Shown here piece after piece: positions 1 to 64,000 of a stretch of 64,000 bases of DNA. The stretch spans positions 31,219 to 95,218 of the forward strand of contig NZ_CAUJAN010000007.1 of the NCBI RefSeq assembly GCF_963082495.1, in the 5' to 3' direction. This DNA comes from Methanobrevibacter sp. V74 (GTDB taxonomy: Archaea > Methanobacteriota > Methanobacteria > Methanobacteriales > Methanobacteriaceae). Numbering within the stretch: position 1 is the stretch's first letter; each line of letters opens with the position of its first letter. Made by a program: the position numbers and the translations under genes. Below the pieces are notes generated by a model, which worked only from the letters and a program-made list of their open reading frames with translations, did not search any database and was not told the origin of the DNA.

Positions 1-143
1 GCTTCACTGAAACTTAACCGTTGATTTTATTTTTTTTAAAATAATTATAAAAAATGATTTTGATGGTATAGAGTACAATCATTCTTGTTCTCTTTTATTA
101 GGGGTGCTGTTTGCCATTATATTAATATAATTAATGTTTTGAT

Positions 144-1937
144 CAACCCAGTTAATTTAAGAAATTTATTTTTTAATTTTTAATTATATTATTTTATTTT
201 CTTATTTTTTCTTATTGAAATCTTTTATTTGATATTATATTATGTTATATGGTTTATTTTTTATTTTATTACTTGTTTTAGGGGGTTTTTTGATTTTTCA
301 TTGATTTTTCATTTTTGATTATTTTTTTTGTTCTAAATTCATTTAATTTACTTGTAATTAGACATAATTATTTTAATAGTTTTTAAATTAGTTTAAATTA
401 TTTTATATCTAATTTCAAGTATTGTCAACAGTTAATATTAAATATTGGTAAATTATATTTTTATATAATAGTTATTTAGAATTTCATGATTGGATTTTTT
501 TTGATTTAGGAGTTGTTTTTGATGATAAATTTCATGGAATATTGTAATGAAACTTGGGCAAACTTAGATAAATATGAAAATCGAAAATTATATAATATGA
601 TGATGGAAAAGTGCATTTTGTTCGAAATCGAAAAACTACTTTAGAAAGTATAATCAAATATCTTTTCTATGATTGTGGTCGAACAACTGCTGTAGAAGCT
701 ATAAAATTTTATTAGAAGTGATAAGAAGGATAAAAATATGACTTTAACTAAATCCGATATTTCTCAAAGAAGAAAATTGCTTAATCATATTTGCTATGTA
801 GACATGAATGAAGACTTTATCGACGGAATTTACAATGACCCGGATAGACCTGGTCTTTATAAAGGATATTCAATACTGGCAGGTGATACCAGCATCTGCG
901 ATGCACCAAATATTGGATACACAGAAAAACAACTAAAAGAATTAAATAATCCTCACCTCAATAGATTAAAAAAGGAATTAATCAGATTTTAGAGTCCTCA
1001 TGCATAAGCAGATACACAAACAGATTTCATATTAACTTCTACAATAACCAATAGTAAAAAAAAATAAACGAAGTAGAACTAGCATTAAAACATTTAGACA
1101 ATTTAAATCAAAGAATAAATATGACCAACACCATCCACAACCTACGACAGAGGATATGCCTCTCTTGAACTAATGCTAAAACACATGAGTATAAATTCCC
1201 ATTTCATAATACGCTTAAGAGTAGATGACTTTCAACATGAACGAAAGAACATGAAAACCAACGATGAAACCATAGACATCACAATAAACTCAATACGCAC
1301 AAAAAACTTCCATGATGAAGAAACCAAGAAAAAAGCATTAGAATCACGAAGTGCTGAGATACGAATAACAGAAATAGAACTCGAAACCAAAAAAGGAAAA
1401 AAAATACACAGAAATACTTGCAAGCAATTTACCATTCGAAAAATTCACCACACAAGATTTAAAAGAATTATACAACAAAAGATGGAAAATAGAAACCAAT
1501 TTTGACAGATTAAAAAACATAATCCACATAGAAAACTTCAGCAGACCCTCAGAAGAAATAATACAACAAGGACTTCTACGCCAACATATTCATGTTTAAT
1601 TACTTAATGGCAATGAAACTCGACGCAGACCAAAAAATACAAGAAAAACACAAAGATAAAAACTTAAAACACAAATACAAAACCAATCTCAACATTTTAT
1701 TCAAACTAATAAAACTAGACATACCTGACCTCTTATCAAACGACCCCAAAAGAAAGAAAAGACGCCGTTAAAAGAATACTAAACACAGCACAATCAAATT
1801 TAGTAGAAAAAAATAGAAAAAATGACCGAAACCCTGATAGACAGGTCAAAGATCCAACTAACAAATTCCCCCCAACCCAACGCAGAGGTGAATAAAAAAA
1901 AATATTTTTCAAATTATCTCTTAAATTAACTGGGTTG
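144..1937. mobile_element. IS4-family insertion sequence, complete ends, dead transposase
   Basis: The ends are perfect 19-bp inverted repeats (CAACCCAGTTAATTTAAGA at 144-162, its complement at 1919-1937). A 9-bp direct duplication, TGTTTTGAT, flanks them at 135-143 and 1938-1946, so this is a clean insertion. It sits about 25 bp upstream of the adhesin start at 1962 and probably separates that gene from its promoter. Its transposase is broken into several frames. A truncated relative lies at 50311-51070. The family assignment rests on the C-terminal transposase motif and the duplication length. Confidence 0.85.
522..1895 (+). pseudogene. IS4-family transposase, multiply frameshifted
   Basis: Reading across frames gives a DDE transposase. 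The N-terminal part is recognisable from about 522. A block around 738-992 carries SILAGDTSICDAP, which probably holds a catalytic Asp. The C-terminal part near 1440-1600 reads LYNKRWKIETNFDRLKN, the typical Y-(2)-R-(3)-E signature of IS4 enzymes. Frames change several times, so no full protein can be made. The same N-terminal region recurs at 50601-51070, also frame-disrupted, so both copies look inactive. The element could move only with a transposase supplied from elsewhere. Confidence 0.75.
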
Positions 1938-1961
1938 TGTTTTGATAGTCAGTATTAAAGA

Positions 1962-4193
1962 ATGAAATTGATGAATTTCGAAATAAAAAAAACAGGATGG
2001 GGTATTATTAAATTTAAAATACAAGAAATAATATTTATAAGTCTTATTTTGTTAATAACACTATCATGTTTGTTTGCTGTTAGTGCTAAAGATATATATG
2101 TAGCATCTGATGGGCAGATGATTTGAACGGTACGGATTTGGATAATCCTTGTAGTTTTAATAAAGCCATTAGTATTTCTGAAGATGGTGACAATATTAAA
2201 ATGAAAGCTGGCGACTATTCAATTTCTGAGAAAATTGATAAATCTTTAAGTATTTCTGCCTATAATGATGATGTTGTTAATATAAAGAATAAATATTCAT
2301 CTGTATTCAATGTTGTAAATAATAAAAGTTTAGTATTAAATTCTTTAAATTTTAAGGATTTTGGAACTGCTGTAGAATCATATTCATATCCAAATATAAC
2401 AATTAAAAATTGTTTGTTTGAAAATAGCAGTTACATGTGTCTTAATTTAGTGGGGGGTACTACAATTATAAAGGATTCTGTATTTAGAAACAATACTGGT
2501 GCTCAAGGTAGTGCAATCAACTTTCATAACAATGACTATAAAAAAAGATCTTATCTGCATATAAATAACACAATTTTTGATTCAAATAGTGGTCAAAACT
2601 TAGGTGGTGTTATTTTCATTTCTGTTTCAGATATGTATCTTTATAATAATACTTTTATTAACAACAAAGCTGCCTATACTGGTGGTGTAGTCCACAACAT
2701 TGCATCTAGAATTTTTGATAAACGTTCTAAATATATTAATAATGGTGCACGTTATTCTGGCGGTGCTATTTATATTAGAGGAGATAGAGATTTAGGTTCT
2801 TATTATGGGGATCATGTAGAATTTATAAATAATTCTGCTCTATATAAGAAGGGGGATTCTGAAGATTATGAAACTTCTGGAGGAGCTTTCACTGCATTAC
2901 ATGGTGGAGAAATAGTTTTAAATAATTCCGTTCTTAAAGGAAATCGGGCAATGCTAAGAGGAGGAGCAATTTGGTCAGAACAAAGAGTTACTATTATAAA
3001 TACTATTATAACAAATAACTCTACTTATAATGAAACCGGTTTAACAATGGGTGGAGGTTTATATTGTCCTCTTTTAGAAGTAAAAATAATAAATTCCACA
3101 ATTTCAAATAATCATGCAAAAAAATATCCGGATATTTTTTAATGAAATAACTTTTCCTTCAGTAAATATTGTAGAAAGTATTAATAATACTGATGGTAAG
3201 AAGATTAGTATAAAAAATTTAACTAATTCAGTAAGTTATTGTTTACAACCAAGAATTCTAAATATTGCTTCAAATCCTATAGTTGAGACTGGCACAAATA
3301 AATTAATTGGTTCTGGAGGTTATTTCCTTGGCAAACCTATTGGAGAATTATTGAAAATCTTTATAGTTCAAAATTATCAGAGAGTTCTTGATGGGAAAAT
3401 TAGTAAAGATTTATTCAAAGGGGTATTGCAGTATATAACAAGTGGATGTGCATTAGTACCTTCTCCATTTAATGAATCTTATTCATCTCATAAGTTGATT
3501 AAACAAACTTTAGATGAATATGAAAGAGGAGTTAGATATCCTGATGCAAATGCAACAGGTCCGGTTAATTTGTTAACAAAAAAACATTTAACATTTAACT
3601 TTTATCAGTTTGCAAATGATGTCCATCAGGATTTGATAGTGTTTACATATAATGAGTCAAATATAACTGATGAACCGCCGATTAATGTAACTAAAAAAGC
3701 AAATACTACTGCTCCTAAACTTAATACAACAGTATCTTATACTATAACAGTAAAAAACAACAACAAAACATCAATGGTTGTTGATGTATTAGTTGTTGAT
3801 ACTTTAGGTGAAGGATTAGTTTTTAAAGGTGCTTCTCATAATGGATTATATAACAATACAACAAACACAATAACTTGGAATATTAATATTCCTGCAGATG
3901 GTGAATTTAAACTTTTTGTTAATGCAACAGTAGAAAAATTAGGCATAATTAATAATACTGTTAGAGTTTTTAATAAAACTGCTAATGTTACTGTTAATGT
4001 TACCGTTCCAGAGGAACCTCCGGTTAAACCCCCAGTAAAACCTCCAGTTAAACCTCCAGAGAAACCTAATGTTGAAAACAATAAGACTATTAAAAAAGAG
4101 TTTTCAAGGAATCTAAAAAAGACAGGTAATCCAATATTCTTATTTGTATTATCAGTCCTTATTTCAATTCCTTTAATAAGAAGAAAAAAATAA
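1962..4193 (+). pseudogene. Adhesin-like surface protein, two frameshifts
   Basis: The start at 1962 encodes a signal peptide-like segment (hydrophobic IIFISLILLITLSCLFAVSA). The frame is lost near 2112-2126, where one base seems to be missing. It continues from 2123 to 3142 and shifts again in a T run near 3135, continuing to 4193. The rebuilt protein has a right-handed beta-helix region with Asn-rich, Gly-Gly repeats, a DUF11-like Ig domain (about 3690-4010), a proline-rich stalk (PPVKPPVKPP) and a C-terminal anchor: KKTG, a hydrophobic helix and RRKK. Such proteins are abundant on Methanobrevibacter cells and probably mediate contact with partners. Whether the shifts are decay, phase variation in homopolymers or assembly errors cannot be told here. 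An IS lies directly upstream. Confidence 0.75.
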
Positions 4194-4205
4194 CCTAGTT
4201 TTTAT

Positions 4206-4243
4206 TTTTGTGTAAAATACATTACACAAAAATCTTTTTTTTT
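4206..4243 (+). terminator. Hairpin plus T-run after adhesin
   Basis: TTTTGTGTAA (4206-4215) pairs with TTACACAAAA (4222-4231) and is followed by a run of T to 4243. It lies 13 bp after the adhesin stop codon. Confidence 0.6.
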
Positions 4244-4252
4244 AAGGAAAAC

Positions 4253-4825
4253 GGACTGTCAAAGTTAGTTGATAGAATCTTTTCTTTGATTTTTTCATTT
4301 ATTTTAAATCCTTTTATTCAATGTTTTTCAATAACATTCGGATATCTTATGAAACTATTCGTAAATCATTAATATTGTTTTAATTCAAATTTAATCTGTC
4401 TGTCCGTCTTGTTATGATTTTCAATAGTGTTCGTATGGATCATGTATGATTTTATAGCTATGTTCTATTTGATTTAGTCAACATATGCCTATCGCAGAAT
4501 TAATTGAGTATTATAAACTATTTTTCAAAATATTTTATTAACAAAGTCATGAAAAAGCATTAAACTACATAAATTTATTAAAACAAGAAAAAGCTTTAAA
4601 AAATCACATTAATAAAAATTTTTCCCAAACCACAGAAAATTCTTACATTCCCAAAAAAGAACATTACCAAAAACTAGAACGAACAAACAACCAACTAGAA
4701 AATTACATGAAAATACATTACTAAAATCCTATAAAAGAAAATTTAGAATATTAACAGGAGCATTTAATCAAGTACCTCACAGGATAAAAAATTGGATAAA
4801 AAATCAACTAACTACTTGACAGTCC
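4253..4825. mobile_element. Small transposon remnant with inverted ends
   Basis: GGACTGTCAA at 4253-4262 and TTGACAGTCC at 4816-4825 are inverted, and the match extends imperfectly inward (AGTTAGTTGAT against ATCAACTAACT). The plus strand between about 4540 and 4815 reads as broken pieces of a transposase C-terminus (ILTGAFNQVPHRIKNWIKN). There is no complete reading frame. It separates the adhesin from comA and looks like an internally deleted, immobile element. Confidence 0.5.
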
Positions 4826-4905
4826 TATATATAAAATGTCAAAAATATATAAATACTATTAATTATAATTTATATTTGATGATTGAATAAGGTAAATGTG
4901 ATATC

Positions 4906-5676
4906 GTGAAATCTTTTGAATTTTTATCTATTAAAAGAGAAGAGAAACCAAGAAATTGTGGTTTAACCATGGTTTTAGACAAAGGATTAGGCTTAGAAAC
5001 TGCAAGAAGCCTTATGGAAATATCTGGAGAATATGTTGACTATTTAAAATTTGGATGGGGCACATCTATTGTACATGAACAAGATATTATCAAAGCAAAA
5101 GTTGAAATGTACAAATCATTTGATATTGCTCCTTATACTGGAGGAACATTATTTGAACTAGCTTACTTAAAGGATAAACTAGAAGAGTTTTTTGCAGAAG
5201 CCCATAATTTAGGTTTTCCAGCAATTGAAATTTCAGACGGTTCAATGTCTATTGATTTAGAAAGTAAATTGGATTGTATTAAAATGGCAAAAAAAGAGGG
5301 GTTTGAAGTTTTATCTGAAGTAGGTAAAAAAGACCCTATTTTAGATAATGAATTGTCTATGGAAGACCGAGTTACTTGTATGCAAAAGGAATTGGATGCA
5401 GGTTCATCACTTATCATTGTAGAAGCAAGAGAAGGCGGGAAAAATATTGGAATATTTGATAAGACAGGCAATCCAAAAGAAGATGAGATAGATTATATCG
5501 TTGATAATGTTGAGTCTAATAAAATCCTTTGGGAAGCACCAAATAAAGACCAGCAAGTATTTTTCATTAAAAAACTAGGAAATATCGTTAATTTAGGTAA
5601 TGTTTCCACTAATGACATTACATCTCTTGAAACCTTGAGGAGAGGTTTAAGAGGAGATACATTTGGTGAAATTTAA
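4906..5676 (+). CDS. comA: Phosphosulfolactate synthase
   Basis: This is the ComA family TIM-barrel enzyme (256 aa, full length). It joins sulfite to phosphoenolpyruvate to make phosphosulfolactate, the first committed step of coenzyme M synthesis in many methanogens. Recognised from the LKFGWGTS and EISDGSMSI segments, the EVGKKD motif and overall length. The start is GTG at 4906, with weak complementarity upstream (AAGGTAAATGTGAT). It is followed about 95 bp later by the COG1900-type gene and hdrCBA, while comDE lies at 13404-14436, so most of the coenzyme M pathway is close by. The comB and comC steps are not seen in this window. Confidence 0.92.
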   Translation: MKSFEFLSIKREEKPRNCGLTMVLDKGLGLETARSLMEISGEYVDYLKFGWGTSIVHEQDIIKAKVEMYKSFDIAPYTGGTLFELAYLKDKLEEFFAEAHNLGFPAIEISDGSMSIDLESKLDCIKMAKKEGFEVLSEVGKKDPILDNELSMEDRVTCMQKELDAGSSLIIVEAREGGKNIGIFDKTGNPKEDEIDYIVDNVESNKILWEAPNKDQQVFFIKKLGNIVNLGNVSTNDITSLETLRRGLRGDTFGEI

Positions 5677-5770
5677 TATTATTTTTTTTACTTAAAATTA
5701 AGTATGGATTGAAACAATAAAATGTGGAAATTATAGTTTCATTCAAAAAACCTAAAAGAAGGCAGTATAA

Positions 5771-7021
5771 TTGGAAATTAAAACTATTAGCCAAATCAAT
5801 GAAAAAATTGATAAGGGCGAAGCTAATATATATACGGCAGAAGAATTTAAAAAACTTATAAAAAAAGGAGATGTTCCCTGTTTTGAGGAAGTGGATGTTG
5901 TAACTTGTGGAACTTGTGGTGTAATGAGTGGTACTGCAGCCATTCTTAATTTTATAGTGTCCGAACCAGGCAAATTCATAAGAGCGCGTGAAGTTTATTT
6001 AAATGGCGTACCTGCATATGCAGGGCCATGTCCAAATGAATGGCTAGGTTCAATTGATGCAATTCTGCATGGAACTACACATTCAATTGACGATAAGAAT
6101 TATGGGGGAGGATTCCTTTTAAAAGAGTTATTGGAAGGTAAATCGGTAGATGCAAGAGTCGAAAGTGTAGATAATGTAAGTGTTGAAAACACAATCACTA
6201 TTGATGATATTGTAAGGGGTCAACTTATTGGAACTCGTATGGCATTTAAAAACTACACTGCATTTACAAATCCAAGTAATGAAGCGGTATCTTCCATATT
6301 TGCTGCAACACCTCTTGAAGGTAACTTATCAGGCTTAACATTTTCAGGTTGCGGTGATTTGAACCCTCTTCAAAATGATATTCCTCATAATGTTATAAAA
6401 GAAGGTGCAAAAGTATTGTTAAATGGAAGTGAAGGTTATATTTTAGGTGACGGTACACGTTCTAGTCCTGAAAAACCAAACTTAATGTTAACTGCTAATT
6501 ATAAAGAAATGGATCCTTATTATATTGGAGGATTTAAAACAGGTGAAGGTGGAGAAATATACAATACTGTAGCTATACCTATTCCTGTATTGACAGAGAA
6601 AATTTATAATAATCTATTGATCACTGATGAAGAGGTTAGCTTACCTGTGGTCGACATTAAAGGACGTCACTTTCCACTATCTGAAACCAATTATCATGAA
6701 ATGTGGGGAGGGTATGATTTAAGACCAAGATTCAATGATTCTGACTGCAACAAATGTCAGACTTGTCTTGTTGAAGATGTATGTCCAACTAATGCATTTA
6801 AAAATCGCAAATTCAATATTGCCCAATGCTTTGGTTGTGGAATGTGCACAAACTTCTGTCGCCACAATGCATTTAATATGAATACTGGGGATGTTGATCT
6901 GGAAATAGATGATATTAGTGTCAATATTCCAATTATTTGTAGGCAATCTGACAGATTAAGGGCAAATAAACTATCCTTAAAACTGAAACAATTAATTGAG
7001 AAAAAAGAGTTTAGTTTGTAG
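5771..7021 (+). CDS. comF: COG1900/DUF39 protein with two 4Fe-4S clusters, probable ComF
   Basis: 416 aa, TTG start. Residues 1 to about 310 are the DUF39/COG1900 domain with conserved cysteines in CGTCGVMSG (residues 46 and 49), YAGPCPNEW and the FSGCGDLNPLQND segment. The C-terminus (about 317-380) has two ferredoxin-type motifs, CNKCQTC...CP and CFGCGMC...C. Relatives either insert sulfide into aspartate semialdehyde to make homocysteine, or convert sulfoacetaldehyde to coenzyme M (ComF, known from work on M. jannaschii MJ1681). Position directly after comA and near comDE favours the coenzyme M role; that choice is inference. The following hdrCBA genes may supply the electrons that the reductive thiolation needs. 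Confidence 0.75.
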   Translation: MEIKTISQINEKIDKGEANIYTAEEFKKLIKKGDVPCFEEVDVVTCGTCGVMSGTAAILNFIVSEPGKFIRAREVYLNGVPAYAGPCPNEWLGSIDAILHGTTHSIDDKNYGGGFLLKELLEGKSVDARVESVDNVSVENTITIDDIVRGQLIGTRMAFKNYTAFTNPSNEAVSSIFAATPLEGNLSGLTFSGCGDLNPLQNDIPHNVIKEGAKVLLNGSEGYILGDGTRSSPEKPNLMLTANYKEMDPYYIGGFKTGEGGEIYNTVAIPIPVLTEKIYNNLLITDEEVSLPVVDIKGRHFPLSETNYHEMWGGYDLRPRFNDSDCNKCQTCLVEDVCPTNAFKNRKFNIAQCFGCGMCTNFCRHNAFNMNTGDVDLEIDDISVNIPIICRQSDRLRANKLSLKLKQLIEKKEFSL

Positions 7022-7031
7022 GTGGTTATTC

Positions 7032-7631
7032 ATGTCAACACAAAAAATAACTGACTCCCCAATCGATTTTGCTGAAAAAATCATTGAAGATGTTAAAAAC
7101 TCAAAAGAGGAGGGTGTTCTTAAATGTGTTCAATGTGGAATGTGCACATCAACTTGTCCTGCTGCAAGACACTCTGATTATAACCCGAGAGACATTATAG
7201 AAAGAGTTCTTGAGGGTGATGAAACAATCATAAGTGACGATAATATATGGAATTGCTTTTACTGTTATACATGCCACAGCGTATGTCCTGTTGGAAACAG
7301 TGTATGTGAAGTAAATCAAATTTTAAAACAAATAGCTGTTGAAAATGAAGTTGGATATGATAAATTATATGAATATATGGGATTTGCAGATTCATATTTC
7401 ACAGCAGCAATAGGAGCGATTCCTGAAAGGTTTTTCCCAGACATTGACCGTGATGTTCCGGGATGGTGGGATTTCAGACAACATTTAAATGAAATCAGAG
7501 ATGAATTGAACTTAGACCCACCTTTAATGCCGCCTAAAGAAGTAATTGATGAAGTAAGTACAATTTTAACAATAACCGGTTTTAAGAAAAAAATTGAAAA
7601 GATAAGAGCAACAGAGGAGGAAGATAAATGA
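7032..7631 (+). CDS. hdrC: Heterodisulfide reductase subunit C-like iron-sulfur protein
   Basis: 199 aa from the ATG at 7032, chosen over an upstream frame extension because AGGTGG precedes it and HdrC homology starts there. Two 4Fe-4S motifs are visible: CVQCGMCTSTCP and CFYCYTCHSVCP. HdrC carries electrons between HdrA and HdrB in the soluble heterodisulfide reductase complex. It overlaps hdrB by 4 bp (ATGA), which indicates translational coupling. The order hdrC-hdrB-hdrA with all three genes together differs from the split arrangement I know from Methanothermobacter, so this may be a second, specialised set. Confidence 0.88.
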   Translation: MSTQKITDSPIDFAEKIIEDVKNSKEEGVLKCVQCGMCTSTCPAARHSDYNPRDIIERVLEGDETIISDDNIWNCFYCYTCHSVCPVGNSVCEVNQILKQIAVENEVGYDKLYEYMGFADSYFTAAIGAIPERFFPDIDRDVPGWWDFRQHLNEIRDELNLDPPLMPPKEVIDEVSTILTITGFKKKIEKIRATEEEDK

Positions 7632-8569
7632 AAGACGTTCCGGTTAACAATATTCTTCTTTTTAGAAGTTGTCTTGTAAGCGTAGAATATCCCGGTATTG
7701 AAGCATCAACTAAATTCGTATTTGATAAACTTGGCATTGACTATGCAATTTCAGAAAAACAAACTTGCTGCACAGGTCTTGGTCATTATTCAGATGTATT
7801 TAATCAAATTGACACATCAGCTATCGGAGCTCGGAATTTTAAAATAGCCTGTGAACTTGGAAGGCCAAATCTTGTTATGATGTGTGCAACATGCTATGCT
7901 ATAAATAAAAAATCGGTTAAATTATTAAATAAGAAAGAGGATTTAAGAAATCACATTAATCAATTATTTGATGATAATGGTCTTTTTCATCTTAAATATG
8001 AAAAAGATGACTTAAAACCAACAGAGAACATATTTCATGTAGTGGATGTCTTATATGCTAATAAAAATGAAATAAAAAATCATATAAAATATGATTTAAG
8101 CGATTATAAAATAGCAACTCACCATGGTTGTCATTACTGTAAGGTACATTATGAGGATACAATTGGTGGAGTTAGGGATCCAAATATCATGGATGAATTG
8201 GTTGAGTGTTGTGGATGTAAAACCATTGGATGGTATGACCACAAACGTGCAACATGTGGAACAGGTTTCAGGCAAAGGTATTCAAACCCAGATTTATCTT
8301 TTACAGCTACTGCAGATAAGATGAATGCAATAGATGATGAGGATGTTGATATATTAGTTCATTTATGTCCAAATTGCCATATACAATTTGACAGATATCA
8401 ACATTTAATATCTAAAATGGAGGGAAAAAACTTCAAAGCAATTCATTTAAATATTGCTCAGTTTATTGCATTGGCTATGGGTGGAGACTTTGATAAAGTT
8501 ATAGGTGTTAAGGCACACACAGTACCTATAGACTCGATTATTGAAGAGTTAAAGGAGGTTAGTAAATGA
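7628..8569 (+). CDS. hdrB: Heterodisulfide reductase subunit B-like protein
   Basis: 313 aa with two cysteine-rich CCG-type domains. The first holds KQTCCTGLGHYSD and CATCYA; the second holds THHGCHYCK, ECCGCKTIGW and CPNCHIQ. In HdrB these bind two unusual noncubane 4Fe-4S clusters where the CoM-S-S-CoB disulfide is split. All key cysteines appear present. The preceding AGGAGG (about 7614-7620) is a strong ribosome binding site. It overlaps both neighbours by 4 bp. In this block its substrate could be the usual heterodisulfide or another disulfide or persulfide linked to coenzyme M synthesis; the sequence does not decide. Confidence 0.9.
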   Translation: MKDVPVNNILLFRSCLVSVEYPGIEASTKFVFDKLGIDYAISEKQTCCTGLGHYSDVFNQIDTSAIGARNFKIACELGRPNLVMMCATCYAINKKSVKLLNKKEDLRNHINQLFDDNGLFHLKYEKDDLKPTENIFHVVDVLYANKNEIKNHIKYDLSDYKIATHHGCHYCKVHYEDTIGGVRDPNIMDELVECCGCKTIGWYDHKRATCGTGFRQRYSNPDLSFTATADKMNAIDDEDVDILVHLCPNCHIQFDRYQHLISKMEGKNFKAIHLNIAQFIALAMGGDFDKVIGVKAHTVPIDSIIEELKEVSK

Positions 8570-10872
8570 GGGATGATTTAAAAATTGGCGTGTTTTTATG
8601 TGAGTGTGGAGGAAATATTTCAGATATCGTAGATTTGGATAAAGTTAGAGAGGCACTTGATGTTAGTTTTATTGGACAATTTGAAAATTTATGTTCTCTA
8701 AATGGTCGTAAAATCATAAGGGATGCAATATTTGACCATAATCTTGACCGTGTTGTAGTTGCAGCATGCTCACCGATAAGTCATGAAAAAACATTCCAGG
8801 ATTATGTAAAACCTTTAAATCCGTATTTTATGGATATGGCTAATATTCGTGAGCAATGCTCATGGGTACATGAGGATAATGAAAAAGCAACAGATAAAGC
8901 AATTAGTTTAATCAATGCTTCTATCGAAAAAGTAAAACAGTCCGATGCTGTAGATCCGATTTATTGCCAAACTCCAAAGGAAGTAGCAGTAATTGGCGGC
9001 GGAATAGCTGGAATGAATGCGGCACTATCTATTGCAAAACAGGGAACAAAAGTTACATTAATTGAACAATCTCCTTCAATTGGTGGACATATGGCTAAAA
9101 TAGGTAAAGTATTCTCTCCAGTTAAAATTGCGGAAGAATGTGGAATGTGTCTTTTAAATCCAATATTGAATGAACTTGTCTGGAATGAAAATATTGAAGT
9201 ACTGACCAATACGAAGGTTATTGAAGCGGATAGGCGTGCAGGTACTTATAATTTGATATTGGAAAAATCTCCGAGATATGTTGATACAGAAAAATGTATT
9301 TCATGCGGTAAATGTGCAGAAGTATGTGAAGTTGAAGTTCCAAATGACTGGAATGATAATTTATCTATGAGAAAGGCAATATACCGGCCATTTGGACAGT
9401 CTTATCCAGAAGCATATGTAATAGATATGGATAACTGCACAAAATGCAGTAATTGTGTTAAAGTATGTAATATGAAAGCTATTAAGCTTAGAGGAAAATC
9501 AGAAAGAATACCTCTTCAAGTTGGTTCAATAATAGTTTCAACAGGTCATAAATTATTTGATATGGATAAAAGGCCGGAATATGGATATGGTAGATATGAT
9601 GATGTTATAACGCAATCTGAATTAGGCCGTATTACTGGTGTAAATGGCCCAACAAAAGGTAAACTCTTAAAAGCCAATGATGAAGTCCCAAAACGTGTTG
9701 TCATGATACAATGTGTAGGGTCTCGTGATGAAAAACCGGATGGGCATAGGTATTGTTCTAAAATATGCTGTACAGTTGCCTTAAAAAATGCAAATATTAT
9801 TAAACATAAATATCCAGATACTGATGTTTTAATTTGCTATACTGATGTTAGAACTCCTGGAATGTTTGAAAAATACTATAAGCACACTCAGGAAAATGAA
9901 GTAAGGTTCTTACGCGGACGTCCGGGCGAGGTTGTTAAGAAAGGAGACAACTATATTGTAAGAACTGAAGATACTTTAAAAGGCGAATTTATAGAAATTG
10001 AAGCAGATATGGTAGTATTATCTACTGCTATGGAACCTTCAGAGGGGACTGAAGAGATTGCTGAAATTTTAAATATTGGAACAACAGAAGATGGTTTCAT
10101 TAAAGAATCACATCCAAAAATAAAACCGGTAGCTACTGATGTTCAAGGAGTATTTGTCTGTGGAACCGCTCATGAGCCAAAAGACATTACAGATTCGATT
10201 ATGCAAGCAACAGCCGCAGCATCAAAAGTTGGGGAATACAACTATGGCGGTGTTGAAATTGAACCGTTTATTGCAGAAATTGATATGGAACGCTGCATTG
10301 TTTGTGGGGAATGTATCCAACGTTGCAAGTATAAATCAATGAGCATTCAAAATGATGAGATTTATATTGATCCAATGAGTTGTACAGGTTGCGGAAAATG
10401 CCTTGTTGGATGCGCTCAAAGAGCTATTACAGTAAATGGTAATATTGATGAGAAGATCATGGCAACAATTAAAGGCATACTTGCAAATAAGAAAGCGGGT
10501 CAACGTATGATACTTGTTTTCTTAGATAACATTGGTTACACTGCTGCTGATAATATTGGGGTTAATAGGTTATCGTATCCGGAGTCTATTCATATTATTA
10601 AAGTCATCTCTGTAAATCGTGTAAGGCCAAAGCATATACATTATGCACTTGACAATGGTGCTGATGGAGTGTTTATTGGTGAGTTTCCAGGAGATTTAAT
10701 GTATGATGAAGTTGAACGCAAGATTCAAGGGGTTAAAGATAGAATCGAAGAGTTGGGTGAGGATTCTGAAAGATTAACATTTTCAAAGGTATATATACCA
10801 TACTTCTCAGGTCTTGCTCGCAAATTCAATGAGTTTGATGCAAAGATTGCTGAATTAGATGCATCTAAATAG
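8566..10872 (+). CDS. hdrA: Heterodisulfide reductase subunit A fused to a degenerate MvhD-like domain
   Basis: 768 aa. The N-terminal HdrA domain begins GVFLCECGGNIS. An FAD-binding Rossmann fold (VIGGGIAGMNAAL, about 141) follows, with ferredoxin motifs CISCGKCAEVC (about 244), CTKCSNCVKVC (about 294), CIVCGECIQRC (about 578) and CTGCGKCLVGC (about 606). Residues about 648-768 resemble MvhD, the small protein that passes hydrogenase electrons to HdrA (GYTAADNIGVNRLSYP, NGADGVFIGEFPGD). The MvhD 2Fe-2S cysteines are absent: the expected Cys positions read FLDNIGY and GEFPGDLMY. HdrA-MvhD fusions are known in HdrA2-type enzymes; the lost cysteines are notable. It may take electrons directly from ferredoxin or another partner. 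It overlaps hdrB by 4 bp. Confidence 0.88.
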   Translation: MRDDLKIGVFLCECGGNISDIVDLDKVREALDVSFIGQFENLCSLNGRKIIRDAIFDHNLDRVVVAACSPISHEKTFQDYVKPLNPYFMDMANIREQCSWVHEDNEKATDKAISLINASIEKVKQSDAVDPIYCQTPKEVAVIGGGIAGMNAALSIAKQGTKVTLIEQSPSIGGHMAKIGKVFSPVKIAEECGMCLLNPILNELVWNENIEVLTNTKVIEADRRAGTYNLILEKSPRYVDTEKCISCGKCAEVCEVEVPNDWNDNLSMRKAIYRPFGQSYPEAYVIDMDNCTKCSNCVKVCNMKAIKLRGKSERIPLQVGSIIVSTGHKLFDMDKRPEYGYGRYDDVITQSELGRITGVNGPTKGKLLKANDEVPKRVVMIQCVGSRDEKPDGHRYCSKICCTVALKNANIIKHKYPDTDVLICYTDVRTPGMFEKYYKHTQENEVRFLRGRPGEVVKKGDNYIVRTEDTLKGEFIEIEADMVVLSTAMEPSEGTEEIAEILNIGTTEDGFIKESHPKIKPVATDVQGVFVCGTAHEPKDITDSIMQATAAASKVGEYNYGGVEIEPFIAEIDMERCIVCGECIQRCKYKSMSIQNDEIYIDPMSCTGCGKCLVGCAQRAITVNGNIDEKIMATIKGILANKKAGQRMILVFLDNIGYTAADNIGVNRLSYPESIHIIKVISVNRVRPKHIHYALDNGADGVFIGEFPGDLMYDEVERKIQGVKDRIEELGEDSERLTFSKVYIPYFSGLARKFNEFDAKIAELDASK

Positions 10873-10935
10873 GTGTAAATGTTTTAAATGGGTTTTGGAT
10901 TATGGTTTACTTTTTGGTTTTTCAAATGTTTTTCA

Positions 10936-12240
10936 AACCTTGTAGAAACCCTCTTCTAAAAAATTTGTATGGTTCTGTAAATGTTATGTAATACATCTTT
11001 GAGTTTTGTTTCTTTATTCTGTAGTCTTGTATTTCTACTAAAATTAACGCCATTAAATCCTTCTTTTTATTACGGAAATCACGCTTTCAACATTCATTCT
11101 TCGTGCATAGACATCATGCCAGAAGGATTGTAGTGCTATTTAATCTGTAATGTCCTGTTGTCGCACCTTTTTTTTAATGGTATTTGGTCGAATGCTCCTA
11201 CTTCTTCATTTTATGCATTTTTCTTATTTCTTCGGAAATCATATGGCTTTGTCTGCTAGTATGTAATAGGGGTTTGTATGGTATTAATTGCCTAATTGAA
11301 GGTAATACGAATTGTGTATCATGTTTTGGACTTTTATTTGCTGCGTAATTTTAGGATCATTCGTGTGTCAACATTTGATTGCAATATTGGTTTTTAATGT
11401 AAGCATTTTCTGCATTTTCCCCTTATTTTTGCGTAATAATTGTTAGCATAGTCGCTTGTGTGTTCCTGTTCCATCCAATGGCAACTAATTTTACATTCTG
11501 ATGGATGCATAAAAATTAATTAAGTCATTTAAATCTTTTAATTATGGTGTCTGACATTCTTTTACAAAGAATTTTTTTGAATAGTTGTGAAGTGTGGTAG
11601 CTTATTAAGACCTAGGAATTTTCTTATTTTGTCCATGAGTTCCAAACATTCAATTATTTCGCGATAGGTTGTCTTTAAATATAGGTTTTCATTGCTAAAA
11701 TAGTGAATAATTGTGGGCTGATTGTACATAATAGATTGCCTGTAATCACAGGAATACTTTGGAAAAAATCCATTTGGAATAGTTATAGGTTAATTCAACA
11801 AAATTTTAACAACATATTTTTTCATGTTTAGCAATGGAAAAAATAGTTTTTTTCTTCTTGAGTTTCATTTGTTAATTTTAAGTCCAAAATCCGAAAGGTT
11901 TAACTGTCTTGAATTCAAATAATAATATGGAAATATTTTATTTTTGTCTTCATATTAATATATATTCTCCATTTTACTATATATAGTTATTTATCGCATA
12001 ATTTGGATAATAGTAAGTTATATTTCAAGTGTAAAAAAAATTAAAGCAATTAAATCGCTTAAAATTAAAATCTAAGCATTTTTGGAAAAATTTTTTTGCT
12101 AAGTACATGTTCAAGTGAAAAATAATAATGAATTAAAAACATGTTAAAATTAAAAATAAAGAATCTATATGGCTTATTTAGACAAAACAACTAAATAAAT
12201 TCGATGTTACCATAAATTTTGATATGGTTTCTACAAGGTT
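10936..12240 (-). mobile_element. Degenerate IS, probably IS5-like, with dead transposase
   Basis: AACCTTGTAGAAACC at 10936-10950 is perfectly inverted at 12226-12240. The minus strand reads as scattered transposase pieces such as YREIIECLELMDKIRKFLG followed by LNKLPHFTTIQKF near 11690-11550, a pattern I associate with IS5-type DDE enzymes. Stops and frame changes run throughout and there is no open frame over 60 codons. It occupies nearly all of the 1.7-kb gap between hdrA and the V4R regulator. Confidence 0.6.
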
Positions 12241-12285
12241 AATTTAATAAAAAATAGTTTAAAATTGAACAGAAGCTAAAACTCG

Positions 12286-12304
12286 ATAATTTCTGCCAAC
12301 ACTC
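12286..12304. other. Solo end of an IS1182-like element
   Basis: ATAATTTCTGCCAACACTC matches the right terminal repeat of the IS at 59793-61658 (61638-61656), with no matching left end nearby. It shows that this IS type once sat here; the IS5-like remnant may have inserted into it. Confidence 0.55.
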
Positions 12305-12573
12305 AAAATTTAGTTTTATATAACCTGGATAATTTGTTTTATAAATATTTATATAAATGTTCTAAACAAATAGTTTATTAACACAATAATTATTTATAGT
12401 AATATATTATAAAATAATGGATTGTATTAAATATTGTATAATTAAGTTTACATAATGGTGGCTTAATTCATTGATGAAACATTAGAAATATTATTTTATC
12501 ATCCTAATTTTTTAATATAATTATTTGTATAATTCTAATAAATTATATTATAAATTTGTTATTGGGGAATAAT

Positions 12574-13347
12574 ATGATAAGAGATGAATCCATACAATTG
12601 TGGATGGGTAATAAAAATAAGGAAAAAGATGACGGCTCTTTAGACATTAGTCTGATTAGAAGTCCTACAAAATACGAAATTATACGATTATTAAATAATA
12701 ATGAGTTAAGTTTCGAAGAGATTGTAAAAAATACTTCAAAATCGAAACCAACAATTTCAATGCATCTTAAAAGCTTAAGAGAAGAGGGCATTGTAAAATA
12801 TAAAATGGATCCGTCAGATAATCGTAAAAAAATTTTTTATTTATGTGCAGATATCATTGGCAATGTAAATGCAAATAGACATGTTCATGTTAAAGAGAAC
12901 CAAACCAAATTGTTAATTGAAGACTTTATTGAAAATGGTGATGTGGAATATACATTAATGCTAGTTCATTCATTCAAATCAATTCTTCAAGAATTTGGTA
13001 TTGAAATGGAATATATTCTAACTTCAATTGGAAATCATATGGGGGTATATTTATTTGAAACTCTCTATGATAAAGATTTCAATAGATTTCAATCAAATAT
13101 CATCCAATATTGGAAAGACAATAATCTAGGTTTGCTTCAATTTGAACTTAATGATAATATTCAAATTGTCTGTTATGATTGTTTTGAATGTTATAATTTA
13201 CCTAAAACTGGAAAACCCGAATGTTATTTGGAAGTTGGAATGTTTGAAACATTGTTTTCTAAATATTTCAATCATGAAGCTTCTGTTACTGAAATTAAAT
13301 GTTATTCCATGGGCGATGATTATTGTGCTTTTGAAGTGGAAATTTAA
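12574..13347 (+). CDS. ArsR-type HTH and V4R domain regulator (MsvR-like)
   Basis: 257 aa from ATG 12574, chosen because GGGG lies 6-7 bp upstream; an earlier TTG at 12556 is less likely. The N-terminus is a winged helix (TKYEIIRLLNNNELSFEEIV, KPTISMHLKSLREEGIV). The C-terminal half is a V4R domain with cysteines in CYDCFECYNL, PECYLEVG and GDDYCAFEVE. This layout matches MsvR, a methanogen regulator whose DNA binding depends on cysteine redox state. It lies between hdrCBA and comDE, so control of redox or coenzyme M genes is a reasonable inference. The 300 bp upstream are AT-rich with TATA-like sequences and no other gene. Confidence 0.75.
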   Translation: MIRDESIQLWMGNKNKEKDDGSLDISLIRSPTKYEIIRLLNNNELSFEEIVKNTSKSKPTISMHLKSLREEGIVKYKMDPSDNRKKIFYLCADIIGNVNANRHVHVKENQTKLLIEDFIENGDVEYTLMLVHSFKSILQEFGIEMEYILTSIGNHMGVYLFETLYDKDFNRFQSNIIQYWKDNNLGLLQFELNDNIQIVCYDCFECYNLPKTGKPECYLEVGMFETLFSKYFNHEASVTEIKCYSMGDDYCAFEVEI

Positions 13348-13403
13348 GTTAACGTTTTAATTATTTTTAAAACATAACTTCTTTATTTTTTTAAAATTAA
13401 CAT

Positions 13404-13940
13404 TCATATGGATTTCATAAATCTTTCTTTAATTGTAATCGGGTCTATATCAATTATCGGTGCTTTAGAATTTCCTTCTTCAGTTCTATATACAATAAAA
13501 CTTGCATCTTCACTTTTGATAAATTCTTTTAAATCGATATCCTCATAATAATGACTATTTTTAAATCCAACGCCTCTTGCAATATCAACAAGGTCAACTA
13601 CTTGTGCATATGTGTCTTGATTGCCAGTAGATCCATATGCTCCATTGTCAATAACAATCCAGGTTAGATTAGAAGGATTATTTGCAAATACAGTTACAAG
13701 TGAGCCCATATTCATTAAAAGAGACCCATCACCATCAATAACAACAATATCATCATAAGGATGAGCTAATGCCAGTCCAAGTCCAATTGATGAGGCAAGA
13801 CCCATTGAACCAATCATATAAAAGTTTTTAGATCGGTCATCTATTTCATATAACTCCCTTGATGGAAATCCAATATTACAAATGACCAATTCTTCATCGA
13901 TATTTTCCATAATATCTTTAATAGCTTCATATCTTGCCAT
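13404..13940 (-). CDS. comE: Sulfopyruvate decarboxylase, beta subunit
   Basis: 178 aa, thiamine diphosphate-binding half of the enzyme. The cofactor signature is visible as VVIDGDGSLLMNMGS, with Asn about 28 residues later (NPSNLTWIVIDNGAYG). With ComD it decarboxylates sulfopyruvate to sulfoacetaldehyde, the substrate of the last step of coenzyme M synthesis. It starts 4 bp after the comD stop, so the two are one transcript on the minus strand, convergent with the V4R regulator. The length fits the stand-alone subunit form; some species fuse D and E. Confidence 0.93.
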   Translation of the reverse strand: MARYEAIKDIMENIDEELVICNIGFPSRELYEIDDRSKNFYMIGSMGLASSIGLGLALAHPYDDIVVIDGDGSLLMNMGSLVTVFANNPSNLTWIVIDNGAYGSTGNQDTYAQVVDLVDIARGVGFKNSHYYEDIDLKEFIKSEDASFIVYRTEEGNSKAPIIDIDPITIKERFMKSI

Positions 13941-13944
13941 AGTA

Positions 13945-14436
13945 TCACCAATATTTGATCTCTAATAATATGCTGACGGGTTTTCCTTCTTCTTCAGAAA
14001 ATTCCCAAGATAATCTAACGTCATTATAAGCGGCTTCAGGAGTGACTGGTGTGAAGAAATTAAAATTCATTGCTTCAAGTATTCTTGAAGTTGATTCACC
14101 CATAGGAACTTGACCAACTATATTTTCACCTTCAGTTCCACGATGGCTCATTATCATCAGTAATGGAAATTCATATAACTCCATTAATGATTTAAGTGCA
14201 TTTATTGAATTGCCAAATCCGGAGTTTTGCATTAAAATAGCTGTATGTTTGCCACCGAGATAAGCTCCAGCACATATTCCAATTCCTTCCTCCTCACGTG
14301 TAACTGGAATGTGGGTAATTTCAGGGTCATCATCAATCATATTTAATAATTTTGATAAGTTTACACAGGGAACACTAACAATAAAATCGATTCCTGCATC
14401 TTTAAGACCATTATAAATAGCTTCACTACTATCCAT
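13945..14436 (-). CDS. comD: Sulfopyruvate decarboxylase, alpha subunit
   Basis: 163 aa, the pyrimidine-binding half of the thiamine diphosphate enzyme. Recognised from [14 protein letters not shown], the [16 protein letters not shown] segment containing the conserved Glu, and [14 protein letters not shown]. It pairs with comE just downstream. The start at 14436 is about 100 bp from the divergent cofH, so both genes share one promoter region with TATA-like stretches near 14460-14520. Confidence 0.93.
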
Positions 14437-14539
14437 TTCATATCACTTTTTAAATTTTATATAGTAATTTATCTTAAATACTATAAAAAACTATTCAAAC
14501 ATAGTAAAGTTTTTATTTATTTAACCCTAATATACAATC

Positions 14540-15682
14540 ATGTTTAGCAAACTTCCGATATCTAGTAAAACGGAAAAGATTTTAACAAAATCTTTAGATG
14601 AAGCCATTACAGTTGAAGAAGCAAATCATTTAATGAATATAAAAGGAACTGATTTATATCCTTTACTTGCAACTGCGGATTATTTACGCCATGAAATTGC
14701 TGGTGATGATGTAACATTCATCAATAACTGCAATATTAACTTTACTAACATCTGCACTGTTAGATGTGGTTTTTGCGCATTTGGAAAAGATGCAGGTGAT
14801 CCAGAGGCATATATATTAAATGATGAGCAAATTTTGACAAAAGCTCAGGGAGCGGTTGAAAAAGGAGCTCATGAATTTTGTTTGATGGGTGGTGTTCTTC
14901 CAGATGCGGATATTGAGTATTATGAGCATCTACTTAGATTGTTGAAAGGGGAGTATCCGAATGTAATGATTCATGGATTTTCACCAACAATGATTAATGA
15001 TGCATGTACTGTATCGGGAATAAATATTGCAGAAGGTTGTGAAAGATTATGTGATGCTGGTCTTGATACATTGCCCGGAACTGCTGCTGAGATATTAACT
15101 GACCGTTCAAGAGAAATAATCTGTCCAGAAAAGGTTAATGTACAAGAATGGATTGACATTGTAAAAACTGCTCATGAGGTTGGAATTCCAGGTTCAGCAA
15201 CAATTATGTATGGACATGTGGAGACTTTAAAAGAAAGAGTAGAACATATTGATATCATTCGCAGATTACAAGAAGAAACTCATGGTTTTACTGAGTTTAT
15301 TCCAATGACATTTATGCATGAGTATTCTCCAATCTTTTTAGAAGGCCAGTCAAATCTTGGAGCTAGTGGAATTGAAGATTTGAAATTATATGCAGTTTCC
15401 AGATTAATGCTTAGAGATTTAATCCCAAATATCCAAGTTTCCTGGGTTAAGATGGGTTTTAGATTTGCACATGTGGCTCTCACAGCAGGCACTAATGATT
15501 TAGGCGGAACTCTTGGAGGGGACGAATTGTCTGAAGCCTCCGGTGCTCCTGATGGTGTTGAAGCATCAATTGAAACATTAGAGGGCATGGTTAGAGATCT
15601 TGGAAGAAATCCGGTTGAGAGAAACTCCAAGTATACTGAATTTTATCCAATTAATAAAGGCATAGAAATGCCTACATTATAG
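14540..15682 (+). CDS. cofH: FO synthase subunit CofH (radical SAM)
   Basis: 380 aa. The radical SAM cluster motif is ICTVRCGFCAFG (CxxxCxxC, about residues 70-80), followed by CLMGGVLPD and the CofH-typical NIQVSWVKMG. CofH joins a tyrosine-derived radical to 5-amino-6-ribitylaminouracil; CofG then closes the deazaflavin ring of coenzyme F420. No strong ribosome binding site precedes ATG 14540, so it may be leaderless. It is close to the thymidylate kinase-like gene downstream. The gene at 25261 makes a precursor of its uracil substrate. Confidence 0.92.
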   Translation: MFSKLPISSKTEKILTKSLDEAITVEEANHLMNIKGTDLYPLLATADYLRHEIAGDDVTFINNCNINFTNICTVRCGFCAFGKDAGDPEAYILNDEQILTKAQGAVEKGAHEFCLMGGVLPDADIEYYEHLLRLLKGEYPNVMIHGFSPTMINDACTVSGINIAEGCERLCDAGLDTLPGTAAEILTDRSREIICPEKVNVQEWIDIVKTAHEVGIPGSATIMYGHVETLKERVEHIDIIRRLQEETHGFTEFIPMTFMHEYSPIFLEGQSNLGASGIEDLKLYAVSRLMLRDLIPNIQVSWVKMGFRFAHVALTAGTNDLGGTLGGDELSEASGAPDGVEASIETLEGMVRDLGRNPVERNSKYTEFYPINKGIEMPTL

Positions 15683-15691
15683 GTGCTTAAA

Positions 15692-16264
15692 TTGAAGAAG
15701 TTTATTGTTATCGATGGGTTAGATGGGTCTGGAAAAGATACACAAGTTAATTTATTGGCTGAAGCTTATAAAAAACATGGAAAAAGTGTTGTTGTTAGAT
15801 CCCATCCATGTTGTGATAATAAGTTTGGTCGCAAATCAAAACTTGCACTTCAAAAACAAGGCAAAATCAATAAAATTAAAGCAACGGTTTATTTTGGTCT
15901 TGATGCAATCAGATCTGTTCATATCTATTATTATAAAAAAAATTGTGATGTTTTAATCTTTTCTAGATATATATTGGCGGTTATGTATCTTCCAAATGGT
16001 ATAAATTCACTTGTTTATAAAATTGTTGCTTTTATTCTTCCAACTTCTGATTGCATGTTCTTTTTAGACATTACGCCGGAAGAATCACTTAGGCGTATTG
16101 ATACACGTCAGGAAGAGCTTGAAATGTTTGAAAATATTGATTCCTTACGTGAAAATAGAGAAAGATCACGTAAATTTACATATAATTGGAATGTTGTTTC
16201 AGCAGATGATGCGCCTGATGTAATTTCACAAAAAATAAAAGACATATGTTTCCAAACTGATTAG
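15692..16264 (+). CDS. Thymidylate kinase-like P-loop kinase
   Basis: About 190 aa. The P-loop is DGLDGSGKDTQ near the N-terminus, followed by a DR-type region (IFSRYILAVMYLP) and a lid rich in Arg (RRIDTRQEELEMF). The family phosphorylates dTMP, but the sequence departs from standard Tmk (SRY instead of DRY, NLFLDI-like CMFFLDIT), so another nucleotide could be the substrate. I prefer TTG 15692 because AGGTG at 15681-15685 lies a normal distance upstream; the frame is open from GTG 15683. Confidence 0.65.
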   Translation: MKKFIVIDGLDGSGKDTQVNLLAEAYKKHGKSVVVRSHPCCDNKFGRKSKLALQKQGKINKIKATVYFGLDAIRSVHIYYYKKNCDVLIFSRYILAVMYLPNGINSLVYKIVAFILPTSDCMFFLDITPEESLRRIDTRQEELEMFENIDSLRENRERSRKFTYNWNVVSADDAPDVISQKIKDICFQTD

Positions 16265-16265
16265 A

Positions 16266-16523
16266 TTATAATACTTCCTTTATCCCATCACTTGTTATAA
16301 TCATCAATGAGTTTAAGTTTTCTAAAACAAGTGAAACAATCGGATGGGTCTGAATATCCTTATGCATGAATATTATTTCTTTTTCTACAATATCAATCCA
16401 ATTAACATGATAAACTACCACTCCATTAACAATTAAACCCAAATACTCAGGTACGAATCTGTTTTCATCTATTTCTTCAAAGTAAGGATTTTTTCTCAAT
16501 ATCTCTCTTAAAACATTTTCCAT
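16266..16523 (-). CDS. Small conserved protein of unknown function, after priS
   Basis: 85 aa from the ATG at 16523, where AAAGGTG supplies a ribosome binding site. A longer frame that starts inside priS is not supported. No known domain is recognised; the sequence has alternating hydrophobic stretches (YLGLIVNGVVVYHVNWIDI) and no signal peptide. It begins right after the priS stop, so it is very likely co-transcribed with priS. Confidence 0.6.
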   Translation of the reverse strand: MENVLREILRKNPYFEEIDENRFVPEYLGLIVNGVVVYHVNWIDIVEKEIIFMHKDIQTHPIVSLVLENLNSLMIITSDGIKEVL

Positions 16524-16524
16524 A

Positions 16525-17502
16525 TTATACACCTTTTCTCTCATATACAAACTCAGGCACTGCCTTATCAAAAGGATCAAAGCTTTCTCTATTTTTAACT
16601 TCCATACATTTCATGCTTACTTTGGAGTGTAGCGATGAAGGCAATCTCAAAATTCTTTTAAGGTCAATTGATACTTTTGCATCAATTGTTGCAAGATTAA
16701 CTCTTGCCATAGATTCAACAAGGTTTTTATATCTTCTAGGTCCGATATCTCTTTTAAATAAACCCCAATTATTGTTTTTCAAGTGGTGTCTTGAAGATAT
16801 TATGTCTTTCATTAATTTAGGATTTATTCCATCTATTTTTTCATTACCTACTAAATGGAGGATATTAAATTTAACTTTATCGGTAAATATCTTTGAATAA
16901 CCTATAGGTATTGTGAAATGCTCAAAATTAAATCCCTGAGGAGATACTTCTGAGTTCATAAACTGTGATTTTGGAACTTCAGCACCTGCAGCGTATTTTA
17001 AAACTTCAGATCTAAGTTCACTATTTGCAAGCATCATTTCTTCATCAAGAATTCTTATATGGTATCCTCTTCCGGAGTATATTAAATGAATGTTTTTCAA
17101 TCCTAAATCAGATTCTAAAGTATCAATTAATGTATTTACTATTTCTAAAGCTTCCCCAAGACAAATTTCGCATACTCCATTACATTGACATGATCTAATC
17201 GGTATGTCTTTTGCATCTACATCGAAAACATATTCCGCCTTTAACCAATCTTCACGACGGCGAGGGTTATTATAAAAAGCTACTGAAATATAAGCTGCAA
17301 ATGGTGCTTTATACCTTAAGAATTTCCTTAATGATTCACTTCCTTTAAAAACTTTATATCTGTCATTTGGTCCTCTGCCGTTGTGGTCGAAACCAAACTC
17401 TCTTTTTCTGATATCATTTGAAATGAAGTCAGGCAAATCTTTAGGATCCCATTCTTCACGATAGTATTGTCTTCGCTCTTTTATTGTAGCTTTAGAAAAC
17501 AT
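16525..17502 (-). CDS. priS: DNA primase small catalytic subunit
   Basis: 325 aa. The catalytic carboxylates are in YVFDVDAKD (Asp94 and Asp96), followed by a zinc-binding cysteine group (CQCNGVCEIC) and the YSGRGYHIRI motif conserved in archaeal and eukaryotic primases. It makes RNA or DNA primers together with PriL, whose gene is 1.1 kb away on the same strand. The start at 17502 follows a TATA-rich region shared with the divergent membrane protein gene. Confidence 0.93.
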   Translation of the reverse strand: MFSKATIKERRQYYREEWDPKDLPDFISNDIRKREFGFDHNGRGPNDRYKVFKGSESLRKFLRYKAPFAAYISVAFYNNPRRREDWLKAEYVFDVDAKDIPIRSCQCNGVCEICLGEALEIVNTLIDTLESDLGLKNIHLIYSGRGYHIRILDEEMMLANSELRSEVLKYAAGAEVPKSQFMNSEVSPQGFNFEHFTIPIGYSKIFTDKVKFNILHLVGNEKIDGINPKLMKDIISSRHHLKNNNWGLFKRDIGPRRYKNLVESMARVNLATIDAKVSIDLKRILRLPSSLHSKVSMKCMEVKNRESFDPFDKAVPEFVYERKGV

Positions 17503-17619
17503 GATTATAATTATATTTTTAAAGTATTTATTTATTGGGTAAGTGCGATTTTGTGTATTGTAATGTTTTTATATTACCTAAAATATAAGTTACATTGAGG
17601 TAAAATTATAGGTGTATTC

Positions 17620-18110
17620 ATGTTTTTAACAATTACTTTATCAATAATTATAATGTTTGCAGTTGTTTTAATGATAGTGTCTGGAGTGGATTTTATCCAG
17701 AACAAAAGACTTTTCACATCAGCTCCTCAAGATATCCAAGATGCAATAGTCCCAGATAATGAACGATTTAGAGGGGCTCATTTAATTGGTTGGATTTTAG
17801 ATATCCTTTCAGTTCTCATTATTATTTTTTCTATATTATATGCATTTATTGATGGAATCAATCATAACTGGAAATTCTGCAGATTTTCATAAGGTTTTTA
17901 GTCATGCTATGGGCTTATAAAATATTTGATATAATATTCCTGGATTGGTTTTTATTAACCAAAACACATTTTTATCAGCATTATTTTCCTGAAACCAGAG
18001 ATTGTAAAAGTTTTAAGCAATATGGATTTAATAAAAAACAGCAAATCATGAAATTGATCCTATTTCCATTTATTGCTTTAATATTTGCAGGAATAGCAAC
18101 ATTATTTTAA
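17620..18110 (+). pseudogene. Small membrane protein, one frameshift
   Basis: The reading frame from ATG 17620 encodes two hydrophobic helices and ends at 17892, while a second frame (to 18110) encodes two more. Reading the second frame upstream of its first ATG gives EILQIFIRFLVMLWAYKIFD, which continues the protein smoothly, so one base is missing near 17865. The rebuilt protein is about 163 aa with four membrane segments. The function is unknown. It is either a real mutation or an assembly error, and would repay a check against raw reads. Confidence 0.6.
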
Positions 18111-18150
18111 ATTCAATAATTTTAATATCTATTAAAAGGAATATTATCAT

Positions 18151-18666
18151 ATGGAAGAAATAGTTGAAGTTATTGGAATCGAACATTTAAAAACAATATT
18201 GTCAGGTCTTACACCAGAAGACATTGTTAAACCTGCATTTGATAATTGGATGGGCGGCATTAAAACTGGCCATACAATATTAAATCTTGAAAATGGTCAG
18301 GTTTATGGATTAGGCATTGATTTTAATGATCTTTCATTAGGCGATGAGATTTATATTGAATTATATACCATTAGCTCTCATGAAAATCCAATCAATGAAG
18401 AGGAATTTTTCTCTAAAAGGGAATATGAGGAATTTCTAGAGTTTAGCAGCGAAGATCCTTGTGAGCATATTCCAGATATTATCACAGAATTTTGTGAAGT
18501 AAAAGGCATTGATGAATATGAACGCCAAATTGGCCTTTTAGCATATAATTTTGAAAAAATGGAACAATCCAATTATAATATGTGGGAATCTAAGATTTTA
18601 AACAAGTATTATGATGCCATTTATGAAAACCACAATCCATTTGAGTTTAGCCAGTCTAGTCTTTAG
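18151..18666 (+). CDS. Hypothetical acidic protein
   Basis: 171 aa, soluble and acidic (many Glu and Asp), no domain recognised. ATG at 18151 follows AAAAGGAAT. Its 3' end overlaps the 3' end of priL by 11 bp, convergently. A low-complexity acidic middle (INEEEFFSKREYEEFLEF) is present. I see no motif that suggests a reaction. Confidence 0.6.
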   Translation: MEEIVEVIGIEHLKTILSGLTPEDIVKPAFDNWMGGIKTGHTILNLENGQVYGLGIDFNDLSLGDEIYIELYTISSHENPINEEEFFSKREYEEFLEFSSEDPCEHIPDIITEFCEVKGIDEYERQIGLLAYNFEKMEQSNYNMWESKILNKYYDAIYENHNPFEFSQSSL

Positions 18667-19993
18667 GGGATTGTTTGTCCAGCTGGAATTTTTTACGCCC
18701 ATAACATGAAAGAGGGTTATTGATTCCTTTACATGATTTGTCTGGATGACATAGGTGGGGTAAATGTATTTTTATTTTCTCACAGCTCATTGGAGTATAC
18801 CATTTAGTTTCACCTTCATGGTTAATATCAACTGTTTCATGCATTCCAAAACCTAATTTTGAGATGATATTTATTTTTTCTTGAGGCTGGTCATCAAATA
18901 AAGGAGGTGTACAGTTATCTGCCGCATCAAAGATTAATGGAAGGATTTCATTTTCTGTAATTGTAAGGTCAGGATCTATGTCTGATACTTTCACGGTTTC
19001 ATCTGAAGCAAATATTCTTGGATATAATCTTGCATATGATGCAAAGGATGTTAAAAGAAGTACGATTGCATCGTTACGTCCACCGGAAGATACACCTTCA
19101 ACTGTTGCTTTAATGCATGGTGGGAAAGCATCTGGATTTAATTTACCTGCTTCGACAGAACCGTAAATTCCACCACTACCTGTATAGTATTGATTATATT
19201 TGCTAATCTCTGTTGGTATGAATTCTTTTAACTCTTCACTGATTTTAATGATGGCTGGGTGAATTTCAATTCTTGCTGACATTTCTTTAATGCGTCCAAT
19301 ATATTCTTCGGTTTTCTGCATTATTAATCTTGATATGATTTGTTCTTTGACGCTGTCGCCTATTAATATATTATACATTCGCTCAGGGCTCCTATCGATA
19401 AATTCATCCCCAAAACGATATAGGAAGTCGTCCTGTTGAAGAATAATGTTTCCTTCATCAATTAAAAGATCGGTCATTTTGATTTTTTTGGAAGCTACAA
19501 TGTCTCTTAGGGATTTCCAGTTTATTGCACCATCCACCTTCACCTCATCAAGCACTTCATCAATGATTTCTGCTCTTGAAATTGGAGGTATTTTAGATAA
19601 TCTTTCTAGAATCAGTGTTCCTTGAGATTCAATAAATAGTCTGGTCTCTCGTGAGCCTAAGTTAAATTGTATTGCAATTGCCTGACATAGTATATGAAAG
19701 GCCACTGCGTCTTTGGCGAATAATTCTTCATTTGACAGGTATTCAAATTCAGCTGGAACAAAGTTGTTGTTGTTCTTTTTCTCTATTGCCCATTGCATAC
19801 GTTTCATACATAAATCAAAGTATGATTTAGGAATTAAATTGTCATCTGATATTTTTTGATTTAGTGTGTGAGTGCAGATTTCTATTAAAGATTCATCTAC
19901 CTCAAATATTTGATTTAAATCTCCATATTCACGTATAATTTCTCTTCCTTCATCGGAAAGTGGATTAATATATGAAACTTCTGCCATGTTCAT
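18656..19993 (-). CDS. priL: DNA primase large subunit
   Basis: 445 aa. The C-terminal domain holds the cysteines that bind the primase 4Fe-4S cluster: DNCTPPLFDD, PMSCEKIKIHLPHLCHP, then CKGINNPLSCYGRKKF. PriL regulates primer length and contacts PriS. The N-terminal two thirds are helical with no special motif. The start is at 19993 (MNMAEV) or two codons later. Confidence 0.92.
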   Translation of the reverse strand: MNMAEVSYINPLSDEGREIIREYGDLNQIFEVDESLIEICTHTLNQKISDDNLIPKSYFDLCMKRMQWAIEKKNNNNFVPAEFEYLSNEELFAKDAVAFHILCQAIAIQFNLGSRETRLFIESQGTLILERLSKIPPISRAEIIDEVLDEVKVDGAINWKSLRDIVASKKIKMTDLLIDEGNIILQQDDFLYRFGDEFIDRSPERMYNILIGDSVKEQIISRLIMQKTEEYIGRIKEMSARIEIHPAIIKISEELKEFIPTEISKYNQYYTGSGGIYGSVEAGKLNPDAFPPCIKATVEGVSSGGRNDAIVLLLTSFASYARLYPRIFASDETVKVSDIDPDLTITENEILPLIFDAADNCTPPLFDDQPQEKINIISKLGFGMHETVDINHEGETKWYTPMSCEKIKIHLPHLCHPDKSCKGINNPLSCYGRKKFQLDKQSPKD

Positions 19994-20155
19994 TATTTTT
20001 TATTTTATATTTTAAATAGATAACCTATTTTCAAATTCAATATTGATTTTTTTAAATTATTTTAATTGGCGAAAAAATTGCCTCTAAAAATAAATCTTTA
20101 TTATATATAAGTAACATAATTATACTATGTTTAAAATAATTGAGGGGACTGATTA

Positions 20156-22141
20156 ATGTCAAAAATATTTATTTCATGTGCACTTCCTTATGCAAACGGA
20201 CCATGTCATTTAGGTCATATCCGTTCCACTTATCTTCCGGCTGATATTTATGCAAGGTATAATAGAATGATTGGAAATGACGTGTTAATGGTTTGTGCTA
20301 CAGACGAACATGGAACTCCAATTGCTGTAAAAGCGGATAAAGAAAATAAAAAACCGATTGAAATATCAAAAAGATATCATGACATGATTGTTCGTGATGT
20401 GGAATCAATGAATATTTCATTAGATAGCTTTACAAGAACGACTGACGAATCTCACTATGAAATTGCTAAAAACTTCTTCAAATCATTATATGATGAGGGA
20501 TTAATTTATAGGGAGGATATCCAACAACTATACTGTCCTGTATGCAATAAATTCTTGCCTGACAGGTATGTGGAGGGGTCATGTCCAGAATGCGGGTCAG
20601 AAGCAAGGGGGGACCATTGCGAGAAATGTGGAAAGGCTCTTGAACCTACAGAACTTGATGAACCACATTGCATTACCTGCGGCACAACTCCAATTATCAA
20701 GGACACATTCCAATATGCCTTTAAGCTGTCTGAATTTGAAGATGACTTGAAGGAGTATATTTCTTCAAATGAAAATTTGCCTGCAAACGTTAAAAATTAC
20801 GCTACTAACTGGTTAAATGATGGGTTAAATGACTGGATTCTAACCCGTGATATGGATTGGGGAATACCTGTCCCATTAGATGAAGCTAAAGGCAAAGTAT
20901 TATATGTTTGGATTGAAGCATTCTTAGGTTACATCTCGTCAGCATCACAATGGTCAAAGCAATCTGGCAGGAAATGGGAAGAATACTGGAATGATTATGT
21001 GGTCCATTTCATTGGAAAGGATATTATTTACCACCATTCAATCTTTTGGCCGGGACTTTTAAAAGCATATGGATGCAAATTGCCTGACATGATATATGCC
21101 GGTGAATTTCTATCACTTGAAGGAGAAAAGATGTCTACAAGTAAAAACTGGGTAATATGGATCAGCGACTTTGTAAAAGACTATGATCCGGACTTATTAA
21201 GATATTACTTAACCATGAACGCTCCCTTAAACAAGGATTCAGATTTCTCATGGGACGACTTCCAAAGAAGAAACAATGACGAACTTGCAGATGTAATAGG
21301 AAACTTCCTGCACCGTACATTTGTATTCACTAAAAAATCATTTGACAATAGGATTCCAGAATATAAAAATCCAACAGAGGAAGATGAATCATTCAGAATG
21401 GCTATTGAAGAGCTACCTAATAAGGCTGGTGAATACATAGCAAATTATGAATTTAGAGATGCGTTGCTTGAAATATTCAAGGTAGCCAAAAAGGGAAATA
21501 AATATTTCAATGACCAGGAACCATGGAAGGCTGTTAAGGAAGATGTACAGAAAGCAGCAAACTGTTTATACTTATCTAATCAATTAGCAAAAACCTTAGC
21601 TTACATGCTAAAACCCTTCATACCAACAAAAGCCGATAAAATAGCTGAAATCATGAATATCGATTCTCTTGATGTATGGGATGATGCTAAAATAGCACTT
21701 CCGGTTGGTCATGAGATAAATAAAGCTAAACCATTATTTAAAAAAATTGAAGATAAAGAAATTGAAGCTCAAAAAGCTAAATTAAAAGAAAACTTAAGTG
21801 CAGAAGATGAAAATATGAGTGATTTAATAACAATAGATCAATTTGATGAAGTAGTAATTAAAATCGGACAAATTAAAGAAGCTGAAAAAATAGAAAAATC
21901 AGACAAACTATTAAAATTAAAAGTGGACATCGGAGAAGAAAAAACAAGACAAATTGTTGCAGGTCTTGCTAAATTCTACTCCCCTGATGAATTGGTTGAG
22001 AGGAAAGTGTGTGTTGTTGCTAACTTACAACCAGCTAAACTATTTGGGACATTATCTGAAGGTATGGTTTTAGCTACTGGTGAATCCGGTGCATTACTCG
22101 CTCCTGACGTTAATGGAAAAATTGGTGAAAGAATTCAATAA
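20156..22141 (+). CDS. metG: Methionyl-tRNA synthetase
   Basis: 661 aa. Class I motifs are [10 protein letters not shown] (HIGH type, about residue 20) and EKMSTSKNW (KMSKS type). Zinc knuckles CPVC...CPECGSE and CEKCGK...CITCG are all present. The C-terminus (about 560-661) is a tRNA-binding fold ([20 protein letters not shown]). AGGGGACTG precedes the ATG. The next gene starts 10 bp after the stop, suggesting one transcript. Confidence 0.95.
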
Positions 22142-22151
22142 ATAGATTAAA

Positions 22152-23729
22152 ATGCCAGAATCTGCACTAGTTAATAAAGCTGAAAGCTATTTGAAAGAGA
22201 TAGCAAATGATTGCATTAGCTTGGAAAATATTGAGGAATTCGATGTTTTCAAAGACCTTTACTTTAAACTAGATAACAGATTAAACTATTTATCAAAACT
22301 AAAAGATGATATGGATGTACAGGGATACACCACACCTTTTACATCTTTAAATAAATATGGAACAAAAACAGTAGCTGAAGTTGCAGCTGATGAAATAAGG
22401 GAAAACAGCCGGCACAATCAAATATTTAGAATGAAAGCAAATGCTAAGAAAAACATTCTAGACCGAGTTAAATCAGCTATTGATTCGCATAAAATTGCAT
22501 TGGGAAACCTGGAACAATTCGGGTCTGTGAAATGCAATTCATGTTATAAAAAATATTCAATCAGTGAATATAAACAGAATCATGGTGAATGTAGTTGTAA
22601 AAGTAAAGCCTTCACTTTTAAAGTAAACAAAGAATTAACCTATCGCCTTGAAATAATCCCATACCTTCCGTTATCTGGTAATTACATGGTTCTTCTAAGT
22701 GAATTATCAAATAACTCACGCGATTCTTTTAAACAGGTATTGAACATTCTAAAACAGGAACGTAAAGGATTAGTTAAAACTATATCTCTTGTTATTAGGT
22801 TCAGAGACGATAATAATCGCTTAATTAGGAAAAATGTTACCTTGGAATCTGAATACATCCATAATTACGAAGAGGAGGTAAGACGTAGGTATGGTGGAGA
22901 TGTGAGAATCGAAGCATTGAGATTCCATAGAACAAAACCGGCGATTATTGATGATAAGCATGCACGTACAGCTCTTGCACTTGCATATGTTGGTTATTCT
23001 CAGGAAATTATCTCCAACATTAAAGAGGATATCTTAAAACGTAGATTAACGGATTTTAAAAGAATAAATAAATATGATGAAATCATTGAGGAATTTGAAA
23101 ATCAAACACCTGATTTCATAGATAAATATGATTTAGATGCAATAGAATCATGGAGAAAATCCGAAATTGAAAACAAATTCAGAAACCTTAACTATATTGA
23201 CAGATTCGGAAATATGGCAAGATCTTTAAAGCGTGATTTGAAAGTAAGGGAAAGCATATACAAAAGCACTTTTAAAAACATTTCAGCAACATTAATAATA
23301 TGGGATATGTTCAGATATTACCTTACAACATCCAACAATTCCCGTAAAATTAATCTAGGACCATTTCCATATATAAGGGTTGAATTGGATAGGGAACAAA
23401 GAAAAGTATTCCAAACAACATATAAAAAGGTAATAGAGATATTAAACTCATTCACGGATATTAAAATAATTCCTATATCTGAAATGGATTTGCTGTTATA
23501 TGAGAAATTCAAATTCGAAAAAGAAATGCGCAATTCAAATATTAAAGTTAACCATGTAGCATTGGGCGCTGCTTTAATCAACCTAAACTCAAATATTGAG
23601 CTTGAAGACATTAGTAATGCATTCAACATTAATGAATCAAGAATTAAAAAGGAACTTAAGCATATCGATCAAATTAAAAATCCGAAAAGCGACAAATCTA
23701 AGAAATTCCTGGATTTAATTAAAAAGTGA
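22152..23729 (+). CDS. Conserved methanogen protein, probably DUF530 family
   Basis: 525 aa, soluble, mostly helical. A zinc-ribbon-like group lies at about residues 132-152 (CNSCYKKY...CSCKSK). The rest has no catalytic motif I recognise; a late segment (about 450-500) resembles a small helix-turn-helix. Position directly after metG and size fit the DUF530 proteins of methanogens, whose role is unknown to me. It is followed 4 bp later by an HTH protein, so the three genes are probably one operon. Confidence 0.55.
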   Translation: MPESALVNKAESYLKEIANDCISLENIEEFDVFKDLYFKLDNRLNYLSKLKDDMDVQGYTTPFTSLNKYGTKTVAEVAADEIRENSRHNQIFRMKANAKKNILDRVKSAIDSHKIALGNLEQFGSVKCNSCYKKYSISEYKQNHGECSCKSKAFTFKVNKELTYRLEIIPYLPLSGNYMVLLSELSNNSRDSFKQVLNILKQERKGLVKTISLVIRFRDDNNRLIRKNVTLESEYIHNYEEEVRRRYGGDVRIEALRFHRTKPAIIDDKHARTALALAYVGYSQEIISNIKEDILKRRLTDFKRINKYDEIIEEFENQTPDFIDKYDLDAIESWRKSEIENKFRNLNYIDRFGNMARSLKRDLKVRESIYKSTFKNISATLIIWDMFRYYLTTSNNSRKINLGPFPYIRVELDREQRKVFQTTYKKVIEILNSFTDIKIIPISEMDLLLYEKFKFEKEMRNSNIKVNHVALGAALINLNSNIELEDISNAFNINESRIKKELKHIDQIKNPKSDKSKKFLDLIKK

Positions 23730-23733
23730 AAAT

Positions 23734-24201
23734 ATGAATGATGAAGATATTACCACAATTCATATTACCAAAGCACTATCTTCCTCTATGATTGTTGAGT
23801 TGATTGACAAACACCCTAACTTAGAGGAAATCACCTGTTCTCCCAGCGTTTATAAAAGAACCTCTAAGACATATATTGATGCACTGAACCAGTTAGATAT
23901 TAACGTTAAAACAGAATATCAATGGGGTGCAAAGTCTAGAAGTAATGATATCGAATTTTACATAAAAAAATTATCAGATGAAGGATTAAATCCAAAACAA
24001 ATATCTCAAAAACTAGATATATCCCTTAATCGTGTTTATTACTTGCTTAGAAAGGCCAATGCTAGCTTTAACAATCGCAAACGTAAATATGACCATGATG
24101 AAATTAAACAGCTTAAAAAAGATGGCCTGTCTGCTAGAGAGATTTCTGACAAATTAAATATTCCTCCTAGGAGTGTTTATTATATTTTAAATAAAAAATA
24201 A
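23734..24201 (+). CDS. DNA-binding protein with two HTH motifs, DUF1699-like
   Basis: 155 aa. The N-terminal about 65 residues (IVELIDKHPNLEEITCSPS) resemble DUF1699. Two related helix-turn-helix units follow: EGLNPKQISQKLDISLNRVY and DGLSAREISDKLNIPPRSVY. It is likely a transcription regulator. It starts 4 bp after the previous stop and shares its operon. Confidence 0.6.
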   Translation: MNDEDITTIHITKALSSSMIVELIDKHPNLEEITCSPSVYKRTSKTYIDALNQLDINVKTEYQWGAKSRSNDIEFYIKKLSDEGLNPKQISQKLDISLNRVYYLLRKANASFNNRKRKYDHDEIKQLKKDGLSAREISDKLNIPPRSVYYILNKK

Positions 24202-24237
24202 CTACTTTTTTTAATAATGACAACTATATAATAAACT

Positions 24238-25251
24238 ATGATGATTTTACCACAACTTCCATTATATGGAATAGCTATAATCTGCGGCTTATTATCTTTT
24301 GCGGTTACAAAATTAACAATGCCAAGAATTATACGAAAACTTGAAGATGCCGATATTGTTGGAAAAGATATTCATAAATCATGGAAGCCTGTTGTTGCTG
24401 AAATGGGTGGATTTGGCATATTATTCGGATTTATAATTGGAATATTTTCCGGAATATATATGCATGATATTTTAACATTTAAGTTGGTTATAGTGCTCGT
24501 TGTCATATTGCTTGTTGGAATAATAGGTATTGCAGATGACTTACTTGCGCTATCCTCAAAAGAAAAATTTTTCTTATTGTTTTTAGCAGGTCTGCCTTTA
24601 ATTTGGGCAGCTCCTCCTAATGTAGGATTATTGTATCTTATTACAATTCCAATTGCATTATCTGTGGGTTCTAATTTAACAAACATGTTGGCAGGGCTAA
24701 ACGGTATTGAATCTGGTCTTGGGATTATTTCCATGACGTCACTTACAATTGCTTGTATAATTTTAGGCAAATACGATGTTACAATCATCTCAATGAGTAT
24801 GTTAGGTGCCTTGATTGCATTTTTATATTATAATAGATATCCTGCAAAGATTTTCCCAGGAGATACAGGTACGTTAATAATCGGTGCAGCTATTATATGT
24901 GTTGCTTTTATTGGTAGGGTCAAGTTAATAGCTTTCATAATAATGATGCCGAATATTATTGATGCGGCTTTAAAGTTCTACTCGGCGGGAGTAATGAACA
25001 GACAACAACAAAAGCCAACGCAATTAAATGATGAGGGTAAACTTGTAAGGCCTAAAAGTGGTTTTAAGTCATTGATTAGGTTAGTTTTAAGAAGACCGAT
25101 TGCTGAGAAGGATGCAGTTAAAATAATTTGGGGAATTGGATTATTCTTTGGTGTTTTAGGTATTGTTATTGCATTAATCATGCCGGGAATGCTTGAAAAT
25201 CAGACATTGATGAATTTTTTACATATTAAGGAAATGTTTTATCATATATAG
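24238..25251 (+). CDS. MraY-like glycosyl-1-phosphate transferase (GT4 family)
   Basis: 337 aa, about ten membrane helices. The family motifs are GIADDLLALSSKEKF (Asp-Asp pair), NLTNMLAGLNGIE and FPGDTGTL. Enzymes of this family move a sugar phosphate from UDP-sugar to a lipid carrier; in pseudomurein-bearing methanogens this could start cell wall precursor or N-glycan synthesis. The exact sugar cannot be read from the sequence. It is followed directly by the reductase gene with an overlapping ribosome binding site. Confidence 0.8.
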   Translation: MMILPQLPLYGIAIICGLLSFAVTKLTMPRIIRKLEDADIVGKDIHKSWKPVVAEMGGFGILFGFIIGIFSGIYMHDILTFKLVIVLVVILLVGIIGIADDLLALSSKEKFFLLFLAGLPLIWAAPPNVGLLYLITIPIALSVGSNLTNMLAGLNGIESGLGIISMTSLTIACIILGKYDVTIISMSMLGALIAFLYYNRYPAKIFPGDTGTLIIGAAIICVAFIGRVKLIAFIIMMPNIIDAALKFYSAGVMNRQQQKPTQLNDEGKLVRPKSGFKSLIRLVLRRPIAEKDAVKIIWGIGLFFGVLGIVIALIMPGMLENQTLMNFLHIKEMFYHI

Positions 25252-25260
25252 GTGATAATA

Positions 25261-25932
25261 GTGAGGCCTTATGTAATATTAAATGCAGCTATGACATTGG
25301 ATGGTAAAATAGCCACCTTATCTGGAAGTTCAAATATTTCAGGTGCTAAAGACCTTGAAAGGGTTCATGAATTAAGAAAAGACTGTGACGGGATAATGGT
25401 TGGCATTGGAACTGTACTTGCAGATGATCCAAGATTGACAGTTCATAAAATCGATGCAAAACCTTCAGACAATCCTGTACGCATTGTAGTTGACAGCAAA
25501 TGCAGAACACCAGCTGATGCTAGAATAACTAATGGAGATGCTAAAACCATAATTGCAATGGCCAACGAATATAAGGACGAATTTAAAGCATCTGACAAAT
25601 ACGAAATATTGAAAAGCAAGGGAGTTAAATTCTTTTTTTCAGGTGATGTGCAAGTTGACCTGAAAATGCTAATGATTTACCTTCATGAAGTGGGAATTGA
25701 TAAGTTAATGCTGGAAGGAGGTTCGACTCTTAACTTTTCAATGATAAAGGCAGGTCTGATTGATGAGATTAGCATTTGTGTAGCGCCAATGGTGGTTGGA
25801 GGGGTTAATGCTAAAACATTTTTCGACGGTGAGGGATTTAATACCATGGATGAGTCAGTAAAATTAAAGTTGATTGATTACTACCGGTTAGATAAAGACT
25901 TTATTTTAAATTATAAAGTATTAAATGGTTGA
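25261..25932 (+). CDS. arfC: 2,5-diamino-6-ribosylamino-pyrimidinone 5'-phosphate reductase
   Basis: About 223 aa, RibD C-terminal (dihydrofolate reductase-like) fold: LNAAMTLDGKIAT, IMVGIGTVLADDPRLT, LMLEGGSTLNFSMI and the final SICVAPMVVGG. It reduces the ribose of the riboflavin precursor in archaea, and so feeds both flavin synthesis and the diaminouracil used by CofH. I choose GTG 25261 because AGGTGAT lies 5 bp upstream; the frame is open from 25252. The 3' end overlaps the convergent membrane gene by 22 bp. Confidence 0.88.
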   Translation: MRPYVILNAAMTLDGKIATLSGSSNISGAKDLERVHELRKDCDGIMVGIGTVLADDPRLTVHKIDAKPSDNPVRIVVDSKCRTPADARITNGDAKTIIAMANEYKDEFKASDKYEILKSKGVKFFFSGDVQVDLKMLMIYLHEVGIDKLMLEGGSTLNFSMIKAGLIDEISICVAPMVVGGVNAKTFFDGEGFNTMDESVKLKLIDYYRLDKDFILNYKVLNG

Positions 25933-26780
25933 TTGGACAATACTTTATACCAAATAAAATCGTCACCTCCATAAAAACTGACTAAAATAGATGTAATGCT
26001 AAGAATAATAAATATTACAGATACATCCAGTGGCATAAACATTAAAAACAGTGCCAATAATATAATTTCAACAGCTATAAATGTTTTTTGAGGATGATTT
26101 AGTTTAATATAGCTTAATAGACCCAGTAAAATAGGGGTTAATATGATGGCAGATATGTATAAAATCGAATCATATAATCCAATCATGTTTGGGATAGGCA
26201 AATTCAAGACATTCATAAATAAATGCATCTCCAAAACTGTTAAAAAGAATCCCTGAACGCCGCCGCTGATGGCTTGAGCTAAAGTATGCTTTTTGAGAAG
26301 CACTCTTGACCAAATCAGTATAGGATATATTATGCCAAATAATGCGCCAATATTGCCTAAAAGTAAAATTAATGCAGCAACCGGACCTGATAAACCAGTT
26401 GTATGGACACTAATTTTCCATTTGAGAGTAATTGCAAGTACAACACCAGTATTTATTGAATAACATAAAAGTAGGCAGGTTAAAAATCTATCCAAGCTGA
26501 ATATTAAACAAATTAAAAAGCCAATAAGGTAGGAAAGGATGCCAACAACTAGTGGTGCATACCTGTCGGATCTATTGGATATGTCTTTATCGCTACCCAG
26601 CCTAGTGGCCCAAAACAAAATGATTGCCATAGGCAAAAGTGAAGCGAAAATTAAGGATATCACTTCCAAAACTATGAATTTGGATAAATCAAATCCGCTA
26701 CTTGTAAAAGACAAAGTTAGAGAAATTATTAAAAACAATGGTATGCAAATAATTGGAGGATTTGTAAGTGTTGAAATCAT
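25911..26780 (-). CDS. Membrane protein, PAP2 phosphatase-like
   Basis: 289 aa with about eight hydrophobic helices. Weak PAP2 motifs: KDISNRSDRYAP (K then R six to seven residues later), and KISVHTTGLSGP in place of the SGH motif. PAP2 proteins remove phosphate from lipid phosphates or pyrophosphates, which would fit the neighbouring lipid-carrier transferase. The third motif is not clear, so activity is uncertain. Confidence 0.55.
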   Translation of the reverse strand: MISTLTNPPIICIPLFLIISLTLSFTSSGFDLSKFIVLEVISLIFASLLPMAIILFWATRLGSDKDISNRSDRYAPLVVGILSYLIGFLICLIFSLDRFLTCLLLCYSINTGVVLAITLKWKISVHTTGLSGPVAALILLLGNIGALFGIIYPILIWSRVLLKKHTLAQAISGGVQGFFLTVLEMHLFMNVLNLPIPNMIGLYDSILYISAIILTPILLGLLSYIKLNHPQKTFIAVEIILLALFLMFMPLDVSVIFIILSITSILVSFYGGDDFIWYKVLSNQPFNTL

Positions 26781-26784
26781 TTAG

Positions 26785-27008
26785 CTATTTTCAATTTATT
26801 CATATAGTTATTTATACTTCTTTTAAATTAATAAGTATTATGATGATGTATCCGCCATCTCTGTTGTTGTAAGTGATGGAGATAACACATTACTATTTTG
26901 AAGTTGATAAAATAGCTGATGCATTTAAAGCTGGTTTGAAATTTAGAAAATAATTTAAATGAATAATTAAATATAATAATACTGACTATACTTTTTTGGG
27001 GGAAAAAT
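26785..27008. other. Intergenic region with possible short gene remnant
   Basis: AT-rich gap. A 25-codon plus-strand frame at 26876-26953 (MEITHYYFEVDKIADAFKAG) looks protein-like and may be the tail of a lost gene; nothing before it continues the frame. GGGGGAAAAATATG at its right edge is the ribosome binding site of the next gene. Confidence 0.3.
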
Positions 27009-27380
27009 ATGAAAATGGAAATAGAATTAACAGATGAGCAAGCAGAGAAAGTGGAAATCTTAAAAGAAAATGGTATTGAAGTTGGAGAGGCTATAGAGAT
27101 TCTCTTTGATATGAAAGATGCTGTTATTGAACATGGCAATGATTTTTTTGACCATAGAATCAATAAGGCACATCAAGAAAAAGCAGAACTTGAAGAAAAA
27201 TTGGCTCAAGTTGAAGATGAAATAGAGTTATACAATAAATTAAAAGGCAGCGCTCTTAATCCAATTCAAAAACAAAAGATTATTGTAAAAGAATATGGCA
27301 ATGTTGAAAAATCTTATGATGAGACTGTTCAGGATCAAAAACACAAGTTTAAATGGTCAAATGACATTTTCAAATTCTAA
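27009..27380 (+). CDS. Coiled-coil protein of unknown function
   Basis: 123 aa, highly charged. Residues about 50-80 (HQEKAELEEKLAQVEDEIE) are predicted coiled coil by heptad pattern. The N-terminus (LTDEQAEKVEILKENGIEVG) resembles small DNA-binding or antitoxin-like folds, but no family is certain. A strong GGGGG ribosome binding site precedes the ATG. Confidence 0.6.
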   Translation: MKMEIELTDEQAEKVEILKENGIEVGEAIEILFDMKDAVIEHGNDFFDHRINKAHQEKAELEEKLAQVEDEIELYNKLKGSALNPIQKQKIIVKEYGNVEKSYDETVQDQKHKFKWSNDIFKF

Positions 27381-27467
27381 TTCTTTTTTTTTAAATTTTT
27401 TAATTGTTGCAAATACAATGGTTGTTAATGCAACAGTTTATATATTATAAGAATATAATAGTAACAT

Positions 27468-27917
27468 ATGAAATCTTTAGTAGTTTATTATTCAAGAACA
27501 AAAACAACAGAAATTCTGGCGGAAGTCATAGCCGGCAGAGTAAATGCGGATGTGGAAGAAATCATTCCAAAAGTAAAATATCAGGGAAAAATTGGTTATG
27601 CGAGAGGTGGAAAGGATGCAATGAGAGAAAAAATCATTGACCTTGAATCATTAAAATTTGACCCATCTGAGTATGATGTAGTATACGTTGGAGGACCAGT
27701 TTGGGCAAGTAGGATAGCTAATCCGGTGATTTCATATTTAAAGCAAAATGAAGGAAAATTCAACAATGTAAAGTTCTTTGCAACCGCAAAAACTAGTGGA
27801 TTTGATTCCGCTTTTATTCAGATGGAAAAATTTTCAATTAAACCATTAAACACACTTGGACTGAAAACCAAAGAAGTTAGAAAAAGTGAATATGATATAG
27901 ATTCATTTATAAACTGA
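27468..27917 (+). CDS. Flavodoxin
   Basis: 149 aa. The FMN phosphate loop is YYSRTKTTEILAE, and VGGPVWASRIANP contacts the flavin. It acts as a one-protein electron carrier or quinone-reductase-like flavoprotein. The start codon overlaps a TATA-rich promoter region; MarR follows 4 bp after the stop, so redox-responsive regulation of this pair is plausible but not shown. Confidence 0.82.
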   Translation: MKSLVVYYSRTKTTEILAEVIAGRVNADVEEIIPKVKYQGKIGYARGGKDAMREKIIDLESLKFDPSEYDVVYVGGPVWASRIANPVISYLKQNEGKFNNVKFFATAKTSGFDSAFIQMEKFSIKPLNTLGLKTKEVRKSEYDIDSFIN

Positions 27918-27921
27918 TAAT

Positions 27922-28386
27922 ATGTCACTTGAAGAATTTAAGATAATAGATCCATCTAATCTTCCTGTTGGTAAGTTAATTGCCATTATTGAAAAAAATC
28001 AAGTTTTATATTTAAATCGTCAACTTGAAAGATTTAATATTAATTCCTCACAGCTTCATTTTTTATTTGAAATATCTCATCAAAAAGAAATAAATCAGGA
28101 TAAAATTGCTTCTAGATGCACTATTGATAAGGGTACAGTTGCTAGATCAGTCAAAAAATTAGAAGATAATGACTTGGTTAAAAGAGAGGTAGATGAGAAA
28201 AATAGACGTCAAAAAAAGGTTTCATTAACAAATAAAGGTGAGGAAACATTAAATCAGGCGATTAAATTACTTAATGAATTGGAAAAAACTGTATATGATA
28301 ATAGCTATATAGAAACTGAAGATTTTAAAAAAGCTTTAAAAGAAATAGCCATTAAAGCTATAGAATTAAATGATAAAGGGGAATAA
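27922..28386 (+). CDS. MarR-family transcription regulator
   Basis: 154 aa with the MarR winged helix: QDKIASRCTIDKGTVARSV (recognition helix), then the beta wing EVDEKNRRQKKVSLTNKG. The adjacent MATE exporter 1 bp downstream is a usual MarR target, and flavodoxin is upstream in the same run, so it probably represses its own operon. Confidence 0.85.
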   Translation: MSLEEFKIIDPSNLPVGKLIAIIEKNQVLYLNRQLERFNINSSQLHFLFEISHQKEINQDKIASRCTIDKGTVARSVKKLEDNDLVKREVDEKNRRQKKVSLTNKGEETLNQAIKLLNELEKTVYDNSYIETEDFKKALKEIAIKAIELNDKGE

Positions 28387-28387
28387 A

Positions 28388-29779
28388 ATGGCTGGAGAAA
28401 AAAATAAAAATATTGAAATGATAACAGGGGATCCTAAAAAGGCTATTGTTAAGTTAGCATTGCCAATGATGGTTTCCATGTTTTTAATTATGCTTTATAA
28501 TATTGCAGACAGTATATGGGTAGCTGGTCTTGGAGCAGATGCTTTAGCTGCAATAGGATTTATTACACCATTATTCATGGTATTGGTAGGGCTTGGAAAC
28601 GGTATTGGTGCAGGTGCAAACTCATTGATTGCAAGATACATTGGATCAAAAAACTATAGGCAGGCAAATAATGCAGCATTGCATGGTATTCTTCTGGCGG
28701 TTATCATATCTGTGATATTTACAGTTTTAATTGAAGGGTTAATGGTTCCTATTTTACAATTTATGGGTGCTGGAGATACAATACAATATGCATTAGACTA
28801 TAGTTACATTATTTTCGGATTTTTATTTGTCTTTGTATATTCTGGAGTTGCATCAGCCATATTTAGATCAGAAGGAGATATGCGCCGTGCAACCATAGCA
28901 ATTGCAGTAACAGCTATTTTAAATATTATTTTGGATCCAGTATTTATTTACATTTTGAACTTAGGAATCTCCGGAGCCGCTTGGGCAACAGTAATATCAG
29001 CAGCAATGTCATGTGTTGTAATGAGTTATTGGATATGGGGTAAAAAGGATTTATATCTTGATTTGTCACTTAAGAACTTTGATTATCAAGGAAAAATGAT
29101 GGTTGATACATTGCAGGTAGCTATACCTTCAACATTGGAAAATATTGTATTTTCTGCTTTAGCCATTATTATAAACAGCATGCTTGTTATGGCTTCTGGA
29201 ACTACAGCAGTTGCAGTATATACTGCATCAATGAGGATTGTACAATTGGCTATGATTCCATTGATAGGTCTTGGAACAGCGGTTCTAACAGTTGCAGGTA
29301 TTGCATATGGTGCACATAATCATGTGAATTTAAAAACAGCCCATTCTTATTCAATTAAATTGGGTTTTGCTATTTCAATTGTATTGGGTGCTGCAATGTT
29401 CATATTCTCGTCACAACTTGCGGCCATGTTTTCATATACTCAGGCAAGTGCATCGCTTTCACCACAAATTGCAGTAGCAATATCTGTTTTAAGTTTATTT
29501 GTTCTTGCAATTCCGCATGGAATAATGTCATCTATGATGTTTCAGGGGGTTGGAAAAGGAGGTTATTCACTATTGATTACCCTTCTTAGATCATTGATTC
29601 TTGAAAGTGTATTTGCATATATATTCTGCTTTATATTTGGATGGGGTTTGCAAGGAATTTATGTAGGAGTGGTATTTGGTTGTTTTGTTGGAGGAACAGT
29701 TGGATACGTTTGGGCCAAATTCTTTATTAAGAAATTCACTCAAATTTCAATTAAAAAATATATGCCTCAAAAAAGCTAG
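28388..29779 (+). CDS. MATE-family efflux transporter
   Basis: 463 aa from ATG 28388, preceded by AAAGGGG; an earlier in-frame start at 28370 lies inside marR and is less likely. Twelve hydrophobic helices are visible, with the family start DPKKAIVKLALPMMVSMFL and the second-half repeat VAIPSTLENIVFS. These proteins export cationic toxins or drugs using Na+ or H+ gradients. The substrate is unknown. Confidence 0.9.
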   Translation: MAGEKNKNIEMITGDPKKAIVKLALPMMVSMFLIMLYNIADSIWVAGLGADALAAIGFITPLFMVLVGLGNGIGAGANSLIARYIGSKNYRQANNAALHGILLAVIISVIFTVLIEGLMVPILQFMGAGDTIQYALDYSYIIFGFLFVFVYSGVASAIFRSEGDMRRATIAIAVTAILNIILDPVFIYILNLGISGAAWATVISAAMSCVVMSYWIWGKKDLYLDLSLKNFDYQGKMMVDTLQVAIPSTLENIVFSALAIIINSMLVMASGTTAVAVYTASMRIVQLAMIPLIGLGTAVLTVAGIAYGAHNHVNLKTAHSYSIKLGFAISIVLGAAMFIFSSQLAAMFSYTQASASLSPQIAVAISVLSLFVLAIPHGIMSSMMFQGVGKGGYSLLITLLRSLILESVFAYIFCFIFGWGLQGIYVGVVFGCFVGGTVGYVWAKFFIKKFTQISIKKYMPQKS

Positions 29780-29798
29780 TTTAAATAACTAGTTTTTT
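29776..29798 (+). terminator. Terminator after MATE gene
   Basis: CTAGTT (29776-29781) pairs with AACTAG (29787-29792) and TTTTTT follows. The stop codon of the transporter is inside the stem. Confidence 0.6.
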
Positions 29799-29823
29799 AT
29801 ACTTTTTTTAACAATAATTAATT

Positions 29824-30255
29824 ATGGAATTCATAGTTAGTAATAAAAAATACTCTATAATAAACCATGAATTATATATAAACTATTTAATGGTTGATGC
29901 TTATTTTAAAGACAATTCTAAATATGACTATAATATCCATTTTGATTTCCTTGATTCTGTTTTAGAAAAAGATGAAATAAAATTTGAAGACATACTTGAA
30001 GGCACTAAGGATTTAGAAGAGTTAATTGAAAAAAATGAGATTAATTTTATACCTTCAGGCCTTAGAATTGAAGAGCATTTAAATAATAGCTTTAAAATCA
30101 CTTATCAAAATTTGGAATTTAAAAATGTCAAGGTTGGTGAGGCTATACCATTATTAATAGCATTAACAAGCCTTTTAAATCACAAACCAATTGTAACATT
30201 ATATCAAATAGATGAAGAATTGCACTATTTTTTGGAAAGCTTCAATAAGTATTAA
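29824..30255 (+). CDS. Hypothetical protein
   Basis: 143 aa, soluble, acidic, no recognised domain. The ATG is at 29824 with no clear ribosome binding site. It converges with the flavoprotein gene 5 bp beyond its stop. No membrane segment or signal peptide. Confidence 0.55.
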   Translation: MEFIVSNKKYSIINHELYINYLMVDAYFKDNSKYDYNIHFDFLDSVLEKDEIKFEDILEGTKDLEELIEKNEINFIPSGLRIEEHLNNSFKITYQNLEFKNVKVGEAIPLLIALTSLLNHKPIVTLYQIDEELHYFLESFNKY

Positions 30256-30260
30256 ATTCT

Positions 30261-31277
30261 TTAGGGATTACATGATCTTAAGTGGCAGGTAGCGGTTTTT
30301 TTCCAATAGCAATTATTGCAAGTTTTACAAAAGCTTTCACCATTTCCTTTAATTTGCCAGTCTACTAGGAAACTCGGATCTTTGACGAATGGCCTTTGCA
30401 TTGATATAAAATCTATATTTGTAGAATTTAACATTTCATTTATCTGATTTTGACTATTTGCTCCACCGCCTAAAATAACTGGAATATTAACATTATTAAT
30501 TATTTGCTCTGTAGCTTCGATTAATGGATTTTCCTCTTTATTTTCACGTGTGAAAAATTGCGGCGAACGTGGACGAGTAATTTGCAAGGAATCCGCACCA
30601 TATTTTTCAAGAAGTTTGGCTATTTCAATTGTTTCAGTCAATGTCATTCCATTGGTTGTTCCATCAAATGCATTTAAACGACAATTTATATGTAATTTCG
30701 TATTGTCTTTTATTACTTTAATCATTTCTAGAACTATTCTTAATCTATTGAAAGTGTTTCCACCGTATTTGTCATCTCTTGTATTGAAATTTGGATTAAT
30801 AAATCTGGATAGGAAATAATAATTTCCAAGACCTAATTGAATGCCGTCAAATCCGCCAAAATCAAACTTTTGAGCTGCAATAATCATATCCGTTTGTATT
30901 TTTCGGATGTCGTCAATTGTTACCTCTTCAATTTTCATGTTTTGCTGCGTTTTTTTATTATATTGTACAAAACCTAATTGGGCAAAGATGGGAACATCAT
31001 ATACATGAACAAGATCAGTTAAATCACGAGCTTCACGAACAAATTGAGTGTAGTGAATGGTATTTGAGTATTTGGAGAATGTATCTCTTGGGTAAAGTGA
31101 ATATAACTCAGTAATTATTAATCCAATGCCGCTGGCGGCAATATTTTCATATCGGTTATATATATCAGGAGTCATATTGCCTGATTTTTCTCTTTGAGAC
31201 TCCCAAAGTCCAGTTCTCACAATTCTGCTATTAAGTTTTAAATCTCCAAAATCACAATAATCAAATAAATCTTTCAT
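30261..31277 (-). CDS. Old yellow enzyme-like NADH:flavin oxidoreductase
   Basis: 338 aa TIM barrel. The family pattern is FINPNFNTRDDKYGGNTFNR, and PVILGGGANSQNQINEML with MQRPFVKDP binds FMN phosphate. The C-terminus is cysteine rich (CKTCNNCYWKKTATC), possibly binding an iron-sulfur cluster as in the 2,4-dienoyl-CoA reductase group. The usual substrate-binding His pair is replaced (GIQLGLGNYYFLS), so the substrate is not predictable. Confidence 0.8.
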   Translation of the reverse strand: MKDLFDYCDFGDLKLNSRIVRTGLWESQREKSGNMTPDIYNRYENIAASGIGLIITELYSLYPRDTFSKYSNTIHYTQFVREARDLTDLVHVYDVPIFAQLGFVQYNKKTQQNMKIEEVTIDDIRKIQTDMIIAAQKFDFGGFDGIQLGLGNYYFLSRFINPNFNTRDDKYGGNTFNRLRIVLEMIKVIKDNTKLHINCRLNAFDGTTNGMTLTETIEIAKLLEKYGADSLQITRPRSPQFFTRENKEENPLIEATEQIINNVNIPVILGGGANSQNQINEMLNSTNIDFISMQRPFVKDPSFLVDWQIKGNGESFCKTCNNCYWKKTATCHLRSCNP

Positions 31278-31383
31278 AGTTAATATTTTAAATCAGAATA
31301 ATATAAATATGTTATATAGTGAGTTTATATATGATATGATTGAAATGTGGGATGTTATTGATATAGAATTATAAGGTAATATT

Positions 31384-31836
31384 ATGCAAAGTAGGTTTGT
31401 AATATCCGTAATAATTGCAGTGCTTGTGATTAGTGGATTATGTGTGGTTATATGTAGTGGTTTTGATAATTCATTAGATATCTCAAATAAAACGGAAGTT
31501 AGAATTTGTGTTGACAACCTTATTGCAATAGATAAGTTCATAAATGAATGTGAAAATTCGGATTACTATAGAAATGTTAATGGAACCACTTTAAATTGGT
31601 TAAAATCTTTATGCAACAATCATATGGTTTTTATATCTGGTGATGAGTCTTATATTATTCCTCTTTCAGATGTAAATAAACTACCTCCTATTGAATATGT
31701 AACTGACATTTCAATATATGATATTTGCAATTGCACTATTTGAGAGGATAGGCCGTTGGGTGATGATTTAGGCAATATCAAATTAATTTCCGACGTTGAA
31801 TTTATATATCAGGACGTTGAACATTATGATGTTTAA
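31384..31836 (+). pseudogene. Small secreted or anchored protein gene with in-frame TGA
   Basis: ATG 31384 starts a hydrophobic N-terminus (VISVIIAVLVISGLCVVIC) and a 119-aa frame ending at TGA 31741-31743. The same frame stays open and protein-like (PLGDDLGNIKLISDVEFIYQ) to TAA 31834-31836, giving 150 codons in total. A nonsense mutation is the simplest view. No downstream structure suggesting selenocysteine insertion was recognised. The function is unknown. Confidence 0.55.
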
Positions 31837-31998
31837 TTTTTTTAAATTAAACAATATACAATATTTTTTTCTATTTTATATACTATTGTTTTCATAATAT
31901 AAAATTATATTGATTTAAAACTGGTTATTTTAAATAATATTATGTTAAATATACTAATTAGGAAATAAAAATTATTTCCTACCGGCTGATATAAATTT

Positions 31999-32024
31999 GA
32001 TTAATTGGAACAATCCAATTAATC
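31999..32024. promoter_or_regulatory. Palindrome upstream of mntP, possible operator
   Basis: GATTAATTGG (31999-32008) and CCAATTAATC (32015-32024) form a perfect 10-bp inverted repeat with a 6-base gap, 46 bp before the mntP ATG. A TATA-like ATTTAAATAAAA follows at about 32039. A metal-responsive DtxR/MntR-type regulator is a likely user, but that is inference. Confidence 0.5.
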
Positions 32025-32069
32025 ATTTGTTTAATTATATTTAAATAAAATAAAAACAAATATCTAATC

Positions 32070-32624
32070 ATGGCATTTAATATTATTTCTGTATTGTTGA
32101 TAGCAATAGCTCTGGCTATGGATGCATTTAGTGTATCAATGACAAAGGGGTTTACTCAAAAAAACATAACCAATGGACAAATCTTTTATTATGGACTATT
32201 TTTCGGCGGATTTCAATTTATAATGCCCATATTAGGATATTTCTGTGGTAATGTTATAACAACTATTGTTGAATCTTTAGCTTCAATTATTGGATTTATC
32301 TTACTTTTAATGATTGGATTAAATATGATTCGTGAGAGTTTATCAGGTGGCGATGAAGAAATAACTGACCATTTCTCATTTAAAGAAGTAACTTTGCTTG
32401 CAATCGCAACAAGTATTGATGCCTTTGCAGTTGGAATTACATTAGCACTTTTTAAAGATCCGGTTTTAATATCATCTGCTATAATAGGTATTGTAGCATT
32501 TTTCTTTGGTATTGTGGGTGTATCTATTGGTAAGAAACTTGGAAATTATGTTGGAGATAAGTTCCAAATCCTTGGTGGAGTTATTCTTATACTGATTGGT
32601 ATAAAACTCCTTTTAGGTTTCTAA
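32070..32624 (+). CDS. mntP: Manganese efflux pump MntP
   Basis: 184 aa, six membrane helices in two repeated halves: ALAMDAFSVSMTKG and ATSIDAFAVGITLA carry the conserved Asp residues, with GLNMIRES in the cytoplasmic loop. It exports Mn2+. No strong ribosome binding site is seen, so the message may be leaderless. It is the last clearly core gene before the accessory island. Confidence 0.88.
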   Translation: MAFNIISVLLIAIALAMDAFSVSMTKGFTQKNITNGQIFYYGLFFGGFQFIMPILGYFCGNVITTIVESLASIIGFILLLMIGLNMIRESLSGGDEEITDHFSFKEVTLLAIATSIDAFAVGITLALFKDPVLISSAIIGIVAFFFGIVGVSIGKKLGNYVGDKFQILGGVILILIGIKLLLGF

Positions 32625-33232
32625 ATTTTTTATTCCCAATACCTTTTTTATAAAAATTATAAAATTTAATAAATTTCATTAAAAATACGAATTTATAAAG
32701 GTTTATTTTTTTAATTATGGTTTAATATAATACAAAATAATTAAAATCAGATTAAAAATTTAGTTTATAATTAAATAGAGATGTATTATCCAGTATATTG
32801 CTATTAGAGTATTTATATGAATTATTTTACCAAAATTTCTGTTAGTGTAATATTACTATAGTCGGAAAGGTATTTCCGTATATTAACCTTAAATATCAAT
32901 TAGTAGGTAAATATATATAAATGACTATTTATCTATAATTACTATTAATAGTATTATACATATAATAAGTAAAATAGTAATTATATTATTATACTTATAT
33001 TACTATTATACATTTATACAGAAAATATATATTAAGTATATTTCCCTACTTACAGAAATATTAATTTATACATATTTTACTATTTATACTAAAGTAATAT
33101 TTAGAAAAATGCTTTAAATAAATAATTACATATATCTCAAGCTATTGAAATATGTCATTTTCTTCAAATTTTGCTATTTTTTAATAAATTTCATGAAATT
33201 TAATAAATCTCATGAATTTGAATTATAAATTT
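32625..33232. other. AT-rich gene-free spacer at the island edge
   Basis: About 600 bp with no gene. It is rich in repeated TACTAT/ATAGTA words between about 32930 and 33110 and holds one small palindrome, CGGAAA-GGTA-TTTCCG (about 32861-32876). It could contain an attachment or control site for the adjacent recombinase. I see no firm signal. Confidence 0.4.
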
Positions 33233-34312
33233 TTATAAAAATCTTTGTGAATTAACCTTTAATTTTTGTTTCATTTGTTCATGGTCAATGTGAATATATT
33301 TATCCGTTGTTTGGGAGTTTGAATGCCCTGCAATTGACTGCACCTCTGCAACTGTCAATATTTCCGCATAATGGGATAATGCAGTATGTCTTAGAATGTG
33401 AACACTAACATCTCTACCATAATTTACATTACATTCAATTCCTTCATTTTCAATTCTCTGATCACATTCACGAGCATGTTTTTTAATGATATCCTGAACA
33501 GCACGTTTTCCAATTCTTTTTCCATTAATATTGGTAAATAGCTCTTCCCTTACTACTTCTTCAGCCGCTTTTTTTCGCTGAATTACTGGACGATATATAT
33601 TATTAGTATTTTTCCTAAGTTTTGTGATACGATTCTTCATCATTTCATTTAAACTGATTAATGTATCATAGGTGATAAATGTTGTACGGTCTTTTAACTC
33701 ACCTTTTGTTGTTTCTGCTCGTAAATAAACATCAATAAATTCATTAGTGTCATTGGGAAGTTCGTAAAATCCATTTTCATCAATTGAAACTTGAATATCT
33801 GTTTTGTTTAATAAGACCAATTCTTTCAATCTCATACCGGAGTCAATAAATGTTCTGCAGATTGCATAATCCCTTTTATTTCCGCTTTGTTCGATTGTAT
33901 CTAAGAAAAAATTGGATTGTGGCCAGGTTAAGGATATTTTTTCAATTCTTTTTTTAGCAGTTTCAGAATCTTCTGCTTTTACTTCAATAATATCCTTCAT
34001 TTTGATGGTTTCATGCTGGATTTCCTCTTGAACATCTTCTGAGTTGATGAATTCCAAAATATTCATCATATATGTTTTAACTGTGGTTCTTTTATTTCCA
34101 TGTTTTTTCAAACAATGCCTACGATAATGTCTTAACTGTTTTTTAATATTCTTATCAGTTAGTTCTCCTATTCCTTCTTTTTCAAGATATTCGATGAATT
34201 TAGATATGTTAAATGTTTGTTTTTTTATAGTTTCTTGAGTTAAGTTCTTTACCTCTTGCTTTTCTTCTAAGTATTCATTTAGGTAGTCTGTTAGCTCATC
34301 AACTTCTATCAT
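33233..34312 (-). CDS. Tyrosine recombinase (phage integrase family)
   Basis: 359 aa. Residues 1-100 form a SAM-like core-binding domain. The catalytic set is complete: Arg161 (GMRLKEL), His305 and Arg308 (HILRHT), His330 (AGHSN) and Tyr339 (DKYIHID). It cuts and rejoins DNA at specific sites. It is divergent from cas2 across 315 bp and is the nearest recombinase to the repeat array, so it is a rival candidate, or partner, for making that array. It may equally be the integrase of an old mobile island. Confidence 0.88.
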   Translation of the reverse strand: MIEVDELTDYLNEYLEEKQEVKNLTQETIKKQTFNISKFIEYLEKEGIGELTDKNIKKQLRHYRRHCLKKHGNKRTTVKTYMMNILEFINSEDVQEEIQHETIKMKDIIEVKAEDSETAKKRIEKISLTWPQSNFFLDTIEQSGNKRDYAICRTFIDSGMRLKELVLLNKTDIQVSIDENGFYELPNDTNEFIDVYLRAETTKGELKDRTTFITYDTLISLNEMMKNRITKLRKNTNNIYRPVIQRKKAAEEVVREELFTNINGKRIGKRAVQDIIKKHARECDQRIENEGIECNVNYGRDVSVHILRHTALSHYAEILTVAEVQSIAGHSNSQTTDKYIHIDHEQMKQKLKVNSQRFL

Positions 34313-34627
34313 AAGCTTTCTGCCTCCTAAATTTTTTTACTCAAACCCTTGTTTTAATATTTATTTTTTTAATATATAAATACTTCGTATCTTTTCATTA
34401 TTAACGTATATTATTACATAAAATATACATTTATTTTATATATAAAATTTGATGAATTTGAAAGTTTCTAAAGGAATGTTGTAAATGAAGTAACACCTAT
34501 ACATCAAGAGATATAAAAATACAAATCTTTCCCAATTTTAGATTTGTAATAGAAATTATAATAAAAGTAATAAAAAGTTGTAATTATAAAAATTAATTTT
34601 AACTGGATAAAAACTATAAATTAATTT
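34313..34627. promoter_or_regulatory. Divergent promoter region between integrase and cas2
   Basis: Contains a 9-bp inverted repeat, TACAAATCT (34520-34528) and AGATTTGTA (34540-34548), suitable for an operator, and TATA-like TTATAAAAA near 34585 about 40 bp before cas2. No gene. The opposite strand has GGAGGCAG just before the integrase start. Confidence 0.45.
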
Positions 34628-34903
34628 ATGTATGTAATAGTTAGTTTTGATATAAAATTTAAAACAAATCAAGAAAAGATTGAAAGTGTTATTGAGCACT
34701 TTGGACTTAGAAAAATTCAAAATACATTATATATAGGAGAATTAGATAATAATGAACAAAATACATTAGTTAAATCCATAAATAAAATAATTAAAGAATA
34801 TGATAGTGTTTTAATAACACGAATATGTCAAAATTGCTATTTAAAAAAAGAAACATGTGGTCGTGAAATTAAATTCAATAATGATTTATTTAGGATATAT
34901 TAA
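34628..34903 (+). CDS. cas2: Cas2
   Basis: 91 aa. The start MYVIVSFDIKF matches Cas2, with the conserved Asp8 at the end of the first strand; the ferredoxin-like fold continues with FGLRKIQNTLYIGEL. The C-terminal tail is cysteine bearing (CQNCYLKKETCG), which I do not know as a general Cas2 feature. In CRISPR systems a Cas2 dimer bridges two Cas1 dimers and sets the length of inserted DNA. The stop is 1 bp before cas1. No Cas3, Cas5-8, Cas9, Cas10 or Cas4 gene is near. Confidence 0.85.
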   Translation: MYVIVSFDIKFKTNQEKIESVIEHFGLRKIQNTLYIGELDNNEQNTLVKSINKIIKEYDSVLITRICQNCYLKKETCGREIKFNNDLFRIY

Positions 34904-34904
34904 T

Positions 34905-35900
34905 ATGAAACTAATTATTGACGGATATAATAAATCAATCCACAAGAAAGACAACCAAATTGTTATACATGAAAATTCCGAAATTATAGATTCTATCAAG
35001 GCAAGCGAAATTAATGATATAACCATTACAGGAAAAGGTTATGTGACCTTTGATGCTTTAAATTTAATAGCTGAAAATAATATTAAATTAATAGCTATTA
35101 ATCCACGAGGACAACTAAGTTATATCTTAGAATCACCAGATTGGAGAAATGTGAAGTTAAAAAAACAACAATACAAATTAAGCGAAAATAAACTTGGTCT
35201 TAAATTATCAAAAGAATTAATAAAATGTAAAATGAAAAACCAAAAAGCTACATTAACAACACTTAATAAAAATAAACAGCTGAAAAGAGTTTTTAACCAT
35301 AGATCAAAAATTGATGAAATAATAAAACAACTTGAAAAATTAAATTTAAATGGAAATAATGATGAAATAAGAATTAAAATAATGGGTTTAGAAGGAAAAG
35401 CATCTAATGAGTATTGGAGAGCAGTAAAATATTTCATTCCAAATAATATTGGATTTGAAAAAAGAACAAAAAAACCAACAGATTTACTTAATTCCATGTT
35501 AAATTATGGTTATGCAATTCTTGCAAGTGAAATAACAAAAAGCATATTACTAATAGGTTTAGATCCATATTGCGGATTTTTACATTATGATATAGATAAA
35601 AGAACAAGTTTAACCTTTGATTTAATCGAACCATTCAGACAACAAATTGTTGATAAAACAGTAATAAGTTTAATTAACAGAAAACAAGTTACCATAAATG
35701 ATTTAGATAAAAGAAATAATACCATAAAATTAGAAGCAAGGAAATTAATAGTGAATAAAATTCTTGGAAAAATCTTCTCAACAATTACTTACAATAATGA
35801 AATAAACACTTATTCAGATTTAATTAGAAAACAAAGCAAAGATTTAGTAAATACAATATTATACGCTGAAGAATTTAATGGATTTTATTTAAGATGGTGA
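34905..35900 (+). CDS. cas1: Cas1 integrase
   Basis: 331 aa from ATG 34905; a frame extension back to 34857 overlaps cas2 and is not homologous. The N-terminal beta domain (about 1-85) is followed by the helical catalytic domain. Metal ligands are present: Glu163 (GLEGKASNEYW), His227 (CGFLHYD), and Asp239/Glu242 (TFDLIEPFR). It is therefore probably an active integrase that joins DNA ends to a repeat. The gene order cas2-cas1 and the array 198 bp downstream look like a stand-alone adaptation module. The array it faces has kilobase intervals, unlike CRISPR. Confidence 0.9.
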   Translation: MKLIIDGYNKSIHKKDNQIVIHENSEIIDSIKASEINDITITGKGYVTFDALNLIAENNIKLIAINPRGQLSYILESPDWRNVKLKKQQYKLSENKLGLKLSKELIKCKMKNQKATLTTLNKNKQLKRVFNHRSKIDEIIKQLEKLNLNGNNDEIRIKIMGLEGKASNEYWRAVKYFIPNNIGFEKRTKKPTDLLNSMLNYGYAILASEITKSILLIGLDPYCGFLHYDIDKRTSLTFDLIEPFRQQIVDKTVISLINRKQVTINDLDKRNNTIKLEARKLIVNKILGKIFSTITYNNEINTYSDLIRKQSKDLVNTILYAEEFNGFYLRW

Positions 35901-36097
35901 GGAAATGTATTTATAAATTTTAGTTAAAAATTAATGTCCTCAAAATTTAGAAAAAATACTGATAAAATCATTGAAAACAATTATAATTCTGAGGAAACCA
36001 ACACTTTAAATAATATATAAAAATGAAATCCTCAAAATATTTTTAAAAGAAGAAATATAAAACATTAAAATAAATAAAATAAGAAAAAATAGACACT
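35901..36097 (+). promoter_or_regulatory. Leader-like sequence between cas1 and the first repeat
   Basis: 197 bp, A-rich and gene free. CCTCAAAATTT and CCTCAAAATAT recur about 100 bp apart, with CTGAGGAAA between them. Its position is that of a CRISPR leader, which directs insertion and may carry a promoter. Confidence 0.55.
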
Positions 36098-36134
36098 GTT
36101 AATACTGAATGTTTTCAGTTGAATTATTCAAAAC
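36098..36134 (+). repeat. Array repeat 1 (37 bp, leader-proximal)
   Basis: Begins GTTAATACTG and ends TTCAAAAC. Positions 8-21 are the inverted repeat CTGAA-TGTT-TTCAG; positions 22-34 are TTGAAT-T-ATTCAA. Identical to repeats 2 to 6 and to the inverted copy at 61686. One frame is open on each strand; the minus frame ends in TAA. Confidence 0.95.
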
Positions 36135-36469
36135 ATCATCAGGAACTACATGATATGAGTGAACAAAATAAAAGAATTCATTGTCAATACCTTCTAAAAT
36201 TGGAGAATCATTGACTACTTTTAGTTGATTCCACCCCATATGAGGTATTTTTACATTCCCGGACAACAATTCCACATGTCCTTTAAACAAGTTTAAACCT
36301 TTAATTTCTGGAGATTCCTCACTTGACCCCATTAATACTTGTTGACCCAGACAAATTCCAAGAAATGGCTTGTTATCATTTACATGTTCATTTATTACAT
36401 CTTCAAATGGTTTTAAATTCTCCATCGCACTACCAAACGCTCCAACACCAGGCAGTACCAAGTAATCAC
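36135..36469 (-). pseudogene. hisH: Cassette 1: internal fragment of hisH
   Basis: The whole 335-bp interval is an internal piece of the glutaminase subunit of imidazole glycerol phosphate synthase. It runs from YLVLPGVGAFGSAM through the nucleophile segment FLGICLGQQVLMGSSEE to FYFVHSYHVVPDD. About 40 N-terminal residues and 35 C-terminal residues, including the last catalytic residues, are missing. Each end stops exactly at a repeat, and the frame then runs into the repeat and ends at its TAA. The fragment lies antisense to cas1. It cannot be functional and looks like a captured chromosomal segment. Confidence 0.88.
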
Positions 36470-36506
36470 GTTAATACTGAATGTTTTCAGTTGAATTATT
36501 CAAAAC
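36470..36506 (+). repeat. Array repeat 2 (37 bp)
   Basis: Identical to repeat 1. Follows the hisH fragment and precedes the moaE fragment. Confidence 0.95.
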
Positions 36507-36763
36507 CAAAAAGAAATTGAAAAAATTGTTGAAAATGCTAAGATCAAATATAATGTTCATGAAATATCTGTTATCCATTATATCGGTGAATTTTACACCG
36601 GCGATATGTTATTTTTAGTAGCAGTACTTGGTAATCATCGTGACGAAACCCTTGATGCATTAAAAGAAGTTATTATTATTTGAAACTGTAAAATACGATG
36701 TTGAATTCAAAAAAGAAAGAAATTTCAAAAGAAGGTACAAAAACTATCCTTGCAGGAGGTTAA
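36507..36763 (+). pseudogene. moaE: Cassette 2a: 3' part of moaE, frameshifted
   Basis: From the first base after the repeat the frame reads as the large subunit of molybdopterin synthase: IHYIGEFYTGDMLFLVAVLGNHRDETLDALKE. The N-terminal third is absent. Two small frame changes (near 36675 and 36720) precede the typical end, GTKTILAGG, and stop at 36763. MoaE with MoaD inserts sulfur into molybdopterin. This copy is dead. The cut coincides with the repeat, as with hisH. Confidence 0.72.
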
Positions 36764-36766
36764 ATT

Positions 36767-36904
36767 TTGACAATAATGTTTATAATAAGAGTAATTATAT
36801 TATTCTTAATTATTTATGCTGTTGTGAAAAATCTAAAAACACTTTTAAAAGCAGCAGTAATTATTTTTGTTATTTTAATATTATTAGGATTAATAGGATA
36901 TTAA
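36767..36904 (+). CDS. Cassette 2b: 45-aa membrane peptide
   Basis: TTG 36767 has AGGAGGT 7-8 bp upstream. It encodes two hydrophobic stretches (IIRVIILFLIIYAVV and AVIIFVILILLGLIG) joined by KNLKTLLK. It directly follows the moaE remnant, so it was probably its chromosomal neighbour and came in with the same fragment. The function is unknown; the frame is intact. Confidence 0.5.
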   Translation: MTIMFIIRVIILFLIIYAVVKNLKTLLKAAVIIFVILILLGLIGY

Positions 36905-36946
36905 ATCCTATTTCCCAATAATCACTTCAGTGGATTTGATAATTGC

Positions 36947-36983
36947 GTTAATACTGAATGTTTTCAGTTGAATTATTCAAAAC
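36947..36983 (+). repeat. Array repeat 3 (37 bp)
   Basis: Identical to repeat 1. Separates the moaE cassette from the viral head gene cassette. Confidence 0.95.
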
Positions 36984-37165
36984 ATGAAGTAAGATCAGGG
37001 TATGGTTTATCTCCAGTAGATTGGGGTAATGTACCAATGAATTATAGTCAATATGGTATTGCTCGCAATCCTGATGATGTACAGGATGTTATTCCAATTG
37101 ATGAAATTAAAATGTTAAAAAAATCATTGTCTCTTGAAAGATTAGGTAAAGAATATGATATCTGA
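36984..37165 (+). pseudogene. Cassette 3a: 3' end of a probable viral portal gene
   Basis: The frame is open through the repeat and continues for 60 codons (GYGLSPVDWGNVPMNYSQYG, then EIKMLKKSLSLERLGKEYD), ending 11 bp inside the next gene. It has no start of its own. In tailed viruses the portal gene precedes the head morphogenesis gene, so this is probably the tail end of portal, cut at the repeat. The assignment is by position, not by motif. Confidence 0.55.
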
Positions 37166-38669
37166 AGAAAGAATCAAAACTAATCATTTATTACTAAATG
37201 AATTAGATTACTGGGATGAATTAGATATTAAAAATAATGATGACCCTCATGTTAATAATCATTATAGAGAAATAATGCAATTAATCAATCAACAATTAGA
37301 TAACTCTATTGCGTGGTTGGATTCTCAAGAAGCAAAAGATTATTTTTATGGTGAAATGCAATACCAAAAAGATATTTTTGAACTAATGGAATCACAATGG
37401 GATAGAATTCTCAATGGAAAATATGATAAAATAGAAGATATTATCAATGAAGTTTATGATTATGGTAAAATTAAAGGATATCAGGATATTCAAAGTAGAA
37501 TTCGTTATACTGAAGCAGATAAATTAGCATTGACTCATATTAGAAACTATAATTTTAAACTAATCAGGAAATTAGATAATGAATTAAGAAGATCTATTAA
37601 AAATCAGATATTCCAAGGTGTAATAAAAGGAGAAAATCCGAATAATATAGCTTCAAAATTAGTTAAATTAGGTGTTGAACGATTACCAGATAGTACATTA
37701 TCTCCTCGACAAAGAGCAGTAATGATTGCAAAAACAGAAGTATCACGAGCACAAAACACAGGAATACTACAATCTTATGTAAATGAAGGATATGAAGAAG
37801 TTAAAATACTAACTGCTGAAGATGATAATGTATGTTACATCTGTTTAAAAAATGCATATGAATTCAATGATGATGAAATAATTTACAGTAACCATGGTAA
37901 AGAAAGAGTACATAATATTCAAGAAATGATTAAAAAGAAAGAATATGTTCCCGCACATCCTAATTGTCGCTGTACTTATCTTTCTGTGTGGAAAAGAGAC
38001 AGAGTGCCTCCTGAAAAACCATACACAACCAACTTAATCAATGAAGACACACATAATTGGAGTTATAATTATAAAGGTAAAAAGTATCAATTACAAGGGA
38101 ACACTCCAATGAGTAGACAGGACTTCCTTGAAAACTACGGATTTGATATTAATAAATTAAGCCCTCAAGAAGAACTATTTTTAAAAATATTCACTAAAGA
38201 TAGCTCTCCGTTAAATGATTATTTAAGATTTGGACCAGATAATTTAGATGAATGTGTTGAAAGATGGAAAAACATAAACAATAATCTTATTCTGAGAGAA
38301 TTATTGTCAGATGAATTAGATTTTCATGTTGCATTGACTATTGCTGAAAGTATTTTTAATAAATATGCTAAAACTCTTAATGAAGATGTAATGCTATGTC
38401 GTCGTGAAAGAGAAAGGTTCATGGGTCGAAATGGTAAAACAACATATAAAGATAAAGGTTTTACTTCAATGTCAATTTATGAATACACTAAAGTTGATGA
38501 ATACGGAGATGAATTGAATTATATTTTAATCCCGAAAGGAACTAAAGTATTATATGTTGAGGGGATTACTGTTTCTCCTGAAGATTATGAAACATTATTT
38601 TTACCTAATATCTATTTAGACAAGGTTGAGGATTTGAGTAGTAAGAAAAAAGTTTGGAAATTACCATAA
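37155..38669 (+). CDS. Cassette 3b: viral head morphogenesis (MuF/SPP1 gp7) protein with ADP-ribosyltransferase-like domain
   Basis: 504 aa. Residues about 170-280 are the MuF domain: AKTEVSRAQNTGILQSYVNE, then CYIC (about 226) and HPNCRC (about 268), a probable zinc site. Residues about 330-504 resemble the ADP-ribosyltransferase exoenzyme fold, with Arg in CRRERERF (about 415), FTSMS (about 436) and a Glu in DYETLFLP (about 478). Such fusions are known in phage heads, where the enzyme may be injected into the host. The frame is intact, so the gene came in whole with the cassette. It indicates a Methanobrevibacter virus or provirus as source. Confidence 0.78.
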   Translation: MISEERIKTNHLLLNELDYWDELDIKNNDDPHVNNHYREIMQLINQQLDNSIAWLDSQEAKDYFYGEMQYQKDIFELMESQWDRILNGKYDKIEDIINEVYDYGKIKGYQDIQSRIRYTEADKLALTHIRNYNFKLIRKLDNELRRSIKNQIFQGVIKGENPNNIASKLVKLGVERLPDSTLSPRQRAVMIAKTEVSRAQNTGILQSYVNEGYEEVKILTAEDDNVCYICLKNAYEFNDDEIIYSNHGKERVHNIQEMIKKKEYVPAHPNCRCTYLSVWKRDRVPPEKPYTTNLINEDTHNWSYNYKGKKYQLQGNTPMSRQDFLENYGFDINKLSPQEELFLKIFTKDSSPLNDYLRFGPDNLDECVERWKNINNNLILRELLSDELDFHVALTIAESIFNKYAKTLNEDVMLCRRERERFMGRNGKTTYKDKGFTSMSIYEYTKVDEYGDELNYILIPKGTKVLYVEGITVSPEDYETLFLPNIYLDKVEDLSSKKKVWKLP

Positions 38670-38730
38670 TCTTTTTATATATTCAAAAACAATATATAGT
38701 AATTAAATATATTTAAAATGGGGAATATTT

Positions 38731-39138
38731 ATGCCACTCATAAGATTTACTAAATTGAACGGAGAATTACTCAGAAATTTACCGTCTGCTATGCAAGCTG
38801 AATTAATTATTTTTGAGGATGTTATTCCTGATGGAATCATGGCTTCTCTTTATGTTAATGATTCTTTTTATAAAAAGGAAAGGTCTGAATTCTTAAATTA
38901 TAGGGATGATGTTCGTGAGAAAATGTACCGTGTTAGAGGTAGGCGTGAAGAATTAGCCCATAATGATCCTGTTTATGATCCAGTTTCTGCTAGTATTAAT
39001 ATTGAAACTGATGAGGGTATTGAATTTGTTAAGAAATATCCTCAATTTAAGAATCTTATTGAATCTATTATTTTTGAGGATGATGAACATAATGTGGTGA
39101 AGGTTGTTCCTATTGATCAATACTTAACTGAAAATTAA
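38731..39138 (+). CDS. Cassette 3c: virus-associated protein of unknown function
   Basis: 135 aa, soluble, acidic, GGGGAA before the ATG. It follows the head gene where minor head or scaffold genes often lie. Its TAA is immediately followed by the next repeat (39139), so the cassette ends at the last base of the gene. No domain recognised. Confidence 0.6.
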   Translation: MPLIRFTKLNGELLRNLPSAMQAELIIFEDVIPDGIMASLYVNDSFYKKERSEFLNYRDDVREKMYRVRGRREELAHNDPVYDPVSASINIETDEGIEFVKKYPQFKNLIESIIFEDDEHNVVKVVPIDQYLTEN

Positions 39139-39175
39139 GTTAATACTGAATGTTTTCAGTTGAATTATTCAAAAC
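39139..39175 (+). repeat. Array repeat 4 (37 bp)
   Basis: Identical to repeat 1; starts at the base after the stop codon of the preceding gene. Confidence 0.95.
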
Positions 39176-39203
39176 AAGAAAAAATAATTTTATGGTGATT
39201 AGA

Positions 39204-40878
39204 TTGAAATATAAAATTTTAATTATTACATTAATTTTTGTAGCATTATTGAGTCTGAGTAATGTATGTGCAGTTGATGTTAATTTAAGTGAAGATGATG
39301 TAGTTTTAAATGATACTCATTATAAAAATATTAATTTAGATAATTCTGATGAGTATTGTAATAGTAATGTGAAAGAGGTATTTGGAAAAAATAATAATAG
39401 TCAAAATAGTTTTTCGGATGTTCAAAAGCTCATTGATGATTCAGAAGAAAATGATACTATACAACTTAATGGAACTTATTATGGTCAGGGTAATTTAATA
39501 ATTGTTAATAAGTCTCTTGTTATTGAAGGAAGAGGTGATGGAGCTATTTTAGATGCACAAATGTTATCTGGAATATTTTATATCTCTTCGAACAATGTTA
39601 TATTGAAGAACTTAAAAATAATAAATGCTAAAGCACCATATAATTTTACAAATTTGAACAATTATGAGTTAATATCTAATGGAGCTGCTATTTATTGGGT
39701 TGGTGCTAATGGTACTCTGATAAATTCTTCATTTTCAGGTAACCATGGTTATGGGGATGGAGGAATTGTTGCATGGGAGGGGCATAATGGAAAAATATTT
39801 AACACATCTTTTAAAGATAACCCTCCTTCTTTTAAATATGAATTTATAATAGGAGGTTCTAATCCTAGTTGTAGATTCATTGGGGGTGTTGTCAATGGTT
39901 TTTATGATGGGGATTTAATTGGAAATAGTTTTTTAAAAAATGTTTCAGTTAATGCTCGTCGTGTTTTAACTGTTAATATGCCGGTTTTATATAATGGTGA
40001 ACTGATTATTAAGTTAACTGATGAAGAAGGATTACCTTTTGTTAATGATATTTTTAAAGTACATATTTATAATAAAAATTATAATTTGTATTTGGAAAGC
40101 ATTATTGATGAAAACGGATTTGCAAGGGTTTCTTTACCTTTTAATTTAAGTGTTGGAAAATTATAATATTAAATATTATCTTAAACAGATATTGGATTCA
40201 TATATTAAAAAAAGTGATTATTACCATATTAATGAGAGTGGTAAACTTTGTTATGATTTTAATAGTATTTTAATTAACCAATCTTCTTTATCGGTTATTA
40301 AGCGTGATACTTCTTTGTTTTGTTATAATTTAAGAATTTTTTATAATTCAAATGAGCATTTATATGTTAAATTAGTAGATAATAATGGAGTAGCTATTAA
40401 AGGAGTTAAGTTTTTGTTTAAAATTTATTTATCTAAAAATAAGTCTAAAAATTATTATGTAACTACAAATTCTAAAGGGATGGCTATTTTAAAACATAAT
40501 TTTAATCAGGGCCATTATTCAATTGTTATCAATGCTATAAATGGAAATTATAAGATTAAATCTCTAAAATCAAAATTTAAGATTTATAAAACACCTTTAA
40601 CTATTAAAGCACCAAAAATAGTTGCTAAATATAAGAAATCAAAAAAATTTACTATTAAATTAATTAATAAAAAAGCTAAAAAAATAGTAAAAAATATTAA
40701 GATTAAAGTTAAGATTTCTATTGGTAAGAAATACAAAACACGCACTCTTAAAACAAACAATAAAGGATTAGCTTATTTAAATACTAAAAATTTTAAAAGA
40801 GGTGTTCATAAAGTATTCATTTCTCCTAAAAATACTAATTACTATGGTAAATTTATTAGTAAAATTATTATTAAATGA
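39204..40878 (+). pseudogene. Cassette 4a: adhesin-like protein, one frameshift
   Basis: I prefer TTG 39204 because GGTGAT lies 4 bp upstream; ATG 39192 is in the same frame. A signal peptide (KILIITLIFVALLSLSNVCA) is followed by a beta-helix region (IQLNGTYYGQGN, LKNLKIINA, LINSSFSGNHGYGDGG) and then, in a second frame from about 40155, Ig-like repeats rich in Lys (KTPLTIKAPKIVAKYKKSKK) to the stop at 40878. The shift lies in an A run near 40157. There is no anchor helix at the C-terminus. It is complete at the 5' end, unlike most cassette genes, and comes with its own upstream 28 bp only. Confidence 0.72.
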
Positions 40879-40973
40879 TGTGATGTAATTGAAGTTTTTT
40901 AATAAAATTCTCCTAAATTTTATTTTAGTAATGTTGCAAATTTTTATATAAAAACATAATCTAAAATTAACTT

Positions 40974-41287
40974 ATGAGTATTATTCATAAACACATCAAT
41001 GAAATTTTTGAGTATGATGGAAGCCAAATTAATCCTTCTTGGGCATTTAATCAGTTTGGTATTTATGGTTCATCTGTAATTACTTGGATTGGTCCAGTAA
41101 ATATTACTCCCGATAATTTAAAAGATTTTGCAGATGTTGGTTTGGAAATTAAGTCTAATGCAATGGTTAATTTCATTTGTGAATTTTTTGATTGTCAACC
41201 AGCTAATATGAGAATAGCTTATCTTCGCCAAAGACTTCTTGTTATGATTTTTCGAGAGATTTTATTTGAAAATGGGATTGTAACTAA
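40974..41287 (+). pseudogene. Cassette 4b: DUF366-like gene cut off by repeat 5
   Basis: The frame starts at ATG 40974 and runs 105 codons (FEYDGSQINPSWAFNQFGIY, RIAYLRQRLLVMIFREIL) before it enters the repeat, where it ends after a few codons. The similarity is to DUF366, a methanogen protein of about 185 aa as I recall; the C-terminal part is lost exactly at the repeat. Function of the family is not known to me. Confidence 0.6.
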
Positions 41288-41324
41288 GTTAATACTGAAT
41301 GTTTTCAGTTGAATTATTCAAAAC
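41288..41324 (+). repeat. Array repeat 5 (37 bp)
   Basis: Identical to repeat 1. Truncates the DUF366-like gene on its left. Confidence 0.95.
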
Positions 41325-41779
41325 ATAAACTGAAAAAATCTTTGACAAATCTATCATAAGAATACATCAATCCAACCCCCAATCAAATAAATTCATGATT
41401 AAAAAACTTTAATTACTTATATAAATATATATAATTAATAATATTTAAAATAAACTATTAATAATTATTAAAATTAGATATAAATAAATTAAAATTAATT
41501 AATAAAGTATTAAAATAAATAATAATGGATTAAAGCAAAATAAATCAAAATTAGCAATTTTCAATGAATAAACAATGATAAAAAAAATAAAAAATCTTAA
41601 GTTTCTAGGAATGTATATTAGGGGGGGTGCAAATGAATTATTTTAATATATTTTTAGCAAAAATAAGTAAATTTAAACGGAATAATTTTTTCAATTATTC
41701 AATATAATTTTCTAAAAAAAACAAGATTTTTACAAAACTTTAAATATTAATTATAATTAATTTAGAATTTAGGTAAATT
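41325..41779. other. AT-rich upstream region of the flippase gene
   Basis: 455 bp, almost only A and T, no convincing gene. AGGGGGGGTG at 41620-41629 precedes a 24-codon frame (41633-41707, MNYFNIFLAKISKF), which could be a tiny peptide or chance. Probable promoter region of the gene at 41780. Confidence 0.4.
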
Positions 41780-43213
41780 ATGAGTCAAGTGAAATCGATT
41801 TTTAATAATATGGGTTGGCTATTTATTCCACAAATATTAAGTAGTATTTGTGGTTTTATATGGACCGTTTTAATAGCTAATTACCTTGGAGTTAATGGAA
41901 ATGGTATTTTAGGATTTGCTATTTCATTAAGTGAAATTCTAGCAGTCACAACCGATTTTGGCATAAGCACCCATATTGTTCGTCATGTTTCAACAGACTA
42001 CTCACAAGCCCCCAAGTATTTAGGTAATGCAATCCCTTTAAAAAGTTTATTTGGAATAGGAACATTTATCCTAACATTAATAATTTTAATAATTCTAAAA
42101 ACTGATGAACTTACAATTACAATCACATTATTGTTTACTATAGAAATGATTATTAATTCATTCAAAGGATTGTTTAACGGATGTTTTCAAGCTTTTGAAG
42201 AAGGAAAATATCAGGGAATTGGAAATATCCTAACAACAGCCTTATTATTTATTTTTATATTAATAGCAATCTTCACAGATTTAGGAATTTACGGAATAAC
42301 ACTAGCATACGTTATTTCCAATTTAATAGTACTAGTATACACCTATGGTGCTTTAAGAAAACATATTGCCCGCCCTAAATTTGAGATCAATACTACTTTC
42401 TGGAAAAAGCTTACAATAGTTGCTCTACCTTTTGCAGCTACTGGAATACTCTATTCCATATATTATTCAATCGATGTAATCATGTTAAAAGCACTTGTTG
42501 GAAACTATGCAACCGGAATTTATAATGCAACATACAAACTAGTTTCTGTTTTAACACTATTTTATTCAATTTACACAGCAGTAATATTCCCAGTCATGAG
42601 CAAATTCTTTAAAAATGATGAAACCCTTCTGATTGTAAGTTTTGAAAAATCAATCAAATACTTAATGTTTATCATAATCCCACTGGCTTTTGCAACAGTA
42701 TATTACTCAGCAGATGTCATCCATCTAATTTATCCAAAAGGAGAGTTCGCTAATGCATCATCTGTTTTAAACATACTTATCTGGACAGTTTGCCTATTAT
42801 TCCTAAGTGGAGCATGCAACATATTATTAAACGCATCACATAAAGAAGTAGCAGTTACAAGAATATATTTAATTGCAGCTACTTTTAATGTAGTCTTAAA
42901 CTTGTTCATGATTCCAAAGTATTCTTATAATGGAGCAGCAATAACAACAGTATTAAGTGATATCATTATTGTATTATTACAGTCATATGTAATTTACAAG
43001 CTAGGATTCAGACCTAATAAAAGATTATATAAGGATTTAGCTAAAATAATAATAGGATCAATATTTATAAGTATTATTCTTAACGTTTTACATATGGACA
43101 TGTTTTTAGCAATACCCGTGAGTATAACAATCTACTTAATAATCATGTATTTATTAAATATTTTAGATAATGATGATAAATATGTTATAAAAGAAATCAT
43201 TGGCAAAAATTAA
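41780..43213 (+). CDS. Cassette 5a: flippase of the polysaccharide transporter (PST/Wzx-like) family
   Basis: 477 aa with about 12-14 membrane helices: N-terminal SIFNNMGWLFIPQILSSICG, the segment LGVNGNGILGFAISLSE and internal repeats typical of the MATE-like PST group. These proteins move lipid-linked sugars across the membrane for surface glycans or N-glycosylation. The frame is intact and the gene has its own upstream region. It may be a functional accessory gene carried in the array. Confidence 0.82.
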   Translation: MSQVKSIFNNMGWLFIPQILSSICGFIWTVLIANYLGVNGNGILGFAISLSEILAVTTDFGISTHIVRHVSTDYSQAPKYLGNAIPLKSLFGIGTFILTLIILIILKTDELTITITLLFTIEMIINSFKGLFNGCFQAFEEGKYQGIGNILTTALLFIFILIAIFTDLGIYGITLAYVISNLIVLVYTYGALRKHIARPKFEINTTFWKKLTIVALPFAATGILYSIYYSIDVIMLKALVGNYATGIYNATYKLVSVLTLFYSIYTAVIFPVMSKFFKNDETLLIVSFEKSIKYLMFIIIPLAFATVYYSADVIHLIYPKGEFANASSVLNILIWTVCLLFLSGACNILLNASHKEVAVTRIYLIAATFNVVLNLFMIPKYSYNGAAITTVLSDIIIVLLQSYVIYKLGFRPNKRLYKDLAKIIIGSIFISIILNVLHMDMFLAIPVSITIYLIIMYLLNILDNDDKYVIKEIIGKN

Positions 43214-43499
43214 AATAGGTAATTATTATTAGATTTTTAAGAGTAGCAAAGTAATTAGAAAGGAACTGCTGGTTAAATTATCAAGATAAATGTAGTCATA
43301 GTTTCCTGAATAGCTACTGCTCCTTTTATTGTAATTGCTCATTACAATATTGATTTGTAATTCTGCCTGCAATGTCATGATTAAAATTTTATTATTTATT
43401 TTATATAAAATATATAATAACAAAAGTAATATTTATTAAAGACAATGAAAAAAGGCAACAAGTTAAGATATTTAAAAGATAGCATACCTTTTAGTTTCA

Positions 43500-43664
43500 T
43501 GACATAACTTTTTTGAGATTTTAGCAAATTATGACATACAAAAGTTGCCGTGACATAACTTTCAGGAATAATGTGACATAACACTTCAAAAGTGACATAC
43601 ATTCCTTCAAAATTGTGACATAACATTCTGCTTTGTGACATACGATTTATTAAAATGTGACATA
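43500..43664. repeat. Eight TGACATA iterons at about 21-bp spacing
   Basis: TGACATA starts at 43500, 43532, 43551, 43574, 43593, 43616, 43636 and 43658. It is followed by AC or C, mostly alternating. Spacings after the first are 19, 23, 19, 23, 20, 22, close to two DNA turns. This is the pattern of a row of protein binding sites, as in iteron origins or multi-site operators. It lies downstream of the small gene at 43689-43934. Confidence 0.8.
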
Positions 43665-43688
43665 ACAAATATACTATATGATAACTAA

Positions 43689-43934
43689 TTATTTTTCAAA
43701 ATTAACGAAACGTTTTAACTCAGTTAATGAAATATTAGGAGAATCATCATAAAAACCATTTTCTGATTTTTCTATTTCATTATTATAAACTTCTGCTTGT
43801 GCATCAGTAAATTCTTCATTTTCATTGTAATGTACAAGTAAATTTACAATAACATCATCAAAGCTTTCATCTTGTGCAAATAATTTAAATAATGCTGCAC
43901 GAGTATCTGTTGAAACAATAATATGTTCATTCAT
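43689..43934 (-). CDS. Cassette 5b: small acidic protein, antitoxin-like
   Basis: 81 aa, start at 43934 with GAGGAA 7-8 bp upstream. The N-terminus (IVSTDTRAALFKLFAQDESF) recalls small ribbon-helix or RelB-like antitoxins, but there is no partner toxin beside it. It reads toward the TGACATA iterons. Confidence 0.5.
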   Translation of the reverse strand: MNEHIIVSTDTRAALFKLFAQDESFDDVIVNLLVHYNENEEFTDAQAEVYNNEIEKSENGFYDDSPNISLTELKRFVNFEK

Positions 43935-44000
43935 GATAATTCCTCAAATTGTTTTTACAGATTATTGTATCAAACACCCGATAAATTTTTTTCTATTATA

Positions 44001-44037
44001 GTTAATACTGAATGTTTTCAGTTGAATTATTCAAAAC
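44001..44037 (+). repeat. Array repeat 6 (37 bp)
   Basis: Identical to repeat 1; the last of the six perfect same-strand copies. Fused directly to an adhesin 3' end. Confidence 0.95.
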
Positions 44038-44144
44038 AAAAAGGAATAGCCACACTAAAAATCAAAAACCTAAAAAAAGGCAAATACAACATCTACACAC
44101 AATACACCAAATCAAAAATAAAAAACACAATAACAATCAAATAA
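44038..44144 (+). pseudogene. Cassette 6a: 3' end of an adhesin gene
   Basis: From the base after the repeat the frame reads GIATLKIKNLKKGKYNIYTQ and on to the stop. Its amino acids are identical to the C-terminus of the adhesin at 48163-50190, which lies 4 kb away on the other strand. Only the last 35 codons and the terminator are present. The cut is at the repeat; both sides share an A-rich stretch after AAAC. Confidence 0.85.
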
Positions 44145-44153
44145 AAAAAAAAG

Positions 44154-44181
44154 AATAAGGAACCACCAACACTTCCTTATT
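44154..44181 (+). terminator. Adhesin terminator, copy 1
   Basis: AATAAGGAA (44154-44162) pairs with TTCCTTATT (44173-44181). The same hairpin follows the adhesin at 48126-48153. Confidence 0.65.
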
Positions 44182-44199
44182 TTATAACCTTTTTTATTA

Positions 44200-44508
44200 T
44201 AGTTTTTCTCTAAAAGTTTATACTATTTAGATCATGCCAATTTTTCATAAAAATGATTTTTCTTTCAATAATTTCATAGAATTTGTTCTCAAATATTTTT
44301 ATTAATTCTTTTTCAGAATTATTAATTGGTTTTATATATTGTTTTTTTTGATTACTCTTTAAACATCTTCAATGGGGCTTAAATCAGGACAATATTGTTT
44401 TAAATATATTAGATTTATATTTAATATTTCTGCAACTTTTTGAACCATTTTTGCTGTGTGAATCCTTGCATTGTCTAAAATTATATTAATTCTTTTTTTC
44501 TTTATGAG
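44200..44508 (-). pseudogene. IS630-type transposase, C-terminal remnant
   Basis: The minus strand encodes the DDE end of an IS630/Tc1-like enzyme: INIILDNARIHTAKMVQKVA then QYCPDLSPIED. It matches the copy at 63770-64000. It is cut at 44508 by the IS1182-like element, and its N-terminal part is missing. Confidence 0.65.
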
Positions 44509-44621
44509 GCAGGATGGGACATGACTCTCATTAATTTTTAAAATTTTTTTTTTCGCTTATTTTTTTTCCTTTAATTTTATATACTATGAAGTATAATCTT
44601 TTATTATAAATATTAATATTT

Positions 44622-46229
44622 ATGGTTGTTTTATTTATGGTTTTAAAAGATGATACTGTTAATCTGACTATGTTGGTGTCTATGGAGTTGAGTAATTTGA
44701 TTCCTGAAGGTCATCTGTGTTATTTTTATTAAAAATGTGGTTGGTCAAATTGATTGTTCCGAAGCTAACAAGGAGTTTTTCGTGATAAGCCTGGTGAACC
44801 TGCTTATCCTCGTGAAATGTTGCTTAGGATTGGTTTGGATGAGTGTTATTTGATGGTGGATTGTCTTCTCCTAATTGAGAGAAGAACAAGAACTGAATAT
44901 TGCTTATATGTACTTTAGCAGGCATGCAAAAGCCAGTTTATAGGGACAATTTTATAAGATTCAAATTGGATTATACCTGATTTAATTGATGAAGCTTTTA
45001 AAACAACTTTTAAAGATTTGCAAAAGAAGAAAATCCGCCATTTAGAGTTTTAGATGGAACTAAAGTAAAAACATCTTTAAAAAATAATAACCAATGAACA
45101 ACAATTAAAAATAATCATGGAAAAGAACACTTTGGAAGAAAAGTATTATAAATTGGATCAAGAAGAAGATTTGGAATTGGGCGATGAATCTGGAAAAATT
45201 AGTGTTCCTGAATCATATTAACAAACAAAGAAAAATTCCAAGAAACAGTAAGAGAAAATCAATAAAAATCCTTTGAAAAAATGATGGAGACCAAAGATAA
45301 ATTGAGAGCTTCAAGTAAAAAAAAACCTCTTAAAACAATCCAGAAGAAAAATCCTGAAAAAATTTAAAGCTTGAAAACACTCGAAGAAAAGCTTAAAGAA
45401 TCCTGGAAAAAATGATGTAATTAAGTGTAAATGATCCAGATTCAAGATTTTTATGATTAATAAAAAAAAAAGGTAAAATGAGGAATTTGTATTACAATAG
45501 ACAGATTACTGTAGACTCACATAAAAGAATAATCCTAGCATCATACATAACAATACAATCCAACAGACCATTACGAACTTGTTCCATTAAATGGAACAAG
45601 TACAATCAAATTTAACAGAAATATAACGATGAAAATGCCTGTTAATTACCAAGTAAGTGCAGATAATGACTATTCAACAGATGAAAAACACAGAATATCT
45701 TGAAAAAACATGGACCTTGACGGTTACATATCCTCACGAAAACTCTCAAGAAAAAAGAAAAAAAATAGTATAATAATTGTCCGAAAAAAAACCATTTTTC
45801 CAAAGATAAATTATCAACTATGATCACGAAATGATGACCTATATCTTCCCCCTCCCCAATTGGTCAACCACTATAGAAAAAAAAGCGAATACCAATACAA
45901 AAACAAAACAAGAATCACACATTGGACCAAAGAATGCAAAAACTGCCCAGTACAAAAATATTACAGTAAAAACACAACAATACAGAATAATCACTGACTA
46001 TGGAAAATATTTCAAAAATAAAAATGCAAAGAAAAATAGAAAACCACAAAAGCCCCCCAAAAAAATCTACAAAAATACGCTCAAAAAAACAGCAGAAACT
46101 ACCATTTACAAACATGAAACAAAACATAAACCTAACAAAATTCACAACAACGGACTTAAAACAAATAATTACAGAGTTTAAACTATACACAATAGGACAC
46201 AACTTAAAAAGAGAATATACAACGAAATA
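44622..46229 (+). pseudogene. IS1182-like transposase of element A, heavily decayed
   Basis: Pieces in all three frames follow the gene at 56682: VLKDDTVNLTMLVSMELSNL, then YMYFSRHAKASL, and a C-terminal TIGHNLKREYTTK. There are many frameshifts and deletions, so it encodes no enzyme. Confidence 0.65.
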
Positions 46230-46280
46230 AACAAAAATAGAAAACAACTGAAAAATAAAATTATTGCAAAAAATTTTTAA

Positions 46281-48060
46281 GGGTGTCCGCCAAAACTAAT
46301 TTTTTTTATTTTGAATTTTTTATAACTGCGTTATAATTTTCTTGTTTTGTTAATTTTTTTCATTAAATTAATTAGAATTTAATTTTAATTATTTATTATT
46401 CATAATTTTTAATATGGATTATAATGATTTATTTATATTTGATTTTAGTCATTTTTAGAATAGTAATATTTATATACTATGATGTACATATTTTATATTA
46501 GATATGAGTTATTATGTGTTGGTTATTTATGGTTAGTAAGAAAGTTATTAAGAATCAGGCTGAATTAGGCATTAGGACTTATGATTTTAATGTTCCAGAG
46601 AATCATATTTCTCGTTTTGTGGTTGATTTTATTGAAGAATTTTATCCGATTTTGGGAATTAAAGAGAATAAGAAAAAAGGCGGTAGGCCTTCATATCCTC
46701 CATGTTCCATGTTAAAATTACTTGTTTATGCAAAAATAGACCATATTGAAAGTGCTAGAGTCATTGCAGAAATGACAAAGTACCATGACATATATAAATT
46801 CGTTTGTGATAGAATTAAACCCTCTGAACGTTCAATTCAAAGGTATCGTGATGAATTTGGACGTTATTATGAAGTATTGCTTCAAATGACATTAAAAATG
46901 GCCGTAAAAAAAGGATTCACTGAATTTAATCATGTTGTAGTCGATGGGACCATCAAAAAAGCATTCAATTCTAACCAAAATATGATCAGCAAAAAAGAAA
47001 CCAATTTGCTGGTCCAGTTCTACAAAGGACTGGAAGTTGACCTTAAAAAGCTTGAAAAACTCAATAAACCAGCTCAAAAAATACTAAATGACAAGGAAAT
47101 GTCCAATGATGAAAAATTAGAAATATTATATGACATCAGAACTCAATTCAAATTCACAGGACAGGATAAAATACCAATGAATGATATTGAAGCACGCATG
47201 ATGAAAGGCAAAAAAGGAAACTTCCTGGTTGCTTATAATATCCAACATCTGCGATTACGACACCAAACTAATCTGCGCATTAAACGTCACACAAAACCCT
47301 ACAGACCATTACCAACTACCAGAAGTAGCTGACAAAGCAATAAACAACATAGGAAAAGTACCAAAACACATGAGTGCAGATACAATATATTTAAATCAAA
47401 TAAGCCTATCATACTTTGTAAACAAAGGAATAGATGGATTAATACCAACAAGAAAACAATCCAAAGAAAAAATAGGCAAATTAAATCCAAACCAATTCCA
47501 TAAAGACCACTTTTACTACATATCCGACCTAGACTTATTTATGTGCCCATCAGGACAACCAATGTACTTCTACAAAGAATACACACAACCAAACGAAGAA
47601 CCAGACAAACCCGACAAAATAAAAAGACTCTACAACAATTATACTGCATGTAAATACTGCATTCACAGAAAATCCTGCTTAACAGACAAACAAACACATA
47701 AAACCATCACAGAAAACGGTGGCAGATTAGAAAGAGCAATGGATTCTTCAAAATGGAAAAAGAAGAATATAAAGAAGAATTCAAAAAAAGACCAAGTGTA
47801 GAAGGACCATTCGGAATATTCAAAGAACAATACCATGTAGAACAAGAAATAGTAATCGGAATGGTAAAAACCGGAGAAAGACTCAACCTAGATGCACTAG
47901 CATACAATATAAAAAGATTATATAATCTTATTCAAGGAGAACAAAATAATAAAGAAGATATTGTTGATTTTTGTGAAAGTATATCCACTACACACCAATT
48001 AAAGCTTGATGTGACCATTTACTAGAATCCACACTCAAAAATCATTTTTGGCGGACACTC
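46281..48060. mobile_element. IS1182-like element B, nested in element A
   Basis: Ends GGGTGTCCGCCAAAA (46281) and TTTTGGCGGACACTC (to 48060) are inverted with one mismatch. TTAA flanks both sides (46277-46280 and 48061-48064), a likely 4-bp target duplication. It is younger than element A, as shown by the nesting and a less decayed gene. Confidence 0.75.
46529..48025 (+). pseudogene. IS1182-family transposase of element B, two frameshifts
   Basis: The frame from 46529 gives the N-terminal part (GGRPSYPPCSMLKLLVYAKI, SIQRYRDEFGRYYEVLL, VVVDGTIKKAFNSNQNM) to about 47235. A second frame continues to about 47755 (NVTQNPTDHYQLPEVADKAI, ACKYCIHRKSC), and a third gives PSVEGPFGIFKEQYHVEQE to 48025. 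Both breaks lie in or near A-rich runs. The catalytic segments are all recognisable, so this copy died recently or the breaks are assembly errors. Confidence 0.72.
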
Positions 48061-48125
48061 TTAAAATAAAAAAAAATTCTATGAAAAATTAAAAAATTTC
48101 ATGTCCCATCCTGCAAAGTTAAAAA

Positions 48126-48153
48126 AATAAGGAAGTATTGGTGGTTCCTTATT
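48126..48153 (-). terminator. Adhesin terminator, copy 2
   Basis: Same AATAAGGAA / TTCCTTATT hairpin as at 44154-44181, here directly after the adhesin on the minus strand. Confidence 0.65.
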
Positions 48154-48162
48154 CTTTTTTTT

Positions 48163-50190
48163 TTATTTGATTGTTATTGTGTTTTTTATTTTTGATTTGG
48201 TGTATTGTGTGTAGATGTTGTATTTGCCTTTTTTTAGGTTTTTGATTTTTAGTGTGGCTATTCCTTTTTTGTTTGTTAGTTTTTTGTATTTTTTTCCTTT
48301 GAATTTAAATGTTATTTTCTTTTTTGCTTGTGGTTTTCCTTTAGTGTTTACTAGTTTGGCCTGGAATTTTGTTGTTTTTGTTTTTTTCTTTATGATGTTT
48401 TTTGCTGTTAGTACTGGTTGGATTGTGATTTTATTTTTTGTAATGAATTTGCCATATTTTGTGGTTATGGTGTGTGTTTTTGGTTTTTGTGTGATTTTTA
48501 GGCTTGCATATCCATTTTTGTCTGTTTTTTTACTGTATGTTTTTCCTGATATTGTGAATTTTACTGTTTTTCCAGTACCTACATTTTTACCATTTGCATG
48601 TATTATTTGTACTTTAAATGTTCCTCCCATGAAATAAATTTTTAAGTTTTTATTTTTTGTTATTGGGGATTTTAAGATTTTTACCATGGATTTAAATGTG
48701 TTTGAACCATAATCTTTATCTCCATTGAATTTAGCTATTATTGAGTATTGTCCAGGTTTTTGTTTGAGAAGTATAGTAGCATAGCCATATTTGTCGGTTT
48801 TTAGGTTGTATTTTTTATTTTTGATTGTGATTTGAAGATTTTTATAAATTAAAGGTTTTCCTTGGTAGTCTGTTAATTTTACCTTATATTTTGTCCCATC
48901 ATTATAAAACATATACACATTATTAGAATTTAAATAAGAATCACCAGTAATAATTAAATCATTAGTCAAATCATTACCATCTTTTTTATAAATCATTTTA
49001 ATAGTGTGTTTTCCACTGTTTAAATTAAAAAAAGTAATATTCTTATTTATCCCGCTATTAAGGATTTTATTACCATTTTCATAGTAATTAACATTGTAAT
49101 TATTATTTTCGTAGTAAATTAAGTTATTAACAGTAACAGTATTTGTATTTTTAGAACGAAATACACTAAAAGTACAAGCAAATATATCACCTGACTTAAA
49201 CCAGTAAATAACATTACCTTTAAATTTAGCATGGTTATTAACAAAAGAACAACTACTTAATTTACCATTATCACCCCACCACCAATAAACAGCACCACCA
49301 TCCATTGCATGGTTATTAACAAAAGAACAATCCACTACCTTACCATTATCACCATCCCAAAAAACAGCACCACCATCCATTGCATGGTTATTAACAAAAG
49401 AACAAGCACTTAAAAAACCATTAGCACCAATCCACCAAACAGTACCACCAGCATCTGCATGGTTATTAACAAAAGAACAAGCACTTAAAAAACCATTAGC
49501 ACCATTCCAATAAACAGCACCACCATTCCAACCAGCATGGTTATTAACAAAAGAACAAGCACTTAAAAAACCATTAGCACCATACCAACAAACAGCACCA
49601 CCATACTCTGCATGGTTATTGTTAAAAGTGCAGTTTTTTATATTGCCTTGTGTTCCATGTAAGTAAATAGCACCACCAAGTTTACGTGCGTGGTTATTTT
49701 CAAAGTAACAATTTTCTAAATTAGCATTATCTCCCAACCAGTCAATGGCACCACCCCAATCTGTTTGAGTATTATTAGCATTTATGAATCTTATATTTTT
49801 TAATGTGACTTGATCGCCACCTATCCAGAATATTCGTGTAGCTAATCTTCCGTTAAGTACATGGTTTTTACCATCAATAGTTAAAGGTTTATCAATTATT
49901 ATCGCATTATCTCCAAATACATATGTATAGTCTTTATTTAGAGTTATTGTACCACCAATAGGTGCTTTGTTGATTATGTTTTGCAAATCAGTAAATGTTG
50001 AAGTAGATCCTTTTAAATCGCTTTTGTTCATTTCAACATTTAATCTATCATTATCTTCAACTTCTAAAATTGTAGTATTTTCACTTAAATCTATTTCAGA
50101 TGTTGCATTGTCTTGTGCTGAAACAACTGAAATAGATAAAAATATTAAAAATAAAAACACTATTATAACTTTATTTAAATTCTTAATCAT
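48163..50190 (-). CDS. Adhesin-like protein with near-identical beta-helix repeats
   Basis: 675 aa, frame intact. A signal peptide (KVIIVFLFLIFLSISVVSAQ) leads to a right-handed beta-helix: TFTDLQNIINKAPIGGTITL, then about eight Asn/Gly-rich coils, of which five carry almost the same unit (SACSFVNNHA ... GGAVYW). From about residue 380 follow Ig-like repeats rich in Lys. There is no C-terminal anchor helix. GGAGGATTG precedes the start. It is likely exported and surface-bound, mediating adhesion. Its 3' end with terminator is copied in inverse orientation at 44038. Confidence 0.82.
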   Translation of the reverse strand: MIKNLNKVIIVFLFLIFLSISVVSAQDNATSEIDLSENTTILEVEDNDRLNVEMNKSDLKGSTSTFTDLQNIINKAPIGGTITLNKDYTYVFGDNAIIIDKPLTIDGKNHVLNGRLATRIFWIGGDQVTLKNIRFINANNTQTDWGGAIDWLGDNANLENCYFENNHARKLGGAIYLHGTQGNIKNCTFNNNHAEYGGAVCWYGANGFLSACSFVNNHAGWNGGAVYWNGANGFLSACSFVNNHADAGGTVWWIGANGFLSACSFVNNHAMDGGAVFWDGDNGKVVDCSFVNNHAMDGGAVYWWWGDNGKLSSCSFVNNHAKFKGNVIYWFKSGDIFACTFSVFRSKNTNTVTVNNLIYYENNNYNVNYYENGNKILNSGINKNITFFNLNSGKHTIKMIYKKDGNDLTNDLIITGDSYLNSNNVYMFYNDGTKYKVKLTDYQGKPLIYKNLQITIKNKKYNLKTDKYGYATILLKQKPGQYSIIAKFNGDKDYGSNTFKSMVKILKSPITKNKNLKIYFMGGTFKVQIIHANGKNVGTGKTVKFTISGKTYSKKTDKNGYASLKITQKPKTHTITTKYGKFITKNKITIQPVLTAKNIIKKKTKTTKFQAKLVNTKGKPQAKKKITFKFKGKKYKKLTNKKGIATLKIKNLKKGKYNIYTQYTKSKIKNTITIK
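49230..49660 (-). repeat. Tandem beta-helix coding repeats (about 72 bp)
   Basis: TGGTTATTAACAAAAGAACA recurs at about 49240, 49311, 49386, 49461 and 49539 within the adhesin, with conserved flanks. Such DNA identity makes unequal recombination, and thus length change of the protein, likely. Confidence 0.75.
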
Positions 50191-50310
50191 TTTATATCAA
50201 TCCTCCGGATCTTAATATTTTCATAATTAAATGAAATTGAATCAATATAATATTTAAATAATTAATAATGATTCTATACAATCAACTATAAATAATTAAC
50301 GGCTCTGAAT

Positions 50311-51070
50311 CAACCCAGTTAATTTAAGAAATTTATTTTTTATTTTTTTACTTTTTTTATGGGTTTTTGATTATTTTTTTTATTGATTTTTCATTTTTGA
50401 TTATTTTTTTTGTTTTAAATTCCTTTAATTTGCTTGTAATTGGATGTGTTTATTTTAATAGTTTTTATATTTGTTTAAATTATTTTATGTTTAATTTTAA
50501 ATATTATTAATAGTTAATATTAAATATTAGTAAATTATATTTTTATATGGGTTATTTAGAATTTTATGATTGGATTTTTTTGATTTAGGGGTTGTTTTTG
50601 ATGATAAATTTCAGGGAATATTGTGATGAAACTTGGGAAAAATTAGATAAATATGAAAAATCGAAAATATATAATTGATGATGGAAAAGCACATTTTGTT
50701 CGTAATCGAAAAACTACTTTAGGAAGTATAATTAAGTATCCTTTCTATGATTGTGGTCGAATGACTACTGTAGAGGCTATAAATTTTATTAGAAGTGATA
50801 AGAAGGATAAAAATATGATTTTAACTAAATCCGATATTTCTCAAAGAAGAAAATTGCTTAATCATATTTGCTATGTTAGATATGAATGAAGACTTTATTG
50901 ATGGAATTTACAATGATCCAGATAGACCTGGCCTTTATAAAGGATATTCAATACTGGCAGGTGATACTAGCATCTGCGATGCACCATAATATTGGATACA
51001 CTGAAAAACAACTAAAAGAATTAAATAATCCTCATCTCAATAGATTAAAAAAGGAATTAATCAGATTTAT
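50311..51070. mobile_element. IS4-family element cut off by repeat 7
   Basis: The left end CAACCCAGTTAATTTAAGA (50311-50329) is identical to that of the IS at 144. The sequence parallels that element to about 51069 (LNNPHLNRLKKELIRF) and then stops at the array repeat. The right half is not present anywhere beyond the repeat. Confidence 0.8.
50601..51070 (+). pseudogene. IS4 transposase N-terminal part, frameshifted
   Basis: Starts at ATG 50601. Frames change near 50650, 50880 and 50990; pieces (YIIDDGKAHFVRNRKTTLGS, MILTKSDISQRRKLLNHICY) match the copy at 522. Ends in repeat 7. Confidence 0.7.
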
Positions 51071-51107
51071 GTTAATACTGAATGTTTTCAATTGAATTAT
51101 TCAAAAC
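51071..51107 (+). repeat. Array repeat 7 (one mismatch)
   Basis: Same 37 bp with A for G at position 21, which breaks the last pair of the first inverted repeat. Joins an IS4 fragment to a terminase fragment. Confidence 0.93.
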
Positions 51108-51440
51108 AACTTTGAGCAAGAGCCAGGAAGTGATTCTACATATGCCTTGAAACACTGGCAGAATGTATTAAAGGATTTAATATCTAAATATGGATTAATA
51201 GTGAAGAAAACACAATCTATGAATAGTAAATACAATAGGGCAAGACCTACTACTAATTTAATCAGACAAGATAGGTTATTTTTTGATAACCAAATTAATC
51301 CTGATAGAATTCGTGCCTTATTCAATCAATATGTCTATATACATCTTGATAAGGAAATAATGAATGAATATCCATCTCCTGATGAACTGGATAGTTTGGG
51401 ATATGCTTTTATGGAAATGCAAAATGTTATCAGACTTTGA
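51108..51440 (+). pseudogene. Cassette 7a: 3' end of a viral terminase large subunit gene
   Basis: The frame is open from the repeat: FEQEPGSDSTYALKHWQNVL, then FDNQINPDRIRALFNQYVYI and SPDELDSLGYAFMEMQNVIR. The EQEPGS motif is typical of the nuclease domain of terminase large subunits, which cut and package viral DNA. The ATPase half is missing, cut at the repeat. With the portal and head genes in cassette 3 it points to capture from the same kind of virus. Confidence 0.68.
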
Positions 51441-51654
51441 ACATAATACTGACTTATCATTCTTTAATTTAATTTTTTTCGAAGAGATTATCAATTTTGT
51501 TTTTCACTTATTTAGAATGGTTTTGATTGATGATTGGTAATAGAATTTATTTTTTTATTTAATTTAAGGCATTATTAAAATATCTTAACAATAAACAATA
51601 AAAATAATAAAATAAGGAAATTAATCACTTAATATAGTTTTTTCAAACAGTTAC
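51441..51654. other. AT-rich gap without a gene
   Basis: No reading frame or repeat that I can support. Low-complexity A/T with a few short ATTTAATTT words. Confidence 0.35.
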
Positions 51655-51835
51655 TCATGATATTGCTTGCCTTCATCAGTATAAACTCTTGCTTCAACAT
51701 ATTGAGTATTTCCATTTTCATCAATAAGAGGTATTACACCAACATCTTCTGAATGTTTGGTTATGTTTAAATCAACTTCTGAATTATAATTTGAAATCAG
51801 ATACAAACCTGTTAATATTAAATAACATTCAATTA
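51655..51835 (-). pseudogene. Remnant of a small membrane-anchored protein gene
   Basis: The minus strand reads LILTGLYLISNYNSEVDLN, ..., VGVIPLIDENGNTQYVEARV and ends KQYHE. Its layout (one helix, then PLIDENGN) matches the intact gene at 51888-52109. No start codon with ribosome binding site is in frame, so it is probably broken. Confidence 0.45.
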
Positions 51836-51887
51836 AAAAAGAAAGAGATTAATTTTAAAGAATCTCCTTTAAATTTAATATTTATTT

Positions 51888-52109
51888 TTAAGGGCCACTA
51901 GCAGAGCCCTCTGATGTAGTGTCAGTTACTGGAACTAATCTGACACTTCCATTTTCATCTTGAATCGGCATCATTATGGTATCATTTGAATTATCCTGTT
52001 CATTGGAATCAGATTCCATATTATTATTGGACATTATATGAAAACTAATTAAGATTAAACAAATTGCTAAAATTATAATTAACATTATAAAACCTTTTGA
52101 TTTAAACAT
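51888..52109 (-). CDS. Small protein with one N-terminal membrane helix
   Basis: 73 aa, GGAGGTAATCCT immediately before the ATG at 52109. Helix IMLIIILAICLILISFHI, then an Asn/Ser/Asp-rich outer part and PIQDENGSVRLVPVTD. A likely surface-exposed peptide. It is 23 bp downstream of the C39-like gene and probably part of its operon. Confidence 0.6.
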   Translation of the reverse strand: MFKSKGFIMLIIILAICLILISFHIMSNNNMESDSNEQDNSNDTIMMPIQDENGSVRLVPVTDTTSEGSASGP

Positions 52110-52577
52110 AGGATTACCTCCATAATTAATATTTAAGAATATGGAAACGGAGACATTTTAACATTCCATTTTATCGAATGAATTGGAAAAGATGCCTTTC
52201 GTGTTAGAGAATAATTATGTCCTGATTTATGTGCAAAATTAAAGAAAGCAGGTTGATATAAAGTTTCCACTTTTCCTTTAAAATTATTTTTAGAGTAGAC
52301 TTTTATTGTGTATATTACTTTTGTTGAAATTTTATGCTTAGTTAATTTTGTAGTTGACAATTTAATGGTTTTTCCTCCCCATTTTGGAACTATTATTGTA
52401 AATCTGATTACTGGACCTTTAGGTTTATCTGGTATCTTACCCATAGTTTCTGATACATAATAAACGTATCCTTTTCCAGAAATATATTTTTGACATACTT
52501 CTGAAATAAAATTTGATTCAATTGGAATTACATTATTAATTATATTATTTATTGTACTTTTAGTTATTATAACTGAC

Positions 52578-53927
52578 GACTCTTTCAAAAACTTTGTTGA
52601 TTTTCAAAATCCTTTTTGCGATTGTCATTCCAAATTAAATCTCTGCGATAGATTCGTTTTAAAACACCTCGTTTGGTCTTGAATGTTCTTTTTCTAGATT
52701 TTGGCATTGTTTTTTGGAAGGCATTTTCAATTTTGTTACTTGTTTTTTCAATTCGTTTATCTTTTAAGTGATGAATAAAGCTTTTATATCGAGGAGTGAT
52801 TGATTTTCTGATTATTTTGTAAATAACTGGATTGAAAATCATCTTTGCGATAAATTAAAGATTGTACTTCATTTTTGAATTCATCGTAATCATTTAAATC
52901 GAATAAATCTTTGATTATTTTCAGTTGTTTGCGGCATTCTTGATATTCTTCGTCAGAAATGAGATTTTTATCTTTAAAAGTTTTTAATTGTTTATTTAAA
53001 CTTTTTTTAGTATGGAAAATACATAATTGGTGTTTAAAACCTAGTTTTGGTATAATTGAGGCATATTTTTTATCTAAATCTGTTGTGATTGCAATTTTAT
53101 TTTTATTTACTGTAGATTCTCTTAAAAACTTCTCAACAGTGTTTTCATCTTCAGTATCGTAAATTGCATCGGCTACGATGCAATTTGAAATTGAATCAAG
53201 TAAGGTGTGTCGATATTTCCATTCTCCATTGATTTTTATCCATTCTACATCAAAGACATAATATCCCGAGCAACGACCTAAATCAAATTCTAAAATGTTT
53301 TCATCAACAAAAAGCCAATTTTCAATCGTTTATTGATGTGAAACTGTTATTCCAAAGAATTTTTTAAAAGATTTACAAACATTTTTCAAGCTTCCCAGAT
53401 AATCTGAAATTAAATGCTCTGATTTACTTTTCAATTCATTCGTAAAATTACTGTTTTTATCAACAAGACTTGTTAAATCAGTTTGAAAGGTTTTACCACA
53501 ACGTTTACAAATATAACGCTGAACTTTCACCTTAGTTTTGCCTATTTCTTTAAATACTAATGTTCTTTTTGTAAAACCATATTTAACTACATGACGAGTT
53601 CCACAATGAGGGCATCGAGCTAAACTCATTTTAAAATACGGAACATCCTTCTTAAAACTCAAATCAAAAGATTTCAGAGCCTTTTGACAGGATTTAAAAA
53701 TTTTCACAAAACGAGGATCTGAAAGGACAAATCCATCATTAAAATCACAAAATATATATTGTTTAACATCTAAAATACTATTTGGAGTATTTATTTTTTT
53801 ATTAGGCATAATAAAAACTTTTACTCCACCTATTAATTATTAAATTTAACTATTTTTAGACAAAATTAAAAATTCCAAACTAATTTTCATCAAAAAATTT
53901 CAAATCAACAAAGTTTTTGAAAGAGCC
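52578..53927. mobile_element. Insertion sequence with 8-bp target duplication
   Basis: Ends GACTCTTTCAAAAAC (52578) and GTTTTTGAAAGAGCC (to 53927) are inverted with one mismatch. TAACTGAC is duplicated at 52570-52577 and 53928-53935. 1350 bp. The family is not certain. Confidence 0.85.
52600..53809 (-). pseudogene. Zinc-ribbon DDE transposase, broken
   Basis: The start at 53809 gives an N-terminal domain with two CxxC pairs (CPHCGTRHVVKYG and CKRCGKTF), ending at TGA-type breaks near 53330. The central part continues on the same strand (FDVEWIKINGEWKYRHTLLD, AITTDLDKKYASIIPKLGFK, HQLCIFHTKKSLNKQL), the DDE region. A further frame change follows near 52840. Decayed but recent. Confidence 0.65.
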
Positions 53928-54516
53928 TAACTGACTGATTAGTGTAATATTGGTTAAATTCACATAAATCATATTTAAAATTTCCTAAATTTGGGTCTGC
54001 TAAAATTATTGTTTCATTATTAATTTCTTTCACAACAGACCAATGATTAATGCCCATTATGTCCATATGAACAATAAAATTTTCTTTTAGATTGGCTGTA
54101 TTTGTATTAATGGCATATGCTGTTAAATTATAAGTTTTTGCAGCATAAATTATATTATTCATTGTTGTTCCATTAATAGTTGTTTTTGTTGCATCCTTTG
54201 ATTCGTTTAAAGAAATATTAATTCCCATTTTATTTAATACAGTGGCAAAAGATGCTGCTCCACAACTATATTCATTATCGGACATAACTACTCCAGAAGT
54301 ATTTAATTCCAATGAATTTAAATCATCATCAGAACAAACATGACTTTCATTTTCATCTATATTTTCATATTGATTTTTTTCATTTAAAACTGTATCATTA
54401 ACATATGTTTCATTTTCTATATGTGAATCTTCAAGGTCAACATCCTCTGCATTCACACTTCCAATGAATAATGCTAATATTATAAAAAATATTAAAAATT
54501 TTTCATTTTTCATCAC

Positions 54517-54715
54517 CTTGGATTATTTTTATTGTTGATACAATAAACATTAATTTTTTTATATTTTACTTGATAATTGAGTATGTAATTGGTCATATAT
54601 AAATATTCCGTTTAAATGTTTATAATATTCGATAAATTTCTATTTAAGTAATAGATAATGTGCTGTTATTGTTTATTTTGATAATAATCATTATTAAATT
54701 AAATTTCATTTTAAT
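54517..54715. promoter_or_regulatory. Upstream region of the C39-like gene
   Basis: AT-rich, no gene; AAGGTGATG just right of the start at 54516 (minus strand) is the ribosome binding site. TATA-like runs near 54560-54600. Confidence 0.4.
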
Positions 54716-54758
54716 AGGATATGCTTTTATGGAAATACAAAATGTTATCAGATTATAA
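54716..54758 (+). pseudogene. Second copy of the last codons of the terminase gene
   Basis: GGATATGCTTTTATGGAAAT and the following bases repeat 51405-51440 with two or three changes (GYAFMEIQNVIRL). Nothing of the gene precedes it. It marks another recombination joint inside cassette 7. Confidence 0.6.
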
Positions 54759-55012
54759 TTCAATTCTGATTATCCATTATTGGAATTTTGGGCAAATGAT
54801 TTTTAGGACTATTAAAACCTCCTAAGATGATTTAAGAGCAGATTTTTATTTAAAAATGTTTTTAAGACAATAGATTAGTCCTAAATTGATATTAAAAAGA
54901 GATTGTGGGGAGTTTACGGTATTGGACTGTTTTAAAGTCTTAATTTAAAATCTTCAATGAGTCGTTCAATTTCTACTTTCAATATGTTAAGATATTGTTT
55001 TTTAATTGATAA

Positions 55013-55228
55013 TTAATTTGAATATAATCCTATATTTAGCACTGTTTCAAAGAATTCATCTAATGACATTGCATCATCAGTATTTCCTTTTTTATCTAAA
55101 TATTTCTCATAGTCATTTTTTATGTCTTCATACTCCTCGTCAGTTAAATTAAAATCTAATATGTATGTATCGGTTTCAGAGTCATAATTAGCAATTTCAT
55201 AGTCAAAATCTTTGTCATTATTATTAGT
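55013..55228 (-). CDS. Small acidic protein, start unclear
   Basis: About 70 aa (DFDYEIANYDSETDTYILDF, LTDEEYEDIKNDYEKYLD), GGAGGTGAT at 55232-55240 in the right place, but no ATG, GTG or TTG in frame after it. Either a start codon was lost or a rare start is used. The stretch 54759-55012 holds nothing else I can support. Confidence 0.4.
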   Translation of the reverse strand, partial: TNNNDKDFDYEIANYDSETDTYILDFNLTDEEYEDIKNDYEKYLDKKGNTDDAMSLDEFFETVLNIGLYSN

Positions 55229-55395
55229 TAATCACCTCCTAAACTAATATAATGATTTATCATTAATTAAAATTAACTCGAAAGTAATCTTGTAAAATCT
55301 TAATGAATTAATCTAATATTACTTCAAGGACTTATTTCATTTTTTCTAATAACTTTCACTAAATCAAATTTTTCTATTTTTATTAGAGTATATAT

Positions 55396-55415
55396 GTTAA
55401 TACTGAATGTTTTCA
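55396..55415 (+). repeat. Array repeat 8, first 20 bp only
   Basis: Bases 1-20 of the repeat are perfect (GTTAATACTGAATGTTTTCA), then the match ends. The break is at the junction of the two inverted repeats. Confidence 0.8.
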
Positions 55416-55590
55416 AAGCAAACATTCACATGCGAATTCAATTGCATTCAATCGGAAAATTTATTCAAAATTAGGACTTGAGAAAATCATCACATTCAGG
55501 CAATAAAACATGCTATTTTTTATGAAGATAATCCTCTCATAATGTCTTACATTGCACCATATAATAAAAATTAGATAACTTTAAAAATCA
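55416..55590 (+). pseudogene. Gene fragment after the half repeat
   Basis: The plus strand reads FNRKIYSKLGLEKIITFRQ and, one base shifted, AIKHAIFYEDNPLIMSYIAP to about 55576. It looks like the end of an unrecognised gene with one frameshift. Confidence 0.35.
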
Positions 55591-55764
55591 GACTCTTTCA
55601 AAAACTTTTGTGATAACTAATTTTTTCGATTAATCTATTCATTTAAATTTTTCAAAATAACTGATTAATTAGCTTTAAATTATAAAAATAACTCCAAATA
55701 TTAAGAAAAAGTTTTTAATAAAAAACTTGCAAATATTTAAATCAAACAAGTTTTTGAAAGTGCC
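55591..55764. mobile_element. MITE related to the IS at 52578
   Basis: Ends GACTCTTTCAAAAAC (55591) and GTTTTTGAAAGTGCC (to 55764) are those of the larger IS. 174 bp, no gene. Flanks AAAAATCA and GAAAATCA agree in 7 of 8 bases, a likely target duplication. Confidence 0.72.
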
Positions 55765-55833
55765 GAAAATCAGATAAATATATATTATCTGAATAATAAA
55801 AACATTAGTATAAAACATTAAGGTGATGCACAT

Positions 55834-56064
55834 ATGGAAAATATAGTAGCAAGTACAAAATTATATAAAAATTTCCAAGTAGCTATTCCAAAAGAGATAA
55901 GAAAAAAATATGATTTTGATATTAATAATACAATGATTGATTGGAGCATCAACAAAGATAATGAAATTGTTCTTATTCCAAGAAAAAAAATCACTACAAA
56001 AGATATATTAGGCATTGTTAAAGATAAAGATAAATGGAATATTGATAAGGAAGTGTATGAATGA
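55834..56064 (+). CDS. vapB: AbrB-type antitoxin (VapB-like)
   Basis: 76 aa. The SpoVT/AbrB swapped-hairpin start is NFQVAIPKEIRKKYDFD; the C-terminal part (KDILGIVKDKDKWNIDKE) would wrap the toxin. AAGGTGATG precedes the start. It overlaps the PIN gene by 4 bp (ATGA). Confidence 0.82.
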   Translation: MENIVASTKLYKNFQVAIPKEIRKKYDFDINNTMIDWSINKDNEIVLIPRKKITTKDILGIVKDKDKWNIDKEVYE

Positions 56065-56474
56065 AATATTTTGTAGATTCATCATTCATTGTTTCACTAT
56101 TCAAAGAAACGGATAGTAATCATAAGATATCTAAAGAACATATTAATATTATTGATAATAATAAATGTTATATCACTAATGGGATTTTACTTGAAGTTAT
56201 AACAATCTTGATGAAAAGAACAAAAAATAATAAGATTGTTAAGCTTGCTTATGCTTATTTATTGGATAATTTCATTATAGTTGATGAATACGATATTAAA
56301 CATTATAATGATAAAGTAATGGAATTATTTTTGAAATATAACAATAATAACTTCAAAGTTAGTTTTGTTGATTGTTCGAGCATTATCATTTCTAATCATT
56401 ACAAATTGGATCATGTTGTTAGCTTTGATAAAGGTTTCAAACTATTCAATGAAATACAATTATATCAATTTTAG
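56061..56474 (+). CDS. vapC: PIN-domain ribonuclease toxin (VapC-like)
   Basis: 137 aa. The acidic active-site residues are the Asp in YFVDSSFIVSLF, the Glu in GILLEVITILM and the Asp pair in SFVDCSSIIIS/VSFDKGF. VapC enzymes cut RNA when the antitoxin is lost, so the pair can stabilise the surrounding island. The frame is intact. Confidence 0.83.
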   Translation: MKYFVDSSFIVSLFKETDSNHKISKEHINIIDNNKCYITNGILLEVITILMKRTKNNKIVKLAYAYLLDNFIIVDEYDIKHYNDKVMELFLKYNNNNFKVSFVDCSSIIISNHYKLDHVVSFDKGFKLFNEIQLYQF

Positions 56475-56681
56475 ATAAGGTTATCTCATGGATTAAAGAG
56501 TCTTATCATTAATCGACTTCTTTTCTCAGGAAGAATCTCCTTCTGAAGTAAATGAATTATCTTTTTTTCTATTTTTGAGGATGTGACACGAAGTCACAAT
56601 TTTTTCTAATTTTAATTGACTAATTTTCCTTTAATTTTATATACTATGAAGTACAATCTTTTATTATAGATATTAATATTT

Positions 56682-58261
56682 ATGGTTGTGTTATTCATGG
56701 TTTTAAAAGATGATAATATAAATCAGACTATGTTGGTCCCTATGGACTTGCGAAATTTGATTCCTGAAGATCATCCTTGCTATTTTATTAAAAATGTGGT
56801 TGATTTAATTGATTGTTCGAAAGCAAACCAGGAATTTCGTGGAAAGCCTGGTGAATTTGCTTTTAATCCTCGAGGATTATTGCTCAGGCTCATTTTAATG
56901 AGCGTATTTGATGGAGGATTGTCTTCAAGAGAAATAGAAAGAAAAACAAGAACTGACATTGCATATATGTATCTTGCAGCAATGGAAAAACCATCCTATC
57001 GGACAATTGCGCGATTTAAAGTCGATTATGCTGATTTAATCGACGAAGCATTCAAAACAACCATCAAAATTGCAAAGGAAAATGATTTAATAAAAATCCA
57101 TCATTTGAGCTTGGATGGAACTAAAATCAAAGCAAAAACATCAATTAATAAATTAACTGATGAAAACCAAATTAAAATCATGAAAGAACACCTTGAAAAA
57201 AGTATTGAACTTGATCAGCAAGAAGATGATGAACTCGGAGATGAATCTGGAAATTCAGTTCCAGAATCATTAACAGACAAAGAAAAATTCAAAGAAACAG
57301 TAAAAGAAATTCAAGAATCTTCTAAAAATAATAAAAACAAAGATAAATTGCGTTCTTCAAGTTTAAAAATCTTTTAAAACAAGCAGAAAAAAAATCCAGA
57401 AAAAGTTTTAAAAAAACTCAATGAACTCGAAGAAAAAGTAAAAGAATCACCAAAAGATGTAATCAGCATTAACGACCCTGATGCTCACTTGATGATGAAT
57501 AAAAAAAGGCAAATGGGAATGGGATTACAATGCACAAATCATTGTGGATGAATACAAAGGAATAATCCTATCTTCATACATTACACAAAATCCAACAGAC
57601 CATTTCGAGCTTATTCCATCAATAGAACAATTAGAAAACAATTTAACTGGAATCTATGATGAACTGCCTTCCAATTTCCAATTCAGTGCTGATAATGGAT
57701 ATTCAACTGATGAAAACACAACCTATCTTGAAGAAAAAAGCTTAGAAGGATACATATCCACCAGAAAAACTCTCAAGAAAAGAAAAAAAATATAATCTAT
57801 GGGAAAAACCATTCCAAAAAGACAATTTCTGCTACGATGCAGAAATTGAAACCTACATCTGTCCTTTGGGAGAAATTTCCCCCCCCCCCCCCCCTTTTAT
57901 ATCGAAGACGAACATATGAATACAAAAACAAACAAAAAATAACTTATTGGACTAATAAATGTAAAAACTGTGTTATGAAAGAAATCTGCTGCAAAAAAAA
58001 AAGAATTACAGAACAATTCAAGACTATAGCAACCCTTCCAAGATTAGAATGCAACGGAAAATGGAAACAGAATGGGCACAAAAAATCTACAAAAAACGAT
58101 CAAAAACAGCAGAACTACCATTTGCACACATAAAACAAAACATGAAACTCCATGAATTCACAACAACCGGAATAAAAAACACAAATACAGAATTCAAATT
58201 ATATACAATCGGACACAACCTAAAAAGAATATACAACGAAATAAACACTAAAAACAACTAA
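56682..58261 (+). pseudogene. IS1182-family transposase of element C, several frameshifts
   Basis: Intact to 57377: NQTMLVPMDLRNLIPEDHPC, FNPRGLLLRLILMSVFDGGL, LSLDGTKIKAKTS. The rest is in other frames: SSYITQNPTDHFELIPSIEQ (57544-57795), then a part broken by a run of 16 C, and LKNTNTEFKLYTIGHNLKR at the end. Not functional as read. Confidence 0.72.
57879..57894 (+). repeat. Run of 16 C
   Basis: A single homopolymer of C in a genome that is otherwise strongly A+T. The equivalent place in element A has only short C runs (45847-45857). It is a slippage tract or an assembly fault. Confidence 0.9.
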
Positions 58262-58381
58262 AAATAAGAAAAAATATAAAAAATCTAAAAACACAAAATT
58301 CAATTAAAAATTTTGCGTCACATCCTCTTTTTTTATAAAAAAATCTCACCTAAATCTCACAGATAACTTTTGATAACTTTT

Positions 58382-58417
58382 GTATTTACTGAATGTTTCA
58401 GTTGAATTATTCAAAAC
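58382..58417 (+). repeat. Array repeat 9, degenerate
   Basis: Matches from TACTGAATGTTT to the AAAAC end with one T deleted and the first bases changed. The second inverted repeat (TTGAAT-T-ATTCAA) is intact. Confidence 0.85.
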
Positions 58418-58506
58418 AGGATTCTCATAGTATATTAATAGAAACATTGGAAAATTCAATTTATGAAGAGGAACAAGAATTGGGGAGGTTTATCTTCATA
58501 ACTTAA
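58418..58506 (+). pseudogene. Cassette 9a: 3' end of an unknown gene
   Basis: The frame is open from the repeat for 28 codons (SILIETLENSIYEEEQELG) to TAA 58504-58506. It is too short to identify; it follows the pattern of gene ends fused to repeats. Confidence 0.4.
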
Positions 58507-58731
58507 TCTTATTTTTTTTATAATTTTTTTGTACAGTTTGCTATTTTTCATGTTTTTTGTTAAACACTGGTTTTAATATTAAACATTTTTTAATTTAATT
58601 AAATAAAAAAGTTTAAATATTCAATAAGATAATATTATAAAATAGAGTTTGGTATTAATAAAATAGAATTCATCCCCTACACTAAATAGCTGACAAATTA
58701 TAAACTTATAAAAAGGAGTAATAAGATTAGT

Positions 58732-59760
58732 ATGAATAATGAAATAACAAACACATTATTATATGTTAGTGAAGAAGGCGCAGTGGCAATTAATGTTATT
58801 ATTGATTCAGAAAATGAAACAATGTGGACCACACAAAAAACAATGGCGGAATTATTCAATAAAAACATTAATACTATCAGTAAACATTTAACTAAAATAT
58901 TTGAGGATGGAGAATTAATAAAAAATGAAGTAACCTTCAATCCAAACGATTCCACTAATAGTGAAATCGTTATTAATCCAAATGCAAAAACTCAACCAAT
59001 ACTATATAATTTAGATGTAATCATCTCAGTTGGATATCGTGTAAACAGCAAACAAGCAACACACTTTCGCAGATGGACTACAAGTGTATTAAAAGAATAC
59101 ATGATTAAAGGATTTGCTTTAGATGATGAACTATTAAAAAAAGGTTCAAGATTTGGTAAAGATTACTTCAATGAATTACTTGAAAGAATACGTGAAATAA
59201 GAGCATCAGAAAGAAGATTTAATCAAAAATTAACTGATATTTATGCAACAAGTTTTGATTATAATCCTAATGCTGAAGTTTCTCAAGAATTCTTCGCAAC
59301 AGTACAAAATAAATTAATATATGCAGTCACAGGATACACTGCAGCAGAAATAATTAAAAATAGAAGTGATAAAACAAAAATCAATATGGGGTTAACAACA
59401 TGGAAGAATTCCCCGAATGGTAAAATATTACAATATGATGTTGTAATCTCTAAAAATTATTTAAATAAAAAGGAAATAAGCACTTTAAACACTCTTGTAG
59501 ATGGTTTTCTAACTTTAGCAGAAACAAGAGCCAGAACACAAACAGAAACAAAAATGGCTGACTGGAAATTATTACTGGACGGATATATTGATTTAAGCCA
59601 ATTACCAAAATTAATGGACAAAGGAAAAATTTCAGCTTTAAATGCTCGAAACCATGCAATAAAAGAATATAAAGAATTCCGTTTAGATCAAGATAAAAAT
59701 TATAAATCTGATTTCGATAAATTAATTGATGATATAAAAAGAATTGAAGGAGAACAATAA
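58732..59760 (+). CDS. RhuM-family protein
   Basis: 342 aa. N-terminal DNA-binding-like part (ETMWTTQKTMAELFNKNINT) and the family block YNLDVIISVGYRVNSKQATH, RRWTTSVLKEYMIKGFALDD. RhuM proteins are common on genomic islands and beside restriction or virus-defence genes; their action is unclear. AAAAGGAG precedes the start. The frame is intact and it may be a functional cargo gene. Confidence 0.82.
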   Translation: MNNEITNTLLYVSEEGAVAINVIIDSENETMWTTQKTMAELFNKNINTISKHLTKIFEDGELIKNEVTFNPNDSTNSEIVINPNAKTQPILYNLDVIISVGYRVNSKQATHFRRWTTSVLKEYMIKGFALDDELLKKGSRFGKDYFNELLERIREIRASERRFNQKLTDIYATSFDYNPNAEVSQEFFATVQNKLIYAVTGYTAAEIIKNRSDKTKINMGLTTWKNSPNGKILQYDVVISKNYLNKKEISTLNTLVDGFLTLAETRARTQTETKMADWKLLLDGYIDLSQLPKLMDKGKISALNARNHAIKEYKEFRLDQDKNYKSDFDKLIDDIKRIEGEQ

Positions 59761-59792
59761 TTTAGTAAAAATCAATTTTTTTTTTTGGTTTG

Positions 59793-61658
59793 AAGAGTGT
59801 TGGCAGAAATTATTAGATTTTGAACATTTTTCATTTTATCCTTTAGCTTTTTTCAATATTTTTTTAAGTTAGTGATATGAACTTTATTGCACTAATGACT
59901 GAATGTAAATCCATTTCTTTTATTCTCTTTAATAAGATTAAACAATCTTATTAGGTTGTATGATGCTACGATTGTGAACATTTGGTTTTGTACTCTTTTT
60001 AAACCAACTATTGGAAGATAATCATAGTTGTAAATTCTTTTGAAAGTTCCGTTATGTGCTTCTACAGTCTTTGAACGTAATTTATAGTCTTTAATTCCAT
60101 CTTTAGTAGACATTAATCTTTCAACTTTATATGTAACTTCGTGGACATACCTTGTTATTGCTCTATGGTTGGTTGTATAGCATTTCACTTTATATTTGTA
60201 ATTTTTGCAGGCTAGGTAGTTTGAATAGACTAATTTGATTTTATTTCCTCCTCCTTTTTTTTGTGGGGCAGGATATGCTCCATCAAGAGTTAATTCTTCA
60301 TTATTGGGACAAATAAAAACATTTTTATATTCATCAAAAACAAAATAATCTATAGCAAATGGATTGTCAGGTAGATTACCTGAATTCTCTCTATTTTACT
60401 GTTTTGTTGGAATTAAAAGCAGTTATACCTAATTCCTCGAGATATTGTAAATTTGCTAGTGTTGAATAGATTGTATCCGCGCTAATTTTTGTGGGTTGTA
60501 ATTTTAAATTAACGAGGATTTGATTCATTAATGCAGGAATTTGATAATGATCCGTAGGATTTTGAACTGCATTAACTCCACATATTAACTTCGATTTCGT
60601 ATCAGTTCCCAATTGAATATTAAATGAAAATTTAGGATACTTTTGTCCATTATCTTTAACTTTCATCAGTCGAGCATCATGATCATTCAAAGCTAACGAT
60701 ACCTGTCCAGAATAGTCCAACAACTGCCACCAATAAAAAAAGAATTTCAACTTTTTCTTTATCTGATTTTGATTTATCATCTAAAAATTTTCGTACGGTT
60801 CTTCTAAGCTTTTTAATTTCATCTTTTGTTAATTCTTCGACCAAATAATGCTTTATTAATAAAATAATATCTTTTTTCTTTGATTATATTGAATGAGGAA
60901 TTGTAAGCATTTTTTTTATTGTTCCATCAATTGCAATATGTTCAAAATCAGTTAATCCAATTCTATTGGCCACAATCAGAATAAAACTCATAATTAATTG
61001 GTAAATTTGTTGAAAAATACTTACAATAATCTCGTATTGTTCTGTCACTTGGTTCTATAAAATGTGAAATTAAATTATACAAATAATTGTACTTTGCATT
61101 ATAAGCTAACTCCACAGTGCTTGTTATTTTATTAATATATCCATAAAAAATTAGTTTTATCATATCTTTGAGGTCAAAAGGTGGTTTTCCAACATTGGAA
61201 ATTTTTCGTTTGATTTTAAAGAAATTAAACGCACCATCAACGATTGTTGATGCAAGATACATAAGTTGAAATTCATCTTCCATTTCTTCAATTTCCCTAC
61301 TTTTTTCGCTCAAAATATAGTTATCCAAAATCATATCAATCAAAAACTCCTATATTAAATTAAATAATTATAGAATTAACTATAATTAATTATATATTTG
61401 TTATTTCTAATATAATAAGATAGATTTAAATAACTTATAGTTAGAATAATAAGTAATAAAATATTAAAATTAAATATTAATAATTTTTACAAATAATTAG
61501 ATTAAAATACCCATAATTACAAGGCCAATATAAAAAAAAGTATGAATTTATGGAAAAAAATTTTCACGAATTAAAATTGAACAAAGTTTAATAAAAATAG
61601 GAAAATAGGTTAAAAATTAAATAATATTTAAATCTCAATAATTTCTGCCAACACTCTT
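59793..61658. mobile_element. IS1182-like element D
   Basis: Ends AAGAGTGTTGGCAGAAATTA (from about 59793) and the inverse at 61637-61658. Solo copies of this end occur at 12286. The transposase inside is broken. Confidence 0.72.
59892..61343 (-). pseudogene. IS1182-family transposase of element D, fragmented
   Basis: Minus-strand pieces: start at 61343 (KISNVGKPPFDLKDMIKLIF), middle near 60780-60391 (GVNAVQNPTDHYQIPALMNQ, ISADTIYSTLANLQYLEEL), end at 59892 (SKTVEAHNGTFKRIYNYDYL). At least three frame breaks. Confidence 0.7.
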
Positions 61659-61685
61659 GAAAACAATATAAAATAAAGTACCTGA

Positions 61686-61722
61686 GTTTTGAATAATTCA
61701 ACTGAAAACATTCAGTATTAAC
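61686..61722 (-). repeat. Array repeat 10, perfect, inverted
   Basis: All 37 bp identical to repeats 1 to 6 but on the minus strand. It may mark a second array facing left or an inversion between IS copies. Confidence 0.95.
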
Positions 61723-62481
61723 AAATTAGCAAAAGGAACTTACACATTTAAATCAGTAGATCCATATACTGGTGGATCAATTAAAACAACAGTAACCGTT
61801 AAGGTAGTGCCTCTTAAAGCAGATGATGTAGTAACATTTGAAAATAAAACTTCAACATTTACTGTAAAAGCATTTAATCAAAATGGACGGGCTGCCCAAA
61901 ATAAAAACATTAGTATAACTATAAATGGCACAGAAAAAATTGTTCAAACAGATGCTAATGGTGTAGCTAGTGTTAATTTTACTTTTGATAAAGGAGAATA
62001 TATAATTATTTCAAAAGACATGGATACTGGTTATACGATTCAAAATAAAATCACAGTAATTGATCCGTCTAGCGGAAGACACTTTAATAAATATGGTGTT
62101 TCTGATGATGGTAAAACAATTCTAGCTATTGGACGGGCTTCAGCTCCAGGAGAGATGGGAAAATATAATTATACTTTTTATATGGTTGAATTTTTAAGGG
62201 TTTGCCCATATTGCGGAAGCAATGAACTTTATTGGAGTATTTTTTGGGCAGGAAATGAGGTTACAAGTAAAGGAAGATTCCCTGCTACAGGAAGAATTGA
62301 ATGGGGGAGTGCTGAGGGAGGAATATATTGTGCTCACTGTGACGCTGATTTTAGTATTTTTGGTAATGAACACATAGCAGGATCTACTAAAAAATTGACT
62401 CCTTTGTGTGATCCTATTCCATGTACAAAGGAAGATGCTTACAAATTGTTAAGTGGAAACTTTATATTATATTATTATTAA
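61723..62481 (+). pseudogene. Adhesin-like 3' fragment with zinc-ribbon-like end
   Basis: The frame is open out of the repeat (KLAKGTYTFKSVDPYTGGSI), through an Ig-like repeat (KIVQTDANGVASVNFTFDKG), to a C-terminal domain with CPYCGSNELYW and YCAHCDADF, ending at 62481. The 5' part, including the signal peptide, is missing. The GTG at 61807 is only an internal codon. This repeats the pattern of a gene cut at a repeat. Confidence 0.72.
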
Positions 62482-62708
62482 TTTTCTCATTTTAAATGAG
62501 AAACTCTTTTTTATATTTATTTTAGTATTAATACTGTTTTTAAATACAAGTTTTAGATATTCTCTATAGTGTTTATTAAGAAACAATCATTAAATACTGT
62601 ATAATTGATAATACATATTTAAATTATATAATTAAAGATAATATTGCTTTAATATCTTATAAAAATATATTCTCTTATTTATAGTTTCTTACCAAAAGTT
62701 TATACCTA
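62482..62708. other. Gap and left end of an IS630-type element
   Basis: AT-rich. A hairpin (CTCATTTTAAATGAG, 62486-62500, followed by T-rich DNA) may end the adhesin fragment transcript. From about 62680 the sequence TAGTTTCTTACCAAAAGTTTATAC resembles the end near 44200 and starts the IS. Confidence 0.45.
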
Positions 62709-64000
62709 ATGAGTTATAGATATATGCTCATGGAAAAATTTAATAATAAAATTAAGAAACATTTAGAGCTTTCTGAAATTGCAGAAATGTTGAAAGAGTA
62801 CAGAAAATATTACGATGTTTATAGGCGTCTTTTAGTAATTCACATGGTTGCAAACGGTGAAAGTATTGCTAAAGCCTCAAAAAACATTAATATTTCAAGA
62901 AAAACCGGTGAACGATGGGTCAAACAATATAATGAAAATGGCATTGCTGGCTTATTTTCAAATTATTCCAATTGTGGTAGAAAATCTTACCTAACTGACC
63001 AACAATTAAATGAATTAAAAGAAATTATCACTGGAAATGAAGAAAAATATAATTTAAAAGATGTGAAAAATCTTATTAAAGAAAAATATGGAATAACATA
63101 CAGTGAAAAGCAAATATGGGTCATTACAAGACAAAAACTAAATTTAAACTATGGAAAACCATTTCATCAAATATAACACTCGTCCAGAAAACCCCGAAGA
63201 AGATCTTAAAAAAAACTAACTTTCATTGATTTAAAAACCGAATATTTTGCTTTTTTGGACGAAACATCATGTCAAAATGTTCCAAATGTTACAAGAGTAT
63301 TATACACTCCAGGAGAAAAAAAATATACAAAGAAAACATCCAGTAAAAATTGGAATAAATGTAACTGGTTTCCAAGGAATTAATTGCAACTCATACATGG
63401 AAGTAAACACAAAAAATAATGCATTTCAATTTATAAATTACATTATGTCATTACCGTATTGAAAACATGGAAAATACTTCCGGTAAACAATTAATCAAAG
63501 AAGCAATAAACAATGAAAATTTATCAGATGACGAAATAAAAAAACTATTTATCCTCTAAATCACTAAATAAAATGGATTTAATTAATAAAATCAATAATG
63601 AACTATATAATGACAATTCACAACAAACATCCATTGAAAAAATTCAAAAAATCTGCAATAAAGAAGACAATAACAACTCCAGAAAAATATGGCATGAAAA
63701 AAGATCCAGATTATTAAATAATCTATTAAATCCCAAAATAACTGAAATAAACTCAAAAGAAAAGAAAATAAACATTATTTTAGATAATGCAAGAATACAT
63801 CATGCTAAAATCGTTGAAAAAGCATGCGAAATATTAAATATAAACTTAATATTTTTACAACCATACTGTCCCGATTTAAATCCAATCGAAGATGTATGGC
63901 GTAAAATTAAGTCTACAATATATAAATCAATATATAAAAATTTAAATGAATTAATAGAAATATTTAAACGAGAATACTACAAAATAGTTGATTTAACATC
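62709..64000 (+). pseudogene. IS630-family transposase, frameshifted, runs off the window
   Basis: The N-terminal helix-turn-helix part is intact (GESIAKASKNINISRKTGER, GIAGLFSNYSNCGRKSYLTD) to 63176. After it frames change: FAFLDETSCQNVPNVTRVLY (63247 region), then from about 63760 IILDNARIHHAKIVEKACEI and PYCPDLNPIEDVWRKIKS, the DDE end. The catalytic Asp, Asp, Glu segments are all present in pieces. The right end lies beyond the window. Confidence 0.75.

What the first reader, a model, noticed from the sequence alone, without database searches (positions are those of the whole stretch)
34628..44037. Stand-alone cas2-cas1 module next to CRISPR-like repeats separated by kilobase gene fragments
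Seen: intact cas2 and cas1 (all Cas1 metal ligands), a 197-bp leader-like stretch, then six identical 37-bp repeats in one orientation at 36098, 36470, 36947, 39139, 41288 and 44001. Intervals are 335, 440, 2155, 2112 and 2676 bp and hold recognisable gene pieces, not 30-40 bp spacers. No effector, Cas4 or Cas6 gene is seen. Known: Cas1-Cas2 duplicates a repeat with each insertion, and leader-proximal units are newest. Inference: an adaptation module that stores or shuffles gene-sized DNA, like an integron run by Cas1-Cas2. I know of no described system with this layout.
Basis: partly seen in the sequence, partly recalled or inferred. Interest (0 to 1): 0.97.

Follow-up and report, generated by a model that had tools for sequence, protein, structure and literature searches.

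The report
Cas1-Cas2 array banking gene-sized DNA
A group of gut methane-making archaea appears to have turned the DNA-inserting half of CRISPR into a machine that files gene-sized pieces of DNA next to a leader, and about a fifth of the filed pieces seem to carry protective genes against toxins, which would be a new kind of inherited memory.

Summary
The Cas1 belongs to a clade (100/100 support) in 25 of 67 Methanobrevibacter species genomes and in three related genera. In all 23 genus loci that could be read, a 37-nt element lies at a fixed distance after cas1 (198-201 or 112-118 bp); in 18 it recurs. With related genera, 77 inter-repeat cassettes in 24 loci measure 204-7033 bp (median 997); none is spacer-sized. 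In 14 of 16 sister Cas1 loci the array has an ordinary 71-75-nt period. Seven cassettes align end to end with donor DNA (own assembly or related species), with clean repeat junctions. Repeats tend to decay away from the leader. Two sister species match up to the end of the first repeat, then carry different cassettes. Only cas2 is a constant neighbour. Function: 17 of 77 cassettes (11 of 24 loci) carry a small ORF predicted to be a toxin-immunity gene, intact in 16 of 17, in 10 of 17 after a toxin-like end cut by the cassette edge. Best reading: Cas1-Cas2 inserts gene-length DNA at the leader, and selection keeps cassettes that neutralise viral or rival toxins. Insertion is well supported; the immunity-bank function is inference.

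The parts
34628..34903 (+). cas2 (91 aa)
   Evidence: Pfam PF09827 7.6e-16, TIGR01573; a cas2 lies directly before cas1 in 30 of 30 loci compared, 23 of them in this clade
34905..35900 (+). cas1 (331 aa), of the clade found with gene-cassette arrays
   Evidence: E163 (29 of 30), H227, D239, E242 (30 of 30) conserved (their catalytic role is recalled); dN/dS 0.06-0.11 in 5 of 7 pairs tested, 0.23 and 0.73 in the two 99%-identical pairs
35901..36097 (+). leader, 197 bp, with alternating TGAGGA / TCCTCA blocks (the first overlaps the cas1 stop codon) and a conserved A-rich end
   Evidence: alignment of 19 leaders
36098..36134 (+). repeat 1 (leader-proximal)
36135..36469 (+). cassette 1, 335 bp: internal piece of hisH, antisense; 99% to own assembly C3:387730-388062
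36470..36506 (+). repeat 2
36507..36946 (+). cassette 2, 440 bp: 98% to own assembly C2:51694-52131
36947..36983 (+). repeat 3
36984..39138 (+). cassette 3, 2155 bp: end of a viral portal-like gene, MuF-type head protein with ADP-ribosyltransferase-like C-terminus, then a complete small ORF
37155..38669 (+). MuF-type head/toxin ORF, 504 aa (Phage_Mu_F 7.6e-12; ADPrib_exo_Tox 3.9e-4, below its cut-off)
38731..39138 (+). putative immunity gene, 135 aa; its stop codon is the last three bases of the cassette
39139..39175 (+). repeat 4
39176..41287 (+). cassette 4, 2112 bp: adhesin-like gene piece plus start of a DUF366 gene; 99.5% to another species (G006:C113:3534-5666), edge to edge
41288..41324 (+). 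repeat 5
41325..44000 (+). cassette 5, 2676 bp: first 293 bp 99% to own assembly C3:367620-367911, remainder includes a polysaccharide flippase gene (41780-43213); composite
44001..44037 (+). repeat 6
44038..51070 (+). 7033-bp interval to a seventh repeat: adhesin piece, transposase-like ORFs, complete adhesin gene on the other strand; possibly old cassettes plus later insertions
   Evidence: names of the transposase-like and adhesin ORFs are from reading, not from a profile
51071..51107 (+). seventh repeat, 1 mismatch
61686..61722 (-). stray exact repeat copy, opposite strand
33233..34312 (-). tyrosine recombinase next door; judged NOT part of the system (seen near 6 of 23 clade loci, at varying distance)

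Best explanation
A stand-alone Cas1-Cas2 complex inserts gene-length double-stranded DNA (72 of 77 cassettes are 0.2-4 kb) at the leader-repeat junction and copies the 37-bp repeat at each insertion, as CRISPR adaptation does with 30-40-bp spacers. SHOWN by comparison: conserved module, fixed leader, one-way arrays, donor copies still present elsewhere, clean junctions, decay away from the leader in most arrays whose repeats differ, different cassettes behind a shared leader in two sister species. INFERRED: that Cas1-Cas2 is the enzyme, and that free DNA ends from lysed kin, related species or viruses (and from the cell itself) are the substrate. No guide RNA step is proposed. Function, INFERRED: most captures are meaningless gene pieces that decay, but cassettes bringing a complete immunity gene against polymorphic toxins (MuF-type viral toxins and other ADP-ribosyltransferase-like or JAB-like toxins) are kept by selection, so the array works as a bank of acquired immunity genes. 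Sub-confidences: insertion mechanism about 0.85, immunity-bank function about 0.5.
For: Clade and layout: 23 of 23 readable genus loci with this Cas1 have a 37-nt element at a constant offset, 18 with two or more copies and 55 cassettes of 204-7033 bp; with other genera and an inverted segment, 77 cassettes in 24 loci, none under 100 bp. Cas1 tree: 33 rows of the clade on one side of a 100/100 branch, 16 ordinary ones on the other, of which 14 have arrays with a 71-75-nt period. Polarity: mismatches to repeat 1 appear only in the later copies in L050, L055, L057, L061, L067, L068, L175, L179 and the window. Sister species G002/G007: 96% identical through cas genes and leader to the end of repeat 1, then 10 and 4 cassettes, homology resuming beyond the arrays. 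Donors: 7 cassettes align end to end with sources whose flanks continue, i.e. copies. Neighbourhood: cas2 is the only gene shared throughout. Immunity: a family A profile made from 9 proteins lying outside these arrays hits 11 of 77 cassettes (one weakly) and nothing in 240 kb of chosen chromosomal stretches; in 8 of 18 places outside arrays that I read, a family A ORF directly follows an ADP-ribosyltransferase-like ORF; family B is in 6 cassettes, with a JAB-like ORF before it in L068_3 and L069_4 (weak Pfam) and by likeness in L069_2 and L050_2; immunity ORF intact in 16 of 17 against 8.5 expected for random fragments (P 2e-5; 15 of 17 would give 3e-4).
Against: No enzyme activity, insertion event or phenotype was observed. 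60 of 77 cassettes show no toxin-immunity content by my count, and several are internal pieces of housekeeping genes. Toxin names rest on weak Pfam scores (ADPrib_exo_Tox 3.9e-4 and 0.0012, Prok-JAB 0.02, Toxin-JAB1 0.06) and on reading. In 10 of 18 non-array places of family A no ADP-ribosyltransferase-like ORF was seen directly before it. The family was noticed because it recurs in arrays, so enrichment carries discovery bias; 9 of the 11 array hits among 34 genus-wide hits were seeds. One of the 17, L177_1, is a weak member (5.5e-4; not hit by the second profile), while the equally weak L054_1 was left out. The network control was only modestly exceeded (30 edges, largest group 11, against 2-26 and 2-9 in 25 controls). 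The intactness model is simple and detection favours complete genes. Immunity ORFs run both ways (12 with, 5 against the array, L177 direction arbitrary), so leader-driven expression is not supported. No decay gradient shows in L176 or in the inverted segment of L047. Cas1 frames look broken in G003 and G004. L176-L178 lack a repeat at the usual place; two of them have kilobase-spaced repeats around or before the cas genes, L178 shows none.
Confidence: 0.7

Rival explanations
1. Useless by-product: an adaptation module that became separated from an ordinary CRISPR locus and now inserts untrimmed DNA ends; nothing is gained, and toxin-immunity pieces are there because viral and hypervariable DNA is common among free DNA ends or because a few were kept by luck.
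For: Where enough sequence is held, sister loci have a Cas6-like gene directly before cas2 (5 of 7; the one tested scores TIGR01877 5.8e-4) and a CARF gene before it (3 loci; the one tested scores TIGR02710 3.3e-56), which this clade lacks; 60 of 77 cassettes have no recognised toxin-immunity content; 10 of 55 genus cassettes lie wholly inside one reading frame.
Against: cas1 is under purifying selection (dN/dS 0.06-0.11 in 5 of 7 pairs) and the leader is conserved over 19 species, which a useless activity would hardly maintain; immunity ORFs intact in 16 of 17.
Confidence: 0.3
2. Degenerate ordinary CRISPR: a relic array whose repeats were pushed apart by insertions, or which feeds very long guides to an effector elsewhere in the genome.
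For: Leader, direct repeats and Cas1-Cas2 are CRISPR parts; 6 of 27 module genomes have a Cas3 over cut-off and 6 a Cas6; G000 has an ordinary cas1 with a 72-73-nt period array on C11.
Against: Kilobase-scale spacing in every multi-repeat locus of the clade and none at spacer length; 20 of 27 module genomes show neither Cas3 nor Cas6 over cut-off, though the Cas6 profile does miss members; inserts matching the own assembly at 97.5-99.8% would be self-targets.
Confidence: 0.04
3. An integron-like array run by the tyrosine recombinase next to cas2, the 37-bp repeat being its recombination site.
For: XerA-like recombinase 33233-34312 beside the module; the repeat has dyad symmetry.
Against: The recombinase family is seen near 6 of 23 clade loci, 571-1778 bp before cas1 (upstream sequence is short in L053 and L057), while cas2 and cas1 are always there; donor edges carry no repeat-like site.
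Confidence: 0.04
4. A transposon, casposon or other mobile element whose ends are the repeats.
For: Cas1 is the integrase of casposons (PMC4046053, passages read); stray repeat copies exist on other contigs.
Against: Repeats are direct, not inverted; the intervals have no common sequence or gene set; no DNA polymerase among the Pfam matches of the 47 cassette ORFs scanned; Cas2 present; no close relative of this Cas1 in the viral contigs (close relatives only); the C5/C6 copies are a segmental duplication.
Confidence: 0.03

Closest known systems
CRISPR adaptation module (Cas1-Cas2); nearest relatives found are ordinary CRISPR loci of Methanobacteriaceae (subtype not determined; Cas6-like and CARF genes upstream)
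   Same: Cas1 and Cas2 families, leader before a repeat of 37 nt, direct near-identical repeats, oldest-looking repeats farthest from the leader
   Different: Inserts of 204-7033 bp instead of about 35; no effector or processing gene at the locus; inserts contain own-genome DNA and whole genes
Integron cassette array
   Same: Works alike: a leader-side site takes in gene-sized cassettes in order, building a bank (integron features recalled)
   Different: Integrase appears to be Cas1-Cas2, not a tyrosine recombinase; the site is a fully duplicated 37-bp repeat; cassettes are fragments in either orientation, many without a whole gene
Casposon / casposase
   Same: Cas1-type integrase placing long DNA with target duplication (PMC4046053, PMC6452270, passages read)
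   Different: Direct repeats, no PolB found in the ORFs scanned; Cas2 present; DNA of many sources is inserted at one fixed site
[quoted passage not shown]
   Same: Array of orphan immunity genes against toxins of neighbours in the gut (PMC12247911, passages read)
   Different: rAID has a tyrosine recombinase and co-oriented immunity genes; here Cas1-Cas2, mixed orientation, mixed content, archaeal hosts
MuF polymorphic toxins of temperate phages
   Same: MuF head protein with toxin C-terminus (metallopeptidase or ADP-ribosyltransferase among them) followed by a small immunity ORF (PMC5576092, passages read)
   Different: The main text held has no occurrence of 'archaea'; here pieces of such loci are filed in host arrays

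Membership tests
CRISPR-Cas system | Cas1 and Cas2 with conserved catalytic residues | tested here: met
   (which residues are catalytic is recalled)
CRISPR-Cas system | Short spacers of near-constant length between repeats | tested here: not met
   0 of 77 cassettes under 100 bp
CRISPR-Cas system | Leader next to first repeat and leader-end growth | tested here: met
   leader; growth is inferred from repeat decay and one sister-species pair
CRISPR-Cas system | Effector or crRNA-processing genes at the locus | tested here: not met
   no further gene shared within 3.2 kb upstream; no cas match among 4 window ORFs upstream of the recombinase; Cas3 and Cas6 matches over cut-off lie on other contigs or tens of kb or more away
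CRISPR-Cas system | Processed crRNAs guiding interference | not testable with these tools
   needs RNA data
Integron | Tyrosine integrase adjacent to the array | tested here: not met
   recombinase near 6 of 23 loci only
Integron | Cassettes that carry their own recombination site before capture (attC-like) | tested here: not met
   donor edges of 7 resolved cassettes show no repeat-like site; repeat dyad shows no covariation
Casposon | Terminal inverted repeats and a DNA polymerase B gene within one element | tested here: inconclusive
   repeats are direct and no polymerase among Pfam matches of 47 cassette ORFs, but not every ORF was scanned and the NCBIfam listing shows 25 of 310 families
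rAID-type immunity array | Array of orphan immunity genes | tested here: inconclusive
   17 of 77 cassettes carry putative immunity ORFs; neutralisation not testable here
rAID-type immunity array | Tyrosine recombinase and co-oriented genes | tested here: not met

The most novel reading that the evidence does not exclude
An adaptive immune system that works by acquiring genes instead of guides: Cas1-Cas2 captures kilobase DNA from attackers (viruses and rival cells), files it at the leader, and the filed immunity genes then neutralise the attackers' toxins, giving heritable, cumulative protection. It would be a second, guide-free use of the CRISPR integrase and a route for programmed gene acquisition in archaea.
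Probability: 0.4. Interest if true: 0.98.

Novelty: categorically new. Interest (0 to 1): 0.95.

Why it matters
Cas1-Cas2 is known as a ruler that inserts fixed short pieces. A natural clade, present in single-contig genomes (G002, G004, G007, G008) as well as in metagenome bins, that inserts hundreds to thousands of base pairs at one defined site would change what this integrase is thought able to do, link CRISPR back to casposon-like long-DNA integration, provide a candidate for long-DNA writing at a chosen site, and offer a way by which gut methanogens gain genes and resist viral or rival toxins. It makes the open question of what stand-alone adaptation modules do directly testable: array growth can be read by long-read sequencing of cultures.

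Tried and rejected
Repeat as RNA hairpin: the dyad (columns 1-4 with 34-37, 10-16 with 26-32) is well kept (93% of cells paired) but shows no two-sided change in 19 repeats and no excess over shuffles, so it is treated as a DNA sequence feature.

Acquisition motif at donor edges: in the 7 fully resolved donors the two bases after the cassette are AC in 4 and TA, CT, AT in the other 3; too few to claim a motif.

Loss of cas4 as the origin of the missing length limit: I first took the gene before cas2 in sister loci for cas4 and the loci for type I-B, by recall; a profile search of one such locus (L071) showed a Cas6-like and a CARF gene instead, so that idea and the subtype label were dropped. 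How the length limit was lost is unknown.

Tyrosine recombinase as driver: rejected. Viral carriage: no close relative of this Cas1 or of two MuF proteins in the viral contigs; these scans reach close relatives only.

Cas6 and Cas3 as whole-genome proxies for effectors: used, but of limited weight; G000, G004, G053 and G063, which have ordinary cas1 loci, have no Cas6 match, and a Cas6-like gene in G063 scores below cut-off. The sub-threshold Cas3-like helicase in G000 (C7:11786) sits next to a BREX BrxD-like gene and fits other helicase families better.

Random-fragment control for shared content: exceeded, but modestly; the control used 20 stretches that I chose by coordinates, not at random. 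One script was an empty placeholder.

Literature: 10 searches on Methanobrevibacter and Cas1, long spacers, stand-alone adaptation modules, integron-like Cas1-Cas2, MuF toxins, acquired interbacterial defence and Cas1 with immunity genes. I saw no listed paper that describes Cas1-Cas2 arrays with gene-sized inserts; for most listed papers only the listing and the start of the abstract were seen. Passages were read of PMC4869251, PMC8616872, PMC6452270, PMC12247911, PMC5576092, PMC5294841, PMC4158269 and PMC4046053. Most subscription papers are not in the library, so absence from print is not shown.
Full report
WHAT IS THERE. The window holds cas2 (34628-34903), cas1 (34905-35900), a 197-bp leader and six identical 37-nt repeats at the stated places, in one orientation. 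Pfam and NCBIfam place the two genes firmly in Cas2 and Cas1; the closest solved Cas1 sequence is 4n06 (2.4e-58). Two further copies lie in the window, and 14 in the assembly at up to 3 mismatches.

IT IS A CONSERVED SYSTEM. A search of 67 Methanobrevibacter species genomes with this Cas1 gave 25 genomes with a relative at 54-100% identity over most of its length (G028 over 275 of 331 residues), fragments in G036, G055 and G038, and more distant Cas1 proteins at 45-47% and 25-28%. Regions around all 25 loci were fetched or are the window. Two could not be judged because the contig ends just after or inside the gene (L062, L065). In the other 23 a 37-nt element begins at position 198-201 (19 loci) or 112-118 (4 loci) counted from the last cas1 codon. 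In 18 it recurs on the same strand and defines 55 cassettes of 204 to 7033 bp, median 891. L048, L052 and L060 have one copy in 9.9-15.9 kb; in L059 and L064 the contig ends at it, so in these five the element is recognised by place and likeness, not by recurrence. The letters of the repeat differ between species, which is why only 2 of 67 genomes matched this window's repeat.

At order level (150 genomes) the clade also occurs in three other genera. Adding these and an inverted segment in L047 gives 77 cassettes in 24 loci, median 997 bp, none under 100 bp, five over 4 kb; repeats were accepted with up to 6 mismatches (9 in L176). A maximum-likelihood Cas1 tree, rooted at the midpoint, puts 33 rows of the clade on one side of a 100/100 branch and 16 ordinary Cas1 on the other; 14 of those 16 have arrays with a 71-75-nt period, three of them (L186-L188) by few copies. 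The 33 include rows whose array could not be judged (L062, L173) or shows one presumed copy (L180). L176-L178 lack the repeat at the usual place; L176 and L177 have kilobase-spaced repeats around or before the cas genes, L178 shows none in 4.9 kb. So kilobase spacing goes with this Cas1 clade.

Among the neighbourhoods cas2 and cas1 alone are shared throughout; sister loci with enough upstream sequence have a further gene directly before cas2 (5 of 7), Cas6-like in the one tested, and 3 have a CARF-protein gene before that. Cas1 evolves under purifying selection (dN/dS 0.06-0.11 in 5 of 7 pairs, two of these with dS above 1.3; 0.23 and 0.73 in two pairs that are 99% identical). The leader of 19 loci keeps alternating TGAGGA/TCCTCA blocks and an A-rich end before the repeat.

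HOW THE ARRAYS GROW. Repeats identical to the first lie near the leader and mismatches come later (for example L068: 0,0,0,1,4; L179: 0,2,2,4,6; L061: 0,0,0,1,1,5; L055: 0,0,3,2). L069, L054, L063 and L066 show no decay at all, and L176 and the inverted L047 segment no gradient. The sister genomes G002 and G007, single contigs of 1,951,395 and 1,853,160 bp, are 96% identical over 4089 bp through the cas genes and leader to the end of repeat 1; then 10 and 4 cassettes follow, and homology resumes about 2.9 and 1.8 kb beyond the last repeats. Of these cassettes only L069_2 shares DNA with L068_2 and L068_3, in the opposite orientation and with other ends, so the same DNA was taken up more than once; L050_1-3 show the same within one array.

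WHERE THE DNA COMES FROM. Searches of the window, L069, L061, L054 and L068 arrays against the genus found donors for some cassettes. Seven align end to end: window 1 and 2 and L069 1, 5 and 6 with the own assembly (97.5-99.8%), window 4 with another species (99.5%), L069 3 with another species (87%). The donor continues past both edges, so these are copies. Edges carry no repeat and no clear motif. Window 5 is composite. Most donors were not found; only four places per genome are scored by the tool, and unsequenced strains and viruses are likely sources.

WHAT THE CASSETTES HOLD. Ten of 55 genus cassettes lie almost wholly (98% or more) inside one reading frame. Others carry whole or nearly whole genes: an MmeI-like restriction-modification enzyme (L053_1), a DNA ligase (L067_3), pseudomurein ligase pMurD1, a short-chain dehydrogenase (L068_1). 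Of 65 ORFs scanned, some match phage families such as minor head and portal proteins. A protein-level network joined 12 of 54 cassettes from 7 species; several map to one viral region, portal end to MuF-type head protein and the small ORFs after it, in a provirus of G006, and none to its terminase gene. Reading these cassettes showed a pattern: a toxin-like end and then a complete small ORF. Two immunity-like families emerge: A (11 cassettes) with ADP-ribosyltransferase-like ends and B (6 cassettes) with JAB-like ends. That makes 17 of 77 cassettes, in 11 of 24 loci. In 10 the toxin-like ORF is cut at its start by the cassette edge (L050_1, L050_2, L054_2, L058_1, L061_2, L068_3, L069_4, L069_9, L047i_2, L177_1), in 2 it is complete (window_3, L069_2), in L061_4 an end piece lies inside, and in 4 none is seen (L063_1, L067_4, L068_2, L068_4). 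In L061_2 the stop codon is supplied by the repeat, and it is counted as intact; L047i_2 is cut. Intact 16 of 17, against 8.5 expected for random fragments of those lengths (P 2e-5). L177_1 is a weak member (5.5e-4); L054_1, equally weak, was left out of the 17.

Genus-wide, family A has 34 places at E 1e-5 or better in 67 genomes, 11 of them in or right beside these arrays, 9 being seeds. Profiles made only from members outside arrays hit 11 of 77 cassettes for family A (one weakly) and 11 for the toxin end (two weakly), and nothing in 240 kb of other chromosomal stretches. In 8 of 18 non-array places read, a family A ORF directly follows an ADP-ribosyltransferase-like ORF, often overlapping by a few codons; in the other 10 no such ORF was seen. 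Pfam support for the toxin names is weak. dN/dS is 0.15-0.29 for six family B pairs, 0.16-0.26 for four family A pairs and 0.58 and 0.65 for two others; much of that history may lie outside the arrays.

MECHANISM. The most economical reading is a Cas1-Cas2 integrase that accepts long DNA ends and performs the usual two-step insertion at the first repeat, with host repair copying the repeat. How the length limit was lost is unknown. Without a guide step, own-genome inserts would be harmless. Selection would then keep cassettes with useful genes, immunity genes above all. MuF toxins are proposed to enter cells with phage DNA (PMC5576092, passages), and gut Bacteroidales keep orphan immunity genes in recombinase arrays (PMC12247911, passages); this would be an archaeal counterpart built from a CRISPR part.

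CAUTIONS. Nothing was tested at the bench; many genomes are metagenome bins, though G002, G004, G007 and G008 are single contigs. Cas3 and Cas6 profiles gave neither over cut-off in 20 of 27 genomes with the module or fragments of it, but the Cas6 profile misses members. Shared content exceeded fragment controls only modestly; enrichment is strong only for the immunity families, which were discovered in the arrays.

Noticed in passing
L080 6501-10166 and L081 5487-8992 (G000 C5 and C6): Two pairs of exact repeats flank a surface-adhesin gene inside a segmental duplication with broken transposase-like and helicase-like ORFs; array pieces seem to have been copied to new places.
   Followed up: partly
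L047, cas1 end +3669 to +12313: Six repeat copies on the opposite strand beyond a forward array of three: an inverted array segment or second array in G026.
   Followed up: partly
window 35898-36097 and 18 other leaders: Alternating TGAGGA/TCCTCA blocks at conserved spacing, the first overlapping the cas1 stop; perhaps protein-binding sites of the leader.
   Followed up: partly
L054 4401-4567 and 10202-10363: Cassettes 1 and 3 of G017 both carry a tRNA-Trp and tRNA-Gln pair in opposite orientation, perhaps from related viruses.
   Followed up: partly
L053 894-3608: A cassette holds an MmeI-like restriction-modification ORF of 905 aa with all five MmeI domains; captured whole genes need not be immunity genes.
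   Followed up: no
L130 10377-13852 (G000 C7): A BREX BrxD-like gene (below its cut-off) and a DEXH helicase gene beside a 1659-aa ORF: a possible BREX-like defence locus about 50 kb before the array.
   Followed up: partly
L210, L211, L213, L215, L217: A small ADP-ribosyltransferase-like ORF and its family A partner sit before the same 124-aa gene in five species.
   Followed up: no
L071 17211-19194: Sister cas1 locus with a Cas6-like and a CARF (TIGR02710) gene upstream of cas2; its CRISPR subtype was not worked out.
   Followed up: no
window 44038-51070: Adhesin end, transposase-like ORFs and a complete adhesin gene between repeats 6 and 7; the adhesin is about 91% like those on C5 and C6.
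   Followed up: partly
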